Of a stretch of 64,000 nucleotides of DNA, positions 1-64,000 are shown piece by piece. The stretch's first letter is position 1, and every line of letters starts with the position of its first letter. A program made the position numbers and the translations under genes. The DNA lies in the NCBI GenBank assembly GCA_010094025.1, contig ML991860.1:33590-97589 (forward strand), given 5' to 3'. Under the pieces are notes generated by a model. The model saw only the letters and a program-made list of their open reading frames with translations. It was not told the origin of the DNA and did not search any database. This DNA comes from Viridothelium virens (taxonomy: Eukaryota > Ascomycota > Dothideomycetes > Trypetheliales > Trypetheliaceae).

Positions 1-347
1 ACATATGCCCACCACCCATAGTCTCCTATCAGTATCACAAAAATAAAGCATAGATATGTCCAGTACAGCACATCCCACATCCACTCGGTCAGTCCTTTCG
101 CTTCAAGATCTTCGCCACTTCTCTTGAGTTCGCCATTCGGACCGTATGTAGGCCGGCCTATGCGCTCAAACCAGAATTGAATGATGACTGCAGGCGCAGA
201 CAGAAGGGAGTAGAGCATCAAGGAGCGCTGAAGAAACAGGAGTCGCAGAATCAGGAATATTCCGTGAAAGCCAATGGTTAATAGAAGAGTGCGATTCAAG
301 ACAGAAACATTGCGAGCAGCGAGAGTTTTGGCCGCTTTTTGCGCCAT
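1..347 (-). CDS. SND2: SND2/TMEM208-family ER protein, 5' part only (runs off the window)
   Basis: The minus strand is open without a stop from an ATG at 347 to base 1, giving 115 complete residues. It begins MAQKAAKTLAARN, continues through two hydrophobic stretches (about residues 20-40 and 43-60), an FWFERIGRP motif, a GEDLEAKGLTE motif and a third membrane segment rich in Trp and Tyr. This matches the TMEM208/SND2 (DUF788) family, known as an ER membrane component of the SRP-independent targeting route. The 3' end lies outside the window, so total length and any later introns are unknown. It is divergent from the APC3 gene, with 512 bp between the two start codons. Confidence 0.85.
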   Translation of the reverse strand, partial: MAQKAAKTLAARNVSVLNRTLLLTIGFHGIFLILRLLFLQRSLMLYSLLSAPAVIIQFWFERIGRPTYGPNGELKRSGEDLEAKGLTEWMWDVLYWTYLCFIFVILIGDYGWWAY

Positions 348-859
348 CGTAAGAATGGCAATCCTATCCAGCGACAGGCATGAATCTCGAGTGCTGACCA
401 GATGGACACTTCCAGAGGTCTGTTGTGGTAGAGACTGAAAGCCTGCACAATTATTGCATATTCTGGTGGTTGCCCTCTGATGTCCCTGCACGGTCATCAC
501 AACAACAACCCTCCGCCGCCACCTTCACGACCTAAACAACACCATTCGTCCCGAGAACGACAACCCTGGTCCGCTTGAACTTTTGCAAGTGTCTCTCTTG
601 GCGTCATTTGTTAAGACTGAGCCAATACTTGAACCGAATTCCCAACATCGGGCTCCTCATAAAACCGCGTCGTCTTTTCGCCTCCGAACCTCTCACCCTC
701 TCACGCTCTTAAGACGACGCTTCACACCCTGGGCCGCCTGAACCCCTCGAACGACTTTGCCCAGCGCCAGCGCTCATGGGGTTCACCACAAAAGTGGTCG
801 CGTGCCTCAGATGAGACAACCTGCCGCCTCCGCCCTGTTCCCTATTATCTTTAGCTACC
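348..859. promoter_or_regulatory. Divergent promoter region between SND2 and APC3
   Basis: This stretch separates two divergent start codons. It is C- and CT-rich on the plus strand near APC3 (for example around 500-560 and 675-760), which is common in fungal leaders. I see no gene and no convincing TATA box. Confidence 0.5.
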
Positions 860-3443
860 ATGTCCCGCTCAGGTCCGCACATAGCTTCACAGCTACGATC
901 GCTGATATATTATCACCTCGACAATGACTGCCTCGAGAATGCGCTCTTCATGGCGGAGCGACTCCAAGCTCTGGAGCCTCGAAGCCCGGATGCTGCCCAC
1001 CTCCTCTCACTTTGCAATCTTCGCTTACGACGGTATAAGGCGGCTCATGACCACAGTCTGAAGCATGGAAATTCTGGAAAACACATGGGATGTGCGTATG
1101 TTTTCGCTCAGGCTTGCCTTGTCCTTAAATTATATGCAGAAGGAATCATTGCATTACAGAAAGCGAAACACTTGCGCGGTAGCGAGAGTAATTGGAGCAA
1201 GCATTCTGAAAGCGCAAGAAGACACCTGCCAGATGCAGCTGCAGTATTTTGTTTGACAGGGAAACTCTATCGTGGTCGGAGGGAAATGGATAGGGCTACA
1301 GATTGCTTCGTCGAGGCCTTGAAGCTGAACCCTTTCATGTGGGATGCCTTCACAGCGCTATGCGACATGGGAGTCAGCGTCCAGCCTGCGAACGTCTTTA
1401 AGTTGCCGCCGGAAGTGTTGTCAGTTCTGGCTATGCAGCAACAAGACGAAGCACGACAGGAAGATGCTCCGTCGCAGTCAGGCCCTCTAGCTAATCAATC
1501 CAGTAACGCACATAATCAGATCCTTACACCGAGTGGTGATCCATTCAACCCTGCCATCCGAACAACTGGAGATCCGGGACTCAAGCTTGGCGGGAACAGC
1601 CTATTGTCGCGACTGAATGGTACAAAGATTCCTGCAGAATCCGTCGAGCACCGACATCCGCGCCAAGAAATGAACGAAACTCCAACGGCGAACAGCCGCG
1701 ATGACAATGATGTGATGATGGGTGACATTGATTACGATCGATTACGAGAACCTCCCGATGCACCACCAAGGAAACCTCGGAGCTTATACGACCAGCGAGC
1801 GGATGCTAGCCAAGATACCGGCCCTAAGCGCGCACCAAGTGGTCGTAGTCGAGTCCAAAATGAATCAGAGAGCAGCCACATGGTCCAAGCAATGGACTCG
1901 TCCAAGATGCTGAAGATACCCACTAATCATCATAAGAGAACGGTTTCAGGTCATTCCGCACACTCAAGCTCTTCTGCCGCAGCCGATCACTCTACTGCAC
2001 CCCAAACGAGACGAAGCGCCCGCATCTTCCACATGAGACCGGGTAGTAGCAAAACGACTTCTAATGAGAGTCTGCTCTCGAAGGATGGCCGAGAACTCAA
2101 GAAAGCTAGGGCGATGGGCACGAAAGGCAAAACGGCTTCATCAACTGTTGGGCGGGTTGTCAGCGGAAATCGCAAACCGATGGACAGATCAGATCCGAAT
2201 GGCAAAGATTCTCGTGCCCTTCTGAGTCAGCCAACCGTCCATCTACCGCAAGGCCCTTCCGTAAAGCCTCCACCTCTCGAAGTTCCACCAGCGCAAGAAG
2301 CCTTACACTGGCTACTCGATCTATTTCTCAAGCTTGCAAATGGGTACCTCTCTCTTAGTCGCTATGAGTGCCATACCGCCCTCGAGCACTTCAACAGCAT
2401 AAGTCAGCCACAACGAGAAACGCCATGGGTACTGGCACAAATTGGTCGTGCGCTCTACGAACCATCCTCTTATCGTGAAGCTGCTGAAGTTTTCGCCCGA
2501 CTCAGAAAACTCGCTCCTTCGCGCATTCAAGACATGGAGGTCTACACGACAATCCTTTGGCACCTGAAATCCAATGTGGAACTCGCATGGCTTGCACGGG
2601 AACTGCTCGCTATAGACTCTCATTCGCCGCAGGCTTGGTGTGCTGTGGGAAATGCATGGTCGTTGGAGCGCGAGCACGAGCAAGCCATTAAATGTTTCAA
2701 ACGGGCAGCTCAATTGGATCCTAGCTTTGCCTACGCATATACCCTTGAGGGACATGAGCACGTAGAAACTGAAGAATTTGAAAGAGCGACGGAATGCTAC
2801 CGGACAGCGCTCGAGCGTGACATGAGGATATACGGCGCATGGTATGGACTGGGTAGGGTGAATGAAAAGATGGGCAAGTACGGGGATGCGGAGAAGTACT
2901 ATGCTATGGCATCAAAGATCAACGGGGCCAACGCATTGCTGGTCGTTTCTGTCGGTGTTGTAAGTAGCGTTCTCAGTCTGTTGCAGCGACTGCAATTCAC
3001 TAATCTTGTCAACCTAGGTACTCGAGAAACAGCGCAAGCTTCCACAAGCACTCATCCAGTATGGCCGAGCCACGACTCTGGATCCACGTTCGGCACAAGC
3101 ACGATTCAAGAAAGCTCGTGCTCTCCTTCATCTCCGTCGACCTCGCGACGCACTCTTCGAACTTCAAGCTCTCAAGGACATGGCACCTGACGAGGCAAAT
3201 GTGCATTTCTTACTTGGAAAGCTTTACAAAGTCACGCGGGATCGGACAAATGCTATCAGACATTTTACCATGGCCATGAACTTAGATCCAAAGGTATGTT
3301 CATATTTTCGATGGTATGAATAAAGTCAATGCTAACGGTTTTGGTAGGCAACACCGTACATCAAGGAAGCAATGGAGAGTCTCGAAGACGAGGATTACGA
3401 CGATGATGACGTGCCTGATGAAGCAGCGGAGGAAGGTTATTGA
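860..3443 (+). CDS. CDC27: Anaphase-promoting complex subunit 3 (Cdc27/BimA), TPR protein
   Basis: Exons 860-2959, 3018-3293 and 3348-3443 encode 823 residues. Both introns (58 and 54 bp) are gt...ag, lie at phase 0 and have actaat/gctaac branch sites. The protein has an N-terminal TPR region (about residues 1-190), a long Ser/Thr/Lys-rich spacer (about 190-480) and a C-terminal TPR array (about 490-795) ending in an acidic tail with runs of Asp and Glu. That layout and length fit APC3/Cdc27 (nuc2, BimA), the APC/C subunit that, in the family, binds the Ile-Arg tails of activators and drives mitotic ubiquitination in the nucleus. The reading frame runs past the first donor into an intron and out-of-frame sequence, so a single-ORF call would give a wrong C-terminus. 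The spliced C-terminus continues the TPR pattern. Confidence 0.93.
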
Positions 3444-4045
3444 GAGCTACAGGGGCCCTTCCCGCAGCCTCTAATGTAGAAATAATTGGGTGAGCGTTGG
3501 ATCGTCAGTCGTTTGGATCTGGTCTCACGTCACCGGCATCATGAAGGATGGGACATGGGAGCATTCATTGAGCGTGCATTTCTAGTGGATATAGCATGGG
3601 GTTTGGCGTTCAACAGGAACGTCTAATGCTATTTTCGGATGGTATTCCGAAGTTGATTTAGAACAGTCAGAAGACCAAGCAAACCCAGAGAGATTTCACC
3701 CGAATGGCGTGAGTGATCAAATGACGGCTTTTGCAGAGCGCGTGGGGCATCCTTCCTACCCCACAAATTTTTCCATCCAAAACCAACGCGCCACAACATA
3801 AAAAGTTCACCGCCAAGCACCAACCCAAACGCCCCATCCTTGGTCAGTAGACATTGGCTGTCCCTTCAACAAGCATTGAGACTTGGCCGCCAGCATGCTC
3901 CGTTGAGCGAATACCCACCTTCACGATCGAAACACTCTGTGCAAGGTTCCCAGACCCTCCACCTCTAGAGAGACCTCGCCCTGCTCACTTTACACCGCCA
4001 TCGCCTTACCATTCCACTCTCCCCAGCAGGACTTGCACACGCACG
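3444..4045. other. Intergenic region between APC3 and the acyltransferase gene
   Basis: This holds the APC3 3' end and the SLC1 promoter and leader. The last 150 bases are C-rich. One frame stays open from 3854 into the acyltransferase start, but it has no family resemblance before 4046. I see no other gene. Confidence 0.5.
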
Positions 4046-5216
4046 ATGGATTTTACCAGCCTGGCCCTGGTCGCGTCGGCGGCATACTTCCTCGTCGTGG
4101 TTGCCTTGTACGCTCTGTCGGCACAATCACCCATTTGCGGTTTCTATGCCCGATCCCTCGCGTCGTGGGCTGCGTTGTTAATATGTGCCTGCTACGGTGT
4201 CATTTCGAGTGTTGCGCTAAGAATATCGGGATACGGCGGGTTGAGTCAGTGGACAACAGCACGAGCATTCAAGTGGACAATGAGGCTCTTCACTGGGGTG
4301 GAGTTTGTCATACAGGTGGGTTGAAGATTTTGGATCAGGACGAAACGGCTGGCCAGAGTGCTGACTTGGGGGATTTTCAGGGCGAGGAGCATTTGAAGAC
4401 GAGACCAGCTGTGTTCATCGGGAACCACCAGACGTGAGTAAGTTCCCGTCACGGCTGAGGACTTGAACAAAAACCTGATCGCGATTTATACCAGTGAGCT
4501 TGACGTGCTTATGCTTGGAGCAATATTTCCGCCCTACTGTAGCGTCACGGCAAAGAAAAGCTTGAAATGGGTCCCGTTTCTCGGCTGGTTCAGTACGCAA
4601 TACCATCCTCTTCACCGAAGGACTTTCTAATATATGACATGCAGTGGCCCTCTCCAAAACTGTCTTCATCGATCGTAGCAACCGCAACAATGCTATGGCT
4701 GCCTTCGAAACGGCCGCGCAGCACATGCGTTCTGAACGACAGAGTGTGTACATATTTCCTGAAGGAACACGGAGTTACACTGCGAAGCCAGAGATGCTGC
4801 CCTTCAAAAAGGGAGCATTTCATCTTGCTGTGAAGGCGCAGGTTCCAATCGTGCCGATTGTGGTGGCGAACTACTCTAATCTGCTGCATCTACAGAGCAG
4901 AAGATTCACCTCGGGGAAAATACCTGTTAAAGGTAGGTGAAGGCTTTTACGATTTACTAACGAATCGATGCTAACATTTAGCGTAGTGCTTCCGCCAATC
5001 GACACCAAAGACCTCTCGGCAGCTGACGTTGACGACCTGGTACATCGGACACGAGAGCAGATGATGAGAGAACTCGTCGCTGTTACTGAGCTCGCTCGAA
5101 GCCAGCGAGTGGCCTTATCTTCAAAAGAAGCGTCTGAAGCCAACGGTGTCGCAAGCGGCGCAGATCATCGTCAACGTGCTGAACATAGAACAACTCAAGC
5201 AGTCGCTGCGACATGA
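4046..5216 (+). CDS. SLC1: 1-acyl-sn-glycerol-3-phosphate acyltransferase (SLC1-type)
   Basis: Five exons, 4046-4315, 4381-4433, 4495-4592, 4645-4932 and 4987-5216, give 312 residues with phase kept at all four junctions. The enzyme acylates lysophosphatidate to phosphatidate in glycerolipid synthesis at the ER or lipid droplet. Visible signatures are two N-terminal hydrophobic segments (about residues 3-25 and 30-55), the NHQTELD motif (HX4D catalytic block, split by intron 2), the FPEGTRS substrate-binding block, and the downstream PIVPIVV stretch. The start at 4046 was chosen because MDFTSLALV begins the first membrane segment; an upstream in-frame ATG at 3854 adds a Pro-rich leader with no family match. 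At the last intron two acceptors are possible; only 4986 keeps the frame and restores KVLPP. Confidence 0.93.
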
Positions 5217-5977
5217 TCCTTGCAAAATGCAAAGCATTCCGACGGCAGCTCAGCATGTCTTGTAAAATGTTTGTAAAGTGTTTACGCGAGTTGATACCAG
5301 GAACAAAGATTAAGCATCATTTTTTTCTCATTCGCATAGATTGCTCTAGAAGAGCAGTCCCCCGCGTAAAATCCATAGATTGGGTCGACGCCTCGTCCTG
5401 GTCATCTTTGATTGCCGATCAAGCGGTGTCTGCCCTGCTTTTTCAATTTTGTTCGATCGACTTGAAACCGATTCATGCTTTCCAAGTCAGTCCATACTTT
5501 AATTGATGGTTTCTCTAAATACACTAATCGATGTTAGATTGAAGCTACATTTACCCGACTATGGGGTTGAAATGTAGTTTTCCAGATCACGTTGAAGCTC
5601 TCTAGATGGCCGCCACCGACCACTCAACTCCAACAAACTTTGGAACATGTTCAGAAGATATTCTACAGAACGTCTTCAAAGAGCTAGGAATAGGCGAGCG
5701 AGTCTTCAAATGAAAGTTAATACTGGGATTAGCACTGGTTAGGGGAGAATCGTAGCGGAATCATCTATTATGAACTATGGTGTCAACTCTTCGGCAATAC
5801 GACATGATGTAGACTCGATTGTACGAGTTCGAGTGAGCTCTAACCGTGGTCGGATCAATTTTAGACTTTGGATCCTGATCGACGTGTGGTCTAAGTTTCA
5901 GACGCTTTGCTTCTAAAAATTTTTCCGTCTTCCAGTCTGCATCAACTCGCAACCAGTCATCTCATCCAGCTTCCAAC
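5217..5977. other. Intergenic region, no gene seen
   Basis: About 760 bases with frequent stops in all frames. Short open frames on either strand show no domain or codon signal that I recognise. It must contain the SLC1 3' end and the promoter of the next putative gene. Confidence 0.4.
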
Positions 5978-7160
5978 ATGGGTTCATCCTTCTATTTCAC
6001 ACCATCGTTGGCGGCATACCACTTGGTCCTCACCCTCCACCCTCAGTGGCCTTGGCCGTGTACAATTCAGGAATCGGCCTTTGAACTGGCGGTTAGGGAA
6101 AAAGCCAACGAAGGAAGGGAAGCCATTTTCCAGAAACGGAGGGCAGATATTCGTGACGATGACGAAAATAGTCATAGGAACAAGCATCAAAGGCTTGTTT
6201 CTTTGGATAGGCAACAGGAATCGTCGCTGGGTATCAGTGGCTTTAACAACGAGGAAGAGCGAGACCTCTCTGACCATCACGGCGCTGTCCGTGGTGCATC
6301 GAGTGTCGATGAGCTCGAATACTTCGGTTCACCAAGGGTGAGGCCAGAGGAGAGGAAGCTTACACAGGGAAGCAGAAGCTGCTAGAACCCTTTGTTCTTT
6401 GCCAAATACTGTGCGAAACATGCAGTTGCTGCTACATCTTCCTTACCGAAGAGTGTGGAGAGGGTGTTGAATCGATTCGAGCAATTCTTGCATTTACAGC
6501 CTTTCCGGCAGCCGAGACCAACGTTTACGCATGCACAGCGTCCACTGATACACCTGGTTTTGCATTTGCATTGTACGTTCTGAAAGTCGCGGGAGTATGT
6601 GACATCTATCTATGGAACTCGTCTTGTTATTTCGCCAGACTCTGATGAAGAAGAAAAATGCCCCCAGAGACCTAACCTCTTACGAAACCTTGGAGAAGCT
6701 CAGATGCATGCTTATGGGCGTGAAAGAAGGCACTTCTCATGCTGATTCGCATCCAGACCCTAAAAAGATTTGTGAACATGGGGAGTACATGGACATTGAG
6801 CTTGCGGAATGGGCCGAAACGTGGGGGCGAGTCAAATATTCCGATGACGTGGAAGAGCGGAAAACACACCTCAGGAAGTTACTTTGTTATGGCTTAGGCG
6901 ACGACTCCAGCAAAGATTATCGAGGGCAAATGAATTGGTTCTCATTCTGTCGCGGTCAATGGGTTGGAGCGTACTTTTCATGGCATTGTCGAACGTGTGG
7001 GGAATGCAATAACTGGGAAGGATGGCATTGTGGAGACTGCAACCAATGCACGCATTGTGACGACATTCCGTGTGAAGGATGTGGTGGCGTGAGTTTCGCA
7101 TGGTGCAGGATGCCAAAACTGGGAGATATCTTGCGTCCCCGACCTCGTATCAAGCCATAA
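5978..7160 (+). CDS. Putative Cys-rich zinc-ribbon-like protein, function unknown (tentative gene model)
   Basis: I do not recognise this protein. The best-supported part is the 3' exon (6639-7160), which encodes a compact Cys cluster: WHCRTCGECNN, WHCGDCNQC, then two further Cys pairs ending PCEGCGG (about 6984-7087). The spacing suggests zinc binding. A 44 bp intron 6595-6638 (gtatgt...gccag) joins it at phase 0 to a frame that also contains closely spaced Cys (LCETCSCC). That frame can be joined to an N-terminal exon starting MGSSFYF at 5978 by an intron 6231-6367 (gtatca...acag), also phase-consistent. A donor-like gtgagt at 7089 means the C-terminus could be spliced differently. Start, first intron and stop are all provisional; the whole could be a fast-evolving orphan or a decaying gene. 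Confidence 0.4.
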
Positions 7161-7413
7161 AACCAGATCCGCAAGATGTGCTAGGACCAAGTAATGCGTT
7201 ATCTCTTGTGAATCCGACAAATACGAGTCGATTCTGGCAACTCGCAAGTCGCTCTCAGTTGTTCTTCTGCACCATTCAGTGAATTCTCTGACGTTCAATG
7301 GAGATCCTTAAAAGACATGGTTCGGGGATTCCTTGACAGAAGTCGCAACTTAACGATTCTGTCATCAACTCAGCCGAGCCCTTCTAAACTTTAATACGTC
7401 AGCACCTGTGAGA

Positions 7414-8429
7414 CTAGTACGCGTACAAGCCGCCGTCAACACCGATGACTTTGTTATTCACGTATCCTGTTTTCACCATCCAGAGCACAGTTTCCGCGAT
7501 TTCATCCGGAGTACCGAGACGCCCAACCGGGATGCCTATGTAATAGCTCGTAAGCCAAAGAATTCAGGAAATATGGACGGACCACCTACGCTTGGCCATC
7601 TCGTCGGAGCCTTTGGGTAACATGATAGTGTCTTGGATGAGTGCGGGGGCCACCGCATTGACCGTGATGCCCCTGGATCCATAGGTATTTGCCAGCCAGT
7701 GGACAAGCCCATGTAGAGCAGACTTCGATGATCTGAAATTGTCACATCATAAGCACAGCTCTTCACCATGCATACATAGGTTGTCAATGAACGGTGTTGA
7801 GAAACGGTTGTGATGACTTACGCATAGTGTGGTCCTACAACACCACCAGTGAAACCTGCAATGCTCGAATCAAAGATGATCCTTCCCCATCCCCTCTTCT
7901 CCATTGGTGGAAGGCAGAGCTGTGTTAGCAGGTAGGTACTTCCCGTATTGATTCTCCAAGTATTCTCAAATTCTTCAATGCTAACATCCTCAATCGCTTT
8001 AGTGCCACTAGGTCGCGCAATGCCAGCATTATTGAACAAAATGCTCGGTTCTCCCAACGTATTGACAACGCGTTCATGGAGAGAGCGTACCTGCAATCCC
8101 AGTAGTACATTATATTAGTGCCTTTGCACGGTAGTTATATGGTTCATCAGCGAGCCCGCACCTCGTCATATTTTGACAGGTCAGCTTGAAAAGCCTCAGC
8201 TTTTACGCCTTTGGCTTGTAAGTCGGTAACAAGGCTTTTAACCCCATCCGCGGCAGAGTTGTAGTGAACGGCGATAGAACAACCATGGTCTGCGAGAGCC
8301 TGACAAGTCGCCTTTCCAATGCCCCCTGTGAGTGACATCAGCCATCATTGAAATATCACTCTCGAGACAAGCATCACCGGTAGCGCCAGTAATCAGCGCA
8401 AGATGCGAAGAAAGATCTTTGACGATCAT
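7414..8429 (-). CDS. Short-chain dehydrogenase/reductase, FabG-like (classical SDR)
   Basis: Five exons on the minus strand, 8429-8378, 8325-8162, 8090-7822, 7732-7590 and 7535-7414, encode 249 residues, the usual size of a classical SDR. All four introns (52-89 bp) keep phase. The cofactor motif TGATGGIG (residues 15-22) is rebuilt by splicing intron 1, followed by NNAG in the fourth strand and by the catalytic Ser148, Tyr161 and Lys165 (YASSK, split by intron 3). The C-terminus GVDGGLYAY is also standard. The family uses NAD(P)H to reduce carbonyls or oxidise alcohols; substrate cannot be read here. It is divergent from the amino-acid permease, which suggests shared control. It lies 15 kb from the NRPS, so membership in that cluster is possible but unsupported. 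Confidence 0.9.
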
Positions 8430-9282
8430 AGTAAGGTTTTGGTTGGTTGATCAAATTCTAGACCAAGATCTTTTCCTCACGAAAATACAACGATAACAGT
8501 CCGCCGGCTAATACCATTATTCCAAACAGTCTACAATATTAGGTAAGATTACTACATGTGGGTATGGATTTTTCGAACACCGACTCCAATGTACTTGGTA
8601 TGCATTAGGTAGGTACCTTATCCATGGCATCATTGCGTAACGCAGATACATAGTTACCCCTCCATTCCCTAAGGAAGGAATCACCCGTGCGGCGATACCC
8701 GTATGGCGGTACCCGTGCGGCGATTGGCGCATTCAGAAGTTGCGGACACCAAACCAGATGGATAAGGTACGCTACCTCTCGGGCAGATCATTGTGACCGG
8801 TCAGTCTGGTCTAACTTTCCACCACAATATAGGCATTGTACTCGTGGATGAACGGTACTCGACCATCAGCAGATATTTCAATTCTTGATAAGACACGTCC
8901 GAAATGTTGCGACGCACCAACGGCTTAGTGATCCAGACTCTCGAAACACGAGATCTCCTCTTTCTTCCTTTGATATGATTGGAGAGTCTTGAGCTCAGAT
9001 ATGCCGGCGCTGCAACCGCGGCATGGCGCAAAAGTAAATTATGGACAAGGACAAGATAAGCTACTTGTCGAAAAAGGCGGGCGCGAAGCTCGCAATCGGC
9101 CCGCACAAACATCGACGCGTTGCATTCACTTTGTAGAGTAAAACACGAACCCCATCCTCGAGATGAATTGACTGTTCCTTACTCTCACTTCCATTGGCTT
9201 CACTTATGCCAATCAATGCATAGAGGTTTCCCGGTTCTGACTCATTATCTTCAAAGACAAAGTGAAACGCATCGCTCCCTAG
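8430..9282. promoter_or_regulatory. Shared divergent promoter of the SDR and permease genes
   Basis: The 853 bases between the two start codons hold no convincing gene. They contain a 14 bp triple tandem repeat (8683-8724, listed separately) and a palindromic taggtaggtacctta element near 8610. Both lie roughly midway between the genes. Confidence 0.5.
8683..8724. repeat. Three tandem copies of a 14 bp GC-rich unit
   Basis: Units begin at 8683, 8697 and 8711. Copies 1 and 3 are identical (acccgtgcggcgat) and copy 2 differs at two positions (acccgtatggcggt). Each carries an internal cggcg or ggcgg core, compatible with a fungal zinc-cluster binding array, but no factor can be assigned. Confidence 0.8.
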
Positions 9283-11109
9283 ATGGATTCGAAGGTGGAA
9301 CCAATGGCCGAGAGGCAAGAAATTGAGTTCTCAGTAGAAGATGTAGCTTTGGAGAAGCTTGGCTACCAGCGCGGTCCGCCCTACGACATCGTTGTACGAC
9401 AAACTCGTAATTGATAGAATACAGAACTCAAGCGAAATTTCGGATTTTTCGGGATGGTTGGGTTTTCATTTTCTATCGTGACCTGGTCTGTCCTGCCCGA
9501 GACCGTTAGAGTAAGGCAATTTTGGCTGACATGTTTCCAATCCAAGTTGGAGCGCACTTAGCGGGGTGCTGATTGTCGGCGTGGAGTCTGGGGGCCCACC
9601 AGTCATGATATGGAGTTGGATTGGTGTCTGTATTGTTTCGCTTTCGGTGGCATACTCGATGGCTGAAATGTGCTCTGCCTATCCCACTGCCGGTGGTCAG
9701 TACTCTTGGGTCGCCATATTAGCACCGCCTCAATGGTCTCGAGGTCTATCATACGTGTGTGGATGGTTCATGCTCATAGGTCAGTGTGCCGGTGGAGGTC
9801 CCAAAATGTCTTCCATCACCAACAGGCAATCGCAGGTATCTGTGCTATGGGTGCACTCAACAACTTTGTCTTCGCGAATTTTATCCTCGGAATGGCGAAC
9901 CTCAGTCACCCGGAATACACGATCGAGAGATGGCACACAGTCCTAGTCGCTTACGCTCTCGCATTCTTTACTTTCGGCATCAATCTGTTTGGCCCGTCGC
10001 TCCTTAACAAAATTTCCAAAGCCAACCTTATCTGGAATATAGGCTCCTTTCTTGTCATTGTCATTGTCATATTGGCCTGCAATGATCACAAACAAAGCGC
10101 GGGTTTCGTCTTCGGAGACTTCCAGAATTTCTCCGGCTTCAACCCGGCGTACGCGGCCATCATTGGTACAATCCAAAGCGCTTTCGGAATGTGCTGTTAC
10201 GATGCTCCTGCACACATGACTGAGGAAATGCTAAGACCACGAAAACAGGCTCCCCAGGCAATTGTTCTCTCTGTCTGGCTAGGTGCCATTACAGGATTGA
10301 TTTTCTTGATAGCGTGCTGCTTCTGCATTGGCGATATCGAGACAACGGCCAGCTCCACAACGGGCGTCCCATTGATCCAAATCTTTTATAACTCGACCGG
10401 ATCCGTCCCTGCGGCTTGTGTTCTTGTGTCCCTGATCGTCATCGTTGATGTTGTTTGCGGAAACATGCTTCTTGCGGAAGGATCACGCTCAATATACGCG
10501 TTCGCCCGAGACGATGGGTTACCATTTTCAGCTTTCTTCAGCAAAGTCAATTCAAAGCTCCAAATTCCAGTCAACGCAATGGCATTGACCCTCTTTGTCC
10601 AAATTGTCCTTAACTCCATATACTTTGGAACAATCACTGGATTCAACACTGTCGTAACGATCGCTACAGAGGGTTTCTGTAAGACATAAGGCACTCGACT
10701 TCATATGGAAAATCATGGCTAACGCAACCATGTATGTGTAGATGTCTCGTACGCCATGCCTCTTTTCGCCCGCGTCGTTTCCCGAATGCTTGGGCAGAAG
10801 CACGACCTCGAAGGTCCGTGGTCCCTTGGCAGATACGGGCTCCCACTCAATGTAATTGGACTCCTTTTCCTGCTCTACGCAATCATTACGTTCAACTTTC
10901 CATCTCTATACCCTGTCACAAGCGAGAACATGAACTACACTTCTGCCGCCGTCGGGGTCATCATGTTCATCAGTCTTGTCACGTGGATCACGACTGGAAG
11001 GAAACACTATACCGGACCGGGAAAGAACGCGCCTGTGGGTTCGTGCTGTGCTCAAGTACTTGGTAAGGAGGGAGAGAAAATAGAGGAACAGCCAGGGTTT
11101 TCCATTTGA
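9283..11109 (+). CDS. Amino-acid/GABA/choline-type permease (APC superfamily)
   Basis: Exons 9283-9373, 9425-9485, 9547-9779, 9836-10678 and 10742-11109 give 531 residues; all four introns (51-63 bp) preserve phase. After a short acidic cytosolic N-terminus comes the family entry motif FGFFGMVGFSFSIVTCW, rebuilt across intron 2, then SGVLIVGVESGGPP, YPTAGGQYSWVA and about twelve hydrophobic segments. The conserved loop HMTEEM and the RDDGLPFS motif before segment 8 are typical of fungal GABA/choline permeases (UGA4/HNM1 group). It should be a plasma-membrane or vacuolar proton-coupled importer of an amino compound. The ATG at 9283 follows an in-frame stop; a second in-frame ATG at 9304 is an alternative. 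Substrate is not predictable. Confidence 0.93.
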
Positions 11110-12430
11110 GCATGTAGAGTGCCAATTTCCTAGGTGGAAGGGATCTTTCTAAGACAAAAATGCTGCTGCAAAGAATTCGTTCAATGTTCTCTGTGATTGT
11201 TCTGAGACGAGTGACCGGAATACCTGCGCTAGCTCACCGCTGCTGTAGTGAGGCTTCCTGCAGTATCGTACCTACCTATCTCGGTCATGCAAGATCCTCG
11301 TGAAGGCAACAGCACAGGCAGAGCCATACATGACATTCGTAAGAAATCGGACAGTTCTGAGCCAGACCGCTGAACGCAGTCATGTAATTCCACCTATCTG
11401 CTTTGTTGCTCGTGGGCACACGCGTATGGTAGGGTGGAATCTCCATTCGAACTATGGTTGTTAATCGAGAAAAGCTGATTGGATAGATTTCAATCAATGA
11501 CGTCGTGTGTTGACACCTTCTGGCTTCACGGCACTCCGTAAGCAATGTTGGAACATCAGCTTCAAGATACTGTACTTAATCAATTTCATGGATCTTGCAG
11601 TGGATAGAGCTTTGCCTTGAGTAATTGCCGTCTGCAATGAATGACCCGATGAGGCTTCCAGGGATATGCAGTAACGTTTCCCACTCTTGGCTACTCATAG
11701 GCATTTGCCATCCTTCAACTACGTCTTGGATCATCAAGCCGAACCTCGGACCCTGCATCAACAAATCGGCTCAGTCTGCAGGACCGAAAAAACTGTGGAC
11801 TGCAAGGGTGAACATCAAAATTTTAGTTTATTCCTTCTTTCCGGCATGGAAGCTTCCAGTCCCGTTCATTGGATTCTTTGTTGTGCCTGTTAGAGCCAAG
11901 TGGGCCTGTTGCGTGGCAAAGGGTCTTGCATCATGCTCTGCTCTCCTACTGACAGGATGAGGATCAGCACTTGGAAACAGCAATCGAAACAGCTATCGCT
12001 TCCCTCCAGCAACCACTGCAGGGTGGCAGTATAGGCCCTCACAGGCGGTGAGCACACCATCTCATCGCCTGTTCGTCGTCTCGTCTGCCCAAGGCACCCA
12101 AGGCATCGGCTTTGAAACGCAGATAACGAGTAGCGAGACGCGGCTTCTCAAGATGGAGTGCCGGCGGCAACCGGAGAGACACCAGGGGGAACAGCGGGGC
12201 AGATCCGGGGCCAGCCATTGGATGCCGCAGCTTGCTTAACCAATCTTGCGGTCGAGACCTCCGCATGCAAGTCCATGACAACATCATGCCTAGCGCGTCC
12301 CCGCATGCATGATGAGGAGCAATATATACCCCTTCCGCCTCTCACAGCAGTCCGATTCATAATCGACATTTGGCTTCTTTTACTGCCACCTTTCTGAACA
12401 ATTCCTCTAATCTCCTCAATCTCCATCACA
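11110..12430. other. Intergenic region upstream of catalase
   Basis: About 1.3 kb without a recognisable gene; short open frames on both strands lack domain signal. The last 150 bases form the catalase promoter, with a TATA-like atatata at 12322-12328. Confidence 0.45.
12322..12329 (+). promoter_or_regulatory. TATA-like box of the catalase gene
   Basis: The sequence atatatac lies about 102-109 bp before the catalase ATG, at a plausible distance for a TATA element with a 60-80 base leader. Position and composition are the only evidence. Confidence 0.45.
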
Positions 12431-14209
12431 ATGACTTTTACGAGTAACGGCCCGAACGCTACCGCTCATGCGCCAGACGGCAAGAAGAACGGCGACCTCC
12501 ACCGAGATGTGAGTAGACAACAATGGGCCAAACGAATATAGTGCTAATGCTTCCTTAAGTACAACGACGACAGAAATGCTCAGTCTCAGGATGCTCTCTA
12601 CACCACCAGTAATGGTGTGCCTATGCCACATCCTTATGAGACCCAGCGGGTCGGCGAGAATGGCCCTCTGCTTCTCCAAGATTTCCACCTGATCGACCTC
12701 CTCTCACACTTCGACCGTGAACGTATCCCGGAGCGAGTTGTTCACGCGAAGGGTAGCGGTGCTCACGGATACTACGTCACCACCGATCCTCTTGATGATA
12801 TCTGCGCTGCCGACATTTTCCAAAAGGGCAAGAAGTGTCCAGTCACTGTCCGATTCTCTACTGTCGGTGGTGAATCTGGTTCTCACGACTGTGCCCGCGA
12901 CCCCCGTGGCTTCTCCGTCAAGTTCCGCACTGACGAGGGCAACTGGGACATGGTCGCAAATAACACTCCTGTCTTCTTCCTGAGGGATCCAGCCAAGTTT
13001 CCTCACTTCATCCACACCCAGAAGCGTGATCCCGCGACGCACTTGACTGGTGCTGATGACTCTACGATGTTCTGGGACTACCTGTCTCAAAATCCCGAGT
13101 CCATCCACCAGGTCATGGTCCTCATGGGTGACCGGGGTATTCCTGACGGCTGGCGCTTCATGCACGGCTACTCAGGCCACACGATGAAGCTCGTCAACAA
13201 GAATGGCGACTGGGTTTACACCCAGTTCCACATGAAGTCGAAGCAGGGCACCAAGTTCATTACCCAGGCTGACTCCGCCACCAAATCCCCTGACTACGCC
13301 CAGAAAGACTTGTACAACGCGATTGAGAAGGGCGATTACCCCTCCTGGGATCTTGCTGTACAGACCATGACGCCCAAGGAGGCTGAAGAGCTCTGGGAGA
13401 AGCAAAAGATCAACGTCTTTGACTTGACACACGTCTGGCCCCAGAAGCAATTCCCTCTGCGCAAGATTGGCGAGTTCACTCTCAATGAGAACGTCCAGAA
13501 CTACTTCGCCGAAGTCGAGCAAGTCACATTCAACCCATCACACATGATCCCGGGTATCGAGCCATCCGCCGACCCGGTCCTCCAAAGCCGTCTCTTCTCC
13601 TACCCTGACACCCACCGTCACCGTGTCGGCGTCAACTACCAGCAGCTCCCAGTCAACGCACCTCGTGTCCCGTACCGCATGGCCAACTTCCAGCGTGACG
13701 GTAACATGGCATTCTACAACCAGGGCTCACGACCAAACTACCTCTCCAGCATCGAGCCCATCCAATTCCGCCAGCGCAGCGTTGACCTCAACAAGACACA
13801 CGGACACTTCTCCGGTGAGGCCATTGCCTTCCTATCAGAAATCCGACCTGAGGACTTCAATGCTCCTCGCACGCTATGGGAGAAGGTCTTCGACGACGGT
13901 GCTCGCGAGCGATTCATCAACAATGTGTCTGGCCACATGAGCACATGTCGCGAGAAGGAGATCATCAAGCGCCAGATCGGTATCTTCCGCGAGGTCTCGG
14001 AGGATCTTGCCTCTCGTCTCGAGAAGGCCACAGGTGTCAAAGGATATCCAGGCATTGCTGACCTGAGATTCAACGGCACTCACAATGGCATGGCGAAGGA
14101 GAAGAGCAACAGGATTGCGAACGGCATGACCAACACAGTCAGTATTAGCACGACTGGTAATAACGGTGCTCCACGGGCGGGTACACACAAGGGTATCGCT
14201 GCCCATTAG
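12431..14209 (+). CDS. Haem catalase (small-subunit fungal type)
   Basis: Exon 12431-12508 is joined at phase 0 to 12560-14209 across a 51 bp intron (gtgagt...cttaag) to give 575 residues. The enzyme dismutates hydrogen peroxide. The distal His is at about residue 88 (RVVHAKGSGAHG), the catalytic Asn at about 161 (NNTPVFFLRDP), and the proximal haem Tyr at about 374 in the signature RLFSYPDTHRHRVG. Length fits the small-subunit class rather than the 700-residue secreted class, and there is no signal peptide, so it is probably cytosolic or peroxisomal. The C-terminus ends IAAH, not a canonical SKL. Codon use is strongly C-ending in the core, suggesting high expression. It lies 1 kb from the ABC exporter in tail-to-tail orientation. 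Confidence 0.96.
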
Positions 14210-14248
14210 ATAAGATGAATGATGATTGGAAGTGCGCCTAGATACCTT

Positions 14249-14300
14249 GGTTGCAAATAGCTTCATAGGTGGTTGCAAATAGCTTCATAGGTAGTTGCAA
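14249..14300. repeat. 22 bp tandem repeat, two full copies plus a partial third
   Basis: Copies at 14249-14270 and 14271-14292 are identical (ggttgcaaatagcttcatag followed by gt); a third copy is cut off after agttgcaa at 14300. It begins about 40 bases after the catalase stop and probably lies in its 3' UTR. Confidence 0.85.
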
Positions 14301-14694
14301 AAATTTGGATGTTGTCATGAAAGACAGTTAATCGTGCTGCAATTGTGTATTCCCATCGTGCCATTCTGTCACAGTAGCGGAGTGACACTTCCCCCAACAC
14401 TCGTGTACCAAGAAGTGTGAAGTTTGTATAAATTGACCTGCTCACCTAGTTTTGATTGAGTTTCTGCTCTGCGCATCAAGTTATAATGGCAGCTTCCCAA
14501 TACTTATGCTCAGTAGTCGGAGTGGATGTACGAAATAGGCGATCACTGCAACATGAAGGTCGCTCCGTTGTCGACCATGACACTCAGAACCATTATAGCG
14601 CCGAGAAACATTAGTTGGTGCGATGCTGCAGCTGGTAGGAAATGATGGATGATAGATAAAAAGGTAGATGTCTGCCAGATGTGCTCAAGGTAGA

Positions 14695-14750
14695 AGGTAC
14701 CGTACCTAGCGTGCGTAGGTACCTGGGCAGGTACCTCCCTACCTAGGGCA
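14695..14750. repeat. Cluster of ggtacc/cctagg palindromic elements
   Basis: Within about 55 bases there are overlapping variants of aaggtaccgtacct, taggtacctg, caggtacctc and ctacctaggg. Related taggtaggtacctta occurs near 8610 and tacctacctatc near 11270. The meaning is unknown; such elements are often dispersed in filamentous ascomycete intergenic DNA. Confidence 0.6.
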
Positions 14751-15253
14751 GATAAGGTAGATAACCCGACCCTAAAATCACGTGTCTTATCTATCTCGTG
14801 CGCCCCCACGCCCCGCTAATGTGAAGTTCCATGTCACCACGTTATCCACCGTTATCCACACCCAGACTTTCTTTTTGTTCACTTTGTTTTTGCTCGCAAC
14901 CCTAAACGGCCGTTAGCGAAATCTGGCGATATCCGAACCGGTTATGCTTAATTCGAGACCTGGTGTTCGGAAAGCCCAGTTTCGGGTGGCTTACCCGGCT
15001 CCGGATCCATCCCCAGCCACTTTCTGGGGCACCCTGTAGTACCCTGTACCACGTCTACCTACGGACTCCATCGATTAATTGTTCTAATCCCATGCCAGCA
15101 TCATATCCATCTGGAGCCTTAAGGACATGCAAATATATGATACTTGTCAAGTTGACCTTCAAGAAAAACTCCAAAGTCTGTTACATTGCTTTACTGACTT
15201 TTGCCCTAGTCTATACTCCGCATAAATTAAATACAATAATTCTCATACAAGTT

Positions 15254-18200
15254 TTAATCCCTACCTGAGTTACCGTACAGTTTCTTAAAGTGAGAGTCAC
15301 GCTCGAGTAGAACGTGTGGACGATCATATTCCACAAGTCGACCCTTGTCTAGGACAGCGACGCGGTCAAAGTCCATGATCGTGTCGAGCCGATGCGCAAC
15401 AGCGATGATGGTATGTCGCGCGAACTTCTGTCGAATGACACGCTGCATCAGAGCATCGGTCTGAGCATCAACGCTGTTGGGTGCCATCAGTCAATGATTC
15501 TTGCTGTCAATCTGAAAGACAAACGCAGATGCGGGAGGGGTGCGAAGGGAGACAATGAAATAGAGCTTACCTGCTTGTCGCTTCATCCAAAGCAAGAATT
15601 GTACTTGGCCGAAGCAGTGCTCTAGCCAAGCAAAACAGCTGTCGTTGCCCATGTGAAAGGAACAGTTCATCGATAGGTGTGTCCAGCCCACCCTTTTCCA
15701 GTACGAGATCCCATAATTGAACACTCTTGAGAGCCTCAATGATATCTTTGTTGGATGCAAGATTCTTGGAATCTGCGTTGAAGCGCACTGTACCATTCAT
15801 CAGATATGTATCTTGTGGTACACCGATAAGCCTTGATCGGATCTCTTGTCGAGGGATGGTAGAAATGTCGAGCCCATCAATTGTGATGGTACCACTGCTG
15901 AGCTCGATCATCCGGAAGATGCAGGCCACCAGAGAACTCTTCCCACTGTGTGAGAGGTGTCAGCTAAAGTTCGGGACACAAGCTGCGGCACAACAGCGAG
16001 CTTACCTTCCCGTCCTTCCGCAGATTCCTATCTTCTGGCCGGCCTCTATCGATAAAGAGACATCCTTCAGTACCAGCTCTGATGGTCTAAGTGCGCGGGA
16101 GAGTTAGAAGCTTACAGTACAGCAACGTTGATTGACTTACCTGTAGGCCGCGGACACACCTTGCAACTCAAGAGCGCCTCTGGATGGCCATGTGGGTGGC
16201 GGGTCTTCCTTCTCTGAGGGTAAGTGCTCTGGCTCGGTATCGCGAGTAAATGCTTTGATCCTAGCGAGAGCGCCGATGTGTGTTTCCAATGTTGTCCAAA
16301 AGGTAAGCAGCAGCTTCAGGTATTGACTGAACAGGATGACGTTCACGAGCGCCACGCCAACAAATCCAGCATTAAGCTTCCCTCGGAGCTCAACGACAAG
16401 TACGATCAGCATTACTGCAATGCCCGCGACGATGAGATCGAGAACAAGAGTCAGGCAACGCTGTATGGCATAGAGAAGGTAGAATGGCCGCTGCGATCGG
16501 TCTAGCAAGTCACGGCTCTGCTTTTCCAGCATGTTTTGCCATCCGAATGCACGCACTGTTGCAAGTCCGCTGAGGCATTCGACGAATTGCGAGTACAACG
16601 GCGACTTTGCCTCAAGATCCAAGAATCGCATTTGGCGCGAGGTGCGCAGGTAGACTTTTTGAACAAAATAAATGACGAAAATGCAAACGGGGAAAGAAAT
16701 CGCGGCATATACCGAAGCCACAGCAATCAGGATCATTTGTGCGAAGCAAATAATGAAGGCTGCGGATGAAAAGTCAGCGAGGCAACGAGCATTTCGCCGA
16801 GGTAAGGATTGCGGAGGTTGTGGAAAGGACGTACTTGCTGCGCAATTTAGTGCAGACAGTGGCAAGTCCATGTCAATGAGCTGCAGATCCTGACTGAATC
16901 GATTGATCGTAACACCAGTGTCTGTTGTCGCAAAAAAGGACATTGGTGCGCTATTGTTTCCAGGAATTAGCCTTCCTAGTGATGTATGCTTCATAGCGTG
17001 GTACAAACCTCAGAGTCGTTTTAAGTAGCATCCAATGAAAATTCTCGGCGGACCGAGGCACCATAGTGATGATCAATTGCCTATCATGCGACTTAGCATT
17101 CGAACAATGATTAGATTATTGTTGGAGGGACTGTTGGTACTGACCAGCAACTTAGTACGAGGCAGATCAAGGCTATCGCCCCCAGAAAGCCATATATCCC
17201 TAGCCAGTAACCCAGTCTCTGATTCGGTGCAAGTAGATTGGCTTCAGCCCACCATTTTACCCAGATGTCTTCAGAGATCGTCATTAGCGATTGACGTATT
17301 CTCGTTGTTGCTTCTTTTGAAGGACATGGAAGGGAACTCACTTGGAAACGAGATGCCGAACACGTAACAAGAGATACACACGAGAAAAATAATCGTAGGA
17401 ATCCATCCAATTGCCTGAACATAGTAGAGATACACAGCCGAATCCCCTGTGCGTCTAGTGTTATCCGCTTCAAGCTCGGGAGATTCTACCTTCAATTCAA
17501 GCAGAGCAGAAGCGGACGTAGTAGACTTTTCCTGAACTTCTGATTCCTCGTGCTTCGGACTGGCGTTCGAATCGGCAGAAGAGAACGAAGAAGCCGAGGC
17601 ATATCCTCCATTCGCCTGCAGCTCATCGAAGCTTCCTTGTTCAGCAATCTTGCCGTCGCTGTTGAGAACAATAATATGATCGGCATTCGGAAGTCGTCTT
17701 GCTAATGCAAGTGTCAGCAGTGGCGAGAAATATCATTGCGTCTCAAGGACAGGAGCTGCATAGTGGCTGAGTATTCTTGGGAATGAGCGCACTTACTGGA
17801 AGAAGAAACCATGACAATGGTTGCGTGAAGCCGTCGCAGTAAGCCATACTGATCAAGAAGATTTTGGAATACTCTCTTTTCTGTTCCAGCATCGAGACCA
17901 CTGAGGATATCATCCAAAATAATAATTTCTTTCCGAGAATATACAGCCCGAGCTAAGGCCTTTGATGAAAAGTTAGAAGCTTGTTACGAGACGATCAGCC
18001 GCGAAAGCTTACCAAGCGTTGACTCTGACCACCACTCAGTGCAATTCCTTTACTTCCAACAATGGTCTGATCACCACGAGGCAATTGTCGCAAATCGTCT
18101 TCAAAAGCGCAGGCTCTAATTACCGTCGTGTACCATTCCTCGTCAAAATCAGAGAAAGCGGTGATGGTCTGCCGAATTGTGGTACTAGTGTGCCATGCGG

Positions 18201-20669
18201 TCTGGTCACAAAAAGCAACGCTTAGGGACGAAATCTGGACAACCCCCTGCACCGAAGGAACTTCGCCCAATATAGCTTTCAGAAGCGTCGATTTTCCACA
18301 CCCTACAGGACCAACTAGAACAGTGAGTTTCTCTTTTGGCACTGTGATGTTGATAGATGTTAATTGCGGGTCCTTCTCCTTATCCCAGCCGAAATTTCCC
18401 TCGCGAATTGCGATGGCTGTGTCGTTAGGAAGAGGATTGTACTCTTTGTGTAAGGATACGGCTTTCGGCTTCACCTTCTCCGATGTAGTATCGCTTTCTC
18501 CCGAAGTTGCACCAAGATCGGAGCTCTGATAATCGTTATCGAAGTGTAGCTCTGATGGCTTCTCTCGTTTATCTTCTCTCACATCGGCTTGCAAAAACTT
18601 CTGTATCCTTTCGAAACAGCCTACGGAACCCGCGAACGTGGAAAGTGACATGATGAGAGTCGAAAGAGGATCAGTGAGCAGAGCAAAAAGTGAGAGGGAT
18701 GTGAAAACTCTGGCTGTATCTAAAGTGGTATTACCGTCTTTGTTTCTGGCCATGACCGAGAAGACAGCAAAAGTAAGCACTGGAGCAACCACTGGGCCAA
18801 AATAAGCTACAAGAGGTGTTAGAAATAGCTTTCTCAATCGGATTAAATCACAAAGTGAGTGCCTACCAAAACCCAAGTTCCAAATCAACAGCTTCCTGAA
18901 TCTTTTGGAGATGCGAATTTCCTCAAGCCTCAAATTGTGTAATTCTGTGCTTAGAGTCTCTGTCAGACCGCACATCTTCACACTTTTCATTGACCCGAGC
19001 ATAGCAGTCGTAGCATTAATACGTCTCTCAATCGCTTCAAGCCACATGGCTTGGCGAGACATGACAAGACTTGTCGCAACCAGCGATCCGACAAGTGAAG
19101 CTGCACGTTGTTACCATCAACTCCAACGTGCAAAAATATGAAGGCAAGGAAAAGCATACCTATGGCTACTGCAAGTGGTATGACACATGCAACACCAAGT
19201 TGTCGTTCTAAGAGATAAATGGCTAGTGCTACTTCTATAATATTGGCCCAGATCTCATGCATTGTCTGCCAGCCCGTCGTGATACGCTCAATATCAGCAC
19301 TCATAAGCGTTAGCGATGCCGCAGGATCTGCAGCCGTCATGCTGAGATGGGTCATTTTGCTGTAAATCATGGAGATGAGGCCTCCTCTTGCCATGGTGAT
19401 TGCCCGGTACGTCATGTGTTGATATTGTCCTGTGGATACCTTTTCCCAGGGACTATTAGTAGATATAAGTGTGAGTGATGGAAGAGATACTGACCGCGAT
19501 TCCAACATATACAAGAATGAATGCACCGATGAGTCCATATCCATTATTGGTCGATTGTGCGTCTACTGGGGCTACCGACAAGTTCACAGCAGTATCAATC
19601 AAGAAAGGTTGACAATACATGAAACCAGTGAGACATAAGCGAGGGAGGACCGCCGAAAGCAGTGTCCACTTAATGCTTTTGAAGGTGACTGAGAGCAATG
19701 ATTGAGAGGCCTTATCACCTAAAGCTGTAATATTGCCATCAGTGTGGGCTGGGTTATGAAGGGATTTGACTATAGCGAAAGTGAATCAAACCTTTTTCCC
19801 AAGCTGATTGGAGCAGATAGTGGAGATAATCTGAGCTGAGGTGCTTGTCAAGGTGGAACAAATCGTCGATACCAAGCGTAATGGAAAACCCTTTGCGGAA
19901 CAGAGGCCATTGCCACGAGAAGAATAACTTGCTGAAAATACTACTCGTTGCTTCCGAGGGATAGGACTTGTACGGAGCCTTTAGGGTTGACCGTTTCTCT
20001 ATCGCTTCCAGTATTAAAAGCACACATTTGACGCAGGTGCTGGTCGTCAAGACAGCAGCAATCGCGCGGTCATCATGACTGAGCCACGAAGTCCTAACAC
20101 GTGCGATATCAAAGAGAAGAGACAAGAAAAGATAGGCATCGAGGATAAGAGACGGCCGAATAGAGCGTGTATGCTCGACGTACGATAGCGACCATTGAAC
20201 TAAAGCCCCTATGAAACCGACCACGGCAGCAGCAGTAGATGCATTAGTCCTGACAATCGGAGTCTTTGTCACGAGGACGAGGAGAGCCAGCTGCAGACCC
20301 GCAAAGATTGCAAATGAAACCTTTTACACGTAAGCAGATGACATCAGAGGAACCATTCTTTAAAGTAGCGTGAACTGTTTTCGAGACAAAATGCAACTCG
20401 CTTCTGGGTGGGGAACGTACCAGCTTCAAATAAAGCAGTGGGCCTGGCAGGACTTTGACCTGCTTCTTTGCCAGGTACGCAAGCCGGAAAGGGGCGATGA
20501 GCAAAAGCAAACCAAGCGGCAGGATGAAGAGGATGGTCTCCTCGAACAGCAGAGTGAAGTCGAATCCCCCTCTGCAGTCCCCAACCACAGGGCCGAAGGT
20601 GTTGTCATTCCTCATGCACTGGGAGAGCGACAAGGGCGTCGGCTCTGGCTGGGAGGGCAGCGAGGCCAT
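15254..20669 (-). CDS. ABCC (MRP-type) full-size ABC exporter
   Basis: Fifteen minus-strand exons (20669-20421, 20320-19792, 19718-19495, 19439-19160, 19100-18867, 18806-18013, 17959-17797, 17701-17342, 17268-17145, 17080-17009, 16950-16835, 16759-16141, 16086-16006, 15945-15571, 15473-15254) give 1,479 residues with phase intact at all 14 junctions. Order: N-terminal TMD0 (about residues 30-230), TMD1, NBD1 (Walker A GPVGCGKST about 673, signature LSGGQ, Walker B ILDDILSGLD), TMD2, NBD2 (Walker A GRTGSGKSS about 1282, signature LSHGQRQ, Walker B ILALDEATS). Asp in place of the catalytic Glu in NBD1 is usual for the ABCC class. The tail-in position 3.1 kb upstream of, and divergent from, the NRPS makes it the likely peptide exporter or self-protection pump (inference). 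NBD2 LSHGQ departs slightly from LSVGQ. Confidence 0.95.
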
Positions 20670-23600
20670 GACGAACCGGAGCCTCCGTATGTCGAGGGAA
20701 AAGCTTCTTGCTTCTCGGGCCTGATGCAGAGCTACTCTGATGAGGGTCGAAGGTCAGGACTCGAAGGGGTATATTGTGCTCTGATCCATAACCTCTGCTT
20801 CCAACACTGACTTGCAGACTGATCGACAACGGAAAAATTCCAAAGCTGTCAGTTCATGCAGCAGAGTCCCATGGGACGGTGACATACGTAATGCTAAGGC
20901 TGCTTTCGGCAATCAACCTTCAGAACAGTGTGGCTCAGGGCGAAGAAAGTGGCTTGCATTCAGCTTGCTATCTGCCTCTCCATATTTCTATACCGTCACG
21001 GCACGGTGGATCGATAGACAGATGCTAGAGTGCGGATCCCTCGCTATACTAGCAGATCCTCGCCATGTATTTTTATCTGCCAATGGGCCTGTTGAATTTT
21101 AACCGGCATATGTAGGGAGGGTAAATTTCTAGGAGAGCTGCCTTCCATGCGAGGATTTTTAATGACCTGATTATTTGCGACGCTAGCGGCATGCCGCGCG
21201 CTGGTGGTGTAGTCTGCTCCTTGGGACCTGTTGGACAGGCGGGGCCGACGGGTCGCCTTTTGGTGGCTTTTGGCCTTACCAGTTTGGTCATTTAACTTTG
21301 GCCGCGTGGTCCTCAGGGCGGTAGAATACGTAGGTGTCACAGTTTAGCTGCACGCGAACCGACTGACTACTTCTAACCGAAGTAGGATCTTTCCCAATCG
21401 GCTTGACCGGAGGAGGTAAGAGCAACGGGAGGGTGGCCAGCTGAACCTTGAAGGTGCTAAAGTAAAGATCACCATTATGCGCGGCCCCCAGCAGTCGATC
21501 AAGGACTTGCAGGACTTGCAGGGCAAAGCGAATGCCGAGATATCCCGCGACGCCAATCGCTGTCGGTGCCGGCCGAAGGAGCTATCCCAGCATTTTCCAG
21601 TGGACGAATGAAGCTTAGTACGACGGCAGACAGAGTAATAGGCCAAGCGAGCTATCCGAATTGGTAAGCGAGCAAGCCCCTGGAAAACGTCACTGACGCA
21701 TCGGTACCCCTGGCCGGTAGTCCCCTGTCTCAGATCTGGGGAACTACAGCACCCTGGCAGTCTGAAGTGCCTAGGCTGGTCCATCGCAGCACCGCAGCAC
21801 CACAGGCTCGCGTTCGCGTCAGCACACAGCACCCCATGAAACAAAAAGTGGAGCATATTGAGAAACGCAAACAGTCCAGACAGCAGGCACAGAGGAGCCC
21901 GGCAAAGAAAATTCCCCAAAGTTTGGGACCTACGATATTCTTCCAGGGTTTTTGTGGAGAGCAACCAAGAGGGCAGGCACGGTAGGGTAGCAGCTCCACC
22001 CGCCCGGTCGGCCAGGCGGCGCATTCCGTTAGCGGTTCATTCCGCTAGCGGCTCACCTTGCCCTAAGACCGCTAACATCTCGATCAAATAATTCCAGCAC
22101 AAATTTTAGGCAATATCCTTAACCGGCTCGACGCTCGAGCTTCTACTCTACCGAAGGATTTGTGGCACTCAGCTGGTGGCAAGAGGGCGGCTCCCAGATG
22201 CAGCCTTGGACGCCCACGTGCCGCCTCACCGCTCGGAGCTCGAAGCGATCATTACGACGTAGCAATTCCAAGGCTCAAAAACAAGATTTTTGATCAGGTC
22301 ATGTATACTTGAAGGTTGGGTGGATGCTTGGGTCAGCATGCAGAAGGCCTGAGGCACAGTGAGTTGTCCGACGAATTCCGGGTTCTGTACGGAGTCTTCC
22401 TCCCTGACTGTGATTTGTTACGTGCTTTGGGTGGCTAGGTGGGCTACTTTTGTACGGATGTACCTGTGGGTTCAGGTGGTGGGGCCCTTAGTCCAGGTGA
22501 TGGGCGCCTTATGGATTCCCCTGCCAATTTCCTTGGCAACTTATCCGCGGCGTAGGGACGTCCCAACGAAGCGTTAGCCTCTGCTAGTGCTATTCGCGCA
22601 TTACTCTGGAAACAGACGACAGAGATCTTGAGCCATTCGATTGCCACGCGGACGCGCCGAAATCTTTTGTGATGACGTATCTGACGATTGGTGGCCCTGG
22701 AACCGCGGCAGAATTGTCGCTTAAGTTGGGAGTTGGCACTTAGTCTTTCCTTCCACAATTTTCCAATAACCGAGTCAGCTCAAAGCTAGCTGCTCTGACA
22801 ATTGTGCTCGACAAGTAAGGCGGAGGTTCGAGTATGCATACCTCAGACGGCATGGAGGAAGATCGTCTGCCGAGTCATGACTACTGGAATCAATGGTAAT
22901 CCAATCACTGGCTGTGGGGAAAAATGCAGCGGGTGGATGCCTTGAGCCAGTGGAGGCACGGTACCGAGAAAAAAGATGATCATCTGGAGCGCCTTGTGTC
23001 TTGTCAACCCCATCAGTTCACAAGACCCGCCAGTACTTTTCTCAAATTTCCTCTCTTTAACTTTCTTCTAGAACAATGATGCCACTGAGGTGGAGAAAGA
23101 AGACTGCTGACCGGAAAATAGAATGGGTGCACCTGCAAGCACTAGGTCTCCCTGGTCTGTGCCCTACTTGAGATCCATAATTTTGGACTCGTGCAAAAAT
23201 ACAATGCACTAGATCGAGACCGCGAGCCGTCAAACCGCGTCTTAGTTGAATGACGTGCTCCGCATGATTAATTGTCCAGGGTAGCGCTAGTCATGGGATT
23301 TGGGAGGTTACATAGGAGGTTGCATTCTTTCTCAGCATGGCGTCGCCTCGCGTTGGTTGGTAGAAGAAAGGAAGGAGCAAAAAGTTTACCATTATTGACA
23401 GGTTACAGTGGACCTGCAGTAAATCTTGCAAGGGGCAATTTTAGCTGGCGCTGGAAGCCGCCGATCGATTGCCTCTTGAGAGTAATGGGAATCTCCTAAA
23501 CCTGGGTTTTAGCTCGTATCAGTCAATATTTGGGCTGAACCTTGCAGCTTTCGCATGTTCAAGCTTCAGCAGCCAGGAGTCGCCGCTTACGTAGGCTTGG

Positions 23601-23750
23601 AAAAAAGCCTCGGTGGATAGAGCTCGCCTTTGAACAATTTAATTCATTCTTGAATATTTCCATCAACGACTTCGATAACCCTCGGCCGCGTTTTGCACCA
23701 TCCAATTCAGAAGGAAAAATAAAGGGCACATTAAAGAAATTAATACGAAG
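20670..23750. promoter_or_regulatory. Long divergent region between the ABC exporter and the NRPS
   Basis: Three kilobases with no supported gene. Both start codons face outward, so promoters of both cluster genes lie here. The middle (about 21340-22270) is richer in G and C than its flanks, carries open frames on both strands without recognisable domains, and contains a 16 bp tandem repeat. The last kilobase before the NRPS ATG is more AT-rich and reads as leader and promoter. I could not identify a transposon or a regulator gene. Confidence 0.45.
22022..22077. repeat. 16 bp direct repeat with a nearby inverted copy
   Basis: Copies at 22022-22037 (cattccgttagcggtt) and 22038-22053 (cattccgctagcggct) differ at two positions. 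An inverted relative, gaccgctaac, follows at 22068-22077. A cgttagcg core also occurs near 14912. It may be a relic of a mobile element end or a factor-binding array. Confidence 0.6.
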
Positions 23751-24590
23751 ATGGACGGAAAACTTACTCAATCGACTATCTCTTCCTCTAATGAAGAGCT
23801 CCATCTCGAAGAAATCCCCCCTTGCCACTTTCCGCAATACGGGAATGGTACCGGAGACCGCAAGGAGGCCTCAGTGGACGTGAACTTGGAGCAGCCAACG
23901 AGGCTGCATAGTCTGGTAAAAGCTGGCGAAGATGAGCTCCAAAGCACTTTGCGAACTGCTTGGGGATTACTCCTTCGCTGCTATACAGGGTTGGATGAAG
24001 TATGCTTTGGATATAGAGAGGTGCCCGGCGAGGCTGCGAACGGCGAACTTCTCGAAGAAGTAGGAAACGACCTCCTCACTATCCGTACCTTAAAGATGGT
24101 CTTTGAGCATGCAAACCGGCTCTCCGAATCCGTCGATATGGCTAAAAAGTCATATTCTCAAGAAATCCAGCGATTGAAACATAGCCGCGAACGGAGACGC
24201 GGACTTCAGTCGCTGCCAAAACGAAGACCTTTCAACACAACAATCGTCTTCGAAGAAAAATCCAGCAATCCGGGCGATCAGCAGGACTGTCAGTCTTTAT
24301 TGCGTGAAGCAGGGACGTCCTCCGGTGTAAGTAAAATCCTTGTAACGATGGAGAGGCAATTCTGATGATTCCACAGTGCGATCTTTGCCTGTATATTAGA
24401 GCCTCAGAGGCTTCTGTGAACATTAAACTAATGTGGTGGAGCTCCGAGATGTCTGTAGATCAGGCTGCGAACGTTGCGAGTACTTTCGATGTAGTGCTGA
24501 GTGCGATTTTGCTGAACTCAGAGACGAGGATCGCCAACTTGGACTATTTCAGTGAACTGAACAGGCAGGTCGTCTGCAGATGGAATCAGC
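23751..24590 (+). other. NRPS segment: N-terminal condensation-domain remnant
   Basis: Residues about 60-250 resemble only the C-terminal half of a condensation domain: a TAWGLLLRCYTGLDEVCFGY stretch matches the TAWALALRCYTGSDKVCFGY block of C1 in the same protein. The N-terminal half with the HHxxxDG catalytic motif is absent. The 50 bp intron falls inside this remnant. It may be a structural cap on A1. Confidence 0.8.
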
Positions 24591-27500
24591 ACGGCCCCGA
24601 GGAGGAATTGAAATGCATTCATGAGGTCATACAGAACCAGGTAACTTGTCGTCCCAACGCTGAAGCGGTTTGCGCATGGGATGGCTCTTTGACCTATGTC
24701 GAGCTCTCAACATACGCGTCCCGCTTAGCGCAATATCTGCTTGATATGGGTGCCAGTGCCAATACTTTTATTCCTCTGTGCTTTGACAAGTCCAAATGGA
24801 ATGTTGTCGCAATGCTCGCGGTCTTGAAGGCCGGAGCTGCATTTGTACCCTTTGACCCGGCCCATCCCAAGAATCGCTTGGAATCTCTTGCTCGCAAGGT
24901 CGGGGCTCAAACCCTTTTGTGCTCGGTAAAGCACACTGAAGCTCTCGCGGGGGTGGCAGAGAATATTGTTCCCGTTGATGCCAATCTGATGGAAAGGTTG
25001 TCAGCAGTGACCAATGCTCAAATATCTCGTGCGACGAGTCGGGACCGCGCATATCTTATATTTACCTCTGGAACGACCGGCGAACCCAAGGGCACGGTTG
25101 TATCCCATGCAGCATATTGCTCTAGCGCCAAGGCCCATGGACCAGCTATGCTAATCAATTCCGAATGTCGGGTGTTGCAGTTTGCCGCGCATACATTTGA
25201 CGCTAGTCTGGTTGAAATCCTAACAACGCTGATCGTGGGGGGTTGCGTCTGCATACCCAGCGAGGAGGCCCGTCTCAATAGCGTCGCAGAAACTATCGCT
25301 GCAATGCACGTGAATTGGGCAGTTCTTACACCATCCTTTATTGGATATCTTGAGCCCTCCACTGTGCCTAGTTTGAAGACACTGGTTTTGGCGGGTGAGG
25401 CCATGTCATCGGACCAGATCACCACATGGTCGAAGATCAAACTGGTCAATGGTTATGGGCCTAGTGAATGTGCGGTTTGCTCGCTCGTCAATTTCCCAGT
25501 TACTCACAAGTCTGGTCCCACAAATATTGGACGGGCAGTCGGGACCCGATGCTGGGTAGCGGACCAGGACGACCATAATAGACTAGTACCGGTCGGCTGT
25601 ACTGGAGAACTTCTTATCGAAGGGCCGACGCTTGCCGAAGGTTACCTCAACGATGAGAAAAAGACATCCGATTCTTTCATCAATGATCCTGCTTGGATAA
25701 CGCTCACGGGCACTTCGGGACTGTCAAGACGAATGTACAAAACCGGAGACTTGGTTCGACAAAATTGCTCCGACGGCACTTTCAACTTTGTAGGACGCAA
25801 AGATACCCAGGTCAAGGTCCATGGCCAGCGTGTAGAGCTTGGAGAAATCGAGCATCACTTGAATGTAGAGAAGGATATCCAGCATGGCGTCGTGCTCTTC
25901 CCAAAGTCGGGGTTCTGTTCCAAGCGCGTCGTTGCTGTTGCATCTCTTATTCCATCGCTTCTTTCCGAGTCAACTAAAGAAAGAAGATTACTTCAGCTTG
26001 TCGAAGGTCAAGAAAAAGAGATTGCAGATTCTTACGTCGTTCAACTCCGTCAGTCTTTGTCGCGTAACCTTCCCCATTACATGGTCCCGTCTATTATTCT
26101 GCTTGTCGAGTCTATTCCATTCCTTTCTTCTGGAAAACTTGATCGCAAGCGGATAGCGAAATGGGTTGAGAATATTGGAGCAGAGGCGTATCACCTTGCG
26201 ACTGGCATTACCAGACCTGAGGAGTCGTCGAAGAAAGACAAATCAAAGACCGAAGAAATCATCCAATCTGTTTGGGGCCACGTTCTCGACTTGCCAACGG
26301 AGTACATTAGCTTGGATCGACCCTTCTTGAGCTTTGGTGGTGACTCCATCTCGGCCATGCAGGTGATGCGGCAGTGCCAAAAAAAGGGCATCCGCCTTAC
26401 TGTTCAAGATGTAATTCGGAGCAAGTCAATCAGTCACTTAGCACTTTCCGCCAGAGAAGTCCAAGCTCCCTCTCAACGTATCGAGGCAGTGGAACAGACC
26501 TTCGACCTCTCTCCAATCCAAAAAATGTTCTTTGAGCTGCAGAACCAAGGGCAAGATCATTTCAATCAGAGTTTCTTCCTTCGCATAACCCGCCACGTCA
26601 CGCAGCAAGATCTTCGGAAGGCTGTTGAATCCATAATTGATTGTCATTCGATGTTACGAGCACGGTTTTCCAAAAACAGCAATAATGGAGTATGGCAGCA
26701 GCGGATTACCACAGATGTTGCCACCTCCTATCGTCTGAACGAACATTATTACGACAGGAAAGACCAGGTTACTTCAGAGATCGCCCGGACCCAGGCTTCA
26801 CTTGATCCAGTGCACGGGCCGGTTTTCGCTGTCGACCTTTTCAACATGTCCGGTGGAGACCAGCTCGTGTTCATGGTCGGCCATCATCTTGTAATCGATC
26901 TTGTGTCGTGGAGAATCATCCTCGAAGATATGGAAGAGTTGCTCACCAACCCTCAACGCTCTTCCATAGCTGATCCTCCATTGCCCTTCCAGACGTGGTG
27001 TCAATTGCAAGCTGAGCACTGCACATCATTCCAGGTCGATCAAGTCCTACCAAGCCATGATGTGCCGGTAGGAGACGGCGCATACTGGGGCATGGAACAT
27101 CAACCAAACGTTTATGGAGATGTCCTTACCGAAGGATTTGAAGTGGATGCCGCTACCACTTCGAAGTTGACGTCCAAAAGCCACGAGGCTCTGGGGACGG
27201 AAACTGTGGATCTCCTGCTGTCTGCATTGATTCATTCTTTCACTCAGACTTTCACCGATAGATTGGCGCCTCCTATATACAACGAAGGACATGGACGCGA
27301 GGTATGGGATTCCGAAATCGACCTATCCAAGACCGTTGGTTGGTTCACGGTGATGTATCCTGTTTGGGTCTCTTCAGTAGCTGCAGGCGACCTGGTGGAG
27401 ACGACTCGCCGAGTAAAAGACCTTCGCCGACAGATACTTGGAAATGGAAGGCCGTATTTCGCTAGCCGTCTTCTAACCTCGGCGGGTAGAGATCGCTTCA

Positions 27501-30500
27501 GCAGCCACTGGCCGCTGGAGATTACATTTAACTACCTTGGTCTGTACCAACAGCTCGAGCGTGAGGGTGGACTCTTGGTTCCTGCCGAGAAAATGGCCGG
27601 AGAAGCGCGTGGAGCTGGTGGAATTGCCGACGTCGGGCACAAAACGCCTCGCTTTGGTTTGTTCGAGATCTCCGCGGTCGTTGTACAGGACCGACTCAGG
27701 TTCTCTTTCACGTTCAATCGTCACATGAGCCGTCAGCAAGAGATAAGATCTTGGATACAGCGGTCCGAGGAAACGCTAGGCCTGTTAGCTAACGAGCTAT
27801 CCGAGATGAAGCCTGAGCGTACCTTGAGCGATTTCCCGCAACTGGCACTCACTTACGACCGTTTCCAAATGATGACTCAAAAATTGATACAGATCGGAGT
27901 ACCAGGCATTGACGCGGTCGAAGATGTATACCCTTGCTCTCAAATGCAGCAAGGACTATTACTTAGCTTGACTAAAGACTCCGCATACTATGGAGTTCAC
28001 GTCGTCCAAGAGGTCAAAACAAAGGGTTCTGCGCCTGTCAACAGCGAACGCTTAGTGGAAGCGTGGGAGCAGGTCGTGAACAGGCACGCTGCTCTCCGGA
28101 CCATTTTCGTGGAGAGCTTCAGCCAAGACAACGCCATGTACGACCAAATCGTTCTGAAGCGTATCGATCCTGATGTGATACGCACAACGCGTGAAAGCGG
28201 CGAGGAAGCAGTGAAATACCTCAGCGAGTTACAGGCTGCAAGCAACAACGATGGCCGACGCCCACCTCATAGATTTACCATCTGTGAGACAAGCTCCGGT
28301 CGCGTCTTCTGTAAGCTGGAGATTAGCCATACCATTATGGATGGGGCGTCTATGTCGATCATTTTCCAGGACCTTGGCCGAGCGTACGAAGGGCTTCTCT
28401 CTGGTCCAAAACCACTATATGGGGATTATATCGCATACCTTCGCAGTCAACCTCTAGACACGAGTTTAGAGTTTTGGCGCTCTTACCTCAAGAATGCGGA
28501 ACCCTGCCTTTTCCCGGTTCTGAATGAGGGCATCGTCAAAGAGAAGGAGCTCCATTCTATCCACATGACATTCGAGGAATTGCGGCGATTGCAAGAGGTC
28601 TGCGATGAGCACAATGTGACGCTCTCGAATGCAATCCATACCGCATGGGCTCTGGCACTACGCTGTTACACTGGATCAGACAAGGTTTGCTTTGGATATT
28701 TGACGTCCATCAGGGACGCGCCTGTCGACATGGCTGAAGAAGCGGTCGGGCCGTTCATTAATATGCTCGCTTGCAGCGTAGACATCTCATCGGATGTGCG
28801 GGTTGGCGATGTGGTTGACCAAGTCCAAACCGATTACGTAAACAGTTTACCCCATCGAGGAACGCCACTTGCCGAGGTTCAACACGCGCTTCGCTCTGAA
28901 CTAGCGAGTAGCGCGCTTTTCAACACCGCGCTTTCCTATCGTCGACTCCCACCTGCTGATCATGGCACCCATTCAGCGATATCCTTCCGCGAATGCGCGC
29001 CTATTTATGATCCGACAGAATACAATGTGTCTATCAATGTTGAAGTTGATGAAGAGGCAGCCTTCCTCACATTGGACCATTGGACGGATTGTTTGTCCGA
29101 TGGACAAGCTGCAAACGTCGCCGATACATTTCTGCAAGCATTGCACAATATTACCTACAATCGGTATGAAAAGGTAGGTCGGCTAAACTTTTTAGGTGAT
29201 AAATCAAAAGACCAGGTATGGAGCTGGAATAGTAGCATCCCGCAGAGAATTGACGAGTGTATCCCTGGGGTGCTCGAACGACTTGCTGTTTCGCAACCGA
29301 ATGCGCCTGCAGTGCACGGATGGGATGCCGAATTCACATTTGCAGATCTAGACCGACTTGCGGAGCGACTTGCTAGTTTTCTGGCCACCTTAGGAGTTGG
29401 ACCTGAGTCCTTGGTCCCTATCTGTTTTGATAAATCAGCATGGACCATTGTCACCATGGTCGCCATCTTGAAGGCTGGCGGAGCCTTTGTCCCGTTAGAC
29501 GCGACACATCCTAGGAGTGCCATTGAAAGACGAGTCCGCGACTGTCAAGCACGCCATGTTCTTGTTGCGCCAACTCGGGCCGAAATGTTTCAAGACCTTG
29601 TCCCACATGTAGTTCCAGTGGACCGGTCCTTCGTGGAAAATCTCCCAGAAGCCACTAAAAACACGCATCTCAAGGTGAGCTCCAACAGCTCTTGCTATGT
29701 GATTTATACCTCTGGTAGCACGGGTAACCCCAAGGGAGTGGTCATCGAGCATGGTGCTCTCGTCAGCAGCGTTCGTGCTCACGGTTCTGTCATGGGCTTT
29801 TGCGAAAGTTCCCGGGTCCTACAATTCGCCGCGTACACCTTCGACAACTGCCTGGAAGAAATCTTCACCACTCTCATGTTTGGAGGATGTGTTTGTGTAC
29901 CATCGGATCACGATCGTCTCAACAATCTGGCTGATGTTATCAATCGCTTTGAGGTCAATCTTATGGACATCACGCCGACAGTCGCGAACTTTCTACATCC
30001 TTCAGAAGTCCCTACAGTGAAAATCCTGGCATTTGGTGGGGAAGCTGTCAACGAGAAGGTCAGGGAAACCTGGGCCGGAAAAGTGACGTTGGGTGGAGTT
30101 TATGGTCCGACTGAGTGCTCGATCAACTGCATGTGGAACGGTGATATTGCCACCAGCGCCGATGCGACCAATATCGGCTATGCTATTGGTAGCGTCTCTT
30201 GGGTGGTCAATCCATCCGATCACAATCAACTCATGCCCATAGGATGCGCGGGTGAATTGCTGATTGAAGGCCCCATCCTTGCAAGAGGTTATTTCAATGA
30301 CCACGCCAAGACGTCCGCAGCTTTCATCGAAAACCCTTCTTGGGTGGCTAGAGAAATGGGAACGCAAAAAACGATCCGCCGTATGTATAAGACTGGTGAT
30401 CTTGTCAGGTACAATTCCGACGGGTCAGTGATCTATCTCGGGCGCAAAGATACCCAAGTGAAACTCAATGGCCAGCGTATCGAGGTAGGAGAGATTGAGC

Positions 30501-33500
30501 ATCATGTAAAAGCCAATCTTCCACCGGAAGCGCAATCCGCGGTTGAGTTGATGACGAGTACTGCTAATGGAAGGTCTACAAAGGCCCTCGCTACATTCTT
30601 CGGCCTACAATCCGATGGATCTGTTCCTTCAGCAGGTAGTGCAGACTTTATTCTTCCTATGACCGAATCTTTATCATCAACAGCGCGAGCCTTGGAATCT
30701 GCACTTGTCGAAGCCTTGCAGTCTTACATGATTCCGTCTGTCTACATTCCTGTCGCGCAGATGCCGATGACATCTTCGGGCAAGTTGGACCGCCGAACCC
30801 TCCGAACAGCTGCTGAGGCTCTTCCCGAGGAGAAAATTGCGGCCTACAGGCTTGCAGGGAAAAAGACTGGAAGAGCACCTGCCACTGAAGTAGAGTTACT
30901 GCTACAGAAGTTATATGCATCAGTGTTGAATATTCAGACCGATGCCATCGGTGTTGACGACGATTTCTTCCGTCTTGGAGGAGATTCCGTCAGTGCTATG
31001 CGACTTGTTACAGCTTCCCGCCGCGAAGGAATATTACTGTCCGTTGCTAGCATTTTTCAAAGACCAAAGCTTGTGGACATGGCTGCCCATGTCCTGACAA
31101 CATCCAACGGATTAAAACCAGATCTCGTGCAGCCAGCCATCAGGCCATTCGCTCTCATTAAGGGCGTTGACTCCATCGGCGACCTCATCGCGGATCTGGC
31201 ATCTCAGTGTCGCATCGAAAAGGATTGTATAGAAGACATCTATCCCTGTACTTCGATTCAACAAGGGCTCATAGCACTTTCAAACAAAGAGCCCGGAGCC
31301 TACGTTGCGCAAAGTGTTTACCGCCTGTCCTCCGACATTGATATGAACAGATTTAAGGAATCCTGGGAGGCTATCGTTGGTGAAGAGTCTGTCCTTCGTA
31401 CTCGAATCGTCTATACCAAAGCTTTGGGATTCTTACAAGTTGTTGTTCGTGAGCCGATCACATGGCAGGAAATTAATGATGGAGAAGAGCTTTCAGAACT
31501 GAATCGCCAAGTTCCCTTGTATAACGGGGGCTCCCTTAGCAACTACGCCATCGTCGGAGCAAACTCGAATGACAGGCATTTTGTCTGGACACTTCACCAC
31601 GCATTGTATGACGGGTGGAGCATGCCATTGATTCACGACAGAGTTCAAAAACTATACGAGAGTGGCCAACTGAGAGACGCAGCTCTTGCTTCGCCATATT
31701 CGAGATTCATCTCTTACCTTACCAATCTTGATCTTGATGAATGCGACGAGTTCTGGAGATCAAACCTGGCCAATTCTTCGTCTCATCAGTTCCCTCAGCT
31801 GCCCTATCCAGCTTATCAGGTGTCTGGCACCACCACGTTAAAGTACGCCGCTCGCATTCCCAGCGGAACTCGGACCGATATCATCATGTCATCAAAAATT
31901 CGGGCTGCGTGGGCTCTGGTCGTGGCAGCCTACTCAGGCTCGGATGATGTTGTGTTTGGAGAGACTGTGACCGGCCGCGATGCCCCTGTACCAGGTCTGG
32001 TCGATATGATTGGACCGACTCTTGCAACAATACCAAGGCGGTTAGAAGTCAATCGCAATCTGAGTATCCAAGACTACTTGACAGACGTCCAGCGGAAATC
32101 TGGTGAGGTATTGCCTTATCAACAGGCTGGGTTGCAACGTATCAAGAAATTAAGTCTCGATACTGAAATAGGCTGCGGATTTCAAAACTTGATTGCCATC
32201 AATCATGGCGGTCAGGATTGCGATGAAAACTTCTGGAATCCTCAAAATTCCGGCACGGTTGGGAACAATTTCTTTACGTACCCACTCACCCTGTCCTTTA
32301 CTATCAACGATTCGGCAGTCGACATTGAGGCGCACTATGATCAAAATATTCTCCCTATGTGGCGGCTTCAAAAGCTTCTACACTGTTTCGAACACGTTCT
32401 TGTGAAGTTGAATTCCACCGCAAGCAACGAGGACAAAGTTGGAACCGTCGGAATGATCAGTAATGAAGACCGCCAAATGATAACCCGTTGGAACAGGGCA
32501 CCATTGCAGAGATTGAACGAATGTGTCCACCTTAGAATTGAGCAACAAGTATCATCACTCCCGAAGGCTACGCCCGCTGTGTCTTCTTGGGATGCTGACT
32601 TTACATACCTGGCGCTCAATAACCAAGCAACTCGCCTCGCTCACTATCTGCACGAGAAAGGCGTTGGTCCGAATGTTTTTGTACCTCTTTGTTTTGAAAA
32701 ATCGGCATGGACAATCGTTGCAATGCTAGCCGTGCTGAAAGCTGGAGGTGCTTTTGTTCCGTTGGATCCTTCTCATCCCTTACCTCGGCTCTGTGGAATT
32801 ATCCAGGACACAGAAGCGAAATTGGTTTTGTGCTCGTCCCGATATAGAAGCCTCGCTGAGCAGATCGCTCCATCAGCTCTGACCATTGACCGAGAGACAT
32901 TGAGTCGGCTATCTATCAACAACACCACGCTCCCCACCTGTGCTAGCGATAGCCAGGCGTACGTCATCTTCACCTCCGGGACAACTGGCAAACCTAAAGG
33001 CACCATCGTGAGCCATGGAGCCTTCTGTACTGGTGCTATTGCTCACGGCTCAGCTATGGGTATGCAAGATACGTCGCGTGTTTTACAATTTGCCTCCTAC
33101 ACCTTCGATGCCAGTATAATGGAAATTTTGACCACGCTTATATTCGGCGGTTGCGTTTGTGTACCACATGAAGAAGATCGATTGAACAACATTACAAGCA
33201 TCATGAACAAGCTTGATGTCAACTGGGCTCTTTTGACTCCTTCGTTCGTCCAAAATATCAGTCCGTCCTTGGTCCCTAAACTTAAGACCCTAGTCTTAGG
33301 TGGCGAGGCCATGTCGCAAACTCACATTTCTACGTGGGCACAACACGTAAAATTGCTCAACGCCTATGGACCCAGCGAAACGGCTATAATCGCCGCAGTC
33401 AATCCTCACATGTCTCTAGAAACGAACCCTGCGAATATTGGTTGGGCTGTTGGAGGACGCTGCTGGATTGTAGACCGCCTAAATTCTGATCGCTTAGCAC

Positions 33501-36500
33501 CAATTGGATCACCTGGGGAGCTTTTGGTCGAAGGACCAATCCTTGCTGAAGGCTATTTGAAAGAGGAGCGGAAGACCGCTGATGCTTTCGTCCAGTCACC
33601 CCTGTGGACCCGTGACTGGGAACAAAACGGACAAACTGCAGGGAGACGCTTCTACAAAACGGGTGATCTTGTGCGTTACAGCGCAGATGGGACAATGATA
33701 TACCTTGGTCGAAAAGATACTCAAGTCAAGGTCCGCGGACAACGACTTGAACTTGGCGAGGCAGAATACCATCTCGCTACCGATCCATCTGTCAAGCATG
33801 GCGTAATAGTCATGCCGACGGAAGGTCCTTGTGCGAAACAGCTCACTGCAGTCACATCGCTGCAAACTTTGGCAACGTTGAAGTCATCCTTGAGCGAACT
33901 CAGTCTTGTTCATAAAGACGAAGCGCGGCAGCACTTACCGAGCATTCGCGAGCGACTTGGATCGCACCTCCCTGCGTACATGGTGCCGACGAAATGGATA
34001 TTTGTACAAGAAATTCCACTTCTACCTTCGGGCAAACTAGACCGGAGGCAAGTCACAAAATTCGTTGAAACCATGAACGAAGCAACCCACCATCAAATCT
34101 GCGACATCGAAATTGAGCAGGAAGACAAAGCTTGGCAAGCGACTGGTGTTGAGAAACAGCTACAAAACATCTTTAGTTACGTGCTCAACCTTCCCACTGA
34201 ACAGATTGGACCCCATGCATCCTTTTTGCATCTTGGTGGAGACTCGATTACAGCTATGCAAGTCATGGCCCAATGCAGGGCCGAAAATCTCGGTGTTACA
34301 GTTCAAGACATCATTCAAAGCAAATCAATCGCGGACCTCGCATCACGTGTAACACTGCCGAAGAAGCAGATCGAAGCAGGAGAAGACATTGATGTGCTGT
34401 TTGAACTTTCTCCGATCCAGCAACTATACTTCGAGTGCATGAGCAACGAGCCGAACCACTTCAACCAAAGTGTCTTGCTCAGATTAACTCGTCATAAGCA
34501 ATCTCAGGATATCGTGCGTGCCATCGAATCCATAGCTAACTCTCACTCTATGCTCCGGGCGCGCTTCTTCAAAACGGATCTAGGTGAATGGAAACAAAAG
34601 ATAACCCAAGATGTCGCAGGCTCATATCGCTTCCATATACACGACAACGACGCTCAGATAGCGACTATAGTGGAAGAGAGTCAAATGAGCCTCAACGTCC
34701 AGACTGGCCCGGTCTTTGCTGTCGACATGTTCAAATCCGATGGAAATGGGAGCTATATCCTTTCAATCGTTACGCATCACCTTGTCGTTGACGTTGTGTC
34801 ATGGCGCATCATCCTTCAGGATTTGGAAGACCTCCTGTTAACCAATAAATTGACTGCTCAGAACTCTTTGACCTTCCAGGCATGGTGTCGACTGCAACTT
34901 GAGCATACTAGATCCAAGCAGACCAGCAGGCTTTTGACGGGTGTGGATATGCCAGCTCCAGCTCTGGATTATTGGGGAATGACCAATATCAGCAATACTC
35001 ATGGTGAGAGTGTTGATACAGGCTTTGAGCTGAATGTCAAGACTACGTCGCTCTTGCTGGGTGCTTGCAACGAAGCCCTTCGGACGGACATTGTCGACAT
35101 TTGCCTTACGGCGATGTTGCAGTCGTTTCACGGCGTCTTCTCCGATCGACCAAGACTTCCAGCAATCTTCAACGAAGGCCATGGACGTGAACCTTGGGAT
35201 TCTCAAATCGACCTATCCCGAACAGTTGGCTGGTTCACGACAATTACTCCCATATACTTACCAAGCATATCGGCGGAACATTTTGACACTATCAGCATAC
35301 TACGTTGGATCAAAGACACTCGGAGGCGTGAACCCGATAAGGGACGAGAATATTTCGCACATCGTTTCCTGTCAGAAGATGGCAGGCAAAAATTCCACGG
35401 GCACTGGCCAATGGAAATCAGCTTCAATTATCTTGGGCAATTGCAACAATTGGAGAGGAAAGAAGCGCTGCTGCAGCCTCTGGAAAGCCTGTCTGGGCAG
35501 TCAGTAAACACGATGTCTGATATCGGCAAAGAAGTTCCCCGTTTCGCGCTGATCGAGACGTCAGCTGCAGTGAACCAAGGTAGCCTCAAGGTCACCTTCA
35601 GCTACAATAAGAACATGAAGCGTCAGCAACAAATTGAGCAATGGGTCGCTGAGTACCAAAAGACGCTTGAAAGAATCGTCGAGCAATTGGTACAATCGAA
35701 GATGGAACCAACTCTCGATGATTTTCCGTTACTGCCGCTTGCTTACGATGGTCTCACTAACCTTGCTCAAAAGCTGCCTCAGATGGGCTTATCATCCTTT
35801 GAGGAGCTGGAAGATGCCTATCCATGCTCGGCAATGCAGCAAGGAATTCTATTTAGCCAGCTCAAGAATCCGGCCACCTACAATTATCGATCTATTATCG
35901 AGGTGCGGCCAACGCGAAAGGAGCAAAGGATTGAGACTGGTCGCCTGGAAGAGGCTTGGCAAGCCGTCGTTCAACGACATGCGTCCTTGAGGACCATATT
36001 CATTAACAACGTTTCGCAGCAAGGTTTGATGGACCAAGCGGTAGTCAAAAAATGGACTGCCAGGGTAGATCGATTGGAAGAATGCGATGATGCAGAGATT
36101 GTCCAGAAGCTTGAAGCACGTCCTCCCATCGACTTCAACAATTCCAAGCCGCCTCATTTCTTCACGATAGCAAAAACGTCCTCGAACCGAGTGTTTTGCA
36201 TGCTTGACATAAGTCATGCCATTTCCGATGGGAGCTCTATGCCGATACTACTTCGCGATCTTGCTCAAGCATATACTGGGCAACCGGCACTTAACCTCAA
36301 AGGTCCACTCTTTGGCCAATACATCTCCCACATCCAATCAGGCTCTCAGCAAGCCGATATGGATTATTGGAAGTCATACCTTGCGGATATTGAGCCTTGT
36401 TACTTCCCTAACCTTGGGAACTCCACCAAAGAAACGAGAACACTCAACACTTTGGTTTTGCCGTTGTCAAGAGCGTCTCAGTTACCTACCTTCTGTGCAA

Positions 36501-39500
36501 AGCATGGTCTTACAGTGCCCACTGTGTTGCAATTTGTGTGGGCTCTGATTCTTCGGTGCTACACCAACTCGAACGAGATCTGCTTCGGATACCTAGTCTC
36601 TGGACGGGATGCTCCGGTGAGTGGTATTCAAGATGCCGTAGGTGCATTCATCAACATTCTCGTGTGCCGGATAAACCTTCTTGAGAATGTTCAACTTGGA
36701 GATGCACTGGAGCAGATTCAAACCGATGTCGTCCAAAGCATGGCCCATCAGCACAGTTCCCTTGCAGATGTGCAACACGAGCTTCGTCTTTCAGGTGTTT
36801 CGCTCTTCAATACGGCTTTCACCTACCAGAAGCGATCAAGTTCGAACATGGTATCAACTGATGCGCTTTCCTTCAATGTCCTCGACGCTCATGATCCAAG
36901 TGAATACAGCATTACAATCAACATCGAGGCCTTCGAATCAGGCGTGGAAGTCCACTTGAACTATTGGTCCGACATTCTGTCCGAGACGCAGGCGTCACAC
37001 ATGGCCAGCACTTACGAACACGTCCTAAATAGCATCATGGAAAGTCCGAAACTAAGTCTGCCAATTGGTGAGCTCGATCACTTCAGTGAGAAGAGCAGGA
37101 AACAAGTGTCGGAGTGGAACGAGAAACTTCCGGAAACCGTTGAAAAATGCGTGCACAAGGCAATTGAAGAGCAATCGCGCATCCAGCAAATTTCCAAGCA
37201 TGCTATTTTTGCGTGGGATGGAAACCTTACGTACAAGCAGCTTGATCGACTGGCAACACGATTAGCCACTCGCCTTGTTACGCTTGGTGTCCTCCGAGGG
37301 ACTTATGTTCCTATTTGCTTCGAGAAGTCTCTGTGGCCGATTGTGGCAATGCTCGCGATAATGAAGGCTGGTGGTGCATTCGTGCCTTTAGATCCCACCC
37401 ATCCCGTTAGCCGATGGAAGCACATCATCCAAAACGTTGAAGCTAAATTGGTGCTTTGCTCGTCACAACACCAGGCCAAGCTTTCCGAGGCCGCGAAAAA
37501 GACGTTTGTTGTCGACAAGACGTCGATCAGCCAATGCACGGACTCTCCACGCAGCCTCTCTCTGCAAGAGCCATCACCTGAAGACGCTGCGTATATCATC
37601 TTCACTTCAGGCACAACTGGTTTGCCAAAAGGTACCATTATTGAGCATGCCCAATTTTGTACTAGCGCAACTGAACACGCTCGAGCGATGTTTATGCGAT
37701 CGGATTCTCGGGTCTTCCAGTTCGCTAACTACACATTTGATGCAAGCATCATGGAAATCTTATCAACCCTGATTGCTGGTGGATGTGTTTGTGTGCCGAA
37801 CGAACAAGAGCGCATGAGTGATATCCCCGGCGCCATCCAACGTATGGATGTTAACTGGACATTGCTGACACCATCTGTGGCCAAGATTCTGGATCCAGAC
37901 AGTGTACCAAGTTTGAAGGTACTTGTCACTGGTGGTGAAGCAATGTCTGCCGGACACATTGCCAGGTGGCGAGGCAAGGCCGCAATCATCAACGCCTACG
38001 GACCAAGTGAGACTTCAGTCATCGCCGCAACAAGTACCAAGATCGATGAGAACGGCGTTGAAGTCAACGGAGATACCAGTACTATCGGTGGTGCTGTGGG
38101 AGGTCGCAACTGGGTTGTAGACCCACGCAACTGCAATCGACTTACTCCAGTTGGCGGCGTTGGCGAGCTTCTAGTTGAAGGACGCCACGTGGCTCGAGGG
38201 TATCTCAAGAATGAGCAAAAGACTGCCGAAGCCTTCGTCACAGATCCGTCGTGGCGCAAGAACAAAACCTTTGAAGATCTCGATCATCGCAAAGAACGCA
38301 TGTATCGGACTGGCGATCTCGTCCGGTACAACTCCGACGGCACATTGAGTTACATATCAAGAAAGGATACTCAAGTGAAATTCAACGGTCAGCGCATCGA
38401 GCTCGGTGAAATCGAGCATCATGTACGGACAAATCTTTCGGAGGAGATCCAATCTGCCGTCGAACTAGTCGTACCCCCTGGCCGGAATGGGACTAAAGCC
38501 CTCTGTGTCTTCCTCTCCATTCCGGAGGGCAAGGCCGAAACTGAGCCCCAAATAGCATCTCCCATCGATGAACTGTTACTCCCGATGTCAGATCAGATGC
38601 AGGCTCGATGCAAGGAACTTGAAAGCGCCCTCACGAAAGCGCTGCCAGCATACATGGTCCCGACGATATTCATCCCGCTTACAAAGATGCCATGGACAAG
38701 TTCTGGTAAGATCGACCGACCCCGACTGCGACACGTTGTCGAAAAGCTGCCAAGAGAGGAGATATTGCCATACAAACTAGCAGGTTTTGTCAAAAAGCGA
38801 GCTCCAGTTACAGCTATGGAGAAGAAGCTGGCCAAGTTATGGGAGAATGTCTTGAACGCGCCATCCAGTTCCTTTGGCCTCGACGATAACTTTTTCAAGC
38901 TCGGCGGTGACTCAATTGCGGCGATGCGGCTCATCAACGCTGCCTATGCTGAACAAATTACCTTGACAGTCCTTGCCATACTCGAAAAACCAAAACTTTC
39001 AGACATGGCTGGGGCTTGCACTATCTTTGAGGGTGACGGTCCCAAAGAGTCTGCGCCATTCAGCTTGATCACCACCGATGAAGGTCTCTCTGAGATCCGC
39101 GACGAATTAGCAGGTGCATGTGAATTTGAGAAGGCCGTAATACAGGACGCCTATCCTTGCAGTTCACTTCAAGAAGGCCTCATCACGTTATCCATCAAAC
39201 AGCCGGGCTCCTATGCCGCTCGCAATGCTTTCCAACTTGGTGCTGAGGTCGATCTTGATCGATTTAAAGCAGCATGGCAAAAGACTGTCGACGATATTGA
39301 TATCCTCAGGACTCGCATCGTTCATATGAAATCGTCTGCCTTTCTTCAAGTTGTGCTCCGTGAGCAGCCAATTACTTGGCATGCTGCAGAGAACTTATCT
39401 GAATTGAACAAGGAGATGATGATTTTACCAGAACACAATGGATCCTCGCTCACCCGGTACACGATAGTCCAAAGCACAAACTCCAACGAGCGTTACTTCG

Positions 39501-42500
39501 TTTGGGGTATTCACCATGCTCTATATGACGGATGGAGCATGCCTATGGTCCTCGAACGATTCAAGTCCAACTACAGGCAAGGCGTCGCGAAGATTCCAAA
39601 GGTTCCATATGCAAGGTTCATCAAATACCTTCTACAAAACAAACCGCAGACATCAGATACTTTCTGGAAATCAAAATTAGCAGGGTCCTCACCCCTTCAC
39701 TTTCCACAGGCTCCAGTCGCAGAGTCACAACAAACTCGTACAACACCATCACTTACCTATGATGCAAATATTTCTCGGACAATCATAGGATCAGAAATAA
39801 CGATGCCAACGATCATCAGAGCTGCTTGGGCCGCACTATTGGGGGCCTACACCGGATCTGAGGACGTCGTTTTCGGTCAGACTCTTGCCGGACGAGATAT
39901 ATCTGTTCCGGGAGTCACCGACATTATCGGCCCAACTCTGACGACTGTACCGACAAGGATTCAGGTAGACCATACCTTGACTGTGATGCAATATTTGCAA
40001 GCTGTTCAGCATATGACTGCGGATACTATACCCCACCAACATGCCGGCCTGCAACACATTAAACGACTCAATTCGGATACTGCAGCAGCCTGTAACTTCC
40101 AGAATCTTCTCGTCATTCAACCAGCAGAGGAAAATTCCTCAGAAGATGAGCTCTGGACTCCTTTGGATGAGGGAGCGGGGATGAACTTCTTTACCTACCC
40201 GCTCATCCTTGAATGCAAGTTTGCGAATCGCAAGGTTGAGATTGTGGTCCATCATGACGAACATACAATTTCCGCACATGAAGTTCAAAGACTACTCTCT
40301 CAGTTTGACATGGTTCTCAACCAGCTCAATGACGCGTCGAACAACAAGGACAAGAAACTGAGCGAGCTCCAGATGTTCAGCATGCAAGATTCGGAGGCTC
40401 TACGGGCTTTCAATCGGACAAATCAACTGTCTGGCATATCGGCTAAGATCATATCTAACTTCAAGGAAACAGCTGCATCAGGGGAACTGCAGAATTTGGG
40501 GATGGGCATGGCATGGATCGTGGATCCGTTAGATCACGACCGCCTTGCGCCTCTGGGCGCAGTGGGGGAGTTGGTCTTAGAAGGAGCGAACTTGGAGAAG
40601 ACATACATGACTGTTCTTCAAGATGCGCAGACGACTTATATCGAAAATCCCACCTGGACTGCAGCATTCGAGGAAGGAAAATCCTCACGGCGGATGCTCA
40701 AGACTGGCTACCTAGCAAACTACGATTCCCGCGGCGTCTTGGAACTCCGAGGAAAGAAAGAGAACCAAGTGAAGCTCAATGGCCAGCGCTTAGAGCTGAC
40801 CGCAATCGAGCGCCTTCTCAACATGCATTCCCACGTTCACGACTCAATCGTACTCCAGCCTCTCGTAGGCCAATTCAGAGAGAATCTCGTCGCTGTCTTG
40901 TCGTTGAAGGGCACGGCCCAAGAAGATGCGGCCTTATCAGTAAAGCCATTGCAGCTCGTATCAGGAGGATCGAGGGAGGCCATGCGCGCACAACTGTCTG
41001 AAGTACAAACTGAGCTGTCAGCACAATTGTCACAGTCTTTCATGCCGAACAAATGGGTGGTAGTACAGGCACTTCCTCTGACGGCGTCAGGGGGACCTGA
41101 TAGGGAACGTGTTGCCGACTGGATTACCAAACTTGATGAGGAGACGCACACACAAATCCGTGATCAGGAGAGAATCGAAGAGCCAGAGGATACCACCGAA
41201 CCTTCAACTGCATTCAAGAGAATCATGCGAGATATTTATTCCCGTGTACTCAATATTCCAGTTGAGGAAATTAGCTTTGAGCAGTCCTTCCTGAATCTTG
41301 GCGGTGACTCAATCACAGCGATGCAAGTCATGGCACATGCTCGAAAAGAAAAGATCAGTCTCTCTTTACATGAGATTATCCGAAGCCAGTCGATCAACGA
41401 ACTCGAACAAAACGCAGATCTACACACACTGCAGCAAGCTGACATGGGCGGTCAAGAGGAGAAGCTCGATACCGTTTTCGAACTTTCTCCCATCCAGCAA
41501 CTCTATTTCCAGTCCGTTAAACAACCGAAGCTCGGTGATCGTTTCAATCAGAGCTATTTGGTCCGCCTTTCCAGGGACATCCCATCTGAAGATATTGAAA
41601 ATGCGGTCAAAGCCATTGTCGGTCAGCACTCGATGCTTCGAGCACGATTCACCAAAGACGCATCGGGTGTTTGGAAGCAACGCATAACTGGAGACGTCAC
41701 TTCTTCCTACCGTTATAAAGTTTATGAGGTCGAGAAGCTCCGTGATATTAATCCCATGGTTTCAGACAGCCAAAGCTGTCTCGATGTTCAAAATGGGCCC
41801 CTGTTCGCAGCAGACTTCTTCCGAATCAATGGGCAAGAGAGCGTGGTATTCCTCGTTGCTCACCATCTCGTCGTGGATATTGTGTCCTGGAATAATATCA
41901 TGCAGGACTTTGAGGAGCTGCTTGATACCGGTGCGCTGATGGGTGACAAGCCACTGCCATTCCAGCATTGGGCATCCATGCAAGCCGACAACGCCCAAGA
42001 GAGAAATGCAAGCGGCAATAGTCGGAAAGTCTTGCCTTACGATATTTCTCCCGCCAATCTAGATTACTGGGGCTTAGCTGGAAAACCTAACAAGTACAGT
42101 GATGTGGACCACGAATCCTTCATGATCCCCGAGGACATATCCCAACTCGCGCTCGACGAGTGTCACAAGCCTTTCAAGACAGACATGGTAGATCTATTCT
42201 TAGCAGTCCTTGTCCATTCGTTCAACCGTGTATTCAATGACAGAGAGGCACCAACTATTTTCAACGAAGGTCACGGCCGTGAACCTTGGGATTCCTCCAT
42301 TGACATTTCGAGGACAGTGGGATGGTTCACAGCCATGGCTCCTTTCCACGTCGCAGTCGATAAAGATAGGAACGATATCCTGGATACTGTAAAGCGAATG
42401 AAAGATGTTCGTCGCAAGGTGCCAGAAAATGGTCGGGCCTATTTTGCTCATCGTTTCCTCACATTAGACGGCCGTAAACGATTCAAGGACCATATGCCAA

Positions 42501-45500
42501 TGGAAATGACGTTCAATTACCTCGGTCGCATGCAATCGGCACAGCGCGACGATTCTTTGTTGCAAAAGATCGACTTTGATACAGATGATGAGTCTTTCAG
42601 GATGGTCGCCGATATGAACGACAACGCACCCAGATTCGCTCTCTTCGAGGTCTCGGCTTATGTTGCTACGAAACAAATTCAGTTCACCGTCAACTACAAC
42701 CGATGTGTAAAGCATCAAAACGCAATACAACGATGGTTTTCGGAATGCCAACGAACTTTCGCCGAAGCTGTCACTCGTCTAGTGGAGCTACCATCGCAGC
42801 CCACGCTTAGCGATTATCCTACCATGCCGATCGGTTATGATAAGCTGGAGAAGTTAACAAGGGAGATCTTCCCCAAGTATGGCCTCACTCACCACGATAA
42901 GGTCGAGAATGTCTACCCATGTTCTCCTATGCAAGAGGGATTGTTGCTCGCTCAATTTGTTGATCCAAGCCGATATCTCTGCCACACGGAAGTTGAGGTC
43001 AAGCCCACTCGATTCGGAGAAGGCCAAGTCAATGCTCAGAAACTCGTGAGCACCTGGCAAAAGGTCGTTGATCGCCATGCGGCTCTGAGAACGATCTTCA
43101 TCGACAGTGTCTATCAAGGGGATGCGTTCAACCAAATCGTTGTTAAGCAAGCGAACAGTGGGGCGATCTTTATCGAGTGTGAAGAGAGCGAAGTGTTGGA
43201 CCGCATGGATGCTGTCAGTCTCCGAGAAACTAACTTGAAGAACAAGCCCCCGCTCCCTCATCAGCTGACAGTCTGCCTCACACCAAATGGCAAAGTCTTC
43301 CTCAAGATCGAAATCAACCACTGTGTCATTGATGGCGAATCGGCTTTCATTCTCATGCGCGACCTGGGACTGGCGTACGAGGATAAATTGCCAGAAGGTC
43401 GCGGTCCGTTATATAGCGATTACATCGCGTACATCAAAGGCCAGCCACCGAGCGCGGATGTCAGATTTTGGAGAACATATCTGAAAGGAGTTCAGCCATG
43501 TTACTTCCCTGCGCTGGTTGACAAACCACCAGCTGAAAAGACTCTTGGCTCAGTCTCATTGAAGTTCGACCGGTTTGATGAGCTTCAGAGCCTCTGCAAA
43601 ACTCTGAAAGTAACTCTATCTAACGTCATGCTTGTAGCGTGGGCCTTGGTCTTACGAGATTACGTCCGCACGGATGACATCTGCTTTGGGTACCTGACTT
43701 CAGGTCGTGATGCCCCGGTCAGCAGCATTCAAGACGCTATTGGTGCATATATCAATATGCTCGTGTCTCGCATTAAGTTTACAGCTACCTCGTCCCTCGA
43801 AGAGATGTTCCAGACGACACAGGATGACTATCATCAAAGTCTGCCGTACCAGCATTGTTCTCTTGCTCAGATGCAACACGATATGGAGTACACTGGCAAT
43901 ATGTTTAATACTGCTGTTTCAATCCAGAACACTGGTGCTGAAGGAGAAGCTGCAGAATGTTCTCTTGATTTCATACCTCTGAGAGCCCATGATCCTAGCG
44001 AGGTAAGTTTTGACAACATTAGAGACGGTCAAGAGCGAAGACTAATATATAATCCATAGTATGGCGTAACTCTCAATATCAGGACGACAAGGCACGACGA
44101 AGGCGCCGTGCTTAGATATTGGAACGACCATTTGTCGCCTCAGCAGGCCGAAGAAGTCATGGACAAGCTTAGTCGAGTTCTTACCAACACGATTACGGAA
44201 CCAAAACAATCCATCATGGAGCTGGACAAAGCCAATAAAGCTCTCCAAAAGGGAGCAAGTCCAGAGGCTTCTGCACCAGAACCCGCGACCTTTGACGTCA
44301 ATCACGGCATTGCCCAGCAGCTCGTTACCCAACAAGTCTACCCTGATATGGTTAAGCAGCTTGTTTCTGAATGTGTCCACCGCGACATGTTTAAGCAACT
44401 CGTTTCCGAAACCGTGCAACAGGTTATTGGCGAACTTTTCAAGAATGGAACTCTTGTAGCATCCGATACCAACAGGATCCAGAACGGCAGCTCGATGAAC
44501 CTTATTAGTCCCAAAGCTAATGAGGTGGACAACAGCAAGTCAATCAGAGATCGTGCAGCAACAGACCAGGATTCCGACGAAAATGTCGCTCTTTCGAGAA
44601 AGCAAGGAAAGGCACTCTCCGCAGAAGAAATGGACAAGAAACTCTTAACCTTATGGAGCGAAGCGCTTGACATCCCAAAGAACGAGATTGGAAGTGAAGG
44701 AAGTTTCTTCGAGTTGGGCGGTGACTCGCTCGTCGCTATGAAAATGGTAGGATCCGCTCTTGAGAACGGTATCAACTTGACTGTCGCGGATGTGTTCTTA
44801 TACCCCGCTTTCAACGACATGCTTGCAGTCATTCGCAGATCTATGAGTACGGAAGTGCCCCAGGCTGGTGAAAACGGCAACGGAGAGGAAGCGAAACAAG
44901 AGCTGATCTTCGACCCATTGGATGAAGTGGCATACGAGCCTTTCTCACTTCTCAAGAACAGCAATATTGAGGCATTCCTCCAAGAGCATGTCTGCTCTCA
45001 ACTTCATGTCTTCAGAGGAGGTATTGTAGACGTGCTTCCAGTCACCGATTATCAAGCATTGGCCATTAGTGGCTCGATGCTAGAGTCGAGGTGGATGCTT
45101 AACTACTTCTCCTTCGAAGGTCGTGGGAAACTTGACTTAGGAAGACTCAAGCGTTGTATCTTCCAGGTCATCCAAGAATATCCGATCCTCCGTACCGTGT
45201 TCATTGCACACCAGGACCAGTTACTGCAAGTCGTCCTACGCAAACTTGAGCCGGACTTTTCTGTCGTGGAGACTGCGCAAGACGTCGACGAATACGTCCG
45301 CTCATGGAGGGAAGAAGATCGCAGTTCCACCCTCCGACTTGGCGAGTCTTACCTCAAAGTGATGGTAGTGCAGAAGAAGTACAGCAGTCAGCATTCTATT
45401 GTGCTGCGACTCTCACACGCGCAGTATGACGGGGTGTCACTGCCTATCATTCTAGAGTCACTTCAAGCCGCATACAACGGGCAGCCGCTCGTCTCTGGGA

Positions 45501-46762
45501 CCGACTTCTCGAATTACGTCAGTTCTGCGATGGATGATCCATCCGGCGATACCCACGACCATTGGAGAAATTTACTCAAGGGCTCCTCAATGACTTCCAT
45601 CGTGTCCCGTGACAGACCGAACTTTGACATGTTCATGACGGAGAGTACAACTTTCAAGAAGACTATCAATTTACATTCCCTATCGGCCAAGAGTATCACA
45701 CCTGCAACCATTCTCAAAGCGGCGTGGGCATTAGTGTTAACCCAAACGACAGCCACCTCGGATGTTACTTTCGGGCATATAGTGAACGGTCGCAACGCCG
45801 TAGTGCCAGGCCTAGCACATGTGGTAGGCCCATGTCTGAACATTGTCCCTGTCCGAACCAAGCTCCAGCTTGGCTGGACGGCTCTCGATCTTCTGCACGA
45901 TATCCAGGGACAACAGGTCGCCAACATGCCGCATGAGATGCTTGGATTCCGCGAAATTATCAAGCGCTGCACTGATTGGCCCGATTGCACAACCTTCTCT
46001 TCGATTATCCAGCATCAGAACCTCGAAGCTTCTGAATCTTACCGTTTCGGTGATGTTGACTATCACGTCAGTGCTGTCGGCGCACCAGGCGAAATGGCCG
46101 ATATCAATATTGTGTCGGTTCCGCAGAAGGACAATAATGTTGAGATCAATCTTTCTTTCGTCCGGGACGGCGGTATCACCTCCGCCTTTGCGACAAGGCT
46201 CCTTGACTCGCTATGCACTATGGCTACGGCCATTTCAGCGGAACCCGATATGGCACTCCCTTCGCCATCGCCGCGATCGCGCATGTCGCAACAAACAGCA
46301 GATGAGATAGGATTTGCTTCATCCACCAGCTTGGTCGCCCCGTCAGAGAGACTGACTGACCACGAGATTCTTCAGCTGTCCGACGTGATTACTCACGCTT
46401 GGCAGCAAATCCTTCCAAAGTGGAAAGGTAGACCTCTACCTCTAAGCCCAGAGGACTCATTCTTCGAGCTAGGTGGCGACGTTATAGGTCTCGCACAAGT
46501 CTTTGCGATCCTCCAAAAGGATGGCTTTGAGCTTCGTCTTGAGGATATGATCCGCCATCCAGTCTTTTCCGAGCATGTCGCACTCCTCTCAAAATTGAAG
46601 GCCCCAGTCAGGATCATTGATTCGTCAAGTTCGGAAGAGGACTTAAAATCGGTAACTCGTGCAGAGGTTCAAGCTATTCGGGGGCAGCCGAAATCCTGGA
46701 GGAAATCTATTCATCGGGTGAAGAGTTTTATGAACCGTGGCAAGACTGATAAGGCGTTTTAA
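23751..46762 (+). CDS. Giant non-ribosomal peptide synthetase, about 7,634 residues
   Basis: Three exons, 23751-24326, 24377-44002 and 44060-46762, joined by 50 and 57 bp introns at phase 0. Domain order from motifs: C remnant, A1-T1-E1, C1-A2-T2, C2-A3-T3-E2, C3-A4-T4, C4-(A remnant)-T5-E3, C5-linker-T6, C6-T7. ATP-binding TSG(T/S)TG motifs start at residues 422, 1970, 3058 and 4602. Carrier serines are at 849, 2396, 3482, 5038, 5837 and 6957; T7 has Val at 7542. Condensation motifs (H-x3-DG) start near 2599, 4138, 5238, 6506 and 7186, plus C1 at base 28324; epimerase motifs (HH-x3-D) at 1028, 3659 and 6021. There is no thioesterase; the terminal C domain may release or cyclise the product, as in other fungal NRPSs. 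The layout recalls Pes1/NPS4-type synthetases (from memory, untested). ATG 23751 opens the frame; nothing like an N-terminal C half is seen upstream. Product unknown. Confidence 0.95.
24600..27840 (+). other. NRPS module 1: A1-T1-E1
   Basis: A1 has TSGTTGEPKG, NGYGPSE, YKTGDL and SGKLDRK. My reading of the ten-residue pocket code is D-A-V-V-V-A-G-V-C-K, mostly small and hydrophobic. T1 carries FGGDSIS. E1 has HHLVIDLVSW, EGHGRE, VGWFT and NYLG, all expected of an active epimerase, so residue 1 is probably delivered in the D form. Confidence 0.88.
27870..31110 (+). other. NRPS module 2: C1-A2-T2
   Basis: C1 follows an epimerase and has SHTIMDG. A2 has TSGSTGNPKG, VYGPTEC, YKTGDL and SGKLDRR; its pocket code reads D-N-E-D-A-G-V-I-N-K, with acidic residues at positions 239 and 278, unlike the other three. 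T2 has LGGDSVS. No epimerase follows, so an L residue is expected; a basic side chain is a reasonable guess. Confidence 0.88.
31130..35720 (+). other. NRPS module 3: C2-A3-T3-E2
   Basis: C2 has the full HHALYDG motif. A3 has TSGTTGKPKG, NAYGPSE, YKTGDL and SGKLDRR; pocket code D-A-M-L-V-G-A-I-I-K, hydrophobic. T3 has LGGDSIT. E2 has HHLVVDVVSW and EGHGRE. Confidence 0.88.
35740..39030 (+). other. NRPS module 4: C3-A4-T4
   Basis: C3, after an epimerase, has SHAISDG. A4 has TSGTTGLPKG, NAYGPSE, YRTGDL and SGKIDRP; its pocket code D-A-M-L-V-G-A-V-I-K differs from A3 at one conservative position, so both probably take similar hydrophobic residues. T4 has LGGDSIA. Confidence 0.88.
39050..42800 (+). 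other. NRPS module 5: C4, truncated A, T5, E3
   Basis: C4 has HHALYDG. The following A region (about 40390-41130) jumps from the pre-A linker straight to the WIVDPLDHDRLAP segment near motif A6: motifs A1-A5 are missing. What remains is degenerate: KTGYL for YKTGDL, GKKENQVKLNGQ for GRKDTQVKLNGQ, and SGGPDRE for SGKLDRR, losing the catalytic Asp and Lys. T5 (LGGDSIT) and E3 (HHLVVDIVSW, EGHGRE) look intact. Confidence 0.88.
42820..44860 (+). other. NRPS module 6: C5, linker, T6 without an A domain
   Basis: C5 after E3 has NHCVIDG; its end is split by the second intron. About 125 residues of linker follow, including a triple 13-residue repeat (44315-44431), then T6 with LGGDSLV. No adenylation motif is present between C5 and T6. 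Confidence 0.85.
44315..44431 (+). repeat. 39 bp (13-residue) triple repeat in the NRPS linker
   Basis: Units 44315-44353, 44354-44392 and 44393-44431 encode QQLVTQQVYPDMV, KQLVSECVHRDMF and KQLVSETVQQVIG. The pattern of Leu/Val and Met/Ile suggests an amphipathic helix in the linker between C5 and T6. Confidence 0.75.
44920..46762 (+). other. NRPS terminus: C6, degenerate T7, basic tail
   Basis: C6 has SHAQYDG and could act as the terminal condensation (release or cyclisation) domain. T7 matches a carrier domain through SFFELGGD but the next residue is Val, not Ser. The protein ends with a Ser/Glu patch and a Lys/Arg-rich tail. Confidence 0.82.
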
Positions 46763-47851
46763 GGAAACCCCCACAAAAAAAGAACAAAAAAACGATGGAA
46801 ATAGGGAAAAGGGAAAAAGGAAAGGAAAAGCTCTTCTGCAAAGCCTCTGCGCTTCTCGCTTGACTGTGTAATGTGTTTCATTTGTATTTAGTATCTGTAC
46901 GCTCTTTGAATCGTGTAATCTAATATGAGATTGAAAATATCTTCACATGTACCCTCTACGCCTTGTATAAACCTCTAATTTGAGCCCCTGTACAGCAAAT
47001 GGCGAGGCTGTGCTATTACAAGGAACTCGTGCTCGTGGTGACAAACGCGGACTCTTGACTTTTCTTTTCATCCAGTGAGACTTTGGGATGCCCCTTAGAA
47101 AGCCATTAGACTGAATCAAGCGAGAGTGGTGCCAAGACTGGGTGAATTTTGGTACATCCAAAAAGGCATTATCGAGGAAGGTTGCAAATTTTTTAAGTAT
47201 TGACGTGCCAAGAAAAATACCTGTCGCGAGACGTTGCAAAACATGTCTCGAGCTTACCTACCGAGAGCTTCCTTTGAATAATGGCCTGATATCATTGGTT
47301 CATTGGTACCAATTGTCAACACTGAAAGTTCTTCTATCTTGGAAATACTAGATTAAGGGACAGCGTCTAGCACAATATTGTGAACTGTGGTTGTGCTGAA
47401 TGGAAAGGTAGCACGTGCGACGGATTTTCATAAAATTTATTAGACTCACTAGAAGTATTCTTGTCTTCGTCCGCTTCGAGAGAGGAAAATCCCGACTTAC
47501 CGACGTGCCTAAGGTGGAACGTGGAAAAAGAACTGTCTTCCGAACTGAAATCAACACTTTCAATATCTGGTGTTGATAGACCTTTACTCTAGCTGCTTAT
47601 GTGCTGCTATTTCTCGGGGCTGTTTATGCTGAGGGGAGAGAGCTAAGGGAGGAAACCAAAGACAAGAGAGAAAGAAACAGCAAATGACAGACTGGTTTAC
47701 TCATACCACAGTACCTTGGCTTATCTGCGCTTCAGGTCTCATCCGAATGTCAGTCCAGGTAAAACCTGACTGAGTACATGCCGGATGAGACTGCATCAAA
47801 TCGGCTTCGGGAAACGGGCTCTCAACCTGTAAATCCGAAGCTGAACTACTT
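46763..47851. other. Tail-to-tail spacer between the NRPS and the P450
   Basis: Starts with a purine/A-rich stretch (46763-46830) just after the NRPS stop, probably 3' UTR. No coding signal was found in the remaining kilobase on either strand. Confidence 0.5.
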
Positions 47852-49753
47852 TTAATCTCTAATAACAGGTCTAGCCTTAACCCACAGCGGTGGCTTCTGC
47901 CAAAGGGTCCAGCTCGGCTGTTTCTTCCAGTCCCGGCTCTCCGGGCAGAGCTCAAGATCGAAATGCCACAGCATCTTAGCCAGGATAATGCGCATCTCGT
48001 GGTACGCGAGGCTGTTGCAGGTCAGGAATCAGCATCCAAATCATGGGCGAGAAAACTCACTTTTTCCCTAAGCAGTTGCGAGGGCCGTAACTGAACGGCT
48101 GCAGCACATCCTTTCGGTCACTCTCATAACCACTACCTGGCAGCCAGCGTTCAGGTATAAAAGTATGAGGACTCTTGAAATTGAGCGGAGAATGGTATGC
48201 GACCGATTGCGGGACAATGACCCAAGTCTGCAGAATAAAATGTTAGGGCAACCAATTCATCTCGATGATTAGCCAAAGCGAGCTCACATTTCCAGGTACC
48301 CACTCTCCACAGATTGTGTTTCCTCCCTTTGCGATATCGCGTGGCAATCCCTCTGGAACCGGAGGGTAGCAGCGAAGTCCTTCTTCAAAGCAGGCCGATA
48401 AGTATTTCAGGCGCGGCAGGTTTTCGAGAGTAAGAGAATCTTCACAGTCCAAAGACCTAACCTCATCAACAGCTTTCTTCAACTTATCTGGATTAGTGAG
48501 AAGGAGGTACGATAGACCACTCAAAAGAGTCGCTGTGGTCTCGGTGCCTGAATTTAAGAACAGTTAGCATGGTCTCTGGTAGAAGCTCCCATCATCACCA
48601 TTCCAACTCTTGCAATGAAGCCATTGATGCATCCATTTGAGGCGCCAGAGCTCTGGTGAATAAAGCGAGGATATGGTACACGCCCCACAAAATTACATAC
48701 CGGCAATCATAAACAAGGACGAGTTCGCATGCATCTTCTGCAAACTGAGAATGTCTGAGCCCTTCTCGAGGACCAAATTCCAAATGTCCGGTTTGTCGGT
48801 TCCTCGTTCGAGCCGGCGATTCACCCTGTCAGCTGAATACTGAAAGTGCTTTTGCCGCGCCTCTTTCAGAGAGGTCGGCATCATGTGATCCATCAGGAAG
48901 CGTGTAATCGGATACTTTCGTAAAATAGGGAGGATAGCGAGGTATTTGACGTTAGCATAAATGGACTTCACCCAGGGCGAGTACTCGGATCGATCCAACA
49001 GACCCAGCTTTTCGCCAAATGTGAGGTCCGCCATGACGTCAAATGTGGTACAGTTATAGAGGCTCACGAGATTGAGTTCTCGCTCTGGGTCTTCATTGAG
49101 CGTTTTGTGGATATTGCCTATCAATTGGTCGACATATGTCTTGATGAGTGGTTCCTGAAGCCTTAGCGCCTTGTCCGAAAACGCGTTGGTAAAGATCTTG
49201 CGGACACGAGCATGCTCAACGTCATCGCGCGTTGTTAGTAGGTTATACTCCCCGTTGGCTTCTGTTGCGATAAATTGCGTGCTCTTTGGGTTTGCCTCCC
49301 TGTGGGCGCTACGATACCCGTAAATGTCCTTCCAGGCTTGTGGATTGATATAGGACACTCTATCTGGGCCGACTCGCACGACTTCGCCATACCGATCATG
49401 CATGCGAGCAATCCAGGGAATAATATTGCCGCTTAGATGATGAGAATCGTAGACCATAATGGTTGAAGCAGCTAGCTTGGGCCCGGGGACTGAGTTCCAT
49501 GGCGTCAGCGCGGGTTTCTGTCGAGGAATATCGACTTACATTTACTAAGGGGGTGAAAATAGACATTGTAAAGCGCAGTGGAGACAATCTTGAGGACGAG
49601 CTTGGAAACGTTAGCAAGTAGATGAGACTTGAGCAGGCAAGTTCTTTCCAATACCAGGAAGAGGATGATTCCGAAAAGCGCATAGATGTTTCGAGACTGC
49701 AAGTTGTAGAGGAGTGCTTGGGACTCAGCCATCAGATGCACCGTTCCCTTCAT
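47852..49753 (-). CDS. Cytochrome P450 monooxygenase, membrane-anchored
   Basis: Exons 49753-49540, 49489-48701, 48547-48288, 48227-48061 and 48011-47852 give 529 residues with phase kept across four introns (50, 153, 60 and 49 bp). A hydrophobic anchor (about residues 22-60) precedes the PGPKLAA proline-rich hinge. The I-helix oxygen motif AGTETT is created by splicing intron 2, the K-helix ExxR is EEGLR, PERW is present, and the haem loop is FSYGPRNCLG with Cys at about residue 473. It resembles the fungal CYP65-like group of secondary metabolism, though the family number is a guess. Lying 1.1 kb downstream of the NRPS in convergent orientation, it is the best candidate for oxidative tailoring of the peptide or one of its monomers. 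An ER-bound enzyme needing P450 reductase is expected. Confidence 0.95.
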
Positions 49754-50643
49754 GATATCTGTGGACTGATTTAGAACCAGATATCAATCTTAACTGAAGG
49801 TTTGGAATGTTATTCCACACGAATGTGCTTCTTCCAAACCCTCTTCCAAACGCTCAGAACTCTCTTCATTATATAGTACAGTATGCACAGATGAACTACG
49901 GAGCATACCGGTCCCGGATCTGGGCGGGAGTTGACCAGCACGATGGTTAGGGTTTTCTAGCCTTGGGGTTATTTGTTGTAGGGTCCTCTTTTTCGTCATA
50001 TACTCCCTGTTAAACCTGGCTAAATGTAAGGATGATCTCGATAAATTTCCTGCTTCTCAATGTAATTCGATAGCTCGGACCAGGTTTATCAGTACAGCTG
50101 ATACGCTCAACAATAGCATCTCTAATAGAAAAATATCACTAGAATTCTTGCAAGGTAGAACCTTTTTGAAAGGCAACTTGGCCTACAGCTTCAGGTTTCC
50201 TATGAAAAGCTTACCTAAGTTAGAACTAAAGGCTTGGACATTGCTTATAACCATTTTTGTTTGTGACTATGTGGAAAGGGGAGCCAAGGCCTTCAAAAAT
50301 TGCCTTTGTTAGCGCTGCTGCAAGAGCGAGCAGAACACATGCGGTGTTCGGGAGGTATCCTGCAAACACCATGTGCCAATCTTCAACCGTCGCGGCACAG
50401 CGTCCGGAAGCCGGCACACGGTGGAGCCCATGTCACAGACTGGACTCGATGAGATTCTAGGAAATCAGATGGACCACATACGACAGCAGCCATGCTTGGC
50501 ACGGTAGAGTTAGATTCGTTCAACTAAGTGGTGCAAAAGGGTCTATACTTTACATTACCCTGGCTATACCGTATATATGTGTAGAATGTATGTATACAGT
50601 AAGCATAACTCTTGAATAGGAGGTATATTGAACCGGATAAAAG

Positions 50644-50706
50644 GATTCCGGTGCGGAAAGAAGAGATTCCGCTCCGAAAAGAAGATATTCCGATCCGAAA
50701 AGAAGA
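50644..50706. repeat. Three tandem copies of a 21 bp unit
   Basis: Units at 50644-50664, 50665-50685 and 50686-50706 share the pattern (g/t)attccg-n-tccgaaaagaaga with few changes; a fourth starts at 50707 and breaks off. The length is a multiple of three and on the minus strand it reads as heptads of the form LLFGxES, but that 60-residue frame has no other support. Confidence 0.85.
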
Positions 50707-50769
50707 GATTCCAGAGGGGCGTGAGGGCTCACGGTTAGGACGGCCGGCGGAATGGGCGGTTAGGCACGG

Positions 50770-51600
50770 GTGACCAGGGATTCCGCATCGTTTAATCTAT
50801 CGTCCGACATCAAAGCACTAGAGAACTCCCAAGAGGTTGCGATCATTCTGAACTCTCCAGATTCTCTGCTATGGAAGACAGTGGCTCAGCGTTGTCAGTT
50901 CTTGAATCATTTTGAAGACCAATACCAGATGATGGCGCAATCCTACAGGTCTCAGTAGCTCATGGGTCCAAAGCAAAGCAAGGCATATCGAGACAATCAG
51001 AAATCGAAAAATTGGCGCATCTTTACTTTCAGAATCGAAATTCTCTGATCTGTGCTGGTCCTCTCCTCAAGCGTGGTCGAGTCGAAGAGTCATACAGCTT
51101 TTATCAGCACAGACCCCAATGAGCATTTTGGTTCTTTTGACGAGGGCCTCGGATTCAAGTCTGGCGCACCGGACGATGAGATCGTGCTGGCGCTAGACAT
51201 GCAGAAAGAGCCTTTGAATCCCTCTAGGGTGTTGCCCTTGATAGATGCCTGTATTTATTAGTTCTTCAGACCATGTTCTTGATTTCCTTCTTTGGTCTAG
51301 TTCAAGTGATGAAGAAACAAGATATGAGCTATTCAGCAAGTCCAAGGGATTGCATGATTTTCTCTACAATATTTCCAATGTGAAACCTTCTGTCTCTGTC
51401 TCCTTGCTAGCTCTGCATGTGTTGTCGAAGTTGTGTTGGGATGGATCCAACCCCTGGATCGCACGCTATGTCACTGACGATCGCACATGTAACTGGACCC
51501 TTTTGTCTTTTGCGTAAGTTTAGTTGGGGTGAACTGACTTTACGGAAGCCAAAGGGTACGTTCTTGTATATTGTGTTCATATCATTCTTCAGATTCTAGA
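50770..51600 (+). pseudogene. Possible decayed gene (adjacent frames, unidentified)
   Basis: Three plus-strand frames follow one another: 50770-50958, 51052-51261 and 51245-51517. The second and third overlap by 17 bases in different frames, as a frameshift would produce. The pieces read like ordinary globular protein (for example ILNSPDSLLWKTVAQRCQ and DEGLGFKSGAPDDEI), but I recognise no family and cannot connect them with good splice sites. They could also be exons of a real gene. Confidence 0.25.
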
Positions 51601-52153
51601 TCTGCCATCTTTAGGCGCGGATTTATCCAGACTGCAGTGGAATAGCTATCCTGATGATCTGAACTTGGTTTACTACTCTTGAGTGGTTCGGCACGCGCCG
51701 AGTCCGGATTTACGTGCGACATTTTGCACGTTGCTGTAAGTGGAGTACCGAGCGTACGGGCCACCATCGTTGACATCGTTGAAAAAGTGCATTGCCCTAT
51801 AGTCTGGCTCTTTCAGCCTCTGAATGCACGATAAAATGAAAGAGGACCCCCTACGACTTCAGCCGCGATAAGATAATAAGAAAGCTTTTTGTAGGTGCAG
51901 TGGAAAGGACTCCTGGCCGTGGCTCCGACTACTCAAACCTCCAAATTTACGCGTGTCGTAAACGCAGTCTGAGTGATGAATATAACAATCTTGCGGTTGT
52001 AGAGGTCGCGCGGCGGAGGAAATGCAAAATACTATCAGAACAGGAATGGATCCATCTGCTACAAGACATCAATCCTTGATATTTCTCTTGGGCCGACAAT
52101 ATTCAGGAATTTGACAGTCCAACTACCGGTGAAAGCGACTTTTGTTATGCCTA

Positions 52154-52348
52154 TTATCGGTGATATGGCCACGGCTGCTCGTCGAGGTGAGAAAGGTACA
52201 TCTTTTGGGCTGTAGACATCTTGCGGTGCTTAGGCCTTATGAGGTACACACCTAAAGCTTGATTAATTCTGTGGACGATGATAAAATGATGGCCGGCGAT
52301 TCTGTCGAATGCTTTGATGACTTCGGGATCAGAATACTTCACTATCAC
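52154..52348 (-). other. Short open frame, unidentified fragment
   Basis: Sixty-four residues beginning MIVKYSDPEVIKAFDRIAG. A donor-like gtgtgt lies about 100 bases in. No start context, partner exon or family match is evident; it may be a gene fragment or chance. Confidence 0.15.
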
Positions 52349-53163
52349 CTCAAATGAAGCGGCGTAGCCATTTGATCTAAGTACTGAATTAAATCATCGG
52401 AGCGAGGAGTCTCAGACGTCTGTAGATTAGCTCGGCTGCTGACTGGTCGCCCACTTATTTGCCGCAGTCAGCCGAGCTGGAAAGATCTTGGATTGATTGA
52501 TCATGGAGTTTGGCCTCGAATTTCCATTACAGTCATGCCTAATCATGACGTCGTGATGTTATCGAAATGAGGAATATTTCATCTAGCTCGTTAAGCTTTC
52601 TAGAACACCTGACTCTGGCATGGTAGAGCGACGCTTTGACAAGGTATCACAATCATATGAATTCGATGCTCAAGCTCCTGTCGAGTGATCAGGCCGAACG
52701 TATGACGATCGGTGAATACCTAGTCATCACTACTTCGTGAACTAGTTTGATGCTTGAGAGAGGCTTTTAGTACCGATAGTTGCAAGTTTTCTCAACACAA
52801 CTGCAGGTCATCATGTCGACCAGTTCCAAGGGTGTGTGGTGATGATGAGTAACTCTGGTGACACCCAGGGCCGGCTCTAGCTTGAGCAAGCACGTGACCG
52901 AGGCAGCCCTTCCGGTTTTGGCAGCCCACCACAGCTTGGATGTTGTCCTGATTTTGCGCGGATTGGGCTCACCCCTATATGTCCGACCTGTGACCGAACA
53001 CTGTCGACTCTTGCAGGCTCATACGTCTTCGCTCCTGCAAAGCATTCTCCATTATGAGATCCTTCGAGATTCTAGCTCTTGCATCTGGTGCGATCTTTAC
53101 TATGGGGAACCTGGACGCAACGTGCCTCGGTGGAGCCGGGATGCTGCGCTCCTGGCCTCACTC

Positions 53164-53188
53164 GCCCGCCGGATTGAGTTCGGCGGGC
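53164..53188. other. 8 bp perfect inverted repeat (hairpin) upstream of the PHD-finger gene
   Basis: Arms gcccgccg (53164-53171) and cggcgggc (53181-53188) surround a 9-base loop. It lies about 355 bases before the chosen start and could form a stable hairpin if transcribed. Confidence 0.5.
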
Positions 53189-53541
53189 TAGTCAATTTGA
53201 GGCCGATCTCCTCCAAAAGATGCAGCACCCGATTTCTAAACCCACACCAGACCGGTACCGCGATTGCAATCCAGCACACCTTTACACGTCTGGCTGCTAC
53301 GATCTGGTCATGTTCCGGCCTTGTTCTCGAGTCTTTTTCGCCAAATTCCCTGTGCCCTCTCAGCTCACTTGATCCTGAGTCTCCTTCAGATCTTCTTGAG
53401 CTCTACAGCTCGGTGAGTGCAGTGGATCGACTCTTATTGCTTCACCATGACTCTTTGTTCTCTACAGCTTGCGACCGTGTCAGACTGACTATGACAGACC
53501 ATTCATACGTCTTTAGCTGCAGCTATTACCATTTCAAGAAA

Positions 53542-55870
53542 ATGTCTCCCCGCCGATCCAGTCGCCCTCGCACCACGCAGCCACCACCCAGCGCCCCCTC
53601 TCACAGCAATTCCACTTCCTCGGTCTCCTCCGCGCGCGCCGAACGATCCACGCGGTTCCATAACAAGCAATCTTCTCCTCAAAAATCTGCAACACCTCAG
53701 TCGCTGTCGTCCGAAGATGCTGATGACCCCGCTCACGCGCCGGACGCAGCACCCCGGCGCAGCAAGCGCGGTCAGACCAACGACGATGATCGCAATGAAG
53801 AAACTGCCGCCAAACTTGAAGATGAGCTTGAAGATGAGGTCGACGAGGAAGAAGAAGAGATTACAAGATGCGTGTGCGGAAATCAGGAGTACCCCGGGCC
53901 ACCGGTGGAGCTGGGGAAGAGCCACACCGCGGCTGCGACAAGCACAGACCTACAGAACGACGAGGCGGGAAGTTTGTTCATTCAGTGCGATATCTGTAAG
54001 GTCTGGCAGCATGGTGGATGTGTAGGCATCATGGACGAGGCCATGAGCCCGGACGAGTACTTTTGTGAAGAATGCAGGAAAGACTTCCACAAGCTCATGA
54101 CGGGCCAGGGAGGGTGAGTCAATCAACATTCCGTTCGAAACTTCAATTGCGAAATTTTTGTGGTCTTTGTGGGGCGAGGTCTATCCACCTTCTGCTTCTG
54201 GATTCTCGCGGTTGGTGCGATCGTCCATGCGTCTACTTGGGGACGTCCCATGCTTCATGAAGATTCAGTCTTGTCTTCAACCTTATTGACGCTTTTCAAC
54301 TCATGGTTGAACGAACTTGCTGACAATGGCATCCATCTTTAGTCAGAAATATTCTCGCTACCTACCAGTCCTTGACCCACCCCCAGCAAAGCCTACGAGA
54401 AAGTCTTCTTTTCCGAAAGAGCCAGACCGTGGGACAAAAAATAGTGACAAGAAGAAAGCCAATGCGGATGCGGTTACAAAGCGTCGATCAACGATGAATA
54501 GCCGAGGTGCATACGACGAAGCAGAAGTCTTGCGCATGGTCATTGAAGAAAGTAAGGGTGAAAATCGCACGCGTGGCGCCGAAAATGGCAACAGGAAGGG
54601 AAAGAGGAATCGAGATGACAGTAGTGACGAGTAGGTCACCCACAACTGCTCTTCACACAGGCACGAGAGCGTTTCGGATGAGCGACTAGGTTGCTAATGG
54701 CATGGGATAGTATTAAGCAAGAAAGAAAACGACAACGTACTGGGTCCGATACCCCAGAGCTGGCCTCTCATACAAATACAGCCTCTCTTACTGCCGAATC
54801 AGAGGAAGAACAATCGTCAACGAAAGCCAGTGCAAGCAAGAAGGCAAAGAGCGCTGCTGCAAGGAATCAAAGAGAAAAGGAGCTCAAGGACAAGGAGAAG
54901 GAACGCGAGCGCGAACGAGCCGAACAAGCCAGTAAACGGAGCGCAAGAGCTGGAAGGCGTCGTGCAGATGGTAAGATATCCCAAGCTGCCCCACCAAAAG
55001 CGCCATCGAATTAACGCGGCATCAGTTTCCGAATCACCCGACACCGCTACCAGCGGAGCGAAGCCCGCCGACGACAAATCCTCCTCCAAACCCGACGCCC
55101 CTAACTCCCCCGACATCTCTCCCCCCAATCCTCCCCTCTCTTCCTCCTCCACCACCACTACCACCCACCCCCGCAAACCCCCCACCAACAGCCACCGCCC
55201 AGCCAAGCGCGGCGGACGCCCCGGACGCACCCAGCCCCACCGCGACGCCTCCTCCCTCCTCCTCGGCGACCACGACTCCCCCCGCCACCGCGAGCACGAC
55301 GGCGGCGCCCTCTCAAACGGCCACCACCACGCCAACGGCGGCGGTGCCGACTCGGCGGGGACGAGTGGCGGCGGAGGAGGAGGAGGAGGAGGGGGAGGGG
55401 GAGGGGGAGGGGGATCGGGCAAGGGCAAGACGACGCGCAGTCATAATCCGCAGAAGACCGGGTGGGCGGAGCTAAGGCGCCGGGCGACTGGCATGATGGA
55501 GATTATCTCGCGCATTCAGGTTGAGCTGGCGGGCGAGAAGACGCCGCCGAGTGCGGGGTCCGCGTCTGCGACTGGGACTGGGACGAGGAGTCTGCGCGGG
55601 GTGGTTGTGGGGGGGCCGGCGGTGCCGGTTGCGGCGGCGTTGGCGGCGGTTGGAGAGGAGGTTCAGACGGTGGGGGCGCGTGGGGAGGAGAGGGCAGAGA
55701 CGGCGGCGGCGGCGGCGGCGGGGAAGAGCGCGGAGGGGTTGGGGATGGTGTTGGGAGGGATGGCGGAGCGCGAGTTTAAGGATTTGACGAGTGCGGAGAT
55801 GATGGACTCGTTGACGAGGAATCTCATGGCGTGGCAGAAGAAGTACGGGAAGGAGAGTGAGAAGGTGTGA
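53542..55870 (+). CDS. CTI6: PHD-finger chromatin protein, Cti6-like
   Basis: Exons 53542-54113, 54343-54630, 54711-54970 and 55026-55870 encode 654 residues, phase-consistent over introns of 229, 80 and 55 bp. After a Ser/Pro/acidic N-terminus comes one PHD zinc finger at about residues 109-185: RCVCG, then FIQCDICKVWQHGGCVGI, then YFCEECRKD. It is followed by a KYSRYLPVL segment, long Lys/Glu/Arg-rich coiled or disordered regions, a run of 17 Gly, and a conserved C-terminal block (ELRRRATGMMEIISRIQVE ... FKDLTSAEMMDSLTRNLM). This layout matches fungal Cti6, known in yeast as a subunit of the Rpd3L histone deacetylase complex that binds trimethylated H3K4. The start MSPRRSS was chosen on family grounds; the frame is open for 228 more codons upstream without homology. 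Confidence 0.88.
55362..55416 (+). repeat. Glycine-run microsatellite inside the PHD-finger gene
   Basis: A run of ggn codons, largely gga and ggg, encodes about 17 consecutive glycines. It is purine-only for most of its length and likely to vary in copy number between strains. Confidence 0.8.
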
Positions 55871-56461
55871 GGGCTTCGGCGGTTCACGAGGACATATATG
55901 GCAAGTGCACATGACTTTTTTTTCGGCGTTGAGTGGATCGGGGGGCGTTGTCACCCAAGCTGGCCCTGATTTCGGTCGAACCCAATGGGAGGGCCAAAAG
56001 CTTAATTTTCATGGGGGTTGTCTACTCTTCTTCTTGACATATTCGCTGCATGACCTTGAGGGTTCAGGTACATCTTGGCGGATATTGACGGCTGTCCTTG
56101 CGACAGACGTATTTGCATGCATTAGCGCTCTCTCTTGGCTCTTTCACATGGAATTTCTTTTGTTCTGTTGATAGTCTCGTGACATATGACATGTCTCTTT
56201 CGTAATGAGTTCTGAGACCAGGGAATAAGATCGAGTTTTCAGGAATCTATCAGCCTCTCAAGAATCACCTTTTCAATTTCAGTCGATGTCGCACATGACA
56301 GCATAGAACATTCTCTTATCCAGAACCCATCGTAACATTGCAATCATATCTAGACTAGATGAACAATCAGCCGTGCCCCTTGTCGAAATAGGGTATCATT
56401 CAGCAGGTACGTTCTCCTCGTATTTACGCCCCACTTTCGAAGGTTCGCCCATAACCTAATG
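55871..56461. other. Tail-to-tail spacer between the PHD-finger and DUF1769 genes
   Basis: Both neighbours end here. No coding signal beyond short chance frames; presumably two 3' UTRs. Confidence 0.5.
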
Positions 56462-58076
56462 CTATCCAGTCCCATGCTTCGCTTTCAAGAATTCTTCCAC
56501 CGCGCCGTCACTAAGGTTATCGATATCCCGGTTTGATATTTCATCCTCCCCTTTTCTGCCTTCCTCGGGCTGATCTTGCGACCTGCTCTTTTCATCTCGC
56601 AAATCTCCACCGAACCCAAGAGCAGAGAAGGCAGACGTGATCGAGTTAGCGAGGACTCTCGCCGCGTTGGCAGCAGTGGTCTTCGTGTCTGTTTCAGAAG
56701 TGTTGGAGGGGCTATGTGGACTGAATTTTATGGTCTCCTCGTGGGGAGCTGCGCCTTCCTCCTTCCCGGTTCTCTCCGGAGTGTGCAGATCGTCGGACTG
56801 CACGTTATCAAAATTTGAAGTCCGAGGGCTTGCTGAGTGCTGTGTCGGCTGAGCGTTGTCGTGTAATTCGCTACTTGCTGGCGCATCCTCCTTCTCAACA
56901 TCTCGCTTTTGGGACTCCAGGGTTTCTTGCATCTCTCGACCAAAGAGTAGCTTAAAGATGACGACGAAGAAAACGTCGCCAGTTCGACGATTCTTCAGAA
57001 CATAGCGGAGACTATGCGTCTTTTCGTCGATGTATTTGGCTACCGATATTGAGATGCCGGGGATTTTAAGGGAAAAACCTGGACCTTAATCAGCCATCCC
57101 ACATCCGAGCTAGCACCAAGGCAGGCAACCTACTTGAGAAATCCAAATACGAGTTGAAAAAGTCCGCCTGGTAAGTTCGACCTTCTTCGAATGTAAACTT
57201 CTCCAAGTTCCCTTCATCTAAGAAGAACTTCCTTCTCTTCTCCGCCTTCGGCGGCATGCCCACCCGCTCTCGAATCTCCATCCCATCCCCTTCACCCCCT
57301 TCCTCTATCACTCCGGCCTCGTCCTCCTGCACCCTCCTCTGCACGTCGTCTAGCCCTCCACCACCTTCACTTCGTCCCTCCTGCTCATTCACCTCCCCAC
57401 CACCCTCAACCTTCCCACCAACCCGCAACGCGAAAAAACTCGACAAAGCAGCTCCATACAGGTATGGTTCATCAGAATACGGATCCGAGTATATGCCAGG
57501 ATCGAGCACCGTGGTCACGATCTTCATGGCGGTTTTAAAGCCGGGAGGTAGGCGGTCGCGCACTGGGTGGTCGAAGTCGAAGCCCATGATCAGATCGGTG
57601 CCAGGGATGGAGCGCTTAGGGACGAAGGTGAAGGAGATGGAGTAGCGGTCGGACGTGTGCAGAGGGTGGGAGAAGTAGGGGGAAGAAGTGGGGGAGGTTG
57701 GGGGGAGGCCTGAGGGGGTTTGTCAGGGATTGGTACGTGGTGGAAGGGTAGCGGCAGTTATACTACTTTCATAGATGTAAAAGAAAAATTAAATCAATAA
57801 CGTGATTGCATGTTCTTGATGGAGTCTAAGATAAAAGACTTTGGAAAGAGGCTACGTACCATGATAGTCGCGGATGCGGACACGCAGGAAAGTCGTCATG
57901 AGGTCGTTCTCGATACGACATGATTCAGAGCCATTGACTGTTATTATGTGTTTTTCTGCCTCTTCGTACGAAGGTCCTGAGGTGACATGTAAGAGGTATT
58001 TATCTTCTTGATGAGGATCTATTCCAGCAGTCGGCGATAAGGGGGCCATTTCTGATATTCTTTGTCGCCGGATCAT
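56462..58076 (-). CDS. DUF1769 family protein, function unknown
   Basis: Exons 58076-57860, 57709-57134 and 57078-56462 give 469 residues with phase kept across introns of 150 and 55 bp. The N-terminus (YLLHVTSGPSYEEAEKH), the SPYFSHPLHTSDRYSISF block, DFDHPVRDRLPPGF, the EEGRTYQADFFNSYLDF block and the KYIDEKTHSLRYVLKNR block together are diagnostic of the fungal DUF1769 family, cytosolic proteins without an assigned role. A Gly/Glu-rich insert (about residues 155-205) interrupts the domain, and the last 150 residues are a Ser/Asp/Glu-rich tail predicted disordered. Splicing intron 2 rebuilds LDFSSFSLKIPG. The start could also be the in-frame ATG at 58049. Confidence 0.88.
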
Positions 58077-58643
58077 GAACTCTGTAGGATTATTGTTGAC
58101 TTTGAAAGACTACCATAATGGGAGGTGATCCTTGTCCAGGAATCATGACATAGAGGCCACCGAATTTGATAGGCTACCACACGAAAGGATCCCTGACCAT
58201 CTGGCCCCGCCCGGATTACTTCAACCATCGTCTCTTTCATGTGGAAGACTACTCTGTCATCCACCTTCGATTGACACCAAAATTTCTCCCGTTCCTGAGA
58301 AGGCTGCTTGTCATACCGTATCGCCGCGGCCGAGTGGTGGCTACGGCTACTCCGATAAGATCTTCAGGGTAAGGTAGTCCAGCGCTCTGAAGAGTATTTG
58401 CAAGACGCTCCAAAAGCCACGTAGCTATCCTTGATGGCTGAAATTAACAAATCGCAATTCAGAGTCACATTTGACCGATTAAATGCAACGGCGCATTGCT
58501 GGAATATAAAGGTGGGTAGCCGAACGTGGCTGTTCTGCTAAGAACTCAATATCTGCAACTTCTCCCAGTCGCTTTCATATGTCTTTCAAATAGCATTCTA
58601 GAGAGCTCTTTCGTGCCATAAAGAGGTCTCAAAGCCCGGGAAC
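58077..58643. promoter_or_regulatory. Divergent promoter between DUF1769 and the secreted protein
   Basis: No gene supported. A TATA-like atataaa lies at 58504-58510, about 134-140 bp before the ATG at 58644. A plus-strand open frame near 58132-58377 has no domain content. Confidence 0.45.
58504..58510 (+). promoter_or_regulatory. TATA-like box of the secreted-protein gene
   Basis: The sequence atataaa precedes the ATG at 58644 by about 134 bp, with a CT-rich stretch between them, as expected for a fungal leader. Confidence 0.4.
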
Positions 58644-59491
58644 ATGAAGCTGTCAAGTGCCTATCTTGCAATCCCTCTTCTCATAGCCTCTCCCTTAACC
58701 GCCCTTGCTACAGCCAATTCCCAACTCTTCACACGCAACGGTAGTGGTATTGTCTCAGAGTAAGTCCTCTCAGAAGTGTCATCGATAATGATCCTAATGA
58801 GCTATTTAGCGGTATTACTGCAGCACTTGAATACCAGCCGGCTCCTAATTCACAAAAACGCAACCCTATACTACGAGATGTACGAGGACTTACCAAGAGA
58901 CAAGATCAGTATTATATCGATCAGTGCCCACAGCAAGGTGCAGAAGTACCCCCAGGCTACACAGAGTGGAGGGGCTCTCGATGCGTGACCGAAACATGGG
59001 CAGGACCTTGGAGAAACTCTTGCAACCCATCGAATCCAGCCCCTCTGAATGCCCTCTTTTGGTTCAACGGTGCCTGCCGTGCGCAAGAATGGTGCGTCAA
59101 TGAGCCCTGGAACCCTAATTTTCAGTTTTCCGGCCAATATCCGCGAGCCGGGTGTGTTACCCATGCGCTCATGCAGAGAATCGTGCAGGCGGCAGCGGCA
59201 CACGCCCGACGCGTGGTCAGGCTGACACCGCAGAACCCGCAGCCGGATAGCAATCTTGCGATTGCTTTGAGCGGCGAGAATGACGACAGTGTGCTTTTCC
59301 AGGCTGAATCTATCACTCTCATCGCGAGGAATAAGAATTTTGTCCGGCTGGGCCAGCAGATCTCGTGCCAAGATTGTAGCACCCTGACCTTTTCGCAATT
59401 CCCGGCAGGTACGGATAACCTCAAGGCAGAAATCGTACTGCCGAATAAAAACGACGTCGCGTATCTCAGCGCCTATAGCTGGTATTCATAA
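58644..59491 (+). CDS. Secreted Cys-containing protein with Kex2-like processing site, unknown function
   Basis: Exons 58644-58759 and 58810-59491 (50 bp intron, gtaagt...tttag, phase 2) encode 265 residues. The first 24 residues are a clear signal peptide (MKLSSAYLAIPLLIASPL then TALATA). Dibasic KR pairs occur in NSQKRNP and in LTKRQDQYY (about residue 69), so a pro-region of about 45 residues is probably removed by a Kex2-type protease. The mature part begins with QDQYYIDQCPQQG and has about ten Cys, including RCVTETWAGPW, CRAQEWCVNEPW and SCQDC. I do not recognise the family; a beta-rich extracellular domain is plausible from the second half. It neighbours two other secreted-protein genes. 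Confidence 0.8.
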
Positions 59492-59931
59492 GCAGCGGCC
59501 TTCTGCACGATGAAAGGGACGGCACGCTGGCGTGCTCTAGAGGCAGCCGTCAATCACCGAGTCGGTCTTCCGGGCTGGAATCCTTAGAACCTATCATCAA
59601 TACTGGATCGCAAGCGCAGGCCTGAAGAATCTACTATCTCCTTGGACGTGCCTTCTGCCCAATGGTAATCTTTCGGTAGATGGCTATATTTGTACCTCTC
59701 CAGTCTTAGATTCGACTTTCATCGACCATTTGCATGGCTTGGTACTGATTTCCAAGCTAGCCACGGACAGCAATGCACTGTTCGATTTTTCCGATACCTC
59801 AAGATTACTCATTCAGCACAAAGGAGGAACGGTAGTGGACATCGCCAGCAATGCGTCCGAGGTCGTTCCGAATGTTCATTTTGGACAAAGTGTCACATTA
59901 TTACAGTTTTTGTCTAATGTACACTACAGTA
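59492..59931. other. Tail-to-tail spacer
   Basis: Lies between the stop of the secreted protein and the stop of the GH67 gene. A 73-codon plus-strand frame (59730-59951) overlaps the GH67 3' end and has no recognisable domain. Confidence 0.4.
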
Positions 59932-62442
59932 CTAATCAACGATGCCTTTAGGAAGGACGACAACATAATCTAACGGAGCCGGCTCAATACCATTGGGCAT
60001 ACCCACAATCTTCAGCATATCTCCCTTTTGGATTTGAACGTCGCGGAATGTAATTCGCGTCGCGGAATGACCATCGAGATAAGTCGACGGTGCGTGTCCA
60101 AGCGTGTCCTCATTATTGCCGTACCAGCGTCCAAGGGTCCGGTTATTAAGATAAATTTCCCAGTTGGACTTGCCTCCAATCAGATCATAGTAGTTGACAC
60201 CAAGGTCATATGTACCAGAAGGATACTGTAGAGTCGTCATCGCTGTTCCCGCGGTGTTGTTGGAAGTCGTGATGATGGCGGTAAAATTCGAGGCCATTTC
60301 GAATGGGTTGACTGGGTAAGGCTCGTAACCACTCAACGTCATGCTTTCAGCCTCCACTCGGTATGGGTGATTGCCGACGCGATTGGCCTCGTCTGGAATG
60401 CCAGACAAATTGTAATAGTAGTTGTTGATCGCATCTCTCCAGACAATGGAATGACCAGCTTGATAGGTTTGGCGGAACAAGACATCGTTGTATCGCTCAG
60501 TATCGACCTTGCCTTCCAGTGACTCCCATAAGGGGACGAAAGTCTGAGCAGTATCTGCACCACTGTAGTGTGCATCATAAAAGTGCTGAATGACTGTTTG
60601 TCCCGATTGGAGACGCTGGGTGTAGTTGACGTGATGGAACCACAAAAGGAGATTGTCCGGAGTTGTCTCAATGTTTTCATACATTTCATAAATCTCGGGA
60701 GGATATTGACCTGAAAATCCAGTGCCGTTAGACACTGTCCGATCCATACCAATGGTCAAGTGATCTGCACGAGTCCATTGACCGTAGCCATTATTATCCT
60801 GCGAGGCTGGATTGGGTCCAAAATGGGTGTATAAGATGTCAGTCAAAGTCTGAATTCCAAGGTTGCCACTGTAGCTCTCGTACGCAGGCCAGGACTCCAT
60901 GGACATTTGCGTGATGGTGTCGATCACCTCATTGTCAAGACTGAAAGTAAGACGGATCCAGTCCTGCAATATACTCTGAGGATCTTGTGCTGGATCCCAA
61001 GCTAAGCGACCGTAAGCATAGAGATTGGACATGGCCAAATGACTCCCGAGCCAAGTTGTGTTCGTGCCGACGTTGACGACAGCAGCCGAACCACCCAAAG
61101 GCCGGTTGAACCGCTTGCCTGAAATGATATTGCGAACAAGAGACGACTGGTTGTTGACACGAAGATCAAAATCGAGAACAGTCTTCCAGAGCGGTGGAAG
61201 GTAGACAAGATGGCATTGTTGGCCAAGATATTCTTGAGCGACCTCCAATTCAATGGCAGTGCTAGTGTTGAGCAGATTGGCAAAAAGTGGCGAGGTAGGC
61301 TCGCGAACCTGAAAATCGATTGGTCCGTATTTGATTTGTACGACAACATTGTCATCAAATTGTCCATCGAGATCCTTGAAGAATTGGACCGCGGCATTTG
61401 CACGATCAGCTTTCCAGTCGGACTCATTGAGCATATTATAGACGAATGCACGGAACATGACAATACCCCCATGAGGCTGGAGGGCTTTGGCGAAGAGATT
61501 GCCTCCCTGGGAGAGCGTACGGTTGTATGTCAAAGGCCCAGCTTGGCCTTCAGAATTTGCTTTGACCAAGTACCCTGCCATATCTGGTACAGTTTCGTAG
61601 ATTTGATTCGTGACATTCGTCCAGAATGCGATGACTGAAGGATCGAGAGGATCATAGGTGGGAAGGCCGCCAAAATCCATCGGAGATGCAAAGTCGAGTG
61701 AGATACCAAGTCGGACACCATAAGGTCGGAAAGCATCAGCGATTCTGCCCAATCCTTGAATGTTCCTGGTGCTCAGGAGGGTCGAGTTGGCATTGACGTT
61801 GTTCACCACAACGGCGTTGACTCGGACAGAGGCGAGAAGTCGGGCATAATCACCAGCGCGAGTCAAGTCGTTGACGATCGTGCCATTCTCGAAGAAGATG
61901 GAAGGCCCACCGTAGCCACGCTCGATACTTCCATCTAAATTGTCCCACTGATTGACCCATCGGACCGGAGCGTTGGGGTTGGTAGCATAAGCAACGCTAG
62001 ATAGATTTCCCTGAGCAAGCATGGAAAGGTATTCGAATGCACCATACAGAGCACCGCGCTCATTTTCTCCAAGGATCTGAACGTTGCCGCCTTTACTGCT
62101 GAGCCAGAACCCGTCTTCGTCAAGTTCCGGAATTCCCTGGACGCTACCGCCGGTCTTAGCATATTCGTCAACGGTACCAACGACTATGGATGACGATGTA
62201 GTTCCGTTTGCGTGGCTGATACTAAGCCGCTTCCCAAAGATACCTTGGATGCCATTTTGCAGTTCTGTACCGGCCGTATATACAGGACTCGTTTCTGTGG
62301 AGTTCAGAGAAACAATACTCGAAGGGAGCGAAGCGGAATAATTTTGAGCATTGGGTATTGGCGCGTAGCGCAACCACGCGTTTAACCCATTTTCTGCAGC
62401 AACAAGACCAAACAACGCGAACGAGAAAAGATAGCGCACCAT
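59932..62442 (-). CDS. aguA: Secreted alpha-glucuronidase, GH67
   Basis: A single intronless frame of 836 residues starting at the ATG at 62442. It opens with a signal peptide (MVRYLFSFALFGLVAAENG) and the GH67 entry NGLNAWLRYAPIPNA. The enzyme removes 4-O-methyl-glucuronic acid from the ends of xylo-oligosaccharides in hemicellulose breakdown outside the cell. The general acid is Glu about 298 in KANSEGQAGP; the second catalytic pair is Asp about 376 (GPIDFQ) and Glu about 404 (QEYLGQQ), with the expected 28-residue spacing. VRWVNQWDNLDGSIERGYGG is also conserved. Many NxS/T sites suggest heavy glycosylation. The frame is open 41 codons further upstream, but the signal peptide marks 62442 as the start. 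Confidence 0.96.
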   Translation of the reverse strand: MVRYLFSFALFGLVAAENGLNAWLRYAPIPNAQNYSASLPSSIVSLNSTETSPVYTAGTELQNGIQGIFGKRLSISHANGTTSSSIVVGTVDEYAKTGGSVQGIPELDEDGFWLSSKGGNVQILGENERGALYGAFEYLSMLAQGNLSSVAYATNPNAPVRWVNQWDNLDGSIERGYGGPSIFFENGTIVNDLTRAGDYARLLASVRVNAVVVNNVNANSTLLSTRNIQGLGRIADAFRPYGVRLGISLDFASPMDFGGLPTYDPLDPSVIAFWTNVTNQIYETVPDMAGYLVKANSEGQAGPLTYNRTLSQGGNLFAKALQPHGGIVMFRAFVYNMLNESDWKADRANAAVQFFKDLDGQFDDNVVVQIKYGPIDFQVREPTSPLFANLLNTSTAIELEVAQEYLGQQCHLVYLPPLWKTVLDFDLRVNNQSSLVRNIISGKRFNRPLGGSAAVVNVGTNTTWLGSHLAMSNLYAYGRLAWDPAQDPQSILQDWIRLTFSLDNEVIDTITQMSMESWPAYESYSGNLGIQTLTDILYTHFGPNPASQDNNGYGQWTRADHLTIGMDRTVSNGTGFSGQYPPEIYEMYENIETTPDNLLLWFHHVNYTQRLQSGQTVIQHFYDAHYSGADTAQTFVPLWESLEGKVDTERYNDVLFRQTYQAGHSIVWRDAINNYYYNLSGIPDEANRVGNHPYRVEAESMTLSGYEPYPVNPFEMASNFTAIITTSNNTAGTAMTTLQYPSGTYDLGVNYYDLIGGKSNWEIYLNNRTLGRWYGNNEDTLGHAPSTYLDGHSATRITFRDVQIQKGDMLKIVGMPNGIEPAPLDYVVVLPKGIVD

Positions 62443-62498
62443 ACTGTACCTTACAGGAAGTAGAGCCCTTGTCCTCTGAATCCAGGGGTGGGATTGTT

Positions 62499-62506
62499 CA
62501 TATATA
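62499..62506 (-). promoter_or_regulatory. TATA-like box of the GH67 gene
   Basis: The run atatatac on the plus strand reads gtatatat on the minus strand, about 57-64 bp before the GH67 ATG, with a short leader. Confidence 0.5.
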
Positions 62507-62581
62507 CCTTCCTCGACATAGTATACCCAGTCTAGCAGTACTGCGAAACTGGTTACCGGGCTCACAGAAAAGATTTTGAGC

Positions 62582-62611
62582 TTCAGGCTAAAGCGGGCAG
62601 ATTCAGGCTAT
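62582..62611 (+). promoter_or_regulatory. Paired XlnR/Xyr1-type sites upstream of GH67
   Basis: Two direct copies of ttcaggcta lie 19 bases apart and give GGCTAAA (62586-62592) and GGCTATA (62605-62611). Both fit the GGC(A/T)4 consensus of the xylanase regulator XlnR/Xyr1, about 144-170 bp before the GH67 start. Occupancy is inferred from the motif and the gene's role in xylan use. Confidence 0.5.
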
Positions 62612-63154
62612 AATACCGGAAAGTGGGCCGAAAAGGTCTTGTCGAGGCGCGGGAGAATGACAGCACCACAAAGTCGCTCCCGTCTTTCCCCACTAGCTCG
62701 GACCAGGCCATCATGATGGAAAACACCGAAAAAGTCTGGATCTACACAGCGCGCTCCAGCGGAAGTCAAGTGCCGTACGGATGATGGGATCGCTGGCGGT
62801 GGCTGGGATGGTAGAGGACAAGGGAGAAGTGGAGATGGAGATCCGCGCGGAGATTATGCTTAGTTAGAGGGAAAGAGGTTCTTCCGAAGAAGAGAAGTGA
62901 CGTTACTGTAAACAAAGAAATCGTATCCAATTTCGTATCTCACTTATCCTTGAGCGATCACTCGCCTCCAGACAGCCTACTATTGTTCTCTGGTTGCGAT
63001 TGTTCTTCCTGTAGACCTTTACTGCCCAAGGTATGTCACTTATCGTAAGTCTTCTCGCTCTATAATTCGATTTCTTCAACATAGGAACATCTACTCACGC
63101 ATAAGTCAATCTTCTATCTTTAACCCTCTGAGACTTCTCCTACAATATTCAAGT

Positions 63155-63898
63155 ATGAAGCTCATCAACACATTCCTTTCTCTGTCGCTGGCTCTATCGG
63201 CAGTCCGCGCCTCCGAGCACGTCGTCACCATCGTCACTACTGTTACTACTGTTGTCGTAGAGCCGACTCCCGAAAAACCAAGACCGATCGTGACGCCTGC
63301 CGCGAGTTCTGGACCAGGTCCGCATATCAGCAGTCCCCACGGTCTTGGGTCTGGCCTCAATTCTTGGATCAGTGACCTGTCAAAATCCGCTTCCAAATTG
63401 TCCGCCGAGTCCAAATCGTCCGCCGAGTCTCGGGCGAGCCACGCAGCAGCATCTCTGGAATCAAATCTTCACCCACCACCCCGGCCGCCTCAATCTCTTT
63501 CTGATCCTCGTTCTCTACCTGCGGCGCCACCACCTGCCTCTTATCCTTCCCCTCCACCATTTCAACCTGCTCCGCCTCCGCACCCTGCTCCTCCACCTTC
63601 TCACTCTGTTCCACAACCTTCGCCGCTTTCTCACCCTGCTCCACCACCGCCACCACCTTCTCATCCTGCTCCGCCACCACCTCCACCATCTCACCCTGCT
63701 CCACCACCTCCTCCTCTGCCTTCTCATCCTGCTCCACCCCCACTCCCACCACCACCACCACCACCACCACCTCCTCCTCCTCCTCCTCCTCCTCCTCCTC
63801 CACCGCCACCGCCGCCACCATCCGCCGCAGGGCCTACCTATCCAGGAGACTTGTGTCTTAATCTCAAGACTGGACAAAAGGGTCCTTGCCCGCAATAA
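63155..63898 (+). CDS. Secreted proline-rich repeat protein
   Basis: One exon, 247 residues. A signal peptide (MKLINTFLSLSLALSAVRA) is followed by a Val/Thr-rich strand (VVTIVTTVTTVVVEPTP), a Ser/Ala-rich helical part (about residues 70-105), and then a long Pro-rich region (about 110-230) built from repeats such as SHPAPPPPPP and ending in a run of about 25 prolines. The short C-terminus PGDLCLNLKTGQKGPCPQ contains two Cys. It looks like a cell-wall or matrix-associated protein; no enzymatic domain is seen. The Pro run is encoded by cct/cca/ccg repeats and may be unstable. I cannot name a family. Confidence 0.78.
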   Translation: MKLINTFLSLSLALSAVRASEHVVTIVTTVTTVVVEPTPEKPRPIVTPAASSGPGPHISSPHGLGSGLNSWISDLSKSASKLSAESKSSAESRASHAAASLESNLHPPPRPPQSLSDPRSLPAAPPPASYPSPPPFQPAPPPHPAPPPSHSVPQPSPLSHPAPPPPPPSHPAPPPPPPSHPAPPPPPLPSHPAPPPLPPPPPPPPPPPPPPPPPPPPPPPPPSAAGPTYPGDLCLNLKTGQKGPCPQ

Positions 63899-64000
63899 AG
63901 CGGGCCTACCGTCAGCGTCAAAGGCGGCGATCGCCAAAATACTTCAGAGCTCACTGGCCTCTAATTTCCGGTTCGACACACGTCTTTTATTCCTGTTGCT

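What the first reader, a model, noticed from the sequence alone, without database searches (positions are those of the whole stretch)
39050..42800. NRPS module 5 has a gutted A domain but an intact T and E
Seen directly: after C4 the sequence passes from the inter-domain linker to the A6 region, omitting core motifs A1-A5, and the remaining A7, A8 and A10 motifs have lost catalytic residues (KTGYL, GKKENQ, SGGPDRE). Yet T5 keeps its serine and E3 keeps all epimerase motifs. T5 therefore must be charged by another A domain of the same protein, by a stand-alone enzyme, or act as a pass-through station that epimerises an already bound peptide. The kept T-E pair argues against simple decay.
Basis: partly seen in the sequence, partly recalled or inferred. 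Interest (0 to 1): 0.75.

Follow-up and report, generated by a model that had tools for sequence, protein, structure and literature searches.

The report
Fungal peptide synthetase with gutted loader
One loading domain of a large fungal peptide-making enzyme has lost its catalytic half while its neighbours stayed intact, so another loading domain probably does its work, an arrangement already known from other fungal synthetases.

Summary
In a 7,634-residue fungal NRPS (modelled exons 23751-24326, 24377-44002, 44060-46762) the fifth A domain is a 242-residue remnant. Between its 'FN' linker and the 'NLG' before motif A6 lie 26 residues, against 312-320 in A1-A4, and A7, A8 and A10 have lost catalytic residues. 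T5, E3 and C5 keep their motifs. No frame or gap in 38700-42800 supplies the missing part.

New here: the enzyme is a threefold tandem of A-T-E-C-A-T-C. The remnant groups with A1 and A3, the epimerising modules (support 99/97). It has 2.5 times the unique changes of these paralogues; T5 and C5 have 1.1 times, E3 1.4 times. In the third repeat A5 is gutted and A6 absent.

Most likely, intact A domains of the same chain (A4 or A3, whose codes differ at one place) charge T5 and T6. E3 epimerises, C5 accepts the D residue, and the terminal C domain cyclises a D-L-D-L-D-L hexapeptide like fusahexin.

It is a known kind: SidD/NPS6 carry an inactive A domain lacking about 290 N-terminal residues, and SidD A1 loads T2. 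SidC and HcpA have A-less modules. Loading is untested here, and no orthologue could be compared.

The parts
23751..46762 (+). NRPS gene; modelled exons 23751-24326, 24377-44002, 44060-46762; 7,634 aa
   Evidence: open frames; GTAAGT...CAG 24327-24376 and GTAAGT...TAG 44003-44059; joined frame has one stop, at the end. The introns are inferred, without transcript data.
24575..26170 (+). A1, complete
29219..30817 (+). A2, complete
32483..34069 (+). A3, complete; code read as DAMLVGAIIK (positions recalled)
37109..38743 (+). A4, complete; code read as DAMLVGAVIK (positions recalled)
39047..40402 (+). C4, condensation domain (HHALYDG), closest to C2 (45.1% identity); limits approximate
40403..41128 (+). 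A5 remnant (dA5), 242 aa: linker, then A6-A10 without catalytic residues
40415..40492 (+). 26 codons standing where 312-320 residues (motifs A1-A5) stand in A1-A4
41228..41407 (+). T5, carrier domain with intact Ser (41309-41311)
41432..42829 (+). E3, epimerisation domain, motifs intact; limits approximate
42827..44240 (+). C5, closest to C1 and C3, which follow E1 and E2; interrupted by intron 44003-44059; limits approximate
44639..44827 (+). T6, intact Ser, no A domain before it
45029..46249 (+). C6, terminal condensation domain (SHAQYDG), presumed cyclising
46337..46591 (+). T7, terminal carrier-like domain with LGGDV (no Ser); limits approximate

Best explanation
The gene encodes a working fungal NRPS of the fusahexin/NPS4/Pes1-like kind, built from three tandem A-T-E-C-A-T-C repeats. 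In the third repeat the catalytic core of A5 (about 290 N-terminal residues) was deleted, its remaining catalytic residues drifted away, and A6 is missing altogether. T5 and T6 are charged between modules by complete A domains of the same chain: A4 (next door) or A3 (whose carrier T3 is most like T5) by preference. C4 then joins the tetrapeptide on T4 to the amino acid on T5, E3 turns that residue to D, C5 passes it to the amino acid on T6, and C6 releases a cyclic hexapeptide of D-L-D-L-D-L pattern. Shown by sequence: the deletion, the lost residues, the intact motifs of T5/E3/C5/T6, the repeat structure, the faster change of the remnant. Inferred: intermodular loading, activity of E3, cyclisation, the product, and which A domain is the donor.
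For: Repeat structure: T1/T3/T5, T2/T4/T6, E1/E2/E3, C1/C3/C5 and C2/C4 are closest to one another in the identity matrices, T6 by a small margin. dA5 falls with A1 and A3 (99/97) inside the clade of the window's own A domains (100/99) in a tree of 11 rows. Rates: dA5 50 unique changes versus 24 and 16 (p=0.003 and 3e-5); T5 and C5 not faster; A remnant against T+E+C pooled p=0.004 (sites taken as independent). C5 is 38-39% identical to C1/C3 but 20% to C2/C4, so it is of the type that follows an E domain, as expected if T5 delivers a D residue. Four complete A domains and dA5 are all the A-like stretches that tblastn with A1-A4 finds in the window, for six Ser-bearing T domains. [quoted passage not shown] HcpA with an A-less C4-PCP4, for which the authors propose a trans-acting A4 or, alternatively, A3 loading two carriers (PMC4041764); F. 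graminearum NRPS4, five modules for six residues D-Ala, L-Leu, D-allo-Thr, L-Pro, D-Leu, L-Leu (PMC10967133), the D/L pattern that E1-E3 predict here.
Against: No loading assay, transcript or product. No orthologue could be compared, so rates were judged only among paralogous repeats of one protein. E3 has more unique changes than E1 and E2 (63 versus 49 and 39; p=0.22 and 0.02), which could mean mild relaxation. The review assigns residues 5 and 6 of fusahexin to a reusable module 5, whereas here A5 is dead, so the Fusarium scheme does not carry over as it stands. T7 lacks its Ser, so not every part of the C-terminus is functional.
Confidence: 0.75

Rival explanations
1. A stand-alone adenylating enzyme or an A domain of another NRPS of this genome charges T5 in trans.
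For: The genome has other NRPS A domains and AMP-binding matches (73 candidate places, 14 scored). The CmnI module of capreomycin synthesis is charged by the A1 domain of CmnA (PMC12400406, start of abstract in listing).
Against: No stretch similar to A1-A4 outside the NRPS in the 64 kb window. The intramolecular precedents SidD and SidC need no partner protein. T6 also lacks an A domain, so the same or another helper would have to serve it too. The rest of the genome was not examined for a helper.
Confidence: 0.1
2. Module 5 is skipped or is a pass-through station: the peptide moves to T5 without a new residue, or T4 hands directly to a later module.
For: Its A domain is dead, and module skipping is known in NRPSs in general (recalled, no call).
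Against: C4 is complete, with HHALYDG, and needs an aminoacyl acceptor; T5 and C5 have changed no faster than their paralogues and E3 1.4 times as much; C5 is of the type that follows E domains.
Confidence: 0.07
3. The third repeat, or the whole gene, is decaying, and T5-E3-C5 are merely younger in their decay.
For: A5 gutted, A6 absent, T7 without Ser; E3 1.4 times the unique changes of E1/E2.
Against: No stop within the modelled coding sequence; motifs of E3, T5, C5, T6 and C6 kept; T5 and C5 rates normal, while the remnant's long branch (2.12 versus 0.56 and 0.71) suggests an old loss after which the rest was held.
Confidence: 0.08

Closest known systems
SidD/NPS6 module 2 (fusarinine and related siderophore synthetases), dA-T-C
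   Same: A domain truncated at the N-terminus by about 290 residues, followed by a T domain; in SidD A1 was shown to load T2 (PMC10192304: introduction read, passages; NPS6 dA-T-C in PMC2823734 passages). NPS6 and NPS4 are in the same broad EAS subfamily.
   Different: Here the dA stands before T-E-C in the fifth module of a long synthetase with three tandem repeats, not in a two-module siderophore enzyme. Loading is untested, and no SidD/NPS6 sequence was compared.
Fusarium graminearum NRPS4 (fusahexin) and ChNPS4
   Same: Five modules for six residues; D-L-D-L-D-L product matches the E1/E2/E3 positions; ABC transporter in the cluster (PMC10967133 passages). ChNPS4 is listed with four A domains (PMC3554632 passage).
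   Different: The review describes module 5 of NRPS4 as serially reused for D-Leu and L-Leu, i.e. as active; here A5 cannot be. No NRPS4/NPS4 sequence was on hand for comparison.
HcpA (fungisporin synthetase) and Pes1-like synthetases
   Same: HcpA A1-T-E-C-A4-A2-T-C-A3-T-E-C-T-C-T: like a two-repeat version of the same plan, with an A-less T6-like carrier and a C-T end (PMC4041764 passages; PMC6262359 table). A. hancockii Pes1-like A-T-C-A-T-E-C-T-C-T (PMC5381763 table).
   Different: HcpA has an extra displaced A domain proposed as trans-acting and a complete A domain before its last T-E. Here there are three repeats, no displaced A domain, and the A before the last T-E is gutted.
SidC (ferricrocin synthetase)
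   Same: Modules without their own A domain; A3 loads T4 and was hypothesised to load T5 (PMC10192304).
   Different: SidC modules 4 and 5 lack A domains; the description read mentions no E domain there.

Membership tests
dA-type inactive A domain (as in SidD/NPS6 module 2) | about 290 N-terminal residues (A core) missing | tested here: met
   286-294 residues fewer between linker and NIG than in A1-A4
dA-type inactive A domain (as in SidD/NPS6 module 2) | A domain catalytically inactive, followed by a T domain with its Ser | tested here: met
   by sequence only: A7 Asp, A8 Arg/Asp and A10 Lys changed; T5 LGGDS
dA-type inactive A domain (as in SidD/NPS6 module 2) | T of the dA module loaded by another A domain of the protein | not testable with these tools
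   needs purified domains and mass spectrometry
SidD/NPS6 siderophore synthetase | A-T-C followed by dA-T-C | tested here: not met
   four A, one dA, seven T-like, three E domains
NRPS4/NPS4-type cyclic hexapeptide synthetase (fusahexin) | six T domains with Ser, E after T1, T3 and T5, and a terminal C domain | tested here: met
   T1-T6 with Ser, E1-E3, C6 SHAQYDG. The feature is deduced from the fusahexin structure and module count, not from an NRPS4 sequence.
NRPS4/NPS4-type cyclic hexapeptide synthetase (fusahexin) | sequence orthology to FgNRPS4/ChNPS4 | not testable with these tools
   no fungal sequence collection was available; only PDB chains and prokaryote contigs were searched
NRPS4/NPS4-type cyclic hexapeptide synthetase (fusahexin) | cluster of glycoside hydrolase, NRPS, ABC transporter and MFS transporter | tested here: inconclusive
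   ABC transporter pieces next to the NRPS, divergent (15570-20323; three pieces match ABC families, a fourth matches TMD0 below its cut-off); GH67 gene 13 kb downstream; no MFS match among the 17 non-NRPS frames scanned, which are not all frames of the window
HcpA (fungisporin) type | A-less T before the terminal C-T | tested here: met
   T6-C6-T7; no A remnant in the 180 residues from 44108
HcpA (fungisporin) type | displaced A domain adjacent to another A | tested here: not met
   tblastn with A1-A4 finds only A1-A4 and dA5, each in its own module

The most novel reading that the evidence does not exclude
The remnant is not debris but a pseudo-A domain kept as a docking platform: without catalysis it holds T5 within reach of A3 or A4 and preserves the C-A-T geometry. 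This would explain why the half from A6 on and the QVKxNGQRxEL loop were kept when the core was cut out, and why a dA with a missing part of nearly the same length is found in SidD/NPS6.
Probability: 0.2. Interest if true: 0.5.

Novelty: new member of a known kind. Interest (0 to 1): 0.32.

Why it matters
It adds a clear case to the rule that, in fungal NRPSs, the number of A domains does not give the number of residues: here four A domains for six carrier domains. That the missing part has nearly the same length as in SidD/NPS6 suggests that the remaining half may have a use. That can be tested, and it bears on product prediction from genomes and on re-engineering of synthetases.

Tried and rejected
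Assembly gap, missed exon or frameshift as the source of the missing motifs: rejected (no N, no A core in six frames of 38700-42800; 78 bases at the junction).

A remnant of A6 before T6: none found; blastp of the five A C-terminal halves against 180 residues from 44108 gave one 11-residue hit at E=0.51.

A SidD/NPS6 homologue in the same genome, to compare cut points: the C22 synthetase appears, by eye, to have two full-length A domains; the C20 place matches along most of an A domain and the C14 place in broken pieces, neither with C-domain matches. None was recognised as SidD/NPS6; the search was not exhaustive.

First tree attempt held only the five window rows, because my script missed the other A domains; repeated with 11 rows: the five of the window, four from the C55 synthetase (one search shows five places there) and two from C21. 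A domains without the searched A7 pattern, with a stop, or too close to a locus end were dropped by the filter; those of C22, C4, C20 and C14 were not put in.

Rates: with three paralogues the count for repeat 3 also holds any branch shared before the split of the other two; T, E and C of the same repeat serve as the control for that.

Structure: AlphaFold model of dA5-T5 from five rows is weak (mean pLDDT 63.9, pTM 0.46; blocks 141-180 and 201-250 at 73-84, 181-200 at 48-59). Of 946 Foldseek matches at E<=10 the 50 listed are NRPS modules and other adenylating enzymes (best 9up2, E=3.0e-16, TMq 0.39; 1amu E=1.7e-11). This only says that the remnant resembles the C-terminal part of an A domain. 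The second aligner was not available.

Relatives outside the genome: one genome-contig scan (prokaryotes) gave 25 pattern matches, none a relative. The viral collection was not scanned.

Literature: the fusahexin discovery paper is not held, so NRPS4 is described from a review. Ten searches; I saw passages of 15 papers, one section of one of them in full, and listings of the rest. In these I saw no dA-T-E module described for this family; subscription journals are mostly absent from the library, so this says little. Names mislead: 'NPS4' of Clonostachys rosea is an eleven-module peptaibol-type enzyme (PMC7513725) and 'Nps4' of Cladosporium fulvum is mono/bimodular (PMC3895014). Another truncated A domain is reported for module 1 of Fusarium NRPS5 (PMC6563249). 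Code positions are recalled from PheA numbering and applied by anchors; no substrate was assigned.
Full report
What was checked. The window lies in a 30.7 Mb genome of 175 contigs. Its size, the short GT-AG introns and the type of synthetase point to a filamentous ascomycete (inference; no marker gene was looked at). The frame 24365-44059 is open for 6,564 codons. Short canonical introns at 24327-24376 and 44003-44059 join it to a first exon from 23751 and a last exon to 46762, giving a protein of 7,634 residues with one stop, at its end. The intron calls rest on sequence alone.

Anatomy. Motif positions, Pfam and alignments give: a partial C-like start, A1-T1-E1-C1-A2-T2-C2-A3-T3-E2-C3-A4-T4-C4-dA5-T5-E3-C5-T6-C6-T7. 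The partial C-like start is my reading by eye; Pfam found nothing in that exon.

The identity matrices show a threefold tandem of A-T-E-C-A-T-C. T1/T3/T5 share 37-45%, T2/T4 48%, T6 33-35% with T2/T4, E1/E2/E3 41-47%, C1/C3/C5 38-40%, C2/C4 45%, while comparisons across kinds lie between 12 and 33%. T6 stands out least (35% with T2, 27% with T3), and C6 is not close to any (at most 23%). In the third repeat the first A is gutted and the second is absent: the linker before T6 shows no A remnant.

The gutted A domain. Between the 'WN' linker and the 'NIG' segment A1-A4 have 312-320 residues; dA5 has 26. As aligned, of the 147 columns invariant in A1-A4, 84 are deleted, 25 changed and 38 kept. 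Changed ones include the A7 Asp, the A8 Arg and Asp, and the A10 Lys; that these are the catalytic residues is general knowledge of A domains. Kept ones include GEL in A6 and QVK..GQR.E in A8. Pfam AMP-binding does not see the remnant, yet it is clearly homologous to A domains. No frame or gap in 38700-42800 can supply the missing part.

Origin and rate. In a tree of 11 C-terminal halves of A domains from this genome, the five of this protein form one clade (100/99), within which A1, A3 and dA5 group (99/97). The dA5 branch is 2.12 against 0.56 and 0.71; the tool warns that the place of such a long row is unsure. Counting sites where one of three paralogues differs from the two that agree: A remnant 50 (A1 24, A3 16), T5 12 (T1 14, T3 7), E3 63 (E1 49, E2 39), C5 64 (C1 58, C3 57). 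The excess in dA5 is significant against both paralogues (p=0.003 and 3e-5) and against T, E and C pooled (p=0.004); T5 and C5 show no excess; E3 shows a small one, significant against E2 only (p=0.02; against E1 p=0.22). The tests take sites as independent. So the A domain lost its constraint and its T, E and C neighbours did not, or hardly so. Whether the remnant itself is still under selection cannot be told without orthologues.

How it most likely works. Six T domains carry the Ser; four A domains are complete. T5 and T6 must be charged from elsewhere. In SidD, where module 2 has an A domain lacking about 290 N-terminal residues, A1 loads both T1 and T2; in SidC, A3 loads T4 and was hypothesised to load T5, two modules downstream (PMC10192304, introduction read, passages). 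A bacterial A-less module, CmnI, uses the A domain of another module (PMC12400406, start of abstract in listing). By that logic A4 is the neighbour of T5, and A3 is the natural partner of a T3-like carrier: T5 is 45% identical to T3. Their ten-residue codes, read with recalled positions, are DAMLVGAIIK and DAMLVGAVIK, close in form to the DAMFVGGVFK that PMC4041764 gives for the valine domain A3 of HcpA and the DAMTVGGVFK of its phenylalanine domain A2; I assign no substrate. C5 belongs with C1 and C3, which follow E domains, so T5 is expected to hand over a D residue. C6 would cyclise. The predicted D-L-D-L-D-L hexapeptide has the configuration of fusahexin: D-Ala, L-Leu, D-allo-Thr, L-Pro, D-Leu, L-Leu (PMC10967133 passages; PMC12340964 start of abstract in listing, and passages).

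Known or new. [quoted passage not shown] NPS6 has A-T-C followed by dA-T-C (PMC2823734 passages). HcpA looks like the same plan in two repeats with an A-less carrier before the terminal C-T, and a Pes1-like enzyme of A. hancockii ends T-E-C-T-C-T. A table in PMC3554632 lists four A domains for ChNPS4; it lists one for ChNPS6, which also has a dA, so that table probably omits gutted domains and ChNPS4 may share this anatomy. For F. graminearum NRPS4 the review assigns residues 5 and 6 to a reusable module 5, which implies a working A5 there. The finding is therefore a new member of a known kind. The combination of dA with T-E in this family was not seen described in the listings and passages that I saw (searches).

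Surroundings. Divergent from the NRPS lie pieces of an ABC transporter gene (15570-20323), as the fusahexin cluster also has an ABC transporter. A P450 exon (48696-49457) and a GH67 gene (59935-62565) lie downstream. These fit, but do not prove, kinship with the NRPS4 cluster.

Limits. No fungal sequence collection was available, so orthology, age of the loss and selection on the remnant remain open. The structure model is weak and its matches add little. Loading, epimerisation and product are inferred.

Noticed in passing
46469-46483: The terminal carrier-like domain T7 after the last C domain reads LGGDV: the phosphopantetheine Ser is replaced by Val, so it cannot be a normal carrier.
   Followed up: partly
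44108-44640: No trace of an A domain between C5 and T6; by eye the linker holds a repeated element (MVKQLVSECVHRDMFKQLVSETVQQ).
   Followed up: partly
23751-24326: The gene seems to start with the second half of a C-like domain before A1 (by eye; no Pfam match).
   Followed up: partly
15570-20323: Pieces of a multi-exon ABC transporter gene on the minus strand, divergent from the NRPS.
   Followed up: partly
48696-49457: P450 exon next to the NRPS; a possible tailoring enzyme, not listed in the fusahexin cluster.
   Followed up: no
L018 and L019 (C55 of the genome): A second large NRPS with an open frame of 5,427 aa and five places that match the A remnant.
   Followed up: no
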